A stretch of 44,325 nt of DNA from a virus. Shown one piece after another: positions 1-44,325 of the stretch. The number at the start of each line of letters is the position of its first letter. Position 1 is the first letter of the stretch. Under the pieces are notes generated by a model that was not told where the DNA came from, made no database searches, and saw only the letters and a program-made list of their open reading frames with translations. The stretch lies in the IMG/VR virus record IMGVR_UViG_3300045286_000174, positions 1 through 44,325 of that record; one strand, 5' to 3'. Both the position numbers and the translations under genes were made by a program.

Positions 1-1
1 C

Positions 2-334
2 TTCCTGAATGTCGCACTGGCCTCCGGGCAACTGCGCATTCCGCGCTCGCTCAATCTCAACCGCCTCGACGACGCCCTGTATATCGGCCCGCAGATGCCG
101 TGGATCGACCCGGCCAAGGAAGCCAACGCATGGGAAACCCTGGAGCGCAACGGCCTGGCCAGCGGCCCGGAGATCATCCGCCGCCGCGGTTTCCGCCCCA
201 ACGACGTGATCGAGCAGGAGCGCCTGTGGCGGCAGCAATGGACGGATGCCGGACTGATCAACGCCGCCGATCCCGCCAACGAAAAACCGCCCTCGAATGT
301 ACGGAATCCCCAATATGCCCAGCCCGCCGAATGA
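2..334 (+). CDS. Portal protein, C-terminal fragment (5' end outside window)
   Basis: This is the last 110 residues of a lambda-type portal protein, open from the window edge to a TGA stop. The protein sequence is identical to the C-terminus of the complete portal encoded at 42347-43882, although about seven bases differ, all silent. Portal proteins form the dodecameric ring at the capsid vertex through which DNA is packaged and to which the tail attaches. The following protease/capsid gene starts inside its last codons, as in lambda-like head operons. The identity is certain by comparison with the full-length copy. Which physical genome it belongs to depends on how the diverged end repeat is interpreted. 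Confidence 0.9.
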   Translation, partial: FLNVALASGQLRIPRSLNLNRLDDALYIGPQMPWIDPAKEANAWETLERNGLASGPEIIRRRGFRPNDVIEQERLWRQQWTDAGLINAADPANEKPPSNVRNPQYAQPAE

Positions 335-2456
335 TCTGAAAGACACCGCCGCCAGCTTGCGGCAACTGAAAAAGGATTTGCGTTCGCCGGTCAAGGCCGC
401 TCGCGGCGACTGGTGGGAAATCCGCGCCTCGGCCACGCCCGACGAAGCCGAAGTGCTGATTTACGGCGACATCGGCGAATCCTGGTATGGCGATTCGGTC
501 ACCGCCAAACAACTGGTCGAAGCCCTCGCCGAACTCGGCAAGGTGACGAAAATAAGGGCCAGAATCAACAGCTACGGCGGTTCGGTATCCGACGGCATTG
601 CCATCTACAACGCCCTCAACCGGCATCCGGGCGGAACGGAAATCCACGTCGACGGCGTGGCCGTCTCCATCGCCTCGCTGATCGCCATGGCCGGCCAGAA
701 AACCACCATGGCCGAGAACGCCCTGATGATGATCCATGCGCCCTGGGGCGCGGCCATGGGCAACAGCCAGGACATGCGCGAGATGGCCGACACCCTGGAC
801 AAATACGCGATGGCGATGAGCAGCTCCTACGCCAAGAAGGCCGGAATCGATCTCGATGCCACCCTCGCCCTTCTGACCGACGGCATGGATCACTGGTATA
901 CCGCCGCCGAAGCGCAGTCCGCCGGCTTCGCCGACGAGATTTCACAGCCCCTGGCGCTCGCCGCCCACGCCTTTCCCAACCGGTTCAGCCGTCCGGCTGG
1001 CCACCTTTCCACCCTCCCGGAGCATCAGACCATGCCCAATGAAACTCAGCCGGCAGCCACCGCCAACCCGACGCCTGCCTCCCCTCCCGAACCCAATCAC
1101 GATGAAATCAGGGCCGAACTCAGCAAGCAGATCCAGGCGAAGGAGAAATTCCGCCGCGAGGAAATCCGCCAGGCGTTCGCCCGCTTCACCCGCCACGACG
1201 GCGTGCAGGCGATCCTCGATGCCGCCCTCGACGACAGCGAGTTGACGGTGGAAACCGCGCGCGCCCAGCTCCTCGACCATCTCGGCAGGGATTCGGCGCC
1301 GGCCAACCCGCCCGGCTATACGCCGCGCATCGAAGCCGGCATCACCGACGAACAGAATTTCGTTGCCGGCGTGACCCAGGCCCTGCGCGCCCGCGCCGGC
1401 CTGGAAAAACGCGATCCGCAGAATCCCTGGGCGAGTTACCGGCTGTTCGAACTGGCCCGCGCCTCGCTGGAAAAGCGCGGCGTCAAGACCGGCGTAATGG
1501 CCGAACGGGACATCGCGCGCATGGCCCTGCAACGCCGGCCCAAAGCGGAAGGCAGCCCCGGCCAGACCACCAGCGACTTCCCCACCCTGCTGGAAAATGT
1601 CCTGCACAAGGAACTGGTCAACGCCTACGTGATCACGCCGGATGTGTGGTCGAAGATTTGCCGCATCGGTTCGGTCAGCGATTATCGGGTCTGGAACCGC
1701 CTGGTTCCGGGTTTCCTGGGTTCACTGGACGGCACCAACGAAGCCGGCGAATACAAGCAGAAGGCGATTCCCGATGCGGTCAAGGAAACCATCCAGGCGT
1801 CACGGTTCGGCAACCTGATCAGCATCACGCCGGAGGCGATCGTCAACGACGACCTGCAATTCTTCTCCAGTCTGCCGCAGGAACTCGGACGCGCCGCCAA
1901 GCTGACCATCGAAAAGGCGTTCTTCACCCTGCTGACCAGTAATTCCAGCGCCGGGCCGGTGATGAACGAGGACGGTTATAACCTGTTCAATGTGTCCGTA
2001 CACAAAAACTATGTCACCTCCGGGGCCGCGCCCTCGGTCACCACTATCGACGCCGGACGCCAGGCGATGGCCGCGCAGACCGACATCAGCGGCAACGAGA
2101 TTCTCGACATCAAGCCGACCATCTGGCTGGGCCCGCTTTCCCTCGGCGCGACCGCCCGCGTGGTCAACGGCTCGACCTACGATCCCGACGCCTCCAACAA
2201 ACTGCAGCGGATGAACCCGGTATCCAGCCTGTTCAGCCAGGTCATCGACACCGCGCGGCTGTCCGCCGGCTGGTACATGTTCGCCGACCCGGCGATCATG
2301 CCGACGTTCGAAGTCGTGTTCCTCAACGGCCAGTCCGAACCCCGGCTGGCGCAGGAGGAGGAATTCGGCACCGGCGGCCTGCGCTGGCGCGTCGAGCACA
2401 CCTTCGGCATCGGCGCGATCGGCTGGCGCGGCGCGTACTTCAACGACGGTTCGTAA
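297..2456 (+). CDS. ClpP-like prohead protease / major capsid protein fusion
   Basis: A 719-residue protein with a protease and a capsid subunit in one chain. Residues about 40-215 are a ClpP-family (S14) serine protease: the nucleophile is Ser124 in VAVSIAS, the histidine is His147 in MMIHAPW, and a W-T-A-E-A-G-D-E-I-like segment follows near 195-215. Residues about 260-390 are charged and helical, as expected for a scaffold or delta domain. The last roughly 330 residues look like a major capsid protein that ends in a tryptophan-rich segment. Fusions of this layout are a known phage type, and self-cleavage would free the capsid subunit during head maturation. ATG at 297 overlaps the portal stop; ATG at 315 is an alternative start. 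DUF2190 decoration genes follow. Confidence 0.88.
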   Translation: MYGIPNMPSPPNDLKDTAASLRQLKKDLRSPVKAARGDWWEIRASATPDEAEVLIYGDIGESWYGDSVTAKQLVEALAELGKVTKIRARINSYGGSVSDGIAIYNALNRHPGGTEIHVDGVAVSIASLIAMAGQKTTMAENALMMIHAPWGAAMGNSQDMREMADTLDKYAMAMSSSYAKKAGIDLDATLALLTDGMDHWYTAAEAQSAGFADEISQPLALAAHAFPNRFSRPAGHLSTLPEHQTMPNETQPAATANPTPASPPEPNHDEIRAELSKQIQAKEKFRREEIRQAFARFTRHDGVQAILDAALDDSELTVETARAQLLDHLGRDSAPANPPGYTPRIEAGITDEQNFVAGVTQALRARAGLEKRDPQNPWASYRLFELARASLEKRGVKTGVMAERDIARMALQRRPKAEGSPGQTTSDFPTLLENVLHKELVNAYVITPDVWSKICRIGSVSDYRVWNRLVPGFLGSLDGTNEAGEYKQKAIPDAVKETIQASRFGNLISITPEAIVNDDLQFFSSLPQELGRAAKLTIEKAFFTLLTSNSSAGPVMNEDGYNLFNVSVHKNYVTSGAAPSVTTIDAGRQAMAAQTDISGNEILDIKPTIWLGPLSLGATARVVNGSTYDPDASNKLQRMNPVSSLFSQVIDTARLSAGWYMFADPAIMPTFEVVFLNGQSEPRLAQEEEFGTGGLRWRVEHTFGIGAIGWRGAYFNDGS

Positions 2457-2464
2457 TCGGTCGC

Positions 2465-2540
2465 GTAGGTTGGGCAGGGCTTCATCCTGCCCAACAAAAC
2501 ACAAAAATGTTGGGCAACCAGAAGATATTGCCCAACCTAC
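2465..2540. repeat. Palindromic intergenic element, GTAGGTTGGGC type
   Basis: GTAGGTTGGGC (2465-2475) is the exact inverse of GCCCAACCTAC (2530-2540). Nested inside is a second hairpin, GTTGGGCAGG pairing with CCTGCCCAAC (2469-2495). It fills the gap between the capsid fusion and the first decoration gene. A related element lies at 22813-22884. It could act as a weak terminator or mRNA processing hairpin, and it resembles interspersed bacterial repeats more than phage sequence. Confidence 0.7.
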
Positions 2541-2567
2541 ATGACTCAATTTTGAAAGTGAAAGGCC

Positions 2568-2933
2568 ATGAAAAACTACGTGCAAGAAGGCAATACCATC
2601 ACCTACGCCAATTCGACCGGATCGAAGATTTCGTCCGGCGATGTGGTGGTCATCGGATGCTTGATCGCCATCGCCGCCACCGACATCGCCAACGGCAGTT
2701 CCGGCGAACTTCACACCGACGGCGTTTTCACCGTGCCCAAAGTCCAGGCCGACGTGCTCACCCAGGGCGAGGCGCTGGTGTGGGACAAGTCGGTGACAAA
2801 ATTCGGCAAGCATGACACCTCGCAGGCCACCGGAGACGTGGCCGGGGCGGTGCTGTGCTGGGAGGCCGCCGGCAATACCGCCACCACGGTCAAGGTGCAT
2901 TTGGATCAGCGCGTCGGCACCGTCCACGCCTAA
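2568..2933 (+). CDS. Capsid decoration/cement protein, DUF2190 family (copy 1)
   Basis: A 121-residue small beta-rich protein with the DUF2190 pattern: N-terminal YVQEGNTITYANSTG, a GDVVVIG strand, TDIANGSSGELHTDGVFTVPK, and a C-terminal strand ending VKVHLDQRVG. DUF2190 proteins sit next to major capsid genes and in studied phages bind the capsid surface as cement. The next gene is a clear paralogue sharing the same spacing of motifs (N-terminal Y-Q-E-G, TDIA.G..GEL, GVF..PKV, T.QG). The start is supported by GAAAGG just upstream of the ATG. It lies directly downstream of the capsid gene, as expected for this role. Confidence 0.8.
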   Translation: MKNYVQEGNTITYANSTGSKISSGDVVVIGCLIAIAATDIANGSSGELHTDGVFTVPKVQADVLTQGEALVWDKSVTKFGKHDTSQATGDVAGAVLCWEAAGNTATTVKVHLDQRVGTVHA

Positions 2934-2942
2934 GGAGCAGCC

Positions 2943-3314
2943 ATGAAAACCTATCAACAGGAAGGCGAACTCCTCAATTATGCCAATGCGGGCAGCGCCC
3001 TCTCCGCCGGCGATCCGGTGGTGGTCGGAACGACCCTTGGCGTGGCGACGACCGACATTGCCCACGGCGCCACCGGCGAACTTGCCCTCAGCGGCGTGTT
3101 CGAACTGCCGAAGGTCTCCGGCGCCGTCATCACCCAGGGCATGAGCGTGGTGTTCGTCGCCGCGTCGCAATCGTTCGACGACGATGCCGTGGTCAAGGCC
3201 GAGGGCGATGTCAGCAAGATCGCCATCGCATGGAAGGCGGCGGGCGACGGCGCGACCACCGTGCTGGTGCATCTGGATGCCCGCATCGGCGCCATCGAAC
3301 CGGCGCCCGGTTAA
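2943..3314 (+). CDS. Capsid decoration/cement protein, DUF2190 family (copy 2)
   Basis: A 123-residue paralogue of the preceding protein, beginning nine bases after it with a strong AAGGAG ribosome-binding site. It keeps the same blocks: YQQEGELLNYANAGS, GDPVVVG, TDIAHGATGELALSGVFELPK and VLVHLDARIG. The two copies are diverged enough, roughly half of residues by eye, to be an old tandem duplication rather than a recent one. Two different cement proteins could occupy different capsid positions or give alternative surfaces. The role is inferred from family and position. Confidence 0.78.
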   Translation: MKTYQQEGELLNYANAGSALSAGDPVVVGTTLGVATTDIAHGATGELALSGVFELPKVSGAVITQGMSVVFVAASQSFDDDAVVKAEGDVSKIAIAWKAAGDGATTVLVHLDARIGAIEPAPG

Positions 3315-3370
3315 ACCGCAGGCTTGGCAACGTCTTTTTATTGCCCGACATAACCAGAATCCGGACAGAC

Positions 3371-3688
3371 ATGAGCTATGCCGTCGCGGTTGACAATCTC
3401 AATAACCAGATCATTGCCATCTATGGCCAGGCCATCACCGTTCAGGTCAATGAAAAAACCTTCATCATCAATGGCATCGTCAACCGGATCAATCAGCAGG
3501 TCGCGTTCGGCGGACAGTATTTCACCGATACGGATTTCAGCATCGATTTCCTCAAATCCGAATTCGGCGCCACCGAAGCCGGCGAGGGCGACAACATGAC
3601 CATCGATGGCGAGACCTTCAGGATCATCCGCATCGTGGACGATCACCTTGGCATGGTCAACGTGCAGGTGCGCCAGTATGCCGATTAA
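3371..3688 (+). CDS. Putative head-tail joining (head completion) protein
   Basis: A 105-residue protein with no motif I can assign to a named family. It is beta-rich, with a central NEKTFIINGIVN segment and a C-terminal MTIDGETFRIIRIVDDHLGMVNVQVR. The position between the decoration genes and the tail terminator/tail tube genes is where lambda-like phages encode their head completion and joining proteins (FII-like). ATG at 3371 follows only a weak purine-rich site. Its last 11 bases overlap the start of the next gene, so translation of the two is probably coupled. Function is inferred from gene order. Confidence 0.5.
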   Translation: MSYAVAVDNLNNQIIAIYGQAITVQVNEKTFIINGIVNRINQQVAFGGQYFTDTDFSIDFLKSEFGATEAGEGDNMTIDGETFRIIRIVDDHLGMVNVQVRQYAD

Positions 3689-4112
3689 CCTGTTCGAGCC
3701 GGTTCAGGCGATCATCGATCGCATCCTCGATCTGGAAACCGATCTGCAAACGGTGAACTCGGTATCGACGCTTTATCAGTCGGTCGAGGAAATGACCAGA
3801 ATGTTGCCGGGCGCGTTCGTGCGGCCCGTCTCCAGCCAGGCCATGCACAATCCCGGCAATTTCAATCTGCTGAAGGACGAACATCAGTATCAGGTCATCG
3901 TTGCCGTCGAACATTCTTCAAACAGTGAGGATCTGACCGAAACCACCGCCGGCGAACTCTGCGGCAGGATTCTCGATGCGCTGGACAACTGGCGGCCCGG
4001 CGTGAACTGGGAACCGCTGCTCTATACCGGCTATGCCGAAACCCAGTACATGCCGGGCTACGCCGAATTTCCGATCAATTTTTCCACCCGTCTAACTTTG
4101 ACCAAGAGGTAA
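3678..4112 (+). CDS. Putative tail terminator protein (gpU/Gp37-like)
   Basis: A 144-residue protein. The N-terminal half predicts amphipathic helices and the middle has HQYQVIVAVEHSSNSEDL, the kind of strand expected of tail terminator proteins that cap the tail tube and join it to the head. It is placed directly before the tail tube gene, the usual position in siphoviruses. ATG at 3678 overlaps the preceding gene by 11 bases. A longer in-frame extension upstream (from 3606) lies inside the previous gene and is not credible. Assignment rests on size, fold pattern and synteny. Confidence 0.55.
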   Translation: MPINLFEPVQAIIDRILDLETDLQTVNSVSTLYQSVEEMTRMLPGAFVRPVSSQAMHNPGNFNLLKDEHQYQVIVAVEHSSNSEDLTETTAGELCGRILDALDNWRPGVNWEPLLYTGYAETQYMPGYAEFPINFSTRLTLTKR

Positions 4113-4118
4113 CACAAC

Positions 4119-4877
4119 ATGACAAGCCAGGTTTCCAACTACAGTTATTCGGCGCTGGCGAAACTCTATCTGAAGGGCGAAAAGGCCGTTTCCGGCCTGG
4201 TGCCGATCGGCAACTGCTCGGGATTCAAGCTACAGATCAACGAGGAAGTGAAAAAGCTGACCGATTACAGCAATCTGGCCGGCGGACTGGCGGCCACCTC
4301 GCGGTTCATCAAGGACGTGACTGGCTCTTTGATCGTCCACGACTACGATCCGACCAACCTGGCCCGCGCCTCCTTCGGCGGCACCCGCTCGGTGACCGCC
4401 GGCACGGTTTCCTCCACGCCGGAGGAAGTCAAGGTTTATCTCGGCGAACTCACCCTGCTGGCCAACCGCGACATCAGCAGCGTAGTGGTCAAGGAAAAGG
4501 CCGAATCGAACCCGAAAACCTATGTGGCCGGCACCGATTATCTGGTGCAGAACAATGGCATCGTGGCGTTGGCGGGCGGCGACATCGGCGACGGCGATTC
4601 GGTCGAGGTCACCTACAGCTTCGGCGGCATCGACATCATGGAGGCGCTCACCGGCTCGGCGGCGATTTTCCAGCTCTATATCGAGGCCGGCAACCTGGCC
4701 GATTCGGCGCGGCCGTTCTGGTTCAACGCGCCCCGCGTCCAGTTCGGCCCGGCCAAGGAAATTTCGCTGATCGGCACCGACTTCGGCCAGCTCGAATTCG
4801 CCTTCGACGTGCTCAAGGATGCCTCGATCACCACCTCGGGCCATTCGCAGTTCTTCACGATCTCGCAACAATCGTAA
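4119..4877 (+). CDS. Major tail tube protein
   Basis: A 252-residue protein starting six bases after the terminator gene with AAGAGG upstream. It is beta-rich, with glycine-threonine segments such as DVTGSLIVHDYD and GDSVEVTYSFGGID, and ends in an aromatic strand (HSQFFTISQQS). The middle (about 95-170) reads like an inserted Ig/beta-sandwich domain containing KVYLGELTLL and TYVAGTDYLV. Size, composition and position between terminator and fibre genes match the hexamer-forming tube protein of long flexible tails. Little else in this part of a phage genome has these properties. Confidence 0.7.
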   Translation: MTSQVSNYSYSALAKLYLKGEKAVSGLVPIGNCSGFKLQINEEVKKLTDYSNLAGGLAATSRFIKDVTGSLIVHDYDPTNLARASFGGTRSVTAGTVSSTPEEVKVYLGELTLLANRDISSVVVKEKAESNPKTYVAGTDYLVQNNGIVALAGGDIGDGDSVEVTYSFGGIDIMEALTGSAAIFQLYIEAGNLADSARPFWFNAPRVQFGPAKEISLIGTDFGQLEFAFDVLKDASITTSGHSQFFTISQQS

Positions 4878-4906
4878 GGGCGGGCCATGCCCGCGCAGGA
4901 GAATCG

Positions 4907-5242
4907 ATGCGCCGTTTCGGCTACAAGGCCAAACTCGGGGATTCCAGGCCGTTCAAGGTTACCTATCTGAATCCCAGCCGGGCTCGCCCGCCGGATTCCA
5001 CGCCGATCGACCTGAACGGCGCGAACGTGACGATGATCGTCGAAAACGACGACCGCTCCGAACTGGCGCGGATGGATGTATCGACCCATCATGTCGAAAT
5101 CGACGGGGACAACGGCAGCTTCACCATCACCCTTTCGGACGACGAAAAGAAAGCCTATGACGGGCGGAATTTCCGCCTGGTGGTCACCTTCGCCGACGAA
5201 ACCAGCCGGCTGATCATGATCGGCAGGGTGAAACTGGTATGA
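4907..5242 (+). CDS. Small beta-sandwich tail protein, function unknown
   Basis: A 111-residue protein with good start signals (AGGAGAATCG then ATG). Alternating strand patterns (ANVTMIVEND, GSFTITLSDDEK, RLVVTFADE, RLIMIGRVKLV) suggest an immunoglobulin-like or baseplate-adaptor fold. It overlaps the next gene by four bases (ATGA), so the two are coupled, and it lies just before the fibre genes. A role attaching fibres to the tail is plausible from position only. Confidence 0.6.
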   Translation: MRRFGYKAKLGDSRPFKVTYLNPSRARPPDSTPIDLNGANVTMIVENDDRSELARMDVSTHHVEIDGDNGSFTITLSDDEKKAYDGRNFRLVVTFADETSRLIMIGRVKLV

Positions 5243-5397
5243 GCGACCCGGAAATCGTCGAGATCACCGACACCGAAATCGTGGTCATCGAGGACTACGA
5301 GATCCAGATATGGGAAGTGGCCGAACAGGGGCCGCCGGGGCCGCCGGGGCGACCGGGCGATCCGACCGGGAATATCGATTGCGGGGAATATTTATGA
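5239..5397 (+). CDS. Small acidic protein with collagen-like GPP repeats
   Basis: A 52-residue open frame overlapping the previous stop by ATGA. The first half is very acidic and valine/isoleucine-rich (ITDTEIVVIEDYEIQIWEV). The second half has four Gly-X-Y triplets (GPPGPPGRPGDP). Collagen-like triplets are common in phage fibre proteins, where they form trimeric stalks, so this may be a detached fibre stalk or fibre-attachment peptide. The ATGA overlap and clean continuation of codon usage argue that it is real despite its size. Confidence 0.6.
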   Translation: MSDPEIVEITDTEIVVIEDYEIQIWEVAEQGPPGPPGRPGDPTGNIDCGEYL

Positions 5398-5415
5398 AAC
5401 ATAGAGGAAATATCC

Positions 5416-5871
5416 ATGCCTAGAATCCAAATCAAACGCGGCCTGAAAGCCAATCTTCCCAGCTCATCCATGTTGGCCGGCGAGCAGTTTTTCACGCTCG
5501 ATAAATCAGCGATGTATATCGCCACTGACGCCACTACCAAACTCCCGGTAGTTCCCCCAATCGATGACCTGACCACATTGACTACAGTGGATGGTACGGC
5601 TGATCTGGTTGCCATTTTTGACGCCAGTGAATCGTCTGAACCGCCACTTAAGAAAATGACCTTTAATGCTTTCAAGACGGCGCTGAACATTCCTGCGTCA
5701 TCGAGTGATGAGAAGGTTGCTTGTGCGAGCGGATCTACGGCAGGTTATCTTTATGGAGACGGTACAAACGGCGTTTTACGCATGTCGGGATCGATGAGTT
5801 GGACACTGGATTCAGGAGGCAACTTCGCCACGATTGCTGTTGGAGTTGTTGACTGCGGTACGTTTCCTTGA
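5416..5871 (+). CDS. Tail fibre protein, N-terminal part, apparently truncated
   Basis: A 151-residue frame with AGAGGAAATATCC before the ATG. The first 45 residues (MPRIQIKRG...LAGEQFFTLDKSAMYIAT) match the start of the next fibre gene at 6635 (MPKILIKRG...LTAGELYLITDENRLAVGT). This is the short N-terminal module that anchors fibres and spikes to tails. The C-terminal 20 codons lie inside the 3' end of the opposite-strand HNH gene (5812-6522), so the natural C-terminal receptor-binding part appears to have been lost where the HNH element entered. The product may be non-functional or act as a minimal adaptor. Confidence 0.65.
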   Translation: MPRIQIKRGLKANLPSSSMLAGEQFFTLDKSAMYIATDATTKLPVVPPIDDLTTLTTVDGTADLVAIFDASESSEPPLKKMTFNAFKTALNIPASSSDEKVACASGSTAGYLYGDGTNGVLRMSGSMSWTLDSGGNFATIAVGVVDCGTFP

Positions 5872-6522
5872 TTTTTGGTTAGGTCTAGTCAATGCTTCAT
5901 TAATTGACCAGCCTCTTGATAATCTGGCGGTTATAACACATCTATCCATGCCCAGAATTTCAGCCCACTCATTTAAGCAATGTGTTTCACCATTATATGT
6001 AATAAGCCGATTTGAACGTTTATTTCTGGCTTGTTCCGTTTGGGTTGCCCATCGGCAATTTTCTAGTGAATATCCCCGGTTATTGTCGATTCTATCCAGG
6101 GAATGGGCTTTCGTTGGTGGTTCTCCCATATCGTTAAGGAAGTTTTCATAATGATTCCACCTTTCGCAAATATTTATCCCACGCCCTCCATAATTATTAT
6201 AACTTTTATCATTTATATTTCTGCATCTGCTTCGCATACGTTCCCAAACAATATAACTGCGTGGCAATTTTATGTTTGCAGTTTTTTCACCAATAGTTGC
6301 GCCATGTTTAAAGTTAATTTTAGCCGATACTTCTTTTCGATGACACCCACAAGATACCGTATGGCTAGAAATAAGATTCTGAGCATAAATCGTGTTGTGA
6401 TTGCCGCAATCACACTGGCAAAACCATCTAACCTGACCACGACTTCCATTTTCACCACGTTTAATGACTGTCAATCGTCCAAACTTCTGCCTAGTAAGGT
6501 CTTGAAAGATACCGCTAGACAT
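5812..6522 (-). CDS. HNH homing-type endonuclease
   Basis: A 236-residue protein. Residues 14-60 form a GRLTVI..WxCxCDCG..CGC zinc-binding module (Cys36, Cys38, Cys58, Cys60). Residues 108-168 hold the phage HNH core (NNYGGRGI, W..F..DMG, SLDRIDNNRGY, NCRWATQTEQARN). Residues 172-214 look like a DNA-binding tail with a small helix-turn-helix. Such proteins are free-standing homing endonucleases that spread their own gene. It is AT-rich against GC-rich neighbours and points against the late operon. Its last 60 bases overlap the end of a shortened fibre gene, all signs of a recent selfish insertion. Confidence 0.85.
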   Translation of the reverse strand: MSSGIFQDLTRQKFGRLTVIKRGENGSRGQVRWFCQCDCGNHNTIYAQNLISSHTVSCGCHRKEVSAKINFKHGATIGEKTANIKLPRSYIVWERMRSRCRNINDKSYNNYGGRGINICERWNHYENFLNDMGEPPTKAHSLDRIDNNRGYSLENCRWATQTEQARNKRSNRLITYNGETHCLNEWAEILGMDRCVITARLSRGWSINEALTRPNQKSRKRTAVNNSNSNRGEVAS

Positions 6523-6557
6523 ACGACGCTCTCCCGTATAGATGAACTCTTGAGTAA

Positions 6558-6608
6558 GGTTCGGCAGGCTGTGAGCGACAGCTTTTCGGGAGCTACCCTA
6601 GCCGAACC
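6558..6608 (+). other. Structured segment between HNH gene and second fibre gene
   Basis: GGTTCGGC (6558-6565) is the inverse of GCCGAACC (6601-6608). Inside lies a perfect hairpin, GCTGT-gagcg-ACAGC (6568-6582). There is no U-run, so it is not a standard terminator. It may be a boundary structure of the HNH element or a regulatory hairpin before the fibre gene. Confidence 0.45.
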
Positions 6609-6634
6609 ATTGGAATCCCATTATAGGGAAATCC

Positions 6635-7702
6635 ATGCCTAAAATCCTCATCAAGCGAGGCACCCGAGCGCAGATCGATGCGGCAGCATCTGCCAGCGGA
6701 TTAACTGCGGGTGAGCTTTATCTCATCACCGACGAAAATCGGCTGGCCGTCGGCACTGCTGTCAACGCCTACACCTCAGCATTAATCCAGGCATCCAATC
6801 TCTCCGACCTTTCCAGCGCGGCCACCGCCAGGGTCAACATCGGCCTGGACAAGCGCACCGCCGTCGCCGATCAGAACTATCAGATTCTGGCTACCGATCG
6901 GGTCGTCTCCTATACCAGTCTTTCCGCCGCGCGCGTCGTTACCCTGCCTGCCGCCAATGCCGTCAATCCGGGGCAGGAATTCATCGTTGGCGACATTTCG
7001 GGATCGTGCAGCGCGACCAACACCCTCACCATTACCCGCGCCGGCTCGGACACGATCGATGGCGCCACCACGGAAATCATCGCGGCGGCTTATGGAAAGC
7101 GCCGATTGATCTCCGACGGAGTGAGCAAATGGGGATTCGATAAAGGACTACTAAGGGTCAGCAATAACCTATCCGAAGTTGACGCCTCCGCAGCGAAAAT
7201 CAATCTAGGTCTTAATAATGTAACCAACGTCGCACAGCTACCGTCCAGCTATTTGGATACCGATACTGCTTTAGCGGCCAATAGTGATACCCGAGTTCCC
7301 AGCCAAAAAGCGATCAAATACTACGTTGACCATTTAGGCGGAGTTTCGACCAGTACCGTCAACACATTTACGGCGGCTCAGATTGGAGCACTAACTAATG
7401 GTGCGTTGACTTCATCATCCGGTTCCATAGCCATCAACATGGCTACCAGCAATAATTTCTCCCACACGATGACGGAAAACACCACATTGGCCGCGCCCAC
7501 TAACGCGGTAGCTGGCCAATCGGGGGTTATTGTCTTCACTCAGCACGCATCCTCAGCTAAAACATTAGCTTATAATTCAGCATGGGTTTTTGAATATGGC
7601 GCAATACCCACTTTTACCACTGTGGTTGGTAAAATAAATGTGCTTACTTACTATGTGGTTTCAGGTTCAAAAATACTATGTCATTTGACGGGTGATATAT
7701 GA
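6635..7702 (+). CDS. Tail fibre / receptor-binding protein
   Basis: A 355-residue protein with the same N-terminal attachment module as the gene at 5416 (MPKILIKRG, then LTAGELYLITD). It continues with typical fibre and spike features: LSDLSSAATARVNIGL and LSEVDASAAKINLGLNNVTN, two copies of the L-S-x-A-R-x-N-L-G-L motif common in trimeric tail fibres, then beta-rich repeats (AARVVTLPAANAVNPGQEFIVGDISG) resembling a beta-helix or knob. From about 7140 the DNA becomes AT-richer than the rest of the late region, which suggests the receptor-binding end was acquired by exchange. The next gene starts in its stop codon (ATGA). Confidence 0.75.
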   Translation: MPKILIKRGTRAQIDAAASASGLTAGELYLITDENRLAVGTAVNAYTSALIQASNLSDLSSAATARVNIGLDKRTAVADQNYQILATDRVVSYTSLSAARVVTLPAANAVNPGQEFIVGDISGSCSATNTLTITRAGSDTIDGATTEIIAAAYGKRRLISDGVSKWGFDKGLLRVSNNLSEVDASAAKINLGLNNVTNVAQLPSSYLDTDTALAANSDTRVPSQKAIKYYVDHLGGVSTSTVNTFTAAQIGALTNGALTSSSGSIAINMATSNNFSHTMTENTTLAAPTNAVAGQSGVIVFTQHASSAKTLAYNSAWVFEYGAIPTFTTVVGKINVLTYYVVSGSKILCHLTGDI

Positions 7703-8382
7703 TACCAGGTGGACTAACGACTGCTTCCTTGGGTAGGCCCATTATAAGGAATGGTTTAATGATGTACCACACTATGGAGCCACAGACTATATCAGGAACT
7801 TCGATATATAACCAGACTTCAGATACTGTAACGTTGATCACTCGTAATTCGCCGACGGTTGAAGCCGGTGCAGTTGGGCAAGCCATGAAGTTCGTATCAG
7901 CCAGCAATCAGTATGCTAGCGGTGGTGATGGTGCAGCTTATGGAGTCAAACCTTATACGACTATTCTGATAGCGAAATCTCCTCATGATGCCATGTCGCA
8001 ATATGCTATTCAGCAAATGTGCAGCATCGCCTCAAACGGGTGTCTTTTCTCCTGGGATCATACTAACGGAGCGTTCGGACAAGCGTGGGCACTCCAGGCA
8101 GGAGGGTCGTGGTTTTCTGCTAAATACGTTACAAGCCTAAGAGCTAATACCTACTATACGTTAATAGTTACTTTTGATGGAACTTATTTAAAAGCATATC
8201 TTGGTGATTCTTTAGAAAGTACTACTCAAGTTACTGCGACACCTGGTTATATGAATAGAGTTGTATACTTAGGGTGTGGTTGGGGTGCGAACCCTTGTGA
8301 TTGTTCCATCGCTGAATTTAGATTCTACACCCGTGTTTTATCCGCCGGTGAGATATCGGCCATTGCCAGGCTGAGAGGATGA
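7699..8382 (+). CDS. LamG / concanavalin A-like lectin-domain protein
   Basis: A 227-residue protein starting at ATGA on the preceding fibre stop. The fold pattern is that of a LamG-like jelly roll: an early GLMMYHTME strand, VGQAMKFVSASNQYAS, then ANTYYTLIVTFDGTYLKAYLGDSLE, and the typical closing CSIAEFRFYTRVLSAGEISAIARL. In bacterial and phage proteins this ending marks sugar-binding LamG domains. Coupled to a fibre gene, it probably recognises surface polysaccharide on the host. The DNA is AT-rich like the end of the fibre gene, so both were probably exchanged as a block. Confidence 0.75.
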   Translation: MIPGGLTTASLGRPIIRNGLMMYHTMEPQTISGTSIYNQTSDTVTLITRNSPTVEAGAVGQAMKFVSASNQYASGGDGAAYGVKPYTTILIAKSPHDAMSQYAIQQMCSIASNGCLFSWDHTNGAFGQAWALQAGGSWFSAKYVTSLRANTYYTLIVTFDGTYLKAYLGDSLESTTQVTATPGYMNRVVYLGCGWGANPCDCSIAEFRFYTRVLSAGEISAIARLRG

Positions 8383-8384
8383 CC

Positions 8385-8999
8385 ATGGCTTTATATGTCA
8401 TTGAACTCGACAGCGGTTTTGAAGTCATCGGCGAATCCGATCCGGTAGTGATCGGCGATATTCAATATCCATATAATTTTCCGAAATCCGAAATACCGGG
8501 ATTGATCCCGGTCAGCGATCCGCCGGTAACGTTGGCGGCGCCTTTCAGTCATTGGCGATTGGTCAAGGCCGGTTCGCAATACATATGGGCGAAACCCGTC
8601 GCAGACATCCCGCTGGCCGATTTTGTCGAATCCATCTGCGACGCCATCGATCGATATGCCGCCAGTCTGTTCGACCTCGCAACCTCGGGCGTCTCGCCCG
8701 GCGAAATGGCGTCCTGGTCGATGAAGGCGATGCAGGCCTCACAGTATCTGGCCACGAACAATCCAGCGGTGGCGCCGCTGATCGCGCTGGAAGCCCAGTT
8801 CAGGGGCGAATCCTGCGCCGACATCGCCAATCGAATTCTGGCCAATTCCGCCAAGCTGGTGCCGCTGGAGGCGAACATCGCGGGAACCGCCGGCAAACAC
8901 AAAACGGCCGTGCGGGCAGCGACGAGTTTCGAGGAGGCCGCCGCTTATGACTGGCATACCGGATGGCCGGACATGAGCGGGTTTCCGCCGGAACGGTAG
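8385..8999 (+). CDS. Putative tail fibre assembly protein (DUF4376-like C-terminus)
   Basis: About 204 residues. ATG at 8379 and ATG at 8385 are both possible; GAGAGG lies at the right distance for 8385. The N-terminal part (LYVIELDSGFEVIGESDPVVIGDIQYPYNFP) resembles the short beta domain of fibre chaperone/assembly proteins. The C-terminal half is helical with A-N-I-A-G-T-A-G-K-H-K-T-A, a pattern like DUF4376 proteins found after fibre genes. The likely job is to help fold or attach the preceding fibre. GC content returns to the phage average here. Confidence 0.5.
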   Translation: MALYVIELDSGFEVIGESDPVVIGDIQYPYNFPKSEIPGLIPVSDPPVTLAAPFSHWRLVKAGSQYIWAKPVADIPLADFVESICDAIDRYAASLFDLATSGVSPGEMASWSMKAMQASQYLATNNPAVAPLIALEAQFRGESCADIANRILANSAKLVPLEANIAGTAGKHKTAVRAATSFEEAAAYDWHTGWPDMSGFPPER

Positions 9000-9018
9000 G
9001 ATCGGGCCGGGCAGCGCC

Positions 9019-9378
9019 GTGGACGAGGAAGCCGAATTCCGCAAGCCAGATCAGGTTTACGATGACGAAAGCCGCTGGTTCGACCGCCGCAAACATCCGC
9101 TGGGGCGGCGGGCGAGCGACCTGTACCGCTTCCAGATCGCGCCGCACAACTGGGGCGAGCTGTACTCGATTCTGGTCGTGCTGGTGTTTTTTATCGGCGT
9201 CATCGGCTGGTTTCTGAAACTGGAAAACCGGGTCGAACAGATGCAGAACACGATCATCGAATTGAAAATCCAGGTGGGCAGAGGAATTTTGCCGGTCGCC
9301 GAGGAACGGCTCAAGGCGCTGGATGAAAAGGTGGGAAGTCTCCAGCAAACATTACGCGAAAGCAGGCAACATCCATGA
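9019..9378 (+). CDS. Single-pass membrane protein with coiled coil
   Basis: 119 residues, starting with GTG and no strong ribosome-binding site. An N-terminal charged segment of about 48 residues (RRKHPLGRRASDLYR) is followed by one transmembrane helix (about 50-68, SILVVLVFFIGVIGWFL) and a heptad-rich tail (NRVEQMQNTIIELKI, ERLKALDEKVGSLQQTL). The layout would suit an inner-membrane spanin, a holin-like accessory or a phage membrane anchor, but nothing identifies it as a lysis protein. It overlaps the next gene by four bases. Confidence 0.65.
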   Translation: MDEEAEFRKPDQVYDDESRWFDRRKHPLGRRASDLYRFQIAPHNWGELYSILVVLVFFIGVIGWFLKLENRVEQMQNTIIELKIQVGRGILPVAEERLKALDEKVGSLQQTLRESRQHP

Positions 9379-9584
9379 ACGTCGGAAAATTGATGACAAC
9401 GCTCGACGAAATGCTCCGCAACGCCATCATTATGGTCGATTCCGAAATCCATCTGCGCACCATCGGCAATCTGGCGCCGGACGTGGAAATCGTCACCGAA
9501 AAATCACTGGACGTGATCTCGGCGCAGGATTTGCCGACCGGACTCACCATCGTCAAACTGATCGGCATCGAAGCGAATGGCTGA
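9375..9584 (+). CDS. Small protein upstream of tape measure, unknown
   Basis: 69 residues in the tail operon. It overlaps the membrane-protein gene by ATGA and the tape-measure gene by eight bases. Predicted helix (MTTLDEMLRNAIIMVDSEI) is followed by short strands. Its position just before the tape measure is that of tail assembly chaperones, but it is shorter than those and no frameshift site was found. Confidence 0.6.
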   Translation: MNVGKLMTTLDEMLRNAIIMVDSEIHLRTIGNLAPDVEIVTEKSLDVISAQDLPTGLTIVKLIGIEANG

Positions 9585-12500
9585 CCAGGAACTGAAATTC
9601 ATCCTGGAAGGCGATGCCGCCGGTGCGGTGGCGGCCTTCCAGAAGCTGGAACAGAAAACCGCCGAAACCTCGGCGGCGCTCGATTCCGCGCAGACCGAGG
9701 CGAACCGGCTCGGGCAGACGTTCGCCGAATCCGAGGCCAAGACCAACTCGCTGGCGATCCAGTGGGCATTGGGCAGGAAAGCCCTGCAGGAGCTGGGCGA
9801 GAGCGCCGGCAAGACTTCCGCCGAATACCAGACGCTCAAGGCCGAAGTCGGCGAAATGGAGGCCGCCTACAAGCGCCAGGCGGTCGAAACCAAAAACCTG
9901 GAAAAATCCTATGGTTCGGCGCAGATCAAGGCCGCCGAATTGCAGGCCGCGCTCGCCAAACAGCGCGAAACCCTCTCGCAATCCTCGGGCAACCTCGAAA
10001 AGGCCGGCATCGATGTCAACAATCTGGCGAAGGAATACGACCGGCTGAAAGTTTCCGCCGAAGTCGGCACCGCCTTCAAAGCATTGGATGTCAAGCCGAT
10101 CGAACTGCAGCGCGCCGAAATTGCGCGGCTGGAGCAGGCCTATCAGACGTTGAAGAATTCCGGCACCGTTTCGGCGGCAGACCTAGGCCGGGCGCACGAG
10201 GCGATGAAGACCAAGATCGCCAATCTTAATCCCGAGATCGCCAAAACTTCGGATTTGATGAATTCGCTCAGAAAGACGGCGATCGAAGCATTTGCCGCGT
10301 TTGGCGCGGTTCATGTCACACGCGATCTGATCGAAACCGCCGCCGGGTTCGAGCGCATCGACAATGCCCTGAAAGCGGTGACCGGCGATTCGGAAACCGC
10401 CTCCCGCGAGTTCGAGTTCGTGCGCCAGGTTTCCAATCGTCTCGGGCTGGAAATCGAATCCACCGCCCTGGCCTATATGAAACTGGCGGCCTCGGCACGC
10501 GGCACCGCGCTGGAAGGCGAGCAGACCCATCGCATCTTTGAATCCATCGCCAACGCCATGCGTAAGACGGGAGGCGATTCGGCACAGCTCGAAGGCGCCT
10601 TGCAGTCGATCGGCAAGATGATGTCCGTTGGCGTCGTCAATGGCAGTATGTTGCGCCGACAAATGGAAAGCGAACTTCCGGGCGCGTTTCATTTGGCCGC
10701 CGATGCGATGGGCGTGACCACCGTTCAGCTCAACGACATGCTATCCCGCGGCGAGGTGATGGCGACCGACCTGCTGCCAAAGCTGGCGAACCAACTGGAT
10801 AAAACCTTCGGCACGGAAAAAGCTGACAGCATCGCCTCCAACCTGGGGCGGATGGGTAATGCACTGCATGAACTCAAAGAATCGGCAGGTGATTTGTTTC
10901 ACATCAAAGATATCGTTGCTGAAAGTTCGGGGGCAATCGAACATATCAGTGATGATTTTCTTGCATTCTCATCGATCGCCGATGATTCGCTGGAAAAACT
11001 GCAAAACCAGCATGATGCGCTGGTGCGGCTAAAGAGTGACATTACCGAGCAGGATTTATGGGGCTATTACACCGGCAAACTCATGGAAGTCGATGCCGCG
11101 ATGGAAAAACTGGCACAAAGCGAGAATCATGAAGCCGAAGCCGCCCAAAAAACCAAACAAGCTCATGCCGATGCGCTGCTGATCGAGGAACAGCGCCGCG
11201 AGGGATTGAAAAAATACGCCGATGGAATGGCGGCGCTGGAAAAAATAACCGGATCGGAAAATCAGGCACTGCAATCCGGCCAACAGGCGCGCGTCGAGTC
11301 ACTCAAGGCGCAATTGGCCATGTCCGAAACCAGCGCAAAGGAAGCCGCGGCCGCCGACAAACATATCGCCGCCCTCACGTTCGAACGCGACGCCATCGCC
11401 AAAGCCGGCGAACTTCGCAAAATGGAGATCGACAACGCCAAATCATTGATAGCAGAAAAAAACCGCGAAGTTGAGATGGCAAAATTGCATCTCACTGCAT
11501 TGGAACAGGAAGCCGATGCCGACAGCAATCGCACGAACGAGGAAAAGGAAGCCATCGCATCCGCCAAAGCCGACGTGGCGGCCAAGCAGCAGCAGGCCAA
11601 TGCCGCCCGCCTGCACGCCGCCGAACTGTCCAGGCTTCCCGCCGAACTCGCAAAGATTACCGATGCCCAGGCGCTGGAATCGCAGGAAGTGCGCAAAGCC
11701 TATAACGATGCCTACACGCTCATCAATGCCGCCAAGGAACGTCGCAAAGCAGTACAAGAAGGAACGGGGACTACCAAAGAGGCTGACGCAGCCGACGAAG
11801 CCGCCGCCGTCGCCGTCGCCAAACTCACCGAGGCGGTGTCGCTCAACGCCCAGGCGCAAAAGGCGGATACCGCCGCCATCGCCGACCGCGCCGACACCGA
11901 AAAACGCGCGATAGCCGCGGTCGCCGCCGAAAAAGCCGCGCACAATGCCGCGGTCGCTTCGCAAAACGCCAAAAACCGCGCCGATGAAGCCTCGGCGGCG
12001 GCGGCCAGACACGCCGAAGACCAGGCCGCCATCCACGACGGCGAAAGCATGGGCGTGGTTTATGAAAATTCGGCGGCGATCCTGGCGACATTCGGAGAAA
12101 AGGGCAGGGAGGCGTTACTGGCCTGGAACAATTACCGCACCGACAGCACAGATGAATATGATCGCTGGATTCGATATGCCAATGACTGGATAAAGTCGGC
12201 GCAACAACAACAGGATCAGGTGGATGCGCTCACCGAAGCGTTGAAGAGGGCGACCGCTACGGGCGAAGGACTGTGGCGCTATGCGAATGCATCCGTCGGC
12301 GGCTTCGACAAGCTGGACGCGGAAAAGCTGGCCGGATTGCAGTCCGCCATCGATGCGGCCAAGGCCAAAATGCAGCAATTGAACGACGAATCGAAATCCA
12401 CCCTGCAGGGCATCCAGGACGAACTCTATCAACTCGAAGGCAACGCCAGGGCCTCAGAGGAAATGCGTTATCAGAACAAACTGGCCGAACTGCAGGCCAA

Positions 12501-12813
12501 GTTGCAGCAGGCCAATCAGGCCGGCGCGCGGCAGGCGATATCCGACCTGCAGCAGGCTTTGCAACTGGAGGAGCAGATCCACGCCAAAAAGATGGCCAAT
12601 ATCAGTCAGGAACAGATGGCCAAGATCTCCAATACCAACGTTTTCGCCTATCCCGGAACCGCCGAAGCCGGCGGCATTGCCGCCGCGCCGAAGCCGGAGC
12701 GCACCGTGCGCCTCGAACTGGCCACGCCTGCCGGCGTCATTCCCGCGACCATCAACAGCGAACATGCCGCCATCCTCGACAAACTGGCGGTCAGCCGAAG
12801 GAGCGCGATGTGA
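9577..12813 (+). CDS. Tail tape measure protein
   Basis: A 1078-residue protein, by far alanine- and glutamate-rich. Long coiled coils run from 1-240 and 480-1020. The conserved tape-measure domain (TIGR02675 type) spans about 240-430: VSNRLGLEIESTALAYMKLA, a run of IANAMRKTGGDSAQLEGALQ, then GSMLRRQMESELPGAF and NDMLSRGEVMATDLLPKLANQL. This protein sets tail length and is ejected with DNA. At roughly 0.15 nm per residue the tail would be about 160 nm, supporting siphovirus morphology. Unlike many tape measures, no transmembrane stretch or peptidase domain is visible. Confidence 0.9.
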   Translation: MADQELKFILEGDAAGAVAAFQKLEQKTAETSAALDSAQTEANRLGQTFAESEAKTNSLAIQWALGRKALQELGESAGKTSAEYQTLKAEVGEMEAAYKRQAVETKNLEKSYGSAQIKAAELQAALAKQRETLSQSSGNLEKAGIDVNNLAKEYDRLKVSAEVGTAFKALDVKPIELQRAEIARLEQAYQTLKNSGTVSAADLGRAHEAMKTKIANLNPEIAKTSDLMNSLRKTAIEAFAAFGAVHVTRDLIETAAGFERIDNALKAVTGDSETASREFEFVRQVSNRLGLEIESTALAYMKLAASARGTALEGEQTHRIFESIANAMRKTGGDSAQLEGALQSIGKMMSVGVVNGSMLRRQMESELPGAFHLAADAMGVTTVQLNDMLSRGEVMATDLLPKLANQLDKTFGTEKADSIASNLGRMGNALHELKESAGDLFHIKDIVAESSGAIEHISDDFLAFSSIADDSLEKLQNQHDALVRLKSDITEQDLWGYYTGKLMEVDAAMEKLAQSENHEAEAAQKTKQAHADALLIEEQRREGLKKYADGMAALEKITGSENQALQSGQQARVESLKAQLAMSETSAKEAAAADKHIAALTFERDAIAKAGELRKMEIDNAKSLIAEKNREVEMAKLHLTALEQEADADSNRTNEEKEAIASAKADVAAKQQQANAARLHAAELSRLPAELAKITDAQALESQEVRKAYNDAYTLINAAKERRKAVQEGTGTTKEADAADEAAAVAVAKLTEAVSLNAQAQKADTAAIADRADTEKRAIAAVAAEKAAHNAAVASQNAKNRADEASAAAARHAEDQAAIHDGESMGVVYENSAAILATFGEKGREALLAWNNYRTDSTDEYDRWIRYANDWIKSAQQQQDQVDALTEALKRATATGEGLWRYANASVGGFDKLDAEKLAGLQSAIDAAKAKMQQLNDESKSTLQGIQDELYQLEGNARASEEMRYQNKLAELQAKLQQANQAGARQAISDLQQALQLEEQIHAKKMANISQEQMAKISNTNVFAYPGTAEAGGIAAAPKPERTVRLELATPAGVIPATINSEHAAILDKLAVSRRSAM

Positions 12814-13229
12814 GCACGATCCTGACTCCGGCGGGCGGACTGTCGTTGATATTGCCGAATGGACTTTACTGGGAAGATCGCGGCAAGTGGCAGGCCACCC
12901 GCCAGGTGGTCAAGCCGCTGCTGCCCGATGCCGGCGGCAGCGCGGCGATCCTGATTCAGGAAACCCATCTTTCCGCCGGACGCCCGATCACGCTGGTCTC
13001 CACGCCCAACACCGGCTGGGCGACCTGGGGACAGGTTCAGCTCATTCTGGCCCTGGCGGACAATCCCACCGACATGACCCTGGTTTATGCCGGAGTCAGT
13101 TACAGCGTGCGCTTTCGCTTCGAAAACGGCAGCGCGGTGGAATGGGAGCCGCTCTGGGGGCCGTTGACGCCAAATGAATGGCTGGACGACGTTTACTGCC
13201 TGCTCACCCTGAGATTGATCGAGACATGA
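12810..13229 (+). CDS. Tail protein after tape measure, unknown
   Basis: 139 residues, GTG start overlapping the tape-measure stop (GTGA), and the next gene starts in its own stop (ATGA). Beta-strand rich with many tryptophans (GLYWEDRGKWQATRQ, NTGWATWGQVQLILALADN, VEWEPLWGPLTPNEWLDD). In this position siphoviruses encode a distal-tail or tape-measure-partner protein. The family is not recognised. Confidence 0.65.
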   Translation: MSTILTPAGGLSLILPNGLYWEDRGKWQATRQVVKPLLPDAGGSAAILIQETHLSAGRPITLVSTPNTGWATWGQVQLILALADNPTDMTLVYAGVSYSVRFRFENGSAVEWEPLWGPLTPNEWLDDVYCLLTLRLIET

Positions 13230-16200
13230 CCATCCTCAACGACGACATCGTATTTTTCGAACCGGAAAGCCGGGTGCCGGACGACACCAACGGCGGCCAG
13301 ATCACCCACCGGGTGATCGCCTCGGGACAGGTGGGCAATCTGGTGCCGCCGATCGCCGACGCCGACCGGGTGAGCGGCAACGTGGCCGGCTACAAGTTCT
13401 ACCTGGGCATCGATACGCCCAGCCGGGATGTCTATTACAAGCCGTGGGTTTTCGTGTCGAAACCGCCGGCCAATGCCGGCGTCGGAACCGTGCTGTTCAA
13501 CACCGACGATTGGTTCGATACCTGGGCGGACGCCCGCATCAAGCTCGAACAATATCTGGTCGCCGGCCCGTCACTGCACGGGCGGCTGCTGGAAACCCAA
13601 CTTCAGGGCCAGCGCTCGTTCCAGATCTACCAAATGCCGACCTATGCTCTCCCTGAAGCCGGCGAGGTCTATGTGCTGGTTTATCATGATGGGCTGAACG
13701 ATGAGGTCAGCCAGTTCGTTCGCGCCACCAAGGTCACCGCCGAATTGCAAACATTCAGGTTATGGAGCGGCGGCAGTTTCCGCGATGTGGTGTTCAATGT
13801 CGTCACCGTCGAGACCGCCGAGATACTGAATCGGGATTTCAATGGCGGCGTCATCACCGACGACGACAACTATACGCCGCCTTCCATCGTGCGTTCCTCG
13901 CGCATCGCCGATGCGGTCAAACTGTTTGGCATCCGGCCATTGACCGCCGAGGCCTCGATCGCCGAATCCGTCGTCCAGGTCGACACCCTCTATCATTCGC
14001 TGGTGCCGTCGGCGGTGCGCGAAACCGCGCTGGCCAACGTCGACGCCACCGGACAGGCCAACGGATTCGTCGAGGCCGGCAATTCGGTTTCCTTCAACAC
14101 CAATGCGCCGTTCGGCCCCTCGAATTCGATCTGGTTGGGATCGCCGTTCTATCCCGGCACGCTGGCGGTTTCCGGCGCCGCCACCCTTGCCGACGACGGC
14201 AAGGGACAGGTTCTGGCCGGTTCCACCGTGGTCGGCAGCGCGGATTACGCCACCGGCATCCTTTCCGGCCTGACCGGAGCGCCGAGCTATTACGGCTTCA
14301 AGACCGTCGGATTCACCCCGGCGGCGGTTCCGGTCACGCATCCGCACACTACCTCCATCGGCATCGATCAAGGCAACCGCGGCTTCGTCTATGTGCTGAA
14401 TCTCGATCCGCCGCCGACGCGCGGATCGCTGAAAGTCACCTACTTGGCCGCCGGCAAGGTCTACACCCTGCGGGATCAGGGCGACGGCTCCCTGACCGGG
14501 ATCGACAGCTCCTATGGTGTCGGTCAGTTTCGCTGGTCGACCAATACCCTCACCGTCACCCTTGGAGTACTGCCCGATCCCGACAGCGAGATCATCATCG
14601 CCTGGGGATCGGCGGTGACCCAGTACAACCGCTCCGGCGCCACGCTGGCCGCGCCGGAATTCCGGCTGCAGTGCGCCCACGAGGGCGGCGCGCCGGGAAC
14701 TTTCACCGTCACCTGGAACGACGGCAGCGACCGCAGCGCCACCGACGACGGCGCAGGCAATCTCACCGGTTCCGCCGCCGGACTGGTGCGCTACAACGAG
14801 CCCGGCGGGGCCTTCATCTACCTGCGCCCGAACATCCTGCCTGCGCCTGGCGTGCGCTTCACCGTCGAATACAACACCGGTTCGCCGATTACCTATACCC
14901 AGGCCGCGCCCAGCGAGGACGGCAGCGGCAATATCGCGGTCGAGCTGGCGGATCACAACATCGTTGCCGGCACGCTGCAGATCGGCTGGACGACCAGCGG
15001 CGACAGCGGAACCAGCCAGTGGTACGCCTATGACAATGGCGGCGGCGGATTCAAGGATCACGCCGGCAGCATCGATTACACCAACGGCGCCTTCACCCTG
15101 CATGTCCATGCCACCGTTTCGCGCTGGTCGAAATCCAGCCGCATGACGGCGACCGGCTCGATCACCACGGAAATGGGCGGCAAGCTCGGCATCGGCAACA
15201 GCAGCACCAGTGTGATCGTCACTTCGGCGACCACGATCAACTCCATCACCGACGAGCAGATCATCGGCGGCCTGCTTTCGATCCGCTACCGCACCGGCAA
15301 TTCACCGGATAACCATGTCGAATATTTCGACGCGACCACGCTTCTGCTCGACCTGACGCCCGGACTGAGCGAAGCGATCACGCCGGGATCGGCCCGCTTC
15401 ATGCTCGGCGGCGCGACCTATAGCGAAAACGGCACCGGCACCCTCTACCGCGACATCAATCCCGCCGACGGCACCGGCGCTCGGGCCGGCATCCTGGATT
15501 TCGCCTCCGGCTGGGCGATGCTGACCGACTGGCCGGCGGCCTCGCCGACGCGAACTCTGCAGGCGCTGCTCACCACCCTGGGCGAATATGCCGCCTCCGA
15601 TGCCGTGGTGCAAATGCCCTCGCGTCCCCTGCGGCCCGGTTCAGTGCAGATCATGGTCACCCAATCCAACGGCACCGCGCTCAGCGTGACCGCGCCGGAA
15701 TCCGGCACCATCGACGCCACCGACCTGGCCGGCATCGTCGATCCGCTGACCGGCATCCTGCATCTGCGTTTCGGCAACTGGGTGACGGCGGCGGGCCACG
15801 AATCCGAGTGGTGGTACGACACCCGCAACATTCGATCCTCGGACGGCAAAATCTGGAAGCCGACGCCGGTTCTGATCGGCACGCTTCGATTCAACGCGGT
15901 GGTGACTTCCTATCTGCCGCTCAACGCCGAGGAGATCGGCATCAATCCCAGCCGCTTTCCCGGTGACGGCAAGATTCAATGGGTGCAGGCCGGCGATGAC
16001 GCGGTGATCCACAACGAACAGTCGGCGGCGATCAGCGGGCCGATTGCGCCGGGACAGACCGTTTCCGCCGGACGCAACCGGCTGTATCAGGTGCGGGTGC
16101 TGGACGCCAACGGATTGATCGTTCCGGCCTCGAATACGACGTGGGCGGAAACGCGGAACGATGCCAACGGGCTGACCGGCATCGCCTTCGCTTCCTCCGG

Positions 16201-16813
16201 TCTCAATCTGACCGCCTATACCCAGCCTTTCACCCTTTACCATCAGGTGATCGACCGCGCGCGTGTGCTGGACGTGGACATTTCCGGGCGGATCAGCCTT
16301 CAGGGACTGCTGTCGCACGATTACCCGGCGGACACCAGTTACATCTCCACCGCCCTGCCGCTCGGCAACATGCTGGTTTCGGTTCCGGTGCATTTCACCC
16401 AGGAGACCTGGAACGGGGTATGGAGCGACACGCGCATCGGCAACGAGCCGATGATGCAGTACGACAGCGCCAATTTCCCGCTGCTGCTGCTCAACGAGGG
16501 CGCGATCCAGGAGCGCTGGGCGATCATCCTGACCGGCACCACGACCTACAAGCTGATCTCCGAGAATCTCGGCATCGTCGCCCAAGGCATCAGCGTCAGC
16601 CAGGATTTCAGCCCGACCAATCCATTGACCGGCAAGCCGTATTTTCACGCTCAGGCCGGATTCCTCGGGCTCGGCGGCAGCGTCGGCAACGTGTTCCGCT
16701 TCAACACCACGGCGGCCAACCGCCCGGTCTGGCCGATCGTCACCGTATTGCCGGGCGAGGCCTCCAGCGGCGAGGATCAGTTCACCGTGCAGGTGATCGG
16801 CAATGCCGAATAA
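13226..16813 (+). CDS. Large tail structural protein, probably tail-tip
   Basis: 1195 residues, almost all beta structure. Glycine/threonine/serine-rich repeated strand-turn units such as RGSLKVTYLAAGKVYTLRD, PGTFTVTWNDGSDR and AGTLQIGWTTSGDSG recur about every 100 residues between roughly 390 and 700, and suggest repeated Ig-like or beta-sandwich modules. The first 250 residues are less repetitive (YYKPWVFVSKPPANAG, FNTDDWFDTWADARIKLEQYL) and may form the tail-binding base. No enzymatic motif was found. It follows the tape measure in a tightly overlapped operon, so it is probably part of the tail tip or central fibre. ATG at 13226 is chosen because it overlaps the previous stop. Confidence 0.65.
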   Translation: MTILNDDIVFFEPESRVPDDTNGGQITHRVIASGQVGNLVPPIADADRVSGNVAGYKFYLGIDTPSRDVYYKPWVFVSKPPANAGVGTVLFNTDDWFDTWADARIKLEQYLVAGPSLHGRLLETQLQGQRSFQIYQMPTYALPEAGEVYVLVYHDGLNDEVSQFVRATKVTAELQTFRLWSGGSFRDVVFNVVTVETAEILNRDFNGGVITDDDNYTPPSIVRSSRIADAVKLFGIRPLTAEASIAESVVQVDTLYHSLVPSAVRETALANVDATGQANGFVEAGNSVSFNTNAPFGPSNSIWLGSPFYPGTLAVSGAATLADDGKGQVLAGSTVVGSADYATGILSGLTGAPSYYGFKTVGFTPAAVPVTHPHTTSIGIDQGNRGFVYVLNLDPPPTRGSLKVTYLAAGKVYTLRDQGDGSLTGIDSSYGVGQFRWSTNTLTVTLGVLPDPDSEIIIAWGSAVTQYNRSGATLAAPEFRLQCAHEGGAPGTFTVTWNDGSDRSATDDGAGNLTGSAAGLVRYNEPGGAFIYLRPNILPAPGVRFTVEYNTGSPITYTQAAPSEDGSGNIAVELADHNIVAGTLQIGWTTSGDSGTSQWYAYDNGGGGFKDHAGSIDYTNGAFTLHVHATVSRWSKSSRMTATGSITTEMGGKLGIGNSSTSVIVTSATTINSITDEQIIGGLLSIRYRTGNSPDNHVEYFDATTLLLDLTPGLSEAITPGSARFMLGGATYSENGTGTLYRDINPADGTGARAGILDFASGWAMLTDWPAASPTRTLQALLTTLGEYAASDAVVQMPSRPLRPGSVQIMVTQSNGTALSVTAPESGTIDATDLAGIVDPLTGILHLRFGNWVTAAGHESEWWYDTRNIRSSDGKIWKPTPVLIGTLRFNAVVTSYLPLNAEEIGINPSRFPGDGKIQWVQAGDDAVIHNEQSAAISGPIAPGQTVSAGRNRLYQVRVLDANGLIVPASNTTWAETRNDANGLTGIAFASSGLNLTAYTQPFTLYHQVIDRARVLDVDISGRISLQGLLSHDYPADTSYISTALPLGNMLVSVPVHFTQETWNGVWSDTRIGNEPMMQYDSANFPLLLLNEGAIQERWAIILTGTTTYKLISENLGIVAQGISVSQDFSPTNPLTGKPYFHAQAGFLGLGGSVGNVFRFNTTAANRPVWPIVTVLPGEASSGEDQFTVQVIGNAE

Positions 16814-17102
16814 ACTCGGGATAAACAGAATTTTCGGGATGATCAAGATTTTGCCGTTCATGATCATGGTTCTGCTGGCGAACTGTCAGTCCGATCCGAA
16901 ATTGCCCAAATCGGACTATGCCGTCGACCGGCAGCGCTGCACGGATGATTACTATGCGGGACGGGCCACGCAGGCTTGCGTGAGGGCGCTTAACGGTTCG
17001 GAAGACGATCTCAAGAACTGCAAGGCAGATTTCGACTGCATCAACCAATTGCTGAAAAAGCAGGCCGGGCATTCAGACCCGACAAAAAAAGGTGAACCAT
17101 GA
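16803..17102 (+). CDS. Putative small lipoprotein, cysteine-rich
   Basis: 99 residues. A hydrophobic leader (MIKILPFMIMVLLANC) ends in a cysteine at a lipobox-like site, though Asn at -1 is unusual. The mature part has further cysteines spaced for disulphides (QRC, QAC, KNC, FDC). The start may be 16803, overlapping the tail gene, or ATG at 16839 directly before the leader. A secreted lipoprotein amid tail genes could be an outer-membrane spanin or a superinfection-exclusion lipoprotein. No family is recognised. Confidence 0.55.
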   Translation: MPNKLGINRIFGMIKILPFMIMVLLANCQSDPKLPKSDYAVDRQRCTDDYYAGRATQACVRALNGSEDDLKNCKADFDCINQLLKKQAGHSDPTKKGEP

Positions 17103-18289
17103 CCGCCAATGTTTATGTCTATCATTCCGCCCAGCCCGGCATTCCGCAGATTTCGGTGGCCGGGGCCGCCGGCGAACTGGAAGCGATCCTGTACGCCTGC
17201 GGCGTCACCGGCTTCGGCGGCGGCGTGCTGGATTCACTGGTTCAGACCAATGGCACGGCGACGGCGACGCGCAGCGCTGGCCTGAACCTCAATGACGGCA
17301 TCGTCGGCCTGCCGCAGATCGTCTCGATTTCCGGCAGCAGCAACGGCTGGGACGGCGAATATTCGTTCATCTCCACCAGCGGCAATCCGGGCAACACCAG
17401 CTGCACCTTTTCCTGTCCCTCCAACCTGCCATCGCCGGCCACTGGCACCATCACCCTCAAACGCGCGCCGGCAGGTCTCACCCGGCTGGCCTCTTCCGCC
17501 AGCAAGTCGGTCTGGCAGGTGAAAGACACGCCGACCTTCCCCGGCTTCATCATGCTGGACGATTCGCAGGCCACCTATGCCGGCATCCGGCTGGCCGAGA
17601 ACGCCGCCAGCCCGGTCGATTACTCGACCATGACCGCGCTTTGCCCGACCGTCGCGCAGCAGGCCAATCCGGGGCTTTATATCGGCAAGACCGGCGGCAG
17701 CGGCGGCAGCGCCAGACAATTCGTGATCGTGATATGGAAGGGCGGCGTGTGGATTTTCACCGCTTACAACAATTCCTATCCGGGCGTCTACGATCCCTGC
17801 TATTTGGGCGCGCTGGTCACCCGCAAGGCCGGCGACGGATTCCCCGGCATGATCTTCGGTGCGACCGCCGATCCGCACAGTTCGCCGCCCGGCAACAACA
17901 ACTATTTCGCCAACAAGGGCGCCACCTATAATGGCCAATACCTGCAACGCGCCTATTCCCAGGTCGGCACCGCCATCAACTTCTGCAAGGTTGCCTCCGG
18001 CTTCGGCAACTATATCGGCGCCGCCAATCAGTCCTCGATCGATCCCAATCCGGTCGACAACTGCAACGATATCGTCGGGCCGATCTTCATCTCCGAGGGC
18101 CAGGCGGTGGCCGGATCGCCGATCCGCGGCTATTTCCCCGGCGTGTGGGAGGCGATCAACTGCCAGAACCGCAGCTCGCTGGATTTGCTGACCAACATGG
18201 CGGCGCTGTCCGGGCGCACGGTGATGCTGCTCAAGTACCACAATTCCGGCTACATGCTCGGCATCGACCTGACCGGGCCTTATGCATGA
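17099..18289 (+). CDS. Tail structural protein, unknown
   Basis: 396 residues with AAAGGTGAACC before the ATG, overlapping the lipoprotein gene by four bases and followed by ATGA coupling. Composition is rich in Gly, Ser, Asn and aromatic residues with no signal peptide; regions such as QFVIVIWKGGVWIFTAYNNSYPG and FPGVWEAINCQNRSSLDLLTNM suggest beta structure in a virion protein. It carries about seven cysteines, which is high for a phage tail protein. No domain recognised; placed among tail-tip genes. Confidence 0.6.
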   Translation: MTANVYVYHSAQPGIPQISVAGAAGELEAILYACGVTGFGGGVLDSLVQTNGTATATRSAGLNLNDGIVGLPQIVSISGSSNGWDGEYSFISTSGNPGNTSCTFSCPSNLPSPATGTITLKRAPAGLTRLASSASKSVWQVKDTPTFPGFIMLDDSQATYAGIRLAENAASPVDYSTMTALCPTVAQQANPGLYIGKTGGSGGSARQFVIVIWKGGVWIFTAYNNSYPGVYDPCYLGALVTRKAGDGFPGMIFGATADPHSSPPGNNNYFANKGATYNGQYLQRAYSQVGTAINFCKVASGFGNYIGAANQSSIDPNPVDNCNDIVGPIFISEGQAVAGSPIRGYFPGVWEAINCQNRSSLDLLTNMAALSGRTVMLLKYHNSGYMLGIDLTGPYA

Positions 18290-18627
18290 GCAAAATGCAG
18301 GTCGCCTTTGTCGCCGGCCCCTACCGCGATCAACGCGGGGCTTTTTATATCGGCGACAACATCGCCAACGCCAGAAGAATCGCCGCCGAACTCTGGGAAA
18401 TGGGCTTTGCCGTGATCTGTCCGCATCTCCACACCGCGCATTTCAACGGACTGGTGGACGATCAGACGTTTATGGACGGACTGATCGAAATCCTGCTGCG
18501 CTGCGATGTGGTTGTGCTGCTTCGTGACCATGAGGAATCCGAAGGCACGCAGGCGGAAATCGCCGCGGCGAAGCGGGCCGGGATTCCGGTGCGGTATCTG
18601 GACGAGCTGGAGGATGAATTGAGATGA
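18286..18627 (+). CDS. DUF4406-type protein (nucleoside deoxyribosyltransferase-like fold)
   Basis: 113 residues. It opens with VAFVAGPYRD, followed by NIANARRIAAELWEMGFAVICPHLHT, then FMDGLIEILLRCDVVVLL and EGTQAEIAAAKRAGIPV. This is the DUF4406 / nucleoside 2-deoxyribosyltransferase pattern: a Rossmann-like fold with GPY near the N-terminus, D-V-V-V-L and S-x-G-x-x-x-E-I-x-x-A. In nucleoside deoxyribosyltransferases the glutamate after S-x-G is the nucleophile; here that spot reads ESEGTQAEI. Presence inside a tail operon is odd for a nucleotide enzyme, but such genes are scattered in phages. Substrate unknown. It is coupled at both ends by ATGA overlaps. Confidence 0.8.
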   Translation: MSKMQVAFVAGPYRDQRGAFYIGDNIANARRIAAELWEMGFAVICPHLHTAHFNGLVDDQTFMDGLIEILLRCDVVVLLRDHEESEGTQAEIAAAKRAGIPVRYLDELEDELR

Positions 18628-18995
18628 GCGTATTGACCGCCTGCTGCGCCAGCGGTGTCGACGCGCGCACGGCGGGTTATGATCCGGGGCCGCATGTCTG
18701 CGCCGCCCATGGCGTCAATCCCGTGCGCGATGTCGAGCACGGCGGCCCGGCCATCGTTCGCCCGAACACGCAGACGATGCTGCAAACCGGGCCAGGAACC
18801 TTTGCCGGATATCCGTATTGCCGCATCTGGATCATCGATCTACGCAACGGGATGATCGTGCGCCAGGTTTATTCCGATGCCGACGGCAATTATTCCGTCG
18901 CCCATCTCAATCCGGCCATCCCTTATCTGGCGATCGCCTTCGATCCGCAGAACCTGTACGACGTGGCGGCGACGCGGGATCTGGTGGTGTCTTGA
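18624..18995 (+). CDS. Small tail protein with carboxypeptidase-regulatory-like strand pattern
   Basis: 123 residues. The C-terminal half reads RIWIIDLRNGMIVRQVYSDADGNYSVAHL followed by YLAIAFDPQNLYDVAATRDLVV, the G-x-Y-x-x-x-x-L signature of carboxypeptidase regulatory/CNA-B-like beta sandwiches. Similar small proteins occur in phage tail-tip operons. The N-terminal half has four cysteines and two histidines (CC, C, H..C..H), possibly a metal site. Start overlaps the previous stop by four bases. Confidence 0.55.
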   Translation: MSVLTACCASGVDARTAGYDPGPHVCAAHGVNPVRDVEHGGPAIVRPNTQTMLQTGPGTFAGYPYCRIWIIDLRNGMIVRQVYSDADGNYSVAHLNPAIPYLAIAFDPQNLYDVAATRDLVVS

Positions 18996-19003
18996 GATAT
19001 TAA

Positions 19004-19030
19004 CTGGCTCCCATGCTCCAGCGTGGGAGT
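19004..19030. repeat. Palindromic repeat (REP-like), single copy
   Basis: CTCCCATGCTCC then AGCGTGGGAG forms an imperfect palindrome in the short gap after the preceding stop codon. It is the same family as 19495-19522, 20261-20318, 22388-22413 and 41335-41364. Confidence 0.75.
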
Positions 19031-19053
19031 CGTCCCTGACCGGAGAAAACGAA

Positions 19054-19479
19054 ATGCGGCTCGCCGCCCTGAGATCGATCGAAAACGCCTACTGGACGGC
19101 CATCGCCGCCGCCCTCGATGCCGCCAGTTCGCCCGGACAGGCCTGGCTTTGCTCGGGGCCAGTGCCGGCGCGCGGAGTGGCGTTGTCCGGCAGCAATCAC
19201 ATCATCTGTCAGTTCACCCTGCAAAAGCCGTGCGGTTCGGTGGCCAGCGGCGCGCTGACGCTGAATCCGGTGAACTATGCGCCGGTGCTGAACGATTCGG
19301 AGCATACCTTCGGGCGCTTCGTCGACGGCGACGGCAATTTCGTATTCGACGTGGATACCGGCGTGGTCGGCCAGACTCTCCCCGACGGCACCACGGCGGC
19401 CTGGATGTGGAACATGGCGAGTTACGGGATCGGCGGCCTGCTGGTGCCGACGAACCTGATATTGCGTTTTCCGCCGTGA
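19054..19479 (+). CDS. Small tail protein, unknown
   Basis: 141 residues with a clear GGAGAAAACGAA ribosome-binding site. The first helix (RLAALRSIENAYWTAIAAALDAA) is followed by beta-rich sequence including HTFGRFVDGDGNFVFDVDTG and closes with GGLLVPTNLILRFPP. No family recognised. Genes of this size between the large tail proteins and the hub usually encode tail-tip accessory proteins. It is separated from neighbours by palindromic repeats on both sides, unlike the tightly overlapped genes before it. Confidence 0.6.
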   Translation: MRLAALRSIENAYWTAIAAALDAASSPGQAWLCSGPVPARGVALSGSNHIICQFTLQKPCGSVASGALTLNPVNYAPVLNDSEHTFGRFVDGDGNFVFDVDTGVVGQTLPDGTTAAWMWNMASYGIGGLLVPTNLILRFPP

Positions 19480-19494
19480 TTATTAACTAAAACA

Positions 19495-19522
19495 TCTGGT
19501 TCCCACGCTCCAGCGTGGGAAC
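19495..19522. repeat. Palindromic repeat (REP-like)
   Basis: GGTTCCCACGCTCC followed by AGCGTGGGAAC makes a near-perfect palindrome between two tail genes. Family member of the repeats at 19004, 20261, 22388 and 41335. Confidence 0.8.
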
Positions 19523-19537
19523 GAATTGGAGACAATC

Positions 19538-19828
19538 ATGAAATTTCTGATTTTGCTGATCCTTCTGCTGGCCACCGGTATGGACGGCTGCACCATGGTC
19601 AGCTATTCCCACAAGTTGGCCGACGGCGAGGAAATCAGCGCCACCACCCTCGCCTGGATCAACAAGTCGGATGTCGAGGGGCTCAAATACGCCACCGATG
19701 GCAAGGGCGGCAGAACTGCCGAGATAGGCAAGGCGGGCACCGATTCGCAGGCGTTCGGCCAGGTGCTGCTGACCCTTATCAACGCACTGATCAAATCTGG
19801 GGCGGTTCCTGCCGTCCCCGCTCCCTAA
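19538..19828 (+). CDS. Small putative lipoprotein/membrane-anchored protein
   Basis: 96 residues. The N-terminus MKFLILLILLLATGMDGCTM is a hydrophobic leader with a cysteine at position 18 preceded by Gly, a possible lipid attachment site though the -3 residue is not typical. The remainder includes a helix (GQVLLTLINALIKSG) and a proline-rich end. ATG at 19538 with GGAGACAATC upstream is preferred over a TTG twelve bases earlier. Together with the 16803 gene it gives two candidate lipoproteins in the late region; a spanin or exclusion role is possible but unproven. Confidence 0.6.
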   Translation: MKFLILLILLLATGMDGCTMVSYSHKLADGEEISATTLAWINKSDVEGLKYATDGKGGRTAEIGKAGTDSQAFGQVLLTLINALIKSGAVPAVPAP

Positions 19829-19849
19829 CCCTGACCATGGAAAGCGATC

Positions 19850-20005
19850 ATGCAAAAAATCAGCGCTTTTGCAGAAAAGATAAGCCGTTTCGTTTTGTGC
19901 CTGTTCGGTGTTCATGACTGGTCGCCCTGGCGCTATGACCGGGCGACCCTGATCGACAACCGTTTCTGCCGGCGCAAATGCGGCAAGAGCGAAGAGCGGA
20001 TATAA
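19850..20005 (+). CDS. Small Cys-containing protein, DUF1660-like
   Basis: A 51-residue frame beginning after GGAAAGCGATC. It has CLFGVHDWSPW near the middle and ends with RFCRRKCGKSEER. The layout C-L-x-G-x-H-x-W followed by C-x-x-x-C resembles small DUF1660-type prophage proteins with a zinc knuckle. It is short but well spaced between its neighbours. Confidence 0.5.
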   Translation: MQKISAFAEKISRFVLCLFGVHDWSPWRYDRATLIDNRFCRRKCGKSEERI

Positions 20006-20010
20006 AATCC

Positions 20011-20220
20011 ATGCAGCTCCCGCATGAACGCCTCGACATCCTCGAACAGCGCTGCGAGGAAATCGGCAGGAATCTGTATGACATCAACGAACGCTGCAAC
20101 CGGATGGAACGGCTGTTGGGCACGATCACGGAAAATCTGCCGGAACTGATCGACGGCTCGATCCGCGATATCATCGGACTTGCGCCTTTGCGTCGGCTAA
20201 ATTCCGAATGGGAAGATTGA
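20011..20220 (+). CDS. Small coiled-coil protein
   Basis: 69 residues with heptad repeats (ERLDILEQRCEEIGRNLYDINERCNRMERLL) and a C-terminal helix. It starts five bases after the previous stop and ends just before a palindrome cluster. No family recognised. Confidence 0.55.
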   Translation: MQLPHERLDILEQRCEEIGRNLYDINERCNRMERLLGTITENLPELIDGSIRDIIGLAPLRRLNSEWED

Positions 20221-20223
20221 ATC

Positions 20224-20254
20224 ATGCTGATCGGCGGCGTGCGGGATAACCGGT
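20224..20254 (+). repeat. Duplicated 5' end of the tail-hub gene
   Basis: ATGCTGATCGGCGGCGTG at 20224 is repeated exactly at the true gene start, 20346. Similarity continues as GCGGGATAACCGG against GCAGGACAATCGG. The upstream copy reads into the palindromic repeats and stops after about 40 codons, so it is a gene-start remnant. Confidence 0.7.
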
Positions 20255-20260
20255 ACGACT

Positions 20261-20318
20261 CGCTCCCACGCTCCAGCGTGGGAGCGGAAGGCGGTTCCCA
20301 CGCTGGAGCGTGGGAACC
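20261..20318. repeat. Paired palindromic repeats (REP-like, two units)
   Basis: CGCTCCCACGCTCC..AGCGTGGGAGCG (20261-20286) is followed six bases later by GGTTCCCACGCT..AGCGTGGGAACC (20293-20318), whose centre is inverted (GCTGGAGC). Together they sit between the duplicated start fragment and the true start of the hub gene. Confidence 0.8.
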
Positions 20319-20345
20319 AGGTGATTCCGGGAGCGATGAGAAACT

Positions 20346-22265
20346 ATGCTGATCGGCGGCGTGCAGGACAATCGGCTGTTATTCCGAAGGATCGCCGGGC
20401 ATCCGCCGAACCAAACCCCGCATCTGACCTTCAACGCCTCCGGCGACGACGGCGGCATCCTGGATGGCGTGGTGCTGATTGGCGGACTAACCGGATCGGA
20501 TCTGGGCATCGGCGAACTGGACGGCGAAGTCCTGATCGGAGGACTGGCCGGCTCGGATTTGGGGATCGGCGAACTGGATGGCGAGGTAAGGTGCGCGATC
20601 GATGGTGTGGCCGACTGGGATATCAACGTGCCGGACGGCCCAAGCGCATCGGTCGCCGCCGATTTCATGACGGGCATGGAAGCAGGCCAGCGCTGCGGTT
20701 CGGCGATCAAATACAGCGATGCGTTGCCGCAAATGGGCGGATTTGCCTTCGGCCCTGCCACCGCAATTTCTATCGCCGAGGCCTTTGCCGTTCATGCACT
20801 ACCGGCATTGTCGCAGGCGGAAGAATGGGCGCTGTTCTCCGTTCCTTCCAAAAACTCCCATCGGCGATTCGAATTTTTATATCCGGGAAGAAAGGAACAA
20901 AAGACCGGTTTCAGTCTGCCGACCGCGCCGGACAAGCGTGCCGGTTTGGAAATCGGTTTGCGCTATCTGCCGCCCAGATTCGCGCGCGAGGTTTTCCCGT
21001 TCGGCGTGGCCAGGACGGTCGGTCGCTGGATCGACCTGAAGGCCGATTCCGGTCGCATTGTCGCCCGGACGGTGATATTTCCATTAACACCAGGCCATCG
21101 CATCCTGCCGGGCAGAACGCCCGGCGTCGTCCCGCCGCCGCCGCCCGCGCCGTTCGTTCCGGGCAACCGGCTGATCTTCGGTTTCACCACATGGGGCGGC
21201 CCGCTGATTTTCAACCGCCAGCGCGACTTTCGAACCTGGATCATCGTTCCGATTCTGAGGGCCTATATCGTGAGCAACAGTTTCGATCTTTACCGCATTG
21301 CCGACGGCCATGAAATCCCGGCCACCGCCGTCACCGTCAACACCGACGACAACTCCTGGTGTTGGGGATTCCAGGGTTCGCTGGCCTCCCTCGATGCCTC
21401 CAACTTGCTGATTCCGCAATCGGAAAGCCCGGTCGACGTGCGATGCACCATTAATGGCGCAAGCTGGGATTTCCTGATCGACGATCCGCAGGGCGAGGAA
21501 GCTTTCGGCGACAACAGCGGCGCCGCGCACGGGCGTTCGCTGTCGGCCTATTTCGACGAGCCGTTCGCGCAGATCCAGGCCTGGACTAATACCAATGCGC
21601 GCACCGCCAACCAGCTCGCCAATGATGCCCTGGTATTTCAGACCCAGCAGATCGCCGACCTGCAATTCCTGATCGACGACTGGCTGGTTCCCGCCGGAGT
21701 CTGGTCGTTCCGCGGCACGCCGCAGAAGGCGCTGGCGCGGATCGCCGAGGCAGTCGGCGCGGTGCTGCAATCGGAACCGACCGGCTACGGCTTCGTCATC
21801 TCGCCGCGCTATCCGGTGCTGCCTTGGGCATGGGCCGACGCCACGCCCCACGCCACCATCCCGCGCAATTATTTCGTCTCGCGCGGGCGGCGTTATCTCA
21901 ACAAGACGCCCTTCGATTCGGTCAACATTGCCGGCGAGGTGGTCAACATCCTGGCCAACGTCAAAAAGACCGGCAGCGCCGGCAACCGCCCGGCGCCTTC
22001 GGTGCTGGAACGGCTGGCGGTCAACTCCGCCAGCGCCCGTCAGCGCGGCGAGGCGATCCTCGGCGATACCGGACTGCAAACCCTGGAAACCATCGTCATG
22101 CCGGTCGGTTCGACGCTTGGCCTGGTGCCTTTGGGGTCACTGCTGGAATTCCAGGACACCGTGACCTGGCGCGGCCTGGTGCGTTCGATCAGCGTCAGCG
22201 CCTCGATTCAGGGCGGCGCGCTGGAGGTCTATCAAACCCTCGAAGTCGAGCGGCATCATGATTAA
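20346..22265 (+). CDS. Tail-tip / baseplate hub-like protein
   Basis: 639 residues. Residues 43-80 are two 19-residue tandem repeats (VLIGGLTGSDLGIGELDGE and VLIGGLAGSDLGIGELDGE). Residues 170-300 include proline-rich linker PGVVPPPPPAP. The C-terminal half (about 300-639) resembles siphovirus tail-hub/late-control proteins: WDFLIDDPQGEEAFG, WLVPAGVWSFRGTPQKALARIAEAVGAVLQSEP and a closing VTWRGLVRSISVSASI, with the repeated-domain spacing of gp27-like rings. It is followed by a small spike-like gene, as hub genes usually are. Start at 20346 is chosen because the upstream copy of this start does not stay open. Confidence 0.6.
   Translation: MLIGGVQDNRLLFRRIAGHPPNQTPHLTFNASGDDGGILDGVVLIGGLTGSDLGIGELDGEVLIGGLAGSDLGIGELDGEVRCAIDGVADWDINVPDGPSASVAADFMTGMEAGQRCGSAIKYSDALPQMGGFAFGPATAISIAEAFAVHALPALSQAEEWALFSVPSKNSHRRFEFLYPGRKEQKTGFSLPTAPDKRAGLEIGLRYLPPRFAREVFPFGVARTVGRWIDLKADSGRIVARTVIFPLTPGHRILPGRTPGVVPPPPPAPFVPGNRLIFGFTTWGGPLIFNRQRDFRTWIIVPILRAYIVSNSFDLYRIADGHEIPATAVTVNTDDNSWCWGFQGSLASLDASNLLIPQSESPVDVRCTINGASWDFLIDDPQGEEAFGDNSGAAHGRSLSAYFDEPFAQIQAWTNTNARTANQLANDALVFQTQQIADLQFLIDDWLVPAGVWSFRGTPQKALARIAEAVGAVLQSEPTGYGFVISPRYPVLPWAWADATPHATIPRNYFVSRGRRYLNKTPFDSVNIAGEVVNILANVKKTGSAGNRPAPSVLERLAVNSASARQRGEAILGDTGLQTLETIVMPVGSTLGLVPLGSLLEFQDTVTWRGLVRSISVSASIQGGALEVYQTLEVERHHD
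20472..20585 (+). repeat. 57-bp in-frame tandem repeat inside the hub gene
   Basis: Two 57-base units (20472-20528 and 20529-20585) encode the same 19 residues apart from Thr/Ala, but differ at several synonymous positions. Reading frame is kept, so copy number could vary without breaking the gene. Confidence 0.85.
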
Positions 22266-22377
22266 GCTGGCGATCGTCTTTCTGCTGGGCATCAAGGTGG
22301 GCGCATGGATCGCCTTTGCCCTGATATCATGGCTGGGTAAAAACCCCGAAATGGCCGCGGACAAACCGAATGATTGA
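22258..22377 (+). CDS. Small single-pass membrane protein
   Basis: A 39-residue frame that starts inside the last codons of the hub gene (8-base overlap). One transmembrane helix (KLAIVFLLGIKVGAWIAFALISWLG) is followed by a short polar tail. The size suits a small phage membrane peptide such as a holin accessory, but nothing is diagnostic. Confidence 0.5.
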   Translation: MIKLAIVFLLGIKVGAWIAFALISWLGKNPEMAADKPND

Positions 22378-22387
22378 ATTTTTGTCT

Positions 22388-22413
22388 CGCTCCCATGCTC
22401 CGGCGTGGGAGCG
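22388..22413. repeat. Palindromic repeat (REP-like)
   Basis: CGCTCCCATGCTCC then GGCGTGGGAGCG, a member of the same palindrome family, lies in the short gap before the next tail gene. Confidence 0.8.
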
Positions 22414-22433
22414 GAAATTTCAGAGATAAATTT

Positions 22434-22667
22434 ATGAGCAATCCCTGGAAATCCCTGATCGACCTGACTCAGGCCGTGCCGCGCATGGTCGGCAAGGTGC
22501 TGTCGCACAACGATGACGGCACCAGCACGGTGCAACTGCCCGAGGGCGGAACCCTTAACGCCTTCGGCCAGGAAGTCGCCGTCGATGCCTGGGCGTTCAT
22601 CCGCGATGGCCGCCAGATTGACGGCCCGGCCCCGGCTTATGGGGAAGTGCTGGAGATCGAGATTTGA
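22434..22667 (+). CDS. Small tail-tip protein, OB-fold-like
   Basis: 77 residues. VGKVLSHNDDGTSTVQLPEGGTLNAFG resembles the short beta domain at the start of phage spike/OB-fold proteins, where a G-x-V-x-x-x-x-D-G-x-x-x-V-x-L-x-G-G pattern is common. It follows the hub gene as a spike adaptor would. ATG at 22434 is favoured because the upstream in-frame extension runs through the palindromic repeat. Confidence 0.6.
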   Translation: MSNPWKSLIDLTQAVPRMVGKVLSHNDDGTSTVQLPEGGTLNAFGQEVAVDAWAFIRDGRQIDGPAPAYGEVLEIEI

Positions 22668-22816
22668 TGGATGACAATCGCTATGATGATCTGGATTACC
22701 GGCTTAAACGGCAGGAAAAGCAGAATCATTTGATCTGGCTGCAAATCAAGGAACTGCAGAGGGAAATCGCCCAATTCCGGGAAATTGTGGAAAATCTTAA
22801 ATCTACCCAGGAGTAG
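22667..22816 (+). CDS. Small coiled-coil protein at end of late operon
   Basis: A 49-residue frame whose ATG overlaps the previous stop (TGATG). Heptad-like helix LDYRLKRQEKQNHLIWLQIKELQREIAQFREIV. It ends at the edge of a palindromic element that probably closes the late operon. Function unknown. Confidence 0.5.
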   Translation: MDDNRYDDLDYRLKRQEKQNHLIWLQIKELQREIAQFREIVENLKSTQE

Positions 22817-22884
22817 GTTGGGCAACTTCTTTTCGTTGCCCGACAATCCGATTGTCGGGCAGGATGAAACTCTGCCCGACCTAC
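22813..22884. repeat. Palindromic element, GTAGGTTGGGC type, end of late genes
   Basis: GTAGGTTGGGCA (22813-22824) is answered by TCTGCCCGACCTAC (22871-22884). The inner hairpin CCCGACAATC..GATTGTCGGG (about 22839-22859) is perfect. It overlaps the last stop codon of the late operon and may act as its terminator. Same family as 2465-2540. Confidence 0.7.
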
Positions 22885-22905
22885 GGTTTATGGACTACGG
22901 ACTTT

Positions 22906-23172
22906 TCACCATTTGAGTTCTTCGCGAAGTCGCCGCGCGAAACGTTCCAGAAGCCTAGCCTGAATCAGTTTGTTTTGCCTGTCTTCGATACTGTCATTCG
23001 GGCCGCGAAAGTGCAGGGACGAATGTCCGGGATTCTCGATGCAAATCGAGTACAAATAACCCTGTTCATAGGCATTCCTGAGCGCGGGAATGATCAACTT
23101 CAGCCATTCGTCGGTTTCATCCCTGGTTCTTCGGGATAAATCTGGATTGTCGGAATTTTGCGGATTTTGCAT
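22906..23172 (-). CDS. Small hypothetical protein near att site
   Basis: 88 residues, acidic/basic mix with two helices (DEWLKLIIPALRNAYEQGYLYS and NKLIQARLLERFARRLREEL). It reads in the same direction as the integrase but lies on the far side of the att core, so integration would separate it from the integrase operon. No ribosome-binding site is obvious and no family is recognised. The composition looks protein-coding. Confidence 0.5.
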   Translation of the reverse strand: MQNPQNSDNPDLSRRTRDETDEWLKLIIPALRNAYEQGYLYSICIENPGHSSLHFRGPNDSIEDRQNKLIQARLLERFARRLREELKW

Positions 23173-23258
23173 CGTCTGAAATTCGGTTTTATTGGGCTTG
23201 CGAACGGGAAGTGTTATTATAAGTGGTTGTTTTTGTTTAGTTCGTTATCCGATTATTT

Positions 23259-23305
23259 CCTTCGGGAGGCAGTGGCCGGAGGTTCGAATCCTCTCACCCC
23301 GACCA
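23259..23305 (+). other. att core: 3' half of tRNA-Pro(CGG)
   Basis: The segment begins in an anticodon loop (CTTCGGGAG, with CGG as anticodon) and continues through the variable loop, a T-arm (GGAGGTTCGAATCCTCT) and an acceptor 3' strand ending CACCCCGACCA. No matching 5' half lies upstream: the expected CGGGGTG is absent and the anticodon stem is mispaired, so this is not a functional tRNA gene. Tyrosine integrases commonly use tRNA 3' halves as att sites, and the integrase gene ends 69 bases away. The 5' acceptor implied by pairing is typical of proteobacterial tRNA-Pro. Confidence 0.8.
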
Positions 23306-23373
23306 ATTAAAACAATGGATTGCATCGTTTTTATTTCTCCGAAAAATTAATCGTTGCCGCATCCTTGCCGAAT

Positions 23374-24444
23374 TCATGCATGTTTTCGGATCAGGCACAA
23401 TTCCGGCTTACGCTCCTGACTGGCCAGCAAGTCCACGCATTCCAGCAACCGCTCGATGGTCACTTTTGAATAATGCAATGTTACCGAGCCGGATTTGTGG
23501 CCGAGCAGATCGGCGATGTCTTCCTGTGGGATGCCCAATGCCCGCAATCGCAATGCAAAGGTATGCCGAAGGTCGTGAACGCGCACTTCCTGCAATCCGG
23601 CCCGCTGCCGGGCTTCGCGCCAGGCCCGGTTAGTCATGCGGTTGAGCCGCCGTCCTTCGAAGGTGAAGACATATTCATCAGACCTTCCGCGTTGCGTCTC
23701 GATGATGGATTCGGCGATCGCATTTAATGGCACGATCTTGTCTTCGCCGTTCTTGGTTGTCTGCCCTGGAATCAAAAACAGCGATCGCCGGCTTCCGCTC
23801 AATGAATGCTCGTATTGCCACTTCAAGCCGCAAATTTCCTGATCGCGGCATCCGGTGTTGACCGCGAACAGGGCCATGTTGGCCAGATAATCCGGCAGTT
23901 CCTTGAACAGCCGGGTTTGCTCTTCCTGGATGATCGGTCGCGGTTTTCTCGCGTCCGGCATCAGTCTGGGCAAGGCGGGTATCCGGTCGAGCCAGTAATG
24001 GCCGGATTCGTCGCGCCAGGCGCTGGCCGCCAGGGATAATACAGCGCGCAGGGCGCCGAATTCGCGCCGCAGCGTGGTCGCCTTTACCTTGCGCTTTTGG
24101 CGGGCATGCTGGATATAGTCGTCGAACAGTTCGGCGCGCACTCGGGACAATTCGATTTCGCCGAACCATTCCACCAGCGGCTTGAGCGCGAACGCCTGCC
24201 GCACGATGCCGCGACGTTGCTGGTTATCCAGCAGATAGCGTGCACAGGCTTCGTCCAGATTGTGCGCCTGGCGCTCGCCATAAAGAACATGATCGCGGAT
24301 TTGCTTTATTCGATGAGACAGATAACGTTCCGCTTCCTTGAGGTCGTCTGTTCCAGCGCTTTCGCAAAGCTTGATTCCGCAGACGGTTTTTTCGATATGC
24401 CAGATTTGGCCCCGTTTTCGGAGGCCGGGTGTTTTTTTTGCCAT
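23374..24444 (-). CDS. int: Tyrosine-family site-specific integrase
   Basis: 356 residues. The N-terminal arm (KRGQIWHIEKTVCGIKLCESAGT) resembles AP2-like arm-binding domains and the core-binding region spans 60-160. The catalytic set is complete: Arg200 in NTGCRDQEICGL, Lys231 in TTKNGEDK, His290 and Arg293 in HDLRHTFALRL, His316 in LGHKS, and Tyr325 in LHYSK. The gene ends beside the tRNA-Pro att core and is the last gene of the leftward early operon. Its start overlaps the end of the excisionase gene by 139 bases, which would couple the two. Confidence 0.93.
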   Translation of the reverse strand: MAKKTPGLRKRGQIWHIEKTVCGIKLCESAGTDDLKEAERYLSHRIKQIRDHVLYGERQAHNLDEACARYLLDNQQRRGIVRQAFALKPLVEWFGEIELSRVRAELFDDYIQHARQKRKVKATTLRREFGALRAVLSLAASAWRDESGHYWLDRIPALPRLMPDARKPRPIIQEEQTRLFKELPDYLANMALFAVNTGCRDQEICGLKWQYEHSLSGSRRSLFLIPGQTTKNGEDKIVPLNAIAESIIETQRGRSDEYVFTFEGRRLNRMTNRAWREARQRAGLQEVRVHDLRHTFALRLRALGIPQEDIADLLGHKSGSVTLHYSKVTIERLLECVDLLASQERKPELCLIRKHA

Positions 24445-24653
24445 TTGGGTATCTCCTGGGGTTCCTTCCCGTTCGCCTTTTTATATTCGTTTACCCATGC
24501 GTCCAGGTCAAGCCGGTCGTAAAACAGCATGCGCTTGCCGGGCTCGCGAATTGCGATCACATGGGGCCGGACGGTTTTGTTGAATTCCGGCTCGGACATG
24601 CCAAGATAGGCTGGTGCATCACGTTGTCTAATTAATCTAGGTAAAATAATCAT
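24306..24653 (-). CDS. Excisionase-like HTH protein
   Basis: 115 residues. N-terminal helix-turn-helix of the MerR/AlpA/Xis type: LIRQRDAPAYLGMSEPEFNKTVRPHV followed by FYDRLDLDAWV, the wing and W-V ending typical of helix_turn_helix_17 domains. The basic C-terminal tail (SRKRNVICLIE) is read through the start of the integrase gene. Overlap with and position before the integrase are those of phage excisionase/directionality factors. A role only as a repressor of int cannot be excluded. Confidence 0.7.
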   Translation of the reverse strand: MIILPRLIRQRDAPAYLGMSEPEFNKTVRPHVIAIREPGKRMLFYDRLDLDAWVNEYKKANGKEPQEIPKWQKKHPASENGAKSGISKKPSAESSFAKALEQTTSRKRNVICLIE

Positions 24654-24658
24654 AATAA

Positions 24659-25207
24659 TTATTTATCATTTTCAACAGGTTTACATTCATGAAGATTATT
24701 TTGAGCTTTTTTGTATGCATAACTAGCTTCAATGGCAGTTTTATAAAATCCTAAATGAATTATTTTGTTATTATGTCCAATTTGTGCTTGCCATGGTCTT
24801 GTTTTGCTTCCTTTACAAATTGATACTCCTTTATATCCAGATTTATTGTTATGATTTTTTCCTCTGTTATGATGATTTTGCCGACTTGTTACTGAACGTA
24901 AATTAATAATTCTATTGTCATCTCTGATTCTATTGATATGATCGATATAAATAGGCCATTCATTATAAATATAAAACCAAGCTAATCTGTGAGCCATATA
25001 TTTCAATCCATGAATTTTTATTAGAATATATCCATTATAATGTTTTGAACCTGCTATACTTCCATATTTTGTTTTACCTCCGGTATGCATTTTCCATATA
25101 AATTCACCGGTATTTGAATTATATGTTAATAATTCTTTTAATTGAGCTAAAGTAATAATATTTTCTCTAGGTTGGCGGATAAAACGCGGCTGGATTTCAG
25201 GTTTCAT
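24659..25207 (-). CDS. HNH endonuclease with AP2 domain (selfish gene)
   Basis: 182 residues. The HNH core is MAHRLAWFYIYNEWPIYIDHINRIRDDNRIINLRSVT, followed by NHHNR, and a C-terminal AP2-like DNA-binding domain (SGYKGVSICKGSKTRPWQAQI, then LGFYKTAIEASYAYKKAQ). This HNH-AP2 architecture is typical of phage homing endonucleases. The gene is extremely AT-rich next to GC-rich neighbours and asparagine/isoleucine/lysine-heavy. ATG at 25207 overlaps the preceding gene by four bases; a longer frame to 25264 lies inside that gene. It appears to have landed in the leftward operon between the DUF7694-like gene and xis. Confidence 0.88.
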   Translation of the reverse strand: MKPEIQPRFIRQPRENIITLAQLKELLTYNSNTGEFIWKMHTGGKTKYGSIAGSKHYNGYILIKIHGLKYMAHRLAWFYIYNEWPIYIDHINRIRDDNRIINLRSVTSRQNHHNRGKNHNNKSGYKGVSICKGSKTRPWQAQIGHNNKIIHLGFYKTAIEASYAYKKAQNNLHECKPVENDK

Positions 25208-25554
25208 TTCGGCCCCACCAGGATCGAAGGCGGCAGCGAGATTTCCACGCCGATCGGCTGCCATAAATGCAGCGTATTGGGATGGCAGTTCACATACTGG
25301 CTTTTTGGCGGATGAAACTGGATCACGAGATCTTCTTCGTCCCAGAATTCATCCTTGATGAAGCACATTTCTTTCCATGTGGGCGTTCGGTGCTCAAGAG
25401 ATATCGATACATGATTCCATCCCGCCCCATCCGAGGCGATGATGCGAATGCGATTCCCGCCATGCCAATAATAAAAAGCCCCGTTATTGCCATAACTGGA
25501 ATCCGACGCCAACGGCCCGGTACGGATTCGATATTTTTCGGGTACGTGAAACAT
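25204..25554 (-). CDS. Phage protein, DUF7694-like
   Basis: 116 residues from ATG at 25554. It contains GNNGAFYYWHGGNRIRIIASDGAGWNHVSISL, then RTPTWKEMCFIKDEFWDEEDLVIQFHPP and NTLHLWQP. The pattern G-W-x-H-V-S-V-S, P-T-W-x-E-M-C, F-W..E-D-x-V-x-Q-x-H-P and N-x-x-H-x-L-H-L-W is that of a family seen in many phage early regions, listed as DUF7694 as far as I recall. Function unknown. It begins one base after the preceding gene's stop codon. Confidence 0.65.
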   Translation of the reverse strand: MFHVPEKYRIRTGPLASDSSYGNNGAFYYWHGGNRIRIIASDGAGWNHVSISLEHRTPTWKEMCFIKDEFWDEEDLVIQFHPPKSQYVNCHPNTLHLWQPIGVEISLPPSILVGPK

Positions 25555-25555
25555 G

Positions 25556-25858
25556 TCAGTTCCCGGATTCCCGATACCGCACCCGCACTGGCCCCACTTG
25601 TTTGAAATCCGCGACGTTTTCGGATGGCCTGGCCTGCTCGATGGCTTTTTCGTCAGATTCGAGGGGAATGAAACGGGAGCCGGTTTTGTTCTTTGAAGCC
25701 TTTTGAAATTCCAGTTCGACCCGCGCCGTGTTGATGATGGTCTGCGCGACATCGGATATGGCTCTGGCCTTTTCGATGGTCATGCGTTCGTCGCCATCCT
25801 TGAGCATTTCCAGGGTTTCGAACAGATGATTGCGGAGGTCATCGACATTCGTCTTCAT
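25556..25858 (-). CDS. Small phage early protein, unknown
   Basis: 100 residues. The N-terminal half is helical (VDDLRNHLFETLEMLKDGDERMTIEKARAISDVAQTIINTARVELEF), a pattern shared with small phage proteins encoded near replication or DNA-modification genes. The C-terminal half is charged. Its start overlaps the end of the HNH gene upstream by 20 bases. Confidence 0.65.
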   Translation of the reverse strand: MKTNVDDLRNHLFETLEMLKDGDERMTIEKARAISDVAQTIINTARVELEFQKASKNKTGSRFIPLESDEKAIEQARPSENVADFKQVGPVRVRYRESGN

Positions 25859-26513
25859 GCTGCTTCTCCCGTTTCTGGCGCTTGGTGATGGTGGCTTTCA
25901 GGCAATTGTTCCGGTAGATCAGATCGACCAGAACAGCCGGCAGGTGGTGGATGGAATTCCGTTGCATGTTTTCACTGCGGGTGATGCATTCCAGGTTTTC
26001 GATCCGAATATCGGATTTGTCCCGGTTTTTGAACACCACGATATGCCCATTGGGAATCGGGCCGTGATGCGCCTCCCAAACGATCAGATGCAGCCCCTTC
26101 CAGTCGCGCGGCGGATAACCGGTGTCGCTGATCTTGCGCTGCCGATAGCCCTCCCTGACGATGCGCTCGGCACCGATCGGCTGCTTGCGCAGGGCGACGA
26201 TGCCGGAGAGGTTGCCCTTTTTGAACCGGGACAACTCGGCATTGCCGCCGGCCGTCCAACCCTTCAACCCCGAATTCCAGGGTTTCTGGCCTTTCTGGAA
26301 CCGGTGTCTTTTGCCGGCTTCGGAGGCTTTCCGGGCGCATTCCTGTCCGATTCGAAACAGGCATTCCCGGGTTTTTCTGATCCCCATTTTGCGCACTTTC
26401 TGATTGATCGATACAGTGGAAACGCCCATCCTTGCGGCGAGAACCGAGGTCTGGACATGGGGATATTCGGCTTTGAGGATTTCGGTTTCTTCGGGCGTCC
26501 AGATATGTCGCAT
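25839..26513 (-). CDS. HNH endonuclease with N-terminal SANT/Myb-like domain
   Basis: 224 residues from ATG at 26513. Residues 1-50 hold a DNA-binding helix set (WTPEETEILKAEYPHVQTSVLAARMGVSTVSINQKVRKMGI). A linker with FQKGQKPWNSGLKGW and FKKGNLSGIVALRKQPIGAERI leads to an HNH core (HLIVWEAHHGPIPNGHIVVFKNRDKSDIRIENLECI). This layout is common in phages as HNH signature proteins. GC content matches the phage, unlike the other two HNH homing genes. It begins three bases after the beta-clamp stop and overlaps the next gene by 20 bases. A housekeeping role in phage DNA processing is possible. Confidence 0.8.
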   Translation of the reverse strand: MRHIWTPEETEILKAEYPHVQTSVLAARMGVSTVSINQKVRKMGIRKTRECLFRIGQECARKASEAGKRHRFQKGQKPWNSGLKGWTAGGNAELSRFKKGNLSGIVALRKQPIGAERIVREGYRQRKISDTGYPPRDWKGLHLIVWEAHHGPIPNGHIVVFKNRDKSDIRIENLECITRSENMQRNSIHHLPAVLVDLIYRNNCLKATITKRQKREKQHEDECR

Positions 26514-26515
26514 GG

Positions 26516-27598
26516 TCAAAGTCTCATCGGCATGATCAGATAGCCCTGTTCGGCGAAATCCCTGCCGGATTCGGTCAGGACGAAGCACTGCCGGTCAGAG
26601 ATCGACAGGTTCACCCGATCGCAAGCCATGGCGGACAGGCAGGAAATGATATAACCGACGTTCATGCCGACTTCAGGACTGTCGACGACGTTTTCATAAT
26701 CGATTTGCTCGCTGGATTGAATCTCGGTCATGTCGGCTTCGATCGTGCAGACGCCGTTTTCGAATCTGAACCGGCAGCTGGATTTGTCGGTTCCCAGTTC
26801 GATGCGATACAGGCAGTTCAGCAATGCCAGGCGGTCGAACGTGATTTCGCCAAAATCATCGCGCGGGATGATTTTGTCCGGATCGGGAAAGCGGCCTTCG
26901 ATCAGTCGGGTCGAAAAGCTGAGATCGTTCAGTTTGAACACGGCGGCGGAAGCGTGCAGTTCGAGTTCGACCGGCTGGCTGTTCAGATGGCGGATCGCCT
27001 CGCGGACGGATTCGGCATGAAGGATGAATTCCTTGTCGAAATCCGGCCCGGGATGGTCGATCCGGTGCCGGGCCAGGCGATGGCCGTCGGAGGCCACGGC
27101 CAGCAGATGACCGTCGGTCAGATAAAGTGCGATGCCATGCAGGTAATAACGCACTTCGGAATTCGGGGCGGCGCAGAAAACGGTGTTTTTGAACATGGCC
27201 CGTAGGGTTTCGCCGGGCAGGATGATCGATCCCAGCAGATCGTCGACCGGAAAGGCGGGAAACGATTCCGCATTCGCCCGCGCCAGGGCAAAGCGGGATT
27301 TGCCGCTGGCGAGCTTGATCCTGGTTTCATTGATTTCCAGATTCAGTTCCGCGCCGTCCGGTAGATTCTTGATCCAGCCATGCAGCTTGCCGGCGTCGAC
27401 CGCCAGCCTGAACGGTTCGCTTTCGAAGGCGATCTGCGCCTGCAATTGCCGCTCGCAGTCGGTGCAGGTCATGACCAGATGGCCACCGTCGCTTTCGATC
27501 AGCACGCAGGCCAGGATTGGCATGGTTTTAGAATCGGCGCAGCCGATCACCCTGGACAGGCAATTGAAAAGGTCGTCACGAGCGATTTGAATGTTCAT
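26516..27598 (-). CDS. dnaN: DNA polymerase III beta sliding clamp
   Basis: 360 residues from ATG at 27598. It has the three-domain layout and length of bacterial DnaN and ends YLIMPMRL, nearly the same as the closing residues of host clamps. Other landmarks are PILACVLIESDGGHLVMTCTD, GIALYLTDGHLLAVASDGHRLARHR and DRLALLNCLYRI. A phage-coded clamp would tether the host polymerase to phage DNA. A separate phage polymerase is not present in the window. The gene overlaps the small Zn-protein gene by ATGA and sits in the leftward early operon. Confidence 0.9.
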   Translation of the reverse strand: MNIQIARDDLFNCLSRVIGCADSKTMPILACVLIESDGGHLVMTCTDCERQLQAQIAFESEPFRLAVDAGKLHGWIKNLPDGAELNLEINETRIKLASGKSRFALARANAESFPAFPVDDLLGSIILPGETLRAMFKNTVFCAAPNSEVRYYLHGIALYLTDGHLLAVASDGHRLARHRIDHPGPDFDKEFILHAESVREAIRHLNSQPVELELHASAAVFKLNDLSFSTRLIEGRFPDPDKIIPRDDFGEITFDRLALLNCLYRIELGTDKSSCRFRFENGVCTIEADMTEIQSSEQIDYENVVDSPEVGMNVGYIISCLSAMACDRVNLSISDRQCFVLTESGRDFAEQGYLIMPMRL

Positions 27599-27783
27599 GG
27601 GATCAGGAATCCGTCCGACCATTGCCGCTTGATTTTTTCGCTGCTGTCGATGAGCCGGGTCATGGTCTGATGATGGGTTTCGCAGAACCGCGCCCAGATT
27701 CTGCCGTCGCTGTCTTTATGCGCGTGCGTTCCGGGCGATTTGCAGGCTTCCCATGAACATCGGGGAAATTTTTTATCAATCAT
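27595..27783 (-). CDS. Small putative zinc-binding protein
   Basis: 62 residues, coupled by ATGA overlaps to the clamp gene after it and the methyltransferase gene before it. CSWEACKSPGTHAHKD...FCETHHQTM offers Cys/His ligands spaced for one zinc ion. No family recognised. The conserved position between methyltransferase and clamp suggests a partner role for one of them. Confidence 0.65.
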   Translation of the reverse strand: MIDKKFPRCSWEACKSPGTHAHKDSDGRIWARFCETHHQTMTRLIDSSEKIKRQWSDGFLIP

Positions 27784-28718
27784 GCGAAATCAACTGCTTC
27801 ATTGAACATGTCAATGTTTAAATTTCTGGCGGCCTGGAGATTTTTGATCGCCTGATGGTAGTAGCTTTCCTTAAGTTCGATGCCGATGAATCGGCGATCG
27901 TTTTGAATGGCTACATAACCCTCAGAGCCGATGCCGGCAAAAGGAGAAAGGACGATATCACCAGGATTGCTCCACAGATGCAGGGCGCGTTCGATGATAT
28001 CCAGAGCCAAAGGGCAGACATGGCGTTCGTCGTCATGCTCGCGGGCACCGTTGACATTGAGGGTGCGCTGGAAATTGATATCCATCCACACCGGCGATGC
28101 ATAACGGCGCCAGCGCTCATGCGACAGCGTACCGGTCATGGGTTCATCTTCGCCGATGAACCATTCAAGACCATTGGGATGGGCGATGGGTTCGGGATTT
28201 TCTCCGGGCTTGCGGAAAGCCAGCAGATATTGGGGAATGCCGGCGCGAGACATGGAAGAATCCTTGCATAACTGCTTGTGCATGAGGCCGAGCGCCTTGG
28301 TGCGGGTGGCTTCGAGCAGGGGATCTTTCCACATGCAATGTTCGGAATGAAAAATGAAGCCATGTTCGAGGAATCGACGAATCAGGTCGCCGCGAAAATC
28401 TTTCAGCCCGATATAACCGTCCCTTTCCTTCATCGCGGGAACATTCATGCAGTCCACGGCGACTATGCGGCCTGGCTTGATAACCCGATACAAATGGCGG
28501 ATGACAAAGCCAAAATGTAGATGGAATTCCTCGTCGGTTCGGCAATTGCCGATATCGCGGGGCGAATTGGAATATACATATAACCCCAGATAGGGCGGAG
28601 AGAAAACCGACAGATGGATGGAATCGTCCGGAATTCCATCCAGTATTTCCACGCAGTCGCCGTGAAACAATGTCCAGTTTTCACCGTCGGTTTGGTTGAG
28701 TAGTTTTATAGGATTCAC
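27780..28718 (-). CDS. DNA methyltransferase (amino-methyltransferase, beta-class order)
   Basis: 312 residues. Catalytic motif IV is FSPPYLGLY (Ser40-Pro-Pro-Tyr43) and the AdoMet-binding motif I is SPFAGIGSEG (258-267), preceded by LHLWSNPGDIVL and followed by RRFIGIELKESYYHQA. Motif IV before motif I is the beta-class order. SPPY is typical of N4-cytosine enzymes, while N6-adenine enzymes usually have DPPY. No cognate restriction enzyme is visible. It follows the SNF2-type helicase with a four-base overlap, so the pair is probably expressed together. It could protect phage DNA from host restriction. Confidence 0.88.
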   Translation of the reverse strand: MNPIKLLNQTDGENWTLFHGDCVEILDGIPDDSIHLSVFSPPYLGLYVYSNSPRDIGNCRTDEEFHLHFGFVIRHLYRVIKPGRIVAVDCMNVPAMKERDGYIGLKDFRGDLIRRFLEHGFIFHSEHCMWKDPLLEATRTKALGLMHKQLCKDSSMSRAGIPQYLLAFRKPGENPEPIAHPNGLEWFIGEDEPMTGTLSHERWRRYASPVWMDINFQRTLNVNGAREHDDERHVCPLALDIIERALHLWSNPGDIVLSPFAGIGSEGYVAIQNDRRFIGIELKESYYHQAIKNLQAARNLNIDMFNEAVDFA

Positions 28719-30085
28719 GTCAGGAATGAGGGTAGTTGCATGGTTTTGGATGGATTATAGAAATTGGTGTTTTTGCGGTTGCCCAATACTTCCGATCGCA
28801 CGGCATCCATGGTTTCGCCAGCCATTGCATCGGCCATGATTCGGGCGTCGGTTTCCTTGCGCTGAAGATTGGCGACGACGGCACCTTCTATATTGCTGGA
28901 GAAGATATGCACATTCACCGGATTTTTTTGGCCAAATCGCCAGCATCTGCGGACGGCCTGATAGTAGGCTTCCCATGAGTCGGTCACGCCGACGAAAGCC
29001 ATGTTGTGGCAAACCTGAAAATTCAGGCCATGGCCGCAGATCGATGGTTTGCTGATCAGCACTCGGGTTTTGCCATGGGCGAATTTCAAAAGCTCGCGTT
29101 CCTTAAAGTCGGCGTCATCCGATCCCTGGATTTGCACCGATCCTGGAATGGCGGATTGCAGGGCATCGCCTTCTGCATTCAGGTCGCACCAGATCAGAAA
29201 TATATCGGGCGAGGCATTGACGATTTCCGCGCAGGCTTTGACACGAATGGGCATGCTTTGCTTGCGGGCACCGCGCCGTTCCATCAGGGTTTGCGCCTCG
29301 ACCGGAAAAAGCCCGATGGAAAAATCATGTTCCATTTCGACGGTATGCTGATATACGTTCAGCGAAGGGAGTTCATACAGACTGGCATCATGGCCCAGAT
29401 CGGCAGGTGATCGCACCATCGCGCCCCATGATGCGACCCACCGCCAGAAAGCCGCCCGCGCATGGCCTTTCAATCGCCAGGTTTGGGTTTCCGATCCGTC
29501 ATGGACGAAATACTCGGACAGCATCTCCGGGCGCGAGCACACGCCCAGAAATTGCGCATGATTGCCCAGTTCCGTCCAGTCATTGGGCGCCGGCGTGGCC
29601 GTGCAGGCCAGCTTGTATGGCGTCAGGCGGAAACTTTCGAGCAGGGTTTGCAGGGTTTTTGAGGCGAAATTCTTGATGATGCCGGATTCGTCCAATACGA
29701 CGGATACGAATCGACTGGCGTCAAATTTATGCATTCGGTCGTAATTGGTGATGTTGATTCCCTTTTTGATCTGCCATGATTCGCGGGCATGGTTCACGGC
29801 GACACCGATCCGCGCGCCTTCCTCCACGGTCTGCTCGGCGACGGCCAGCGGTGCCAGGATCAGCACATCATGGCCGGTTTCCCGATGCACCATGTCGGCC
29901 CAAGCCAACTGCATGGCGGATTTTCCTAATCCGGTATCGGCGAAGATGGCGGCGCAGCCGCGCCGCAACGCCCATTTCACCAGATCGATCTGGTGCGGAA
30001 AAAGCCCGTAATCGCGCAACGGCGCATCGATGCCGTCGCGCTGGATCAGTCCGAGTTTGTGATCGATGAAGGTTTGATAATTCAT
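28715..30085 (-). CDS. SNF2-type DEAD/DEAH helicase-like ATPase
   Basis: 456 residues, first gene of the leftward operon. Motifs: Q motif FPHQIDLVKWALRRG (28-43), Walker A ADTGLGKS (49-56), Walker B VVLDESG (129-135), motif III CTATPAPND (161-169), and the C-terminal motif VI YYQAVRRCWRFGQKNPV (374-390), the Q-x-x-R-R-x-x-R-x-G-Q form of SNF2 proteins. Such ATPases translocate on double-stranded DNA. Roles suggested by context are phage replication/recombination or working with the coupled methyltransferase. No nuclease domain is fused. Confidence 0.88.
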   Translation of the reverse strand: MNYQTFIDHKLGLIQRDGIDAPLRDYGLFPHQIDLVKWALRRGCAAIFADTGLGKSAMQLAWADMVHRETGHDVLILAPLAVAEQTVEEGARIGVAVNHARESWQIKKGINITNYDRMHKFDASRFVSVVLDESGIIKNFASKTLQTLLESFRLTPYKLACTATPAPNDWTELGNHAQFLGVCSRPEMLSEYFVHDGSETQTWRLKGHARAAFWRWVASWGAMVRSPADLGHDASLYELPSLNVYQHTVEMEHDFSIGLFPVEAQTLMERRGARKQSMPIRVKACAEIVNASPDIFLIWCDLNAEGDALQSAIPGSVQIQGSDDADFKERELLKFAHGKTRVLISKPSICGHGLNFQVCHNMAFVGVTDSWEAYYQAVRRCWRFGQKNPVNVHIFSSNIEGAVVANLQRKETDARIMADAMAGETMDAVRSEVLGNRKNTNFYNPSKTMQLPSFLT

Positions 30086-30210
30086 AAATAATCCAATCGA
30101 AAATCGAGGGCCGCCCGGCGTCTGTTTGCATCCCCGATTTCAAAGGATGGCTGACACTGCTCGGGCGTTGTTTCGGTGCCCGAGGACACCGGCCAGGCGG
30201 CTTGGAATAT

Positions 30211-30239
30211 ATTACAAAATATTCTGTATAGACTGTCAA
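30211..30239 (-). promoter_or_regulatory. Leftward early promoter (PL-like)
   Basis: On the minus strand, TTGACA (30239-30234) and TGTAAT (30216-30211) are 17 bases apart, a near-consensus sigma-70 promoter. It points at the helicase operon, and the operator ACAAAATATTCTGT lies on its -10 half. Confidence 0.75.
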
Positions 30240-30264
30240 CAGAAATTTTTGTAGAATTATCTGT
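30214..30264. promoter_or_regulatory. Left operator array
   Basis: Sites of the form ACA-N8-TGT: ACAAAATATTCTGT (30214-30227) and ACAGAAATTTTTGT (30239-30252), with a half-matching site GTAGAATTATCTGT (30251-30264). A 19-base stretch around the second (30236-30254) recurs exactly at the right array. Confidence 0.7.
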
Positions 30265-30271
30265 AAGCACG

Positions 30272-30298
30272 AAAAAACCCGCTCGCGGCGGGCTTTTG
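30272..30298. terminator. Bidirectional intrinsic terminator between repressor and left operator
   Basis: CCCGC (30278-30282) pairs with GCGGG (30288-30292), flanked by A6 on the left and CTTTT on the right. On the minus strand the stem is followed by six T, so it would end repressor transcription before the helicase promoter. Confidence 0.8.
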
Positions 30299-30330
30299 AG
30301 ATCGGATTTTATTGATTTATTTGACGTTGT

Positions 30331-30741
30331 TTATTTTTTCCGTTTTTCCATTAACCGGGCGTGTTCGATCACCTCCCTGTTTTCCTGTTTGCATTCTTCA
30401 GCCCAGCGGAACCACTCCGTCAATTGGGTGGGCGTGAGGATGTGCGCGTACTCCATTGCGCGGCGCTGGTCATCCGTTATTGCCAAATCGAAAGGTTTGG
30501 TTGTCTCGTGAATCGTTAAGGAAGTCGTGTAAATTTGACCTTGTCCAGTTGCCAGCCAATCGACATTCACTCCTAGAATTTTTGCAAAACAGGAGGTATG
30601 GGATGAACCCTTTGCATTCCGTTTTAAATCGCATAGATATTGCACGGATTGAGGTTTAATCCCACAACGACGAGCTAGTTCAGATTGACTCATATTGGCT
30701 TGGTCAAGCGCCCAAAGCAGTCTTTCCGCATAACTTTTCAT
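30331..30741 (-). CDS. Lysogeny repressor, HTH XRE type, without autoprotease domain
   Basis: 136 residues. The N-terminal helix-turn-helix is MSQSELARRCGIKPQSVQYL, ending in LGVNVDWLATGQG, the usual close of an XRE/CI-type DNA-binding domain. The C-terminal part (DDQRRAMEYAHILTPTQLTEWFRWAEECK) is helical and short. No S24 peptidase with its Ser-Lys pair is present. It is transcribed divergently from the Cro-like gene and flanked by two operator arrays, the classical switch layout. Without autocleavage, induction probably needs an antirepressor or another signal. Confidence 0.8.
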   Translation of the reverse strand: MKSYAERLLWALDQANMSQSELARRCGIKPQSVQYLCDLKRNAKGSSHTSCFAKILGVNVDWLATGQGQIYTTSLTIHETTKPFDLAITDDQRRAMEYAHILTPTQLTEWFRWAEECKQENREVIEHARLMEKRKK

Positions 30742-30754
30742 TCAATAGATGATT

Positions 30755-30815
30755 ACAAATCAATATGTAAATGTCTTTTTAAAAATATCTGTTGCATTTC
30801 AACAGAAATTTTTGT
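30755..30815. promoter_or_regulatory. Right operator array
   Basis: ACAAATCAATATGT (30755-30768), a half-matching TTAAAAATATCTGT (30779-30792) and ACAGAAATTTTTGT (30802-30815), spaced about 24 bases. The last two half-sites also form CTGTTG-catt-tCAACAG. The third site is the same as in the left array within 19 identical bases (30799-30817). Confidence 0.72.
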
Positions 30816-30820
30816 AGGCT
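30792..30820 (+). promoter_or_regulatory. Possible rightward promoter (PR-like)
   Basis: TTGCAT (30792-30797), 17 bases, TAGGCT (30815-30820), overlapping the third right operator. It would start transcription only a few bases before the cro ATG at 30830. No Shine-Dalgarno is visible, so the message could be close to leaderless. Confidence 0.4.
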
Positions 30821-30829
30821 AAAACCAAC

Positions 30830-31069
30830 ATGCAAACACCTATACAAAAAGCGATCAAAATTGCTGGTTCACAGTCGGCTTTAGCTCGAAAAATCGGCGT
30901 ACCGCCTCAGTACGTTCAGTATTGGGCTAAAAAAAATCGGGTTCCTGCTGAACGAGTGATAGCCATTGAGAAGGCAACTGATGGCGAAGTCACGCGCGCC
31001 GAACTGCGCCCGGATTTGTTCGGGACTGATCCCGAATTGGAGCCCGCCAGGAAATGTAACTATGCCTAG
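30830..31069 (+). CDS. Cro-like regulator (YdaS/Cro helix-turn-helix)
   Basis: 79 residues. The sequence AIKIAGSQSALARKIGVPPQYVQYWAKKNRVPAERVIAIEKATDGEVTRAELRPD is the YdaS-type/Cro family helix-turn-helix, including the typical A-x-A-G-S-Q-S-A-L-A-R-x-I-G and the closing V-T-R-x-E-L-R-P-D. It is divergent from the repressor across the right operator array, first gene of the early rightward operon. Such proteins shut off repressor synthesis and commit to lytic growth. Confidence 0.85.
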   Translation: MQTPIQKAIKIAGSQSALARKIGVPPQYVQYWAKKNRVPAERVIAIEKATDGEVTRAELRPDLFGTDPELEPARKCNYA

Positions 31070-31178
31070 CTTCCATCCCCGCCGCCGCTGGTTACATCTG
31101 TTTCCCTGGATAATTTTGGCTTTCCTGTGTATGGCCCTGGTGATAGGGCTCGCGGGTTTTGTTTCGATGCGGGTTTGA
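31062..31178 (+). CDS. Small membrane protein
   Basis: A 38-residue frame starting eight bases inside the end of the Cro-like gene. A positively charged start (PSFHPRRRWLHLFPW) precedes one transmembrane helix (IILAFLCMALVIGLAGFVSM), giving an N-in topology. Short early membrane proteins of phages sometimes act in superinfection exclusion. No family recognised. Confidence 0.5.
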   Translation: MPSFHPRRRWLHLFPWIILAFLCMALVIGLAGFVSMRV

Positions 31179-31247
31179 TGGGTTAGGCCATCCCTGCCGG
31201 ATGGCCCTGAAGTTTTGTCAATAATCGAGTGCTTTGGCGAGGTAGTT

Positions 31248-31631
31248 ATGTTTGAGCGCACTGACGGACGACCCGGGCGGCCACCCAAACGGGAGGAGGA
31301 CAAGCATCAGTTGTATGTGAAGATCTATGTCACCGAGGCGGAAAAGGAGTTGCTTATCGAGGGCGCCCGCTGCGCCGGACTGGGATTGAGCGAATATTGC
31401 CGGACGCAGACACTGGCCGCCGCAGCCCTGGCTGCTGCCATGGCCGCATCGAAGACCGACCCCAAACTCAACGGCATTCAATGGCAGCCGCCGTTAGATC
31501 GCAGGAAGGAGGAACGCCGAAGATTCAATCAGGAAACTTCGACGAATCAACGGGTCAGGGAACGCAGGAATTCCGATCAGCGAAGCCGGAGCAACAATCG
31601 GCGCAACAATGACCAAGCGGTTTATGGATAG
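31248..31631 (+). CDS. Small basic DNA-binding protein, ribbon-helix-helix-like
   Basis: 127 residues from ATG at 31248, with GAGGTAGTT upstream. HQLYVKIYVTEAEKELLIEGARCAGLGLSEYCRTQTL has the beta-strand, helix, helix pattern of ribbon-helix-helix proteins such as MobC or Arc-like regulators. The long basic, disordered tail (LDRRKEERRRF...QRSRSNNRRNND) would bind nucleic acid. Position between Cro and primase suggests an early regulator or replication factor. Confidence 0.65.
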   Translation: MFERTDGRPGRPPKREEDKHQLYVKIYVTEAEKELLIEGARCAGLGLSEYCRTQTLAAAALAAAMAASKTDPKLNGIQWQPPLDRRKEERRRFNQETSTNQRVRERRNSDQRSRSNNRRNNDQAVYG

Positions 31632-31640
31632 AAATCATTC

Positions 31641-31811
31641 ATGCGCAGCATCGAAATCGAATTTTCCGCCGACGAACTCGAAAGTCTGGGTATAAATAAT
31701 GCCGAGGAAGGAAATTCGATCATTCGGTCACTGCTCGGATTCGATGCCGATATCCAAGGTGAAAACAAAAATGTGAACGTTTGGGATGAATACGAATTCG
31801 AGGACGAGTAA
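31641..31811 (+). CDS. Small acidic protein
   Basis: A 56-residue frame nine bases after the preceding stop. Very acidic (ADELESLG, EEGNS, DEYEFEDE). It ends 31 bases before the primase gene. No recognised family; small acidic early proteins are common phage inhibitors of host factors, but there is no direct evidence here. Confidence 0.5.
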   Translation: MRSIEIEFSADELESLGINNAEEGNSIIRSLLGFDADIQGENKNVNVWDEYEFEDE

Positions 31812-31841
31812 AAGTTCCATGCGCATGATGGAATTCGAAAA

Positions 31842-34583
31842 ATGATGCCAAAAGCCAGGCAGATCGATGTCGTGCAATTGTTGGCTGCGGTCAATATTGT
31901 CGATGTCATCGATGCGCATGTCCCGTTGAAAAAGAAGGGGACGAGCTATTTTGGCCTTTGTCCGTTCCATGACGAGAAAACGCCGTCCTTTCATGTCAAT
32001 CCCGCCAGGCAGTTTTATCACTGTTTCGGCTGCGGGGCGTCGGGCGACGCCATCGATTTCGTGCGCGATTTTCATCGGCTGGATTTCAAGGCGGCCTGCG
32101 AATGGCTCGCCGGAGGACGGATTTTCCATGCCGATCCCTCCGAGGTCGAGGCGGCCAAGGCCCGGCGGGCGGGAATCGAGCGGGAAGCCGCAGAACAACA
32201 GGCCAGGATTCATGACGAAATCGCCCTGAAGGCGCAGAGACTTTGGAATAGGGCGCATCCTGCCGCCAGCCAGCATCCCTATCTGGTCAAAAAGGGCGTC
32301 AAGGGCTACGGATTGCGCCAATTGCGCAACATGCTGCTGATCCCCGCCTGCCGGGCGGACGGAACCCTCCGCCAGTTGCAGTTCATCCAGCCCGACGGCG
32401 GCAAGACCTTCCTGACCGGCGGCGAGGTGAAAAGCTGTTATGCGGCCTGCGGCAAGGCGGCGGATGTCATCTGCATCGCCGAAGGCCTCGCCACCCGCGA
32501 CAGTGTTTTCGAGGCGACCAGTCATGCCTGCGTGGCGGCGTTTTTCGCCGGCAACCTATTGCCAGTGGCCCAGGCGCTGCGCGCCAAATTCCCCGCGGCC
32601 AGGCTGATTCTGGTGGCCGACAACGATCAATGGAAAGATGACGGAAACAATCCGGGCGTGACGGCGGCCAGGGAAGCGGCGGCGGCGGTCGGCGGATGGG
32701 TGGCGATCCCGATATTCAGCGCCGAGCAACTCGCCGGTTTCGAACAGGCCAATGGCGGCAAACCGACCGATTTCAATGATTTAATGCAAATCGCCGGGAT
32801 GGATGAAGTTCGGCGGCAAATCGCGGAAGTGGTGGAATGCGCGAATTCGGCATCCGCCGATCCTGAATTTGTAGATCCGGTTATTTTGGAATCCGGGGGT
32901 TCACCTAAAAAACCACCGGTCAAGGGATCAAAAAAACCGAAAGGCCGCGAAAACGTGGTCGATTTTCCGCAGAAATCCGGCTCCGAAAGGCATGATGAAA
33001 TGGATGTCGAGGCGGATGATCTGGCGCGCCAGAAGTGGGAAAAGCGCATCCATGACACCGATAATTTCAACCAGCTGGTGTATGTGCTGTATCCCGAGAT
33101 CGCCGCTTCATCCCTGCGCGTATTGACCAAACTCACGCTCGGCAAGCTGATCGCCAAGAAAACCAAAATCGGATTCAGCGAACTCAAGAACCAGACCAGC
33201 CGCACATCGCCTTCAGACCGATACAATGCGGGCGAAAATTCGGAAAGCGACCGCATCATCGACGAATTAAACCAGCGCCATGCGGTGGTGCCCATCGGCG
33301 GCGGCGTTTATATCGTCAACCGGGATTTCGATCCCGGATTGAACCGCAATCTGTTGTCGTTCTCGTCGGAAGCGCATTTCATCCTCCGCTATTGCAACCA
33401 GAAGATCTGGAACAATGGCGCACTGGTGAGCATCGGCGAATACTGGCTCGAACATCCGCGGCGCAAAACCTACGAGGGCATGGTGTTCTCGCCCGATCAG
33501 GAAGTGCCCGATTATCTCAATCTATGGCAGGGATGGGGCTGCGAACCCAGGGAGGGGGATTGTTCGTTGTGGCTGGATTTCGCCCATCAAATCATCTGCA
33601 ACGGCGATGACGAGCTGTTCGGCTATGTGATGATGTATTTCGCCCATATGGTGCAGAAACCGCGCGAATTGCCGGAAACCTCCCTTGTGTTGCGGGGGGA
33701 GCAGGGCATCGGCAAGAACACGTTTTTCGATGCCATCAGTTCCATCGTCGGCAAAACCCACTGCATCATGCTGACTTCGCTCAATCAGATCGCCGGGCGG
33801 TTTGCCGGACATTTGACCGATGTGATCTTCGTGGTCTGCAATGAGGGCGTGTGGGGAGGCAACAAGGACGGCCACGGAATTTTAAAGTCGATGATTACCG
33901 ACGATTATCAGCCGATGGAGAAGAAGGGTAAGGATATCGTCACCGTGCGTAATTTCAAACGCATCCTGTTCTCCACTAATGCGCAGTGGGCCGTCCCCAG
34001 GGACATGGACGACCGCCGCCATGTCATCCTCGATGTTTCCAATGCCCGCAAGGGCGATTTCGACTATTGGGCGGCCATCCGCCAGCAGATGGCGAATGGC
34101 GGCGTGCCTGCGCTGTTCCATAAACTGTTGAATATCGAACTGGATGACTGGCATCCCCGGCTGATTCCCGAGCGCATGAAGGAGCAGGGATGGGAGATGA
34201 AGATCATGGGCGCCAATAGCGTCGAAAGATGGTGGATGGAATGCCTGATGCGCCAATGGGTGTTCAAATCGCAGGCCTTCGCCGAAACTGCGGTTTGCGA
34301 ATGGCCCGAAATCATTCAGATCGATCTGATTCAGAGCGCCTATCTGCACTGGTGCGCCGAATACAAGATCATGCATCCCGAGCATCCAGCGGTGATGGGG
34401 AAATATCTGAAAGAATTCGGCGTATTCAAGGTTAGGCCCCGGGCGAACAATTCAAATCGGCAATGTTGCTATAAATTTCCAACTATCGAATCGGCCCAGG
34501 CCATATTCTGCAAAAAATTCCGCCTGCCAGATTCATTCTGGGAGGAAGACCATTGTGAGGAGGAAAACCTGAAGGCTTCCTAG
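31842..34583 (+). CDS. Primase-helicase (CHC2 zinc finger, TOPRIM, D5-like ATPase)
   Basis: 913 residues. Domains in order: CHC2-type zinc finger (Cys40-x2-His43, Cys61-x2-Cys64, in LCPFHDEKTPSFHV...YHCFGCGASGDAIDF), a TOPRIM primase core (VICIAEGLATRDSVFEAT; LILVADND), a long linker (330-400), and a superfamily 3/D5-like helicase with Walker A GEQGIGKN (619-626). It would lay primers and unwind phage DNA. The putative origin starts right after its stop, as in other phages where the initiator gene lies beside its origin. The product of this gene or the small basic protein upstream is the best candidate for iteron binding. Confidence 0.9.
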   Translation: MMPKARQIDVVQLLAAVNIVDVIDAHVPLKKKGTSYFGLCPFHDEKTPSFHVNPARQFYHCFGCGASGDAIDFVRDFHRLDFKAACEWLAGGRIFHADPSEVEAAKARRAGIEREAAEQQARIHDEIALKAQRLWNRAHPAASQHPYLVKKGVKGYGLRQLRNMLLIPACRADGTLRQLQFIQPDGGKTFLTGGEVKSCYAACGKAADVICIAEGLATRDSVFEATSHACVAAFFAGNLLPVAQALRAKFPAARLILVADNDQWKDDGNNPGVTAAREAAAAVGGWVAIPIFSAEQLAGFEQANGGKPTDFNDLMQIAGMDEVRRQIAEVVECANSASADPEFVDPVILESGGSPKKPPVKGSKKPKGRENVVDFPQKSGSERHDEMDVEADDLARQKWEKRIHDTDNFNQLVYVLYPEIAASSLRVLTKLTLGKLIAKKTKIGFSELKNQTSRTSPSDRYNAGENSESDRIIDELNQRHAVVPIGGGVYIVNRDFDPGLNRNLLSFSSEAHFILRYCNQKIWNNGALVSIGEYWLEHPRRKTYEGMVFSPDQEVPDYLNLWQGWGCEPREGDCSLWLDFAHQIICNGDDELFGYVMMYFAHMVQKPRELPETSLVLRGEQGIGKNTFFDAISSIVGKTHCIMLTSLNQIAGRFAGHLTDVIFVVCNEGVWGGNKDGHGILKSMITDDYQPMEKKGKDIVTVRNFKRILFSTNAQWAVPRDMDDRRHVILDVSNARKGDFDYWAAIRQQMANGGVPALFHKLLNIELDDWHPRLIPERMKEQGWEMKIMGANSVERWWMECLMRQWVFKSQAFAETAVCEWPEIIQIDLIQSAYLHWCAEYKIMHPEHPAVMGKYLKEFGVFKVRPRANNSNRQCCYKFPTIESAQAIFCKKFRLPDSFWEEDHCEEENLKAS

Positions 34584-34945
34584 CCTGATTTATTTTGGTG
34601 CGTAGTGATTATTTTGGTGCAATGTGGTCATAGTGGTCACAGGTGGTCACAGGTGGTCACAGGTGTGGATAACTCCTGAAACCCGCGCGGCTATTGGCGT
34701 GGTCATAGCGGTCACAGGTAAACGACCCTAAATCGCTAACGCGCGAAAACGTATATCAACTTCTGGTTGATTTTTTTTATATATAAATTTTCCGTATGTG
34801 CGCGCGTACTATGACCACTGTGACCACTATGACCAAGTCAGTAATGGCAAGGGTTTGCGGAGTTATCCACACCTGTGACCACCTGTGACCAAAATTGATC
34901 TACCTATGACCACGTTTGATTGAATTAAACAATTAAGAGAATTCG
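34584..34945. other. Putative replication origin with mirror-image iterons
   Basis: A gene-free segment. On the left are TGGTCATAG (34625) and three direct copies of TGGTCACAGG (34634, 34644, 34654), then a perfect DnaA box (TTATCCACA, minus, 34664-34672); TGGTCATAG and CGGTCACAGG recur at 34700-34718. In the middle lies an AT tract (34769-34791). On the right are three 9-base units CTATGACCA/CTGTGACCA (34809-34835), a second perfect DnaA box (34863-34871), two CCTGTGACCA (34872, 34882) and CCTATGACCA (34903). The 33-base outer part (34644-34676 and 34859-34891) is a perfect inverted repeat. Confidence 0.85.
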
Positions 34946-35617
34946 ATGGGAAACGGCGTAAAGCTTTCGATCACACACAACCTGAATCAGGCGATGCAAG
35001 ACATGAAGATCAGCGAACAGGAAATCCCGTTCCGCCTGGCGCGAGCGCTGACCAGGACGGGGCAGGCGGTCAAGGCCGCTGAACAGGAGGAAATGGGCAG
35101 AGTGTTCGACCGCCCCACGCCCTACACGATGGGCAGCCTGCAACTGACGCCGGCGACCAAGGCTGATCTTCGGGCGATGGTATGGTTCAAGTTCGGGGCG
35201 AGTAAGTACATGCGTCCGCAGGTATTCGGAGGCGAAAGACCAGCCAAGCGCATCGAGCATTGGCTGAGAAACGCAGGCATCCTGCCGGGCGATAAGTACG
35301 TAACGCCGGCCAGGGGAGCGCCGCTCGATGCCTACGGCAACCTGCCGGGAGGGATGTATAACAAAATACTGACCGACATGGCGGCGGGGCCGGATGTCAC
35401 ACAACACAAAACCGAGCGATCCAGACTACGGACGCGAGACACATCGAAATGTTATGTACGATACAAGAACGGCAAGCCTATCGGGATTTGGCTAAGAAAA
35501 GGAAAGCAGGATATACCGCTGATCGCATTCATCAGCGCCCCGAAATATAAGCCGGTATTCAGATTCTTCGAAATCGCTCAGGAAGTTGCAAGCCGTGAAA
35601 TCATCAGAATGCTGTAA
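34946..35617 (+). CDS. Putative neck / minor structural protein
   Basis: 223 residues with AAGAGAATTCG before the ATG. The N-terminal helix ISEQEIPFRLARALTRTGQAVKAAEQEEM and the C-terminal NGKPIGIWLRKGKQDIPLIAFISAPKYKPVFRFFEIAQEV resemble phage gpZ- and gp10-type neck/minor tail proteins that bind the connector. Its place between the origin and terminase, rather than with other neck genes, is unusual. No catalytic motif seen. Confidence 0.45.
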   Translation: MGNGVKLSITHNLNQAMQDMKISEQEIPFRLARALTRTGQAVKAAEQEEMGRVFDRPTPYTMGSLQLTPATKADLRAMVWFKFGASKYMRPQVFGGERPAKRIEHWLRNAGILPGDKYVTPARGAPLDAYGNLPGGMYNKILTDMAAGPDVTQHKTERSRLRTRDTSKCYVRYKNGKPIGIWLRKGKQDIPLIAFISAPKYKPVFRFFEIAQEVASREIIRML

Positions 35618-35695
35618 TGCAAATTAATAGGTTCTTCCAGCCCATAACCATGGCAGTAATTCTTACCTCGTTGAGAATTCAGGGGGAGCAGTTTT

Positions 35696-35716
35696 GAATA
35701 TATCGCTAGTATATTC
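35696..35716. promoter_or_regulatory. Inverted repeat upstream of terminase small subunit
   Basis: GAATATA (35696-35702) and TATATTC (35710-35716) are perfect inverses around TCGCTAG. It lies 13 bases before the terminase start codon region. It may be an operator or a terminase/cos-binding site; no cos sequence could be identified directly. Confidence 0.4.
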
Positions 35717-35729
35717 AATTATTTAGATT

Positions 35730-36203
35730 ATGATTATGGATATTGAAACCCAAGCCAGACAAAACGAGTTCGGCGCATTGGTCGGCATCGATCGAACGCA
35801 TGTATCGCAGTTCGTGGTCAACGGCATATTGCGTCCGAATGGAACCTACAGGGAATGGATCATGGATTTTTGTTCACATCTGCGGGCTCGTGCGGCTGGC
35901 CGGGGCGTCGATGATGAAGACCGCAAGCGCAGGGAATGCGCCGAGGCTGACATCCTGCAAATGAAAGCCCAGCGCATGGCCGGCGAACTCATCGACAGGG
36001 CCGGCCATGATCGCGCCGCCTATGCTGTCGGGCGCATCCTGCAGAAAGCCCTGATCGATACCTTGCCGTCGAAAATCTCGACCGAACTGGCCAGCCAGAC
36101 CGACTCCTGGGCGATCGAATGTTACCTGCGCGACAAAATCCGCGCGGAACTGGCGGCCATTGCCAGCCTGAAACCCGAAGAGATCGCCAATGAAGCCGCA
36201 TGA
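35730..36203 (+). CDS. Terminase small subunit (Nu1-like)
   Basis: 157 residues. The N-terminal segment is a winged helix-turn-helix (QNEFGALVGIDRTHVSQFVVNGIL), followed by AEADILQMKAQRMAGELIDRA, the Nu1-type pattern of A-x-x-x-x-L-K-x-K..x-G-E-L. The C-terminal helices end in a segment overlapping the large subunit start by 14 bases, so the pair is coupled. It would recognise packaging DNA. Start may also be ATG at 35736. Together with a GpA-type large subunit it implies a cos-type packaging system. Confidence 0.75.
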   Translation: MIMDIETQARQNEFGALVGIDRTHVSQFVVNGILRPNGTYREWIMDFCSHLRARAAGRGVDDEDRKRRECAEADILQMKAQRMAGELIDRAGHDRAAYAVGRILQKALIDTLPSKISTELASQTDSWAIECYLRDKIRAELAAIASLKPEEIANEAA

Positions 36204-38214
36204 CGGGTTCCTCGCTTACGTCCAGGCCTTCGGCGAAGGCCTTCGCCCGGACAAGCCGTTGTGGATCGATGAATGGGCCGAGGAACACATGCAGATCCCC
36301 GCCGAGACCGGCGCCGCCGAGCCGGGCCGTTATCGCGTCGAACGCACGCCTTATGCCCGCGCCGTCATGCGCGCCCTCAGTCCCGAGCATCCGGCCCGCC
36401 GCGTCGTGGTCAAGGGCGCCAGCCAGCTTCTGAAAACGCAGATCGGCCTGAACTGGCTGTTCGCCCTGATCGACAAGTCGCCGGCCAACGCCATCATGCT
36501 CCAGCCTACCGACCGGCTGGCCAAGCGCGTCTCCGCCCGTTTCGACAAGACCGTCAACGCCGTGTCGACGGTCAAGCAAAAAGTCGCCGTCAAACGTTCC
36601 CGCGACAACCGCAACACCGTGGACACCAAGGAATTCAAGGGCGGCACGCTGTGGATACTGACCGGGCGATCCGCATCCAACCTCTCCGAGGCCTCGGCGC
36701 GCTATGTCTATGCCGACGAGGTAGACCGCATCATTCGCGAGATCAAAGGCGAAGGCGATCCGATCAGCCTGCTGGAAAAGCGCCAGTCCACCTATGGCCG
36801 CAAGGCCAAATCCTATTACACCAGCTCCCCGACCGAAGAGGACGCCAGCCGCATAGACGAGCTGTTCCGCGAAGGCGATCAGCAATATTGTTTTGTGCCC
36901 TGTCCCCATTGCGGCGAATACCAGACGCTCGAATGGGAAAACCTGCGCGCCGACTTCGATCAGGGCAGGGTGTGGATGATTTGCACGTCAAATGGCTGCA
37001 TGATCGAGGAGCATCACAAACCCTTCATGTTCGACAACCACCAATGGCGAGCCGCCGCGCCCGGCGGCGAAACCGCGTCCTTCACCATCAGCTACCTGTA
37101 CGCCCCGCTCGGATGGGATTCCTGGCTCAAACTGGCCCAGGAGCACCGCGACGCCCAGGCCGAGATGGATCAGGGCAGCAAGGAAAAGATGCAGGTATTC
37201 TGGAATACCCGTTTAGCCCGCACCTGGACGCTAATTTCGGCCCGCATCAAACCGGAGGTACTCTACCAGCGGGCAGAGTACTATAGGCTCGGAATCGCCC
37301 CAAAAGGTGCCTTAATCGCCACCGCCGCCGTCGACGTACAGGGCAACCGCCTGGAAATGCTCATCAATGGCTGGGGGCCGGGCGAAATCGGCCTGGAATG
37401 CTGGGTGATTAATCACCATATACTTTATGGCGATCCCACCCTGCCGGATGTCTGGCGCGAGCTGGAAACCCATTTGCAACTGCCGATCGCCACCGCCAGC
37501 GGTGCCGAAATGATCATTTCCGCCTGCTGCATCGATTCGGGCGATGGCGACAGCGCCATCGAGGTCTATGAATTCGTCCGCACCCGCCGCCGCCGCTACA
37601 TCCGCGGCCAGTTGCAGACCGTCCTCGCGGTCAAGGGCGCATCCCATTCCGGCAAACCCGTCATCGCCGGCAAGCCCGGCAAAGTCGACTACAACTATCG
37701 CGGCAGGCCGCAGCATCATGGCGCCGAAATCTGGCTGGTTGGCACGGATACCTGCAAGGATTGGCTTTTCAATCGCCTGGCGCTCGATGGCCAGCAGGCC
37801 ATCCATCTCAGCCAGGAGCTGGACATCGAATTCTTCCGCCAACTGCTCGCCGAGGCCAAGGTCGTACGCTGGATCGGCAAGAAAAAGCGCAAAATCTATG
37901 AAAAAATCAAGATCGGCCATCCCAACGAAGCCCTGGATTTGATGGTTTACAACCTCGCCTCCGCCTGGTATCTGGGCATCGACCGCTTCTCCGCCGCGCG
38001 CTGGAACAAGATCGCCGCCGAACTGCGCCAGCCGGACCTGTTCCAGGCCATCGAAACCGCCCCGATTCTGGTCACGGAAGCCCAAACATTGCAGGCAAAA
38101 ACTGCAATTTCGTCCACGAAAGCAGCAAATTCGCCGGTTTTGGCGTCCCAAACGCCATTGCCGAAGCGCAAATACCACAAATCCGGCCTGGGCCGGGAGG
38201 ATTGGTTGCTATGA
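36190..38214 (+). CDS. Terminase large subunit (GpA family)
   Basis: 674 residues. The ATPase part has a P-loop variant GASQLLKT (76-83) and Walker B VYADEVDR (173-180), typical of the lambda GpA group. A zinc-ribbon-like CPHCGEYQTLEW...CTSNGCM segment follows at about 240-275. The nuclease begins after 385 (AAVDVQGNRLEMLI) with further acidic residues around CIDSGDGD. GpA-type terminases cut at cos sites. It overlaps the small subunit by 14 bases and the Mor-like gene by four. The last 60 residues are polar and low in structure. Confidence 0.92.
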   Translation: MKPHDGFLAYVQAFGEGLRPDKPLWIDEWAEEHMQIPAETGAAEPGRYRVERTPYARAVMRALSPEHPARRVVVKGASQLLKTQIGLNWLFALIDKSPANAIMLQPTDRLAKRVSARFDKTVNAVSTVKQKVAVKRSRDNRNTVDTKEFKGGTLWILTGRSASNLSEASARYVYADEVDRIIREIKGEGDPISLLEKRQSTYGRKAKSYYTSSPTEEDASRIDELFREGDQQYCFVPCPHCGEYQTLEWENLRADFDQGRVWMICTSNGCMIEEHHKPFMFDNHQWRAAAPGGETASFTISYLYAPLGWDSWLKLAQEHRDAQAEMDQGSKEKMQVFWNTRLARTWTLISARIKPEVLYQRAEYYRLGIAPKGALIATAAVDVQGNRLEMLINGWGPGEIGLECWVINHHILYGDPTLPDVWRELETHLQLPIATASGAEMIISACCIDSGDGDSAIEVYEFVRTRRRRYIRGQLQTVLAVKGASHSGKPVIAGKPGKVDYNYRGRPQHHGAEIWLVGTDTCKDWLFNRLALDGQQAIHLSQELDIEFFRQLLAEAKVVRWIGKKKRKIYEKIKIGHPNEALDLMVYNLASAWYLGIDRFSAARWNKIAAELRQPDLFQAIETAPILVTEAQTLQAKTAISSTKAANSPVLASQTPLPKRKYHKSGLGREDWLL

Positions 38215-38507
38215 GCCGCTACAAAGACAACATCCTGGATTTCAAATGGGATTTGGCGCAAGCCATCGGTCGCAATGCCGGATTTCTGTCGGAACGATGC
38301 GCGGAAGAACTGGCCGAAGTCGTCATCAAGGAACTCACCAACAGCGCCGGCGGCCAGGAGGTCTACATTCCGTCGCCCAGCAAGGAATGCCGCAATAACC
38401 AAATCCGGCAGGCCTTCAACGGCACCAACCGGCATGAACTCTGCCGGCGGTTCAGCATATCAACAACATCGTTTTACAGGATTATCAGGGATTCTAAATG
38501 CAAATAA
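38211..38507 (+). CDS. Mor-like transcription activator
   Basis: 98 residues from ATG at 38211 (ATGA overlap with terminase). FLSERCAEELAEVVIKELTNSAGGQEVYIPSP is followed by CRNNQIRQAFNGTNRHELCRRFSISTTSFYRIIR, the Mor/C-like motif: F-N-G-x-N, E-L-C-R-R-F-x-I-S and a Y-R-I-I-R ending. Mor proteins from Mu activate late or middle transcription. Here the gene is the last of the rightward early segment and would be well placed to switch on the head and tail operon. The mechanism is inferred. Confidence 0.75.
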   Translation: MSRYKDNILDFKWDLAQAIGRNAGFLSERCAEELAEVVIKELTNSAGGQEVYIPSPSKECRNNQIRQAFNGTNRHELCRRFSISTTSFYRIIRDSKCK

Positions 38508-38515
38508 ACTGGAAT

Positions 38516-39166
38516 TTAATGCCGACGGCCGCCGCCGATATAACGCTTGTTGCCGCCGGACGTCAGGGTATATTGGCCGCCGCGCGGGCCGGTATAGAGG
38601 TTGCCGTTTCCCGATACTGCCGAACCGCGGCCCTGGTCGGTGTCAAAACTGATGCCTCTCCCAGAATATCCCCATTCATAGCGCAGGATGCCATCGGAAT
38701 TGTCATAAGGCAGCACTGTCGCCTTTTTCGCGATCTCATCCACCGCATTGGCCGGCCGTTCGCCAAAATGCACCTTTCCATTTTCGTCAGTCCATTTGAT
38801 GATTTTCAGGCCTTCGCTCGCTGATCCCGGCGCGGCTGCTGGCGGCGAATAACGGATTGGCTCGGCGGTCGCGGGCGATCCTCCGCCGTGGCAGCCCTGG
38901 CGCTCCCATTTATCCTTGGCCTTCCCTTCCGCCACCGACTGCCATTGCATGTTGGACGGATCGTCGGCGCCGCCGCAATCCAGGGGCTTGATATGATCGA
39001 TCACATAGCCCGGACAGGCGCCATGCCGGGCGCCATTGGCGGGACACGGACTCGATTCCTTGAAATGATCCTTCGCGGCCTCGCTTCGCGGATGCCGGGC
39101 TTCGGCAACCGATGAAAACAAGCCGATCGACAAAATAATCATGGATATGACAAATTTGACGTTCAT
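38516..39166 (-). CDS. Predicted secreted HNH nuclease with DUF4124 domain
   Basis: 216 residues. A signal peptide is visible (MNVKFVISMIILSIGLFSSVAEA, cleavage near 23). The mature N-terminus has an HNH motif with paired cysteines: CPANGARHGACPGYVIDHIKPLDCGGADDPSNMQW, His58 and Asn72 as metal/catalytic candidates, and WERQGC. A DUF4124-like segment (IIKWTDENGKVHFGERPA, about 121-138) follows, and the C-terminus has GPRGGQYTLTSGGNKRY, a repeat-adaptor motif found in cell-wall or surface proteins. Export would place the nuclease in the periplasm, where it could cut incoming phage DNA or another target. It is on the opposite strand from the late genes. Confidence 0.75.
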   Translation of the reverse strand: MNVKFVISMIILSIGLFSSVAEARHPRSEAAKDHFKESSPCPANGARHGACPGYVIDHIKPLDCGGADDPSNMQWQSVAEGKAKDKWERQGCHGGGSPATAEPIRYSPPAAAPGSASEGLKIIKWTDENGKVHFGERPANAVDEIAKKATVLPYDNSDGILRYEWGYSGRGISFDTDQGRGSAVSGNGNLYTGPRGGQYTLTSGGNKRYIGGGRRH

Positions 39167-39609
39167 GTTATTTTCCTAACGGTACTGAACCAATAAACCC
39201 GCTTTATCAGACCGACTATCAGGAATATGGCCATGATGAAACTTATCAACAAGGCTATATTGATGGATAATCCCAAGCCAAACAGAATCGAGGTCAATGG
39301 CAAGCATCCAAAAATGGCCAATATATTGAGGATGATCCAGATTCCATTTTGAGGCGCCGGATTTTTCTCACCGCAGCCTGGGCACAATTTCGCATTTATG
39401 CTGACCCGATGGCCGCAAATCCGGCAGGATTTCAGGTTGTAATTCGGTATGGGCTTTGCCGCCGAGATTGAGGGTTTATTCCGATTCCGTTTTTGGTTCG
39501 GGTTTGGAACCGGTTCAAACAAAGTTCCGTTTCTCTCCTGTGCTCGAATATCGGCAAGATTGCGCCGGATTTGTTCGGTTTGTTCAGGATTGACGGATTG
39601 GGCGTTCAT
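39163..39609 (-). CDS. Zinc-ribbon membrane protein
   Basis: 148 residues with a strong AGGAG site. The cytoplasmic N-terminal part has a zinc ribbon (SCRICGHRVSINAKLCPGCGEKNPAP; Cys62, 65, 76, 79). Two transmembrane helices follow (about 88-110 and 114-136). Zinc-ribbon/double-TM proteins are often found among prophage accessory genes, with roles not generally known. Its start overlaps nothing and its stop overlaps the secreted HNH gene start by four bases (GTTCAT region), so the two are coupled. Confidence 0.7.
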   Translation of the reverse strand: MNAQSVNPEQTEQIRRNLADIRAQERNGTLFEPVPNPNQKRNRNKPSISAAKPIPNYNLKSCRICGHRVSINAKLCPGCGEKNPAPQNGIWIILNILAIFGCLPLTSILFGLGLSINIALLISFIMAIFLIVGLIKRVYWFSTVRKIT

Positions 39610-39627
39610 GGTAATCTCCTGTTTCGG

Positions 39628-40077
39628 TTAATGACGATCGAATTTATGTTCTCTTGGCGGCGGAAAATATCCGCCTCCGACCGGCCAGCGATACCAGGTT
39701 GGATAAACGATGACCGGAGCTGGCGCGGGCTGATTGCGCAACTGCAAGACCTGTTCCTCGACGGCCGCCGCGCGGCGCTGCTCGGCCTGCGCCTGGGCTT
39801 CCTGGGCCTCCACCGATCTTTCCCGCAACACCTGCTCATGCGCCGCCGCGTCGATTTCGGCGGCCCGCTGCTTGCGGGCGAATGCCCAGGCGACATCCGC
39901 CGGCGAGGGTTCGTCGTTGCGCAGCTCCACCACCTTGCAGTCGCCGCCCTCGACGGCCTGCTGCTGGTAATGCGCCTGCCCGTGCGAGATGCACTTGTAA
40001 ACCGACTCCGCGCCGGCATATACCGGCAACAGCGCCAGCCCGATCGCCAGCCCGATAGATTTGAATTTATTCTTCAT
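39628..40077 (-). CDS. Predicted exported DUF4124-domain protein
   Basis: 149 residues from ATG at 40077. A signal peptide (MKNKFKSIGLAIGLALLPVYAGA) is followed by SVYKCISHGQAHYQQQAVEGGDCKVVEL, the DUF4124 pattern (V-Y-K-C..G..x-Y..x-x-C-x-x-V). A helical, alanine/glutamate-rich stretch and a proline/tyrosine-rich tail follow. The shared DUF4124 type with the secreted HNH gene two genes away suggests a partner or immunity relation. DUF4124 proteins are usually envelope proteins of proteobacteria. Confidence 0.7.
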   Translation of the reverse strand: MKNKFKSIGLAIGLALLPVYAGAESVYKCISHGQAHYQQQAVEGGDCKVVELRNDEPSPADVAWAFARKQRAAEIDAAAHEQVLRERSVEAQEAQAQAEQRRAAAVEEQVLQLRNQPAPAPVIVYPTWYRWPVGGGYFPPPREHKFDRH

Positions 40078-40264
40078 GTTCGGATACCCATTTTTCACAT
40101 TCGGCCAGCCCGCCCTTGAACAGCGAGCGCCCATTTATGAACAAATCCGGGGCTTTCGGATGAGGGATCAATTCCCTCACCTCGAAAATCGTTTTCGACA
40201 ACATGCGCCCGTGCGTTCCGGGAACGGCTACCGGCCTGATTTCAGATTTGATTTTAGTGATCAT
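40067..40264 (-). CDS. Small protein, unknown
   Basis: 65 residues from ATG at 40264, overlapping the next gene by 11 bases. IFEVRELIPHPKAPDLFINGRSLFKGGLAECEKWVSEHE has a beta-strand and helix pattern. No family recognised. Confidence 0.5.
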   Translation of the reverse strand: MITKIKSEIRPVAVPGTHGRMLSKTIFEVRELIPHPKAPDLFINGRSLFKGGLAECEKWVSEHEE

Positions 40265-40521
40265 GGTTTTAACCTCAATTTTTTCGGATCGAACAAACCC
40301 CAGTCCTGGACGATCAAAGTCCGTTTCGGCCCCTTCTCGATCACCATCCCGAATCCCTCCGGCGGCGGCGCCTGCAGCAGATTGCGCGTATGCCACAGCT
40401 GCGTCCGCGAAATGCCGGTCTGTTCCACGATTTGATCCAATGTGATGGCGGCATCCGTGAGCAAACCGGCCACCATCAGGCAATTGGTGACCGGATTACG
40501 GGATTTCACGGACGAATCCAT
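40261..40521 (-). CDS. Small winged-helix DNA-binding protein
   Basis: 86 residues with ATGA coupling to the following gene. NCLMVAGLLTDAAITLDQIVEQTGISRTQLWHTRNLLQ has the helix-turn-helix of a replication- or repressor-type winged helix. The product could be the regulator of the reverse-strand cassette in which it lies. Confidence 0.6.
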   Translation of the reverse strand: MDSSVKSRNPVTNCLMVAGLLTDAAITLDQIVEQTGISRTQLWHTRNLLQAPPPEGFGMVIEKGPKRTLIVQDWGLFDPKKLRLKP

Positions 40522-40768
40522 CCCGATCGACCATGCATGCGTTTTTCAAACAGGATAATTTTTCCCTGTCCGCCTGCGCTTCGGCATCGGTGACGAACCA
40601 CCAGCCATATATCGGGTGATATCCGACATAGACATAATATTTACTTTCATTCTCAACATCCTGTTTATGAATGAGATAATTCACGGCTTCATCGATCTTT
40701 TGATTTCTCATGGCGAAATCATTCATCAATCGGCGTTCATTTTCTCTTGGTGTTTCGCTGGCGTTCAT
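40496..40768 (-). CDS. Small protein, unknown, cassette member
   Basis: 90 residues beginning ATGAACGCC after AGGAGAACCTGA, overlapping the next gene by 26 bases. It is charged and tyrosine-rich (KYYVYVGYHPIYGWWFVTDAEAQAD). No family recognised. Confidence 0.55.
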   Translation of the reverse strand: MNASETPRENERRLMNDFAMRNQKIDEAVNYLIHKQDVENESKYYVYVGYHPIYGWWFVTDAEAQADREKLSCLKNACMVDRDGFVREIP

Positions 40769-40796
40769 TCAGGTTCTCCTGCGCTTTACTGGATTA

Positions 40797-41231
40797 TCAA
40801 TTACAGGTTAGATCATTCTGTCTGACCAGTTTTGCATTCCGATACGGGAATCCATCTATCCCGGCATGTAACGGCATGCATTGCAAACATTTGTCAGTTC
40901 CCGGTTCGGCGATAAATCCGATTATCCGCCCGGTGCTCAGCGATACGGTCATGACGCGGGCGTGTCCGTAAACCGGGCCAATCCATTGGCCGCCCGAGTT
41001 GATGCTGTTTTCGTCTTGGCCGCCGCGATGCAGTTCCACGGAGATCAAATCGCCGTCCCAGAATGCGTCTTCGGGAATTTGAAATTGTCTTTGCTCGATG
41101 GTGCAGGTTCCTCCCCATACATACCGGGCGAAATTCTCGGCGTCCGCCAGTGATAGATAACCGGTCTCTAAACCGCTTTGCACCAGGACGAAGATCGTTG
41201 CTGTTCTTGAATTGCTGGATTTGGCGTTCAT
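40797..41231 (-). CDS. Small protein, unknown, cassette first gene
   Basis: 144 residues from ATG at 41231 with GGAGAATCCAG upstream. A cysteine-containing beta-rich protein (FARYVWGGTCTIEQRQF, GPVYGHARVMTVSLSTGRIIGFIAEPGTDKCLQCM). No motif known. It is the first gene of the reverse-strand cassette, preceded by a promoter and an inverted repeat. Confidence 0.6.
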   Translation of the reverse strand: MNAKSSNSRTATIFVLVQSGLETGYLSLADAENFARYVWGGTCTIEQRQFQIPEDAFWDGDLISVELHRGGQDENSINSGGQWIGPVYGHARVMTVSLSTGRIIGFIAEPGTDKCLQCMPLHAGIDGFPYRNAKLVRQNDLTCN

Positions 41232-41271
41232 CTGGATTCTCCGGGGTTGGTTTGTCTTTGAGCTTGGGTCT

Positions 41272-41300
41272 ATTGTTTCACATAATAGAACGTTTGTCAA
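41272..41300 (-). promoter_or_regulatory. Promoter for reverse-strand cassette
   Basis: On the minus strand TTGACA (41300-41295) is followed after 17 bases by AACAAT (41277-41272). The -35 is perfect and the -10 is weak, so activation by a regulator is possible. Confidence 0.55.
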
Positions 41301-41302
41301 GG

Positions 41303-41324
41303 GTTTTGTTCGGTTCAACAAAAC
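41303..41324. promoter_or_regulatory. Inverted repeat upstream of cassette promoter
   Basis: GTTTTGTT (41303-41310) and AACAAAAC (41317-41324) are perfect inverses, directly upstream of the cassette -35 box. It could be an operator for the winged-helix protein encoded at 40261-40521. On the plus strand it is followed by T8 but has almost no GC pairs, so it would be a weak terminator. Confidence 0.45.
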
Positions 41325-41334
41325 TTTTTTTCAT

Positions 41335-41364
41335 CTGGTTCCCACGCTCCAGCGTGGGAACCAG
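41335..41364. repeat. Palindromic repeat (REP-like)
   Basis: CTGGTTCCCACGCTCC then AGCGTGGGAACCAG is the longest member of the palindrome family, outside the late tail region. Confidence 0.85.
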
Positions 41365-41381
41365 GAACCTTGCAAATATTT

Positions 41382-41410
41382 ATTCCCATTTCTCCCCTAA
41401 AAATGGGAAT
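41382..41410. repeat. ATTCCCATTT dyad, copy 1
   Basis: ATTCCCATTT (41382-41391) and AAATGGGAAT (41401-41410), inverse arms 9 bases apart, repeated at 42067-42095. Both copies end in GGCTTT/CGCTTT. The stretch from 41232 to 41586 holds only this, the REP palindrome and the cassette promoter; no gene is seen. Confidence 0.6.
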
Positions 41411-41586
41411 GGCTTTCTGCTAGGCTTCGGTTTCCTATGAAATCCCACAAACCGCACATCCAGGCCCCATGCCTCGTGGCGCGAACGCTGGAACTCTTCG
41501 GCCTTCGGCCCGTTCCGTGCGCCCATGCCTCGGCCTTTCTGCGGTTTTGGTTCGGCCCTCAATCCTACATTACCGGAGCTAATCTC

Positions 41587-41910
41587 ATGGCCAGAATCAC
41601 CAACGAGCAAAGAATCAAATTATCCGTGGCGCCGAAGACCGCCGCCGGCCGCGACGCCAAAATCGACGGCGCGGTGACCTTCGAATCCTCCGATTCGATC
41701 CTCGTCTCCATCCAGCCGATCGACGATCTCAGCGCCTATGCCGTCGCCAACATGGCTACCGAAGGCGGCGCCGTGCAGATCACCGCCACCTTCGACGCCG
41801 ATCTCGGCCAGGGCGTGCGCACCGTCAGCGCCTCCGGCGCCCTGGAAGTGGTGCGCGCCGAGGCCGAAACCGCCGAGATCGTGTTCGGCGACCCCGAGCT
41901 TGCTCCCTGA
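41587..41910 (+). CDS. Ig-like / Big-domain small protein
   Basis: 107 residues, with GGAGCTAATCTC before the ATG. KLSVAPKTAAGRDAKIDGAVTFESSDSILVSI and GGAVQITATFDADLGQGVRTVSASGALEVV have the beta-strand pattern of bacterial Ig-like (Big/BIG2) domains, often used as phage decoration or attachment domains. It is the first forward gene after the reverse-strand cassette and lies before a strong terminator, so it may be made separately from the portal and capsid genes, perhaps as a virion surface decoration. An in-frame extension to 41437 does not look coding. Confidence 0.65.
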   Translation: MARITNEQRIKLSVAPKTAAGRDAKIDGAVTFESSDSILVSIQPIDDLSAYAVANMATEGGAVQITATFDADLGQGVRTVSASGALEVVRAEAETAEIVFGDPELAP

Positions 41911-41930
41911 CGCTGATCGAGCAGCGTCAG
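41907..41930 (+). other. Hairpin overlapping the stop codon of the Ig-like gene
   Basis: CTGACGCTG and CAGCGTCAG form a perfect hairpin around the stop codon (TGA at 41908). No U-run follows, so it is probably an RNA structure rather than a terminator. Confidence 0.5.
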
Positions 41931-41996
41931 TCCCTCCGCGCCGGTTTTCGGCGCGTTTCCTCAACGCGGTTCTCAACCTGCCGCGTGTCTCCTATT

Positions 41997-42031
41997 GTCC
42001 CGGAGGTCGGCCAAGCTTCCGGGACTTTTTT
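41997..42031 (+). terminator. Intrinsic terminator after the Ig-like gene
   Basis: GTCCCGGA (41997-42004) pairs with TCCGGGAC (42018-42025), followed by T6. A strong factor-independent terminator. Confidence 0.9.
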
Positions 42032-42066
42032 AAAAATTACCTGACGGCGATTTTCGGGAGAAATTT

Positions 42067-42095
42067 ATTCCCATTTCTTCCCTGGAAATGGGAAT
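42067..42095. repeat. ATTCCCATTT dyad, copy 2
   Basis: ATTCCCATTTC (42067-42077) and GAAATGGGAAT (42085-42095), just after the terminator and before the gpW-like gene. Second copy of the dyad at 41382-41410. Confidence 0.6.
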
Positions 42096-42120
42096 CGCTT
42101 TTCCCCATGCTTTCGACCCC

Positions 42121-42354
42121 ATGTCTTCCGCCGCCGATCGTCTTGCCCTCTACCTCGCCGCCGAAGCCGCCATTCTGAGTGGTGGCCAGTCCGCACGGGT
42201 CGAGCATCCCAACGGCGGAAGACAACTCACATTTGCCGACCTGGCCGAAGTGCGCGCCGAAATCGCCCTCCTGCAGCGCGCCGTCGACGCCGAGCAGCGC
42301 GAGGCGATGGGAATGCCAAGTTTCCGCTTCTCCCGCGCGGTGTTCCATGACTGA
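42121..42354 (+). CDS. gpW-like head-tail joining protein (DUF6148-like)
   Basis: 77 residues from ATG at 42121. ALYLAAEAAILSGGQSARVEHPNGGRQLTFADLAEVRAEIALLQRAVDAE fits the small helical gpW/DUF6148 pattern. It is directly upstream of, and overlaps by eight bases, the portal gene, exactly as lambda gpW precedes gpB. The protein joins the finished head to the tail. ATG at 42088 would add eleven residues and cannot be excluded; neither has a clear ribosome-binding site. Confidence 0.75.
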   Translation: MSSAADRLALYLAAEAAILSGGQSARVEHPNGGRQLTFADLAEVRAEIALLQRAVDAEQREAMGMPSFRFSRAVFHD

Positions 42355-43882
42355 ACTCAACTGGCTGGAAGACGCGATCAAGGCGGTTTCGCCCGGATGG
42401 GCGATGCGCCGCGCCCGCGACCGCCAGATCCTCGCCTATTACGAAGCCGCCAAGCCTTCGGTTACCCGCAAGGGCCGCCGCGAAGCCGGTTCCGGCGATG
42501 TCGCCGTGCTGCGTGCCGGAGTCGCCCTGCGCGAACAGGCCCGCCATCTGGAACAGAATCACGATCTCGCCCGCGGCGCCTTGGCCATTTTGGTGTCCAA
42601 CATCGTCGGCGCCCGAGGCATCACCCTCGAACCGCAGCCGCGCAACAAGGACGGCAGCATCAACATCGATTTGGCCGGACAGATATCCGAGCTGTGGCAG
42701 GACTGGGGCAAGCTGCCGGAAACCACCGGCTCGCACCGCTGGGCTTCGGCGCAGCGCATCGCCGCCCGCGCATGGGTGCGCGACGGCGAATTCCTTAGCC
42801 AGCTCCTGCTGGGCAGAACGCCGGGACTGGATCACGGCACCCGCGTGCCGTTCAGCCTGGAACTGATCGAATCCGACCTGCTGCCGTTCTGGATGTCGTC
42901 GTCCGAGCCGTGGATTTCCATGGGCGTCGAGCGCAACGCCTGGGGCAGGCCGCAGGCTTATCATCTGTACAAAGTCCATCCCGGCGACTGGCAGATCGTG
43001 CAGAACGTCAATTTCTATCCCGGCGCCGCGTCCCTGCGCCGCATTCCCGCCGACCGCATGATTCACGGCAAGATCGTCGACCGGTTCCGCCAGGCGCGCG
43101 GCGTCTCGGTGTTCGCCTCGGTGCTCTCGCGCCTGGACGACATCAAGGACTACGAAGAATCCGAGCGCATCGCCGCCAAGGTCGCCGCCAGCATGGCCGC
43201 CTACATCAAAAAAGGGATGCCGGATTCCTACGAAGCCGAACGCGACAGCAACGGCAACCCGATCGCCCGCGAACTCAAGTTCGTGCCGGGCATGATCATC
43301 GACGACCTCGCTCCGGGCGAGGATATCGGCACCATCGACACCAACCGGCCCAACGCCAATCTGCAGGCGCACCGCAACAGTCAGCTTCGCGCCGTCGCCT
43401 CCGGCGTCGGCTGCGGCTATTCCTCGCTGTCGAACTCCTACGAGGGCAGCTATTCCAGCCAGCGCCAGGAGCTGGTCGAGAACTGGGGCATGTATGCCCT
43501 GATTCAGGAGGAATTCGCCGCCCAATTCGTGCAGCCGGTGTACGAAAACTTCCTGAATGTCGCCCTGGCCTCCGGGCAACTGCGGATTCCGCGCTCGCTC
43601 AATCTCAACCGCCTCGACGACGCCCTGTATATCGGCCCGCAGATGCCCTGGATCGACCCGGCCAAGGAAGCCAACGCCTGGGAAACCCTGGAGCGCAACG
43701 GCCTGGCCAGCGGCCCGGAGATCATCCGCCGTCGCGGTTTCCGCCCGAACGACGTGATCGAGCAGGAGCGCCTGTGGCGGCAGCAATGGACGGACGCCGG
43801 ACTGATCAACGCCGCCGATCCCGCCAACGAAAAACCGCCCTCGAATGTACGGAATCCCCAATATGCCCAGCCCGCCGAATGA
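42347..43882 (+). CDS. Phage portal protein (lambda type)
   Basis: 511 residues. The family pattern is that of lambda portal (GpB) proteins: WAMRRARDRQILAYYEAAKPS, NHDLARGALAILVSNIVGARGI, RTPGLDHGTRVPFSLELIESDLLP, VHPGDWQIVQNVNFYPG, and a C-terminal region rich in GPQMPWIDPAKEANAWETL. It forms the ring through which DNA is packaged. The start overlaps the gpW-like gene by eight bases, and the protease/capsid fusion starts inside its end at 43845. The last 110 residues are repeated, residue for residue, at the start of the window. Confidence 0.92.
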   Translation: MTELNWLEDAIKAVSPGWAMRRARDRQILAYYEAAKPSVTRKGRREAGSGDVAVLRAGVALREQARHLEQNHDLARGALAILVSNIVGARGITLEPQPRNKDGSINIDLAGQISELWQDWGKLPETTGSHRWASAQRIAARAWVRDGEFLSQLLLGRTPGLDHGTRVPFSLELIESDLLPFWMSSSEPWISMGVERNAWGRPQAYHLYKVHPGDWQIVQNVNFYPGAASLRRIPADRMIHGKIVDRFRQARGVSVFASVLSRLDDIKDYEESERIAAKVAASMAAYIKKGMPDSYEAERDSNGNPIARELKFVPGMIIDDLAPGEDIGTIDTNRPNANLQAHRNSQLRAVASGVGCGYSSLSNSYEGSYSSQRQELVENWGMYALIQEEFAAQFVQPVYENFLNVALASGQLRIPRSLNLNRLDDALYIGPQMPWIDPAKEANAWETLERNGLASGPEIIRRRGFRPNDVIEQERLWRQQWTDAGLINAADPANEKPPSNVRNPQYAQPAE

Positions 43883-44325
43883 TCTAAAAAACGCCGCCGC
43901 AAGCTTGCGGCAACTGAAAAAGGATTTGCTTTCGCCGGTCAAGGCCGCTCGCGGCGACTGGTGGGAAATCCGCGCCTCGGCCACGCCCGACGAAGCCGAA
44001 GTGCTGATCTATGGCGACATCGGCGAATCCTGGTTTGGCGATTCGGTCACCGCCAAGCAACTGGTCGAAGCCATCGCCGAACTCGGCAGACAGACGAAAA
44101 TCAGGGCCAGGATCAACAGCTACGGCGGCTCGGTAGCCGACGGCATCGCCATCTACAACGCCCTCAATCGGCATCCGGGCGGAACGGAAATCCATATTGA
44201 CGGCGTGGCCGTCTCCATCGCCTCGCTGATCGCCATGGCCGGCCAGAAAACCACCATGGCCGAGAACGCCCTGATGATGATCCATGCGCCCTGGGGCGCG
44301 GCCATGGGCAACAGCCAGGACATGC
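43549..44325. repeat. 777-bp diverged direct repeat of the window start
   Basis: Bases 43549-44325 align to 1-777 without indels, with about 30 substitutions. In the portal part all seven substitutions are silent; in the protease part about nine change the residue. The final roughly 130 bases are identical. Confidence 0.95.
43845..44325 (+). CDS. ClpP-like prohead protease / capsid fusion, partial second copy
   Basis: The first 160 residues of a second allele of the gene at 297-2456, cut by the window edge. Compared with the first copy it differs at about nine residues (for example DTAAS/NAAAS, SWYGD/SWFGD, GKVTK/GRQTK, SVSDG/SVADG). The nucleophilic Ser124 and His147 motifs are unchanged. 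Substitutions are conservative and consistent with a functional protein from a close relative rather than with sequencing error. Confidence 0.9.
   Translation, partial: MYGIPNMPSPPNDLKNAAASLRQLKKDLLSPVKAARGDWWEIRASATPDEAEVLIYGDIGESWFGDSVTAKQLVEAIAELGRQTKIRARINSYGGSVADGIAIYNALNRHPGGTEIHIDGVAVSIASLIAMAGQKTTMAENALMMIHAPWGAAMGNSQDM

What the first reader, a model, noticed from the sequence alone, without database searches (positions are those of the whole stretch)
38516..41231. Reverse-strand seven-gene cassette between terminase and head genes
In lambda-like phages the terminase, gpW and portal genes are contiguous. Here a 2.7-kb block on the opposite strand separates them. It has its own promoter and operator-like inverted repeat, a winged-helix protein, two exported DUF4124-type proteins (one fused to an HNH nuclease), a zinc-ribbon membrane protein and three unknown small proteins. 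This looks like a lysogenic conversion (moron) cassette expressed from the prophage and possibly directed at other phages or at the envelope.
Basis: partly seen in the sequence, partly recalled or inferred. Interest (0 to 1): 0.75.

Follow-up and report, generated by a model that had tools for sequence, protein, structure and literature searches.

The report
Reverse-strand prophage cargo operon
A temperate virus of bacteria carries a seven-gene passenger operon, pointing backwards between its DNA-packaging and head genes, that probably works while the virus lies dormant and includes an exported DNA-cutting enzyme likely to affect the cell envelope or rival viruses.

Summary
Seven tightly packed genes lie on the minus strand (38516-41231) between the terminase and gpW/portal genes; they cover 97% of the block (shuffles: mean 42%, maximum 78%). 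In 85 of 98 distinct relatives lacking Mor, terminase, gpW and portal are contiguous. In Mor-bearing relatives the slot between Mor and gpW is empty in seven and filled in others, twice by large blocks with unrelated reverse-strand genes. Exported DUF4124-type proteins occur reversed at this junction in three lineages, so it is a cargo hotspot. The HNH protein belongs to an exported family: hydrophobic N-terminus in all 22 complete members, Asp-His-Asn invariant, confident HNH fold. In four other phages it follows a regulator or repressor gene, a place usually expressed in lysogens. This supports a lysogeny-expressed moron. Superinfection exclusion by a periplasmic nuclease is a reasonable but untested function. 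The other cassette genes searched (g1, g5, g6) found no relatives and g2-g4 match no family. New variant of a known kind.

The parts
36190..38214 (+). terminase large subunit, GpA type (left flank)
   Evidence: Pfam GpA_ATPase 5e-67 and GpA_nuclease 1e-77
38214..38507 (+). Mor/C-type late transcription activator overlapping the end of terminase; left border of the slot
   Evidence: Pfam Mor 9e-14, above cut-off; phrog_532 late transcriptional activator 3e-14
38516..39166 (-). g7: signal peptide + HNH (Asp57, His58, Asn72) + DUF4124 + C-terminal GPRGG motif
39163..39609 (-). g6: zinc ribbon followed by hydrophobic membrane segments; 4-bp overlap with g7
   Evidence: Zn_ribbon_3 0.0013 (below cut-off) and phrog_14275 1.3e-5; hydrophobic C-terminal half read from the sequence
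39628..40077 (-). g5: exported protein, degenerate DUF4124, Ala/Gln/Arg-rich middle, Pro/Tyr-rich tail
   Evidence: DUF4124 E=0.028; compared with L037 and L038 slot proteins
40067..40264 (-). g4: 65-aa protein, no family match
40261..40521 (-). g3: 86-aa probable helix-turn-helix protein
   Evidence: several sub-threshold HTH models
40496..40768 (-). g2: 90-aa protein, no family match
40797..41231 (-). g1: 144-aa protein, first gene of the operon, no relatives found
   Evidence: single-sequence fold uninformative
41272..41300 (-). sigma-70-like promoter TTGACA-17-AACAAT with extended TG
41303..41324 (.). inverted repeat just upstream of the promoter
41335..41364 (.). 30-bp REP-like palindrome, further copies at 19.0-22.4 kb
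41437..41910 (+). forward ORF inside the slot; likely start at 41587 (about 107 aa)
   Evidence: no Pfam match
41997..42031 (+). strong intrinsic terminator separating the slot from the head genes
   Evidence: 11-bp stem followed by T6
42121..42354 (+). gpW-like head-tail adaptor (ORF listed from 42088); right border of the slot
   Evidence: phrog_118 1.4e-15
42179..43882 (+). portal protein ORF (true start probably downstream of 42179)
   Evidence: tblastn and HMM hits to portals of relatives

Best explanation
It is an accessory (moron) operon carried by a temperate phage in a recurrent cargo slot at the terminase(-Mor)/gpW junction. Shown: position, opposite orientation, operon-like packing, contiguity of the flanking genes in most relatives, and other reverse-strand cargo at the same site. 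Inferred: it is transcribed from its own promoter while the late genes (probably under Mor) are silent, and it alters the host envelope or periplasm. The most likely single effect is that the exported HNH nuclease, perhaps with the co-translated membrane protein g6, cuts DNA of superinfecting phages as it crosses the periplasm. I put lysogenic cargo at about 0.75 and the periplasmic exclusion mechanism at about 0.35.
For: Operon statistics. 85 of 98 distinct Mor-less relatives with a detected portal have a terminase-portal gap of at most 300 bp; the same order is annotated in Pseudomonas phages Lodos and Turba. Mor-bearing relatives: empty slot (177-334 bp from Mor to portal) in L039, L045, L080, L159, L160, L163 and L202; filled in the window (3671), L046 (5396) and L038 (about 5.3 kb). 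Reverse-strand exported DUF4124 proteins at this junction in the window, L038 (two) and L037, and a reverse zinc-ribbon/membrane gene in L157. Exported HNH family: D57, H58 and N72 invariant, core pLDDT 92-97, best Foldseek matches are Cas8-HNH domains with probability up to 0.99. Family members lie on the same strand just downstream of regulators or repressors in L002, L008, L016 and L023; in L023 an S24-type CI repressor is followed by a membrane protein and then HNH. The phage has an integrase and a CI-like repressor.
Against: No expression data. g1, g5 and g6 have no relatives in the searches made, so the cassette as a set is known only from this record. Some exported HNH genes lie in late regions, next to terminase (L017, L025) or endolysin (L014). 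No clear reverse-strand terminator after g7. No PADLOC match.
Confidence: 0.6

Rival explanations
1. The HNH gene is a packaging-associated nuclease of the terminase (as in HK97-type phages) and the block belongs to the lytic programme.
For: HNH lies about 300 bp from terminase; some family members lie directly upstream of terminase genes on the same strand (L017, L025).
Against: Opposite strand and behind a signal peptide; terminase here is GpA type; no HNH relative was found in the collected loci of relatives with the same terminase.
Confidence: 0.08
2. The exported nuclease and its partners act in lytic growth or at lysis, for example by digesting released host or competing DNA, or serve nutrient scavenging from extracellular DNA by the lysogen.
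For: A relative sits in a lysis cassette directly after an endolysin gene (L014); secreted bacterial nucleases commonly scavenge DNA (general knowledge).
Against: In this phage the block opposes the late operons and has its own promoter-like site; relatives next to repressor genes argue for lysogenic expression.
Confidence: 0.2
3. A chance capture of host DNA without selected function for phage or lysogen.
For: Lower G+C (54% against 57%), a flanking REP-like palindrome of a type found in a few genomes of the class, orphan genes.
Against: All seven frames intact and translationally packed; recurrent similar cargo at the site in other lineages.
Confidence: 0.12
4. Assembly artefact joining a foreign segment.
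For: Contig ends are near-duplicates with 4% divergence, so a strain mixture is likely; a palindrome lies at one edge.
Against: Mor and g7 stop codons are 8 bp apart and both flanks are complete; other records carry reverse cargo at the same place.
Confidence: 0.04

Closest known systems
Lysogenic conversion (moron) cassettes and prophage antiviral hotspots, e.g. [quoted passage not shown]
   Same: variable accessory genes at a fixed place between conserved phage genes
   Different: another phage group and another junction; cargo is exported and membrane proteins with no PADLOC match
HNH (beta-beta-alpha metal) nucleases; HNH domain of Cas8-HNH (8ydb, 8zdy) as closest fold
   Same: Asp-His ... 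Asn arrangement and fold
   Different: third His position not present; N-terminal signal; fused to DUF4124 here
T4 Imm / endonuclease I exclusion of superinfecting DNA (from memory, a lead only)
   Same: membrane protein plus periplasmic nuclease acting on incoming DNA is the proposed logic
   Different: no sequence relation was shown; here the nuclease would be phage-encoded
Mor/C late activators of Mu-like phages
   Same: the gene bordering the slot is over the Pfam cut-off
   Different: placed after a GpA terminase in a phage that has an integrase; target promoter unknown

Membership tests
moron / lysogenic conversion cassette | extra genes between genes that are contiguous in relatives | tested here: met
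   85 of 98 Mor-less relatives contiguous; seven Mor-bearing relatives with empty slot
moron / lysogenic conversion cassette | own promoter | tested here: inconclusive
   consensus match 10 of 12, not functional proof
moron / lysogenic conversion cassette | own terminator | tested here: inconclusive
   strong terminator before gpW on the plus strand; none clear after g7
moron / lysogenic conversion cassette | expressed in the lysogen | not testable with these tools
   needs RNA data; only indirect support from relatives next to repressor genes
HNH nuclease | catalytic Asp-His and Asn conserved | tested here: met
   D57, H58, N72 invariant
HNH nuclease | beta-beta-alpha fold | tested here: met
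   strands 54-58 and 73-77, helix 78-91, core pLDDT 92-97; Foldseek probability up to 0.99 but E about 0.1
HNH nuclease | Pfam HNH over curated cut-off | tested here: not met
   16.0 against 21.4 bits
DUF4124 | g7: Pfam over curated cut-off | tested here: met
   26.2 against 22 bits
DUF4124 | g5: Pfam over curated cut-off | tested here: not met
   15.1 against 22 bits
Mor activator | Pfam over curated cut-off | tested here: met
   51.8 against 24.9 bits
packaging-associated HNH | cytoplasmic, same strand as terminase | tested here: not met
   signal peptide and opposite strand
known anti-phage defence systems | match to PADLOC models | tested here: not met
   no match for g1, g2, g3, g5, g6, g7

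The most novel reading that the evidence does not exclude
The exported HNH proteins are an unrecognised family of prophage-encoded periplasmic nucleases, often made together with a small membrane protein and the repressor, that destroy DNA of superinfecting phages during entry; the terminase/gpW junction is one of their cargo slots.
Probability: 0.25. Interest if true: 0.75.

Novelty: new variant of a known kind. Interest (0 to 1): 0.48.

Why it matters
If right, it gives a defined place in a large group of temperate phages where accessory genes can be harvested, and a testable family of exported nucleases that would cut invading DNA before it reaches the cytoplasm, a step at which few defences are known to act by cutting DNA.

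Tried and rejected
Viral-contig searches for relatives of g1, g5 and g6 gave none; a plasmid search for g1 and a phage search for g6 gave none. g7 has one weak relative in annotated phage records. The single-sequence fold of g1 was uninformative (pLDDT 40). The inverted repeat has no second copy in the window. A protein search of L038 with g5 found nothing, but the Pfam DUF4124 model did, so the g5 relation is by domain and architecture only. The SNF2 helicase of the L046 reverse block was compared with the window's own early-region helicase: only weak motif-level similarity, so the L046 block does not look like the moved early region. DUF4124-like hits in tail regions of other relatives after profile iteration were ignored as possible low-complexity matches. 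Cellular genomes: 3 of 143 sampled held a relative of the exported HNH, on short stretches without clear context. The host was not identified. Paper searches found no description of exported prophage HNH nucleases or of DUF4124 proteins as phage cargo.

Full report
What the window is. It is a single virus record of 44,325 bases. Its first 777 bases and last 777 bases are 96.1% identical without gaps, so the two ends overlap and the head module runs from the right end (portal) into the left end (protease/capsid ORF 297-2456). It has a phage integrase (23374-24444) and a CI-like repressor (30331-30741), so it is probably temperate.

The observation. Seven minus-strand ORFs fill 38516-41231. Neighbours overlap or lie within 28 bp of each other, the strand is 97% coding, and shuffled sequence never exceeded 78%. 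The best sigma-70-like promoter of the region lies about 40 bp upstream of the first start codon. An inverted repeat lies just upstream of it; it is a single copy, so its role is open. The HNH plus DUF4124 fusion is clear. The second DUF4124 and the helix-turn-helix assignments are below curated cut-offs.

What was missed. Between terminase and the block lies a Mor/C-type late activator, overlapping the end of terminase. Its stop codon is 8 bp from that of the last cassette gene. Between the block and gpW lies one forward ORF and then an 11-bp stem with a T6 tail, a strong terminator. Cargo and head genes are therefore likely to be transcriptionally separate.

Is the site special? Relatives were collected with the terminase. 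Of 127 distinct records, 98 lacked a detectable Mor gene and had a portal; in 85 of these the gap was at most 300 bp, holding little more than gpW. Annotated Pseudomonas phages Lodos and Turba show the contiguous order. In Mor-bearing records Mor mostly follows terminase directly. In seven of them only gpW fits between Mor and portal. In the window 3.7 kb fits, in L046 5.4 kb, in L038 about 5.3 kb, in L049 a single forward exonuclease gene. The L046 block is on the reverse strand and encodes ParB-like, PAPS-reductase-like, acetyltransferase-like and SNF2 helicase proteins. L038 has exported DUF4124 proteins on the reverse strand at both edges of its slot, with forward genes between them. L037, without a detected Mor, has a reverse exported DUF4124-type protein between terminase and gpW. 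L157 has a reverse zinc-ribbon/membrane gene, and L108, L119 and L074 share a reverse gene of about 145 aa. DUF4124 was found in only 6 of 48 whole records searched, and four of these records (three lineages) have it in this gap. I conclude that the junction is a cargo slot, and that exported DUF4124 proteins are recurrent cargo. The counts are of records, not of independent events.

The HNH protein. It has 27 relatives in viral contigs that match through the exported HNH domain. All 22 complete members in the alignment have a hydrophobic N-terminus. Asp57, His58 and Asn72 are invariant. Cysteines 41 and 51 are lost together in two members, which fits a disulfide (my inference). The model has a confident HNH core (pLDDT 92-97) and its best structural matches are HNH domains of Cas8-HNH proteins, although Foldseek E-values are only about 0.1. 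The third His of the classical motif is absent. Activity is therefore likely but unproven.

Where relatives sit. In L002, L008, L016 and L023 the exported HNH gene follows a phage transcription regulator on the same strand, with at most one gene between; in L023 the order is S24-type CI repressor, two-segment membrane protein, HNH, with overlapping frames. In L008 a membrane/zinc-ribbon protein overlaps the HNH start by 4 bp, as g6 overlaps g7 in the window; the two partner proteins have their parts in opposite order, so this is similarity of arrangement, not shown homology. In L005 the gene lies reversed inside tail genes. In L014, L017 and L025 it lies in late regions. The cases next to repressor genes argue that at least part of this family is expressed in lysogens.

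Mechanism. Shown: position, orientation, operon packing, export-type N-termini, catalytic residues. Inferred: expression from the prophage; g3 as local regulator; export of g5 and g7; pairing of g6 with g7; cutting of incoming phage DNA in the periplasm. The last step is the least certain (about 0.35). Lytic-phase or scavenging roles remain possible.

Novelty. Morons and antiviral hotspots are known (for P2/P4: PMC9122126). The slot in this phage group and the exported HNH family appear undescribed in the papers that I could search. I file it as a new variant of a known kind.

Noticed in passing
window 1-777 and 43549-44325: The two ends are 96.1% identical over 777 bp without gaps: the record overlaps itself with two slightly different versions, probably a circularly permuted genome assembled from a strain mixture.
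   Followed up: partly
window 18992-19029, 19484-19525, 20247-20321, 22374-22411, 41323-41364: Several copies of a REP-like palindrome (GGTTCCCACGCT-CC-AGCGTGGGAACC); with one mismatch allowed it occurs in 3 of 369 sampled genomes of the class.
   Followed up: partly
window 41378-41427 and 42063-42112: A 50-nt repeat (82%) with an 11-bp hairpin lies before the forward slot ORF and again before gpW; possible regulatory element.
   Followed up: no
window 297-2456: ClpP-like protease and major capsid protein domains in one 719-aa ORF.
   Followed up: no
window 24659-30085: The phage encodes its own DNA polymerase III beta clamp, next to two HNH_3 genes, a DNA methylase and a SNF2-type helicase.
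   Followed up: no
L046:5412-10265: Reverse-strand block in the same slot: ParB-N, PAPS-reductase/DUF3440, acetyltransferase-like, SNF2 helicase similar to ZorD/DpdE models, and an unknown 408-aa protein; possible defence cargo.
   Followed up: partly
L039:1370-5521: Terminase fragments and a second Mor gene after the first, suggesting duplication around the slot.
   Followed up: no
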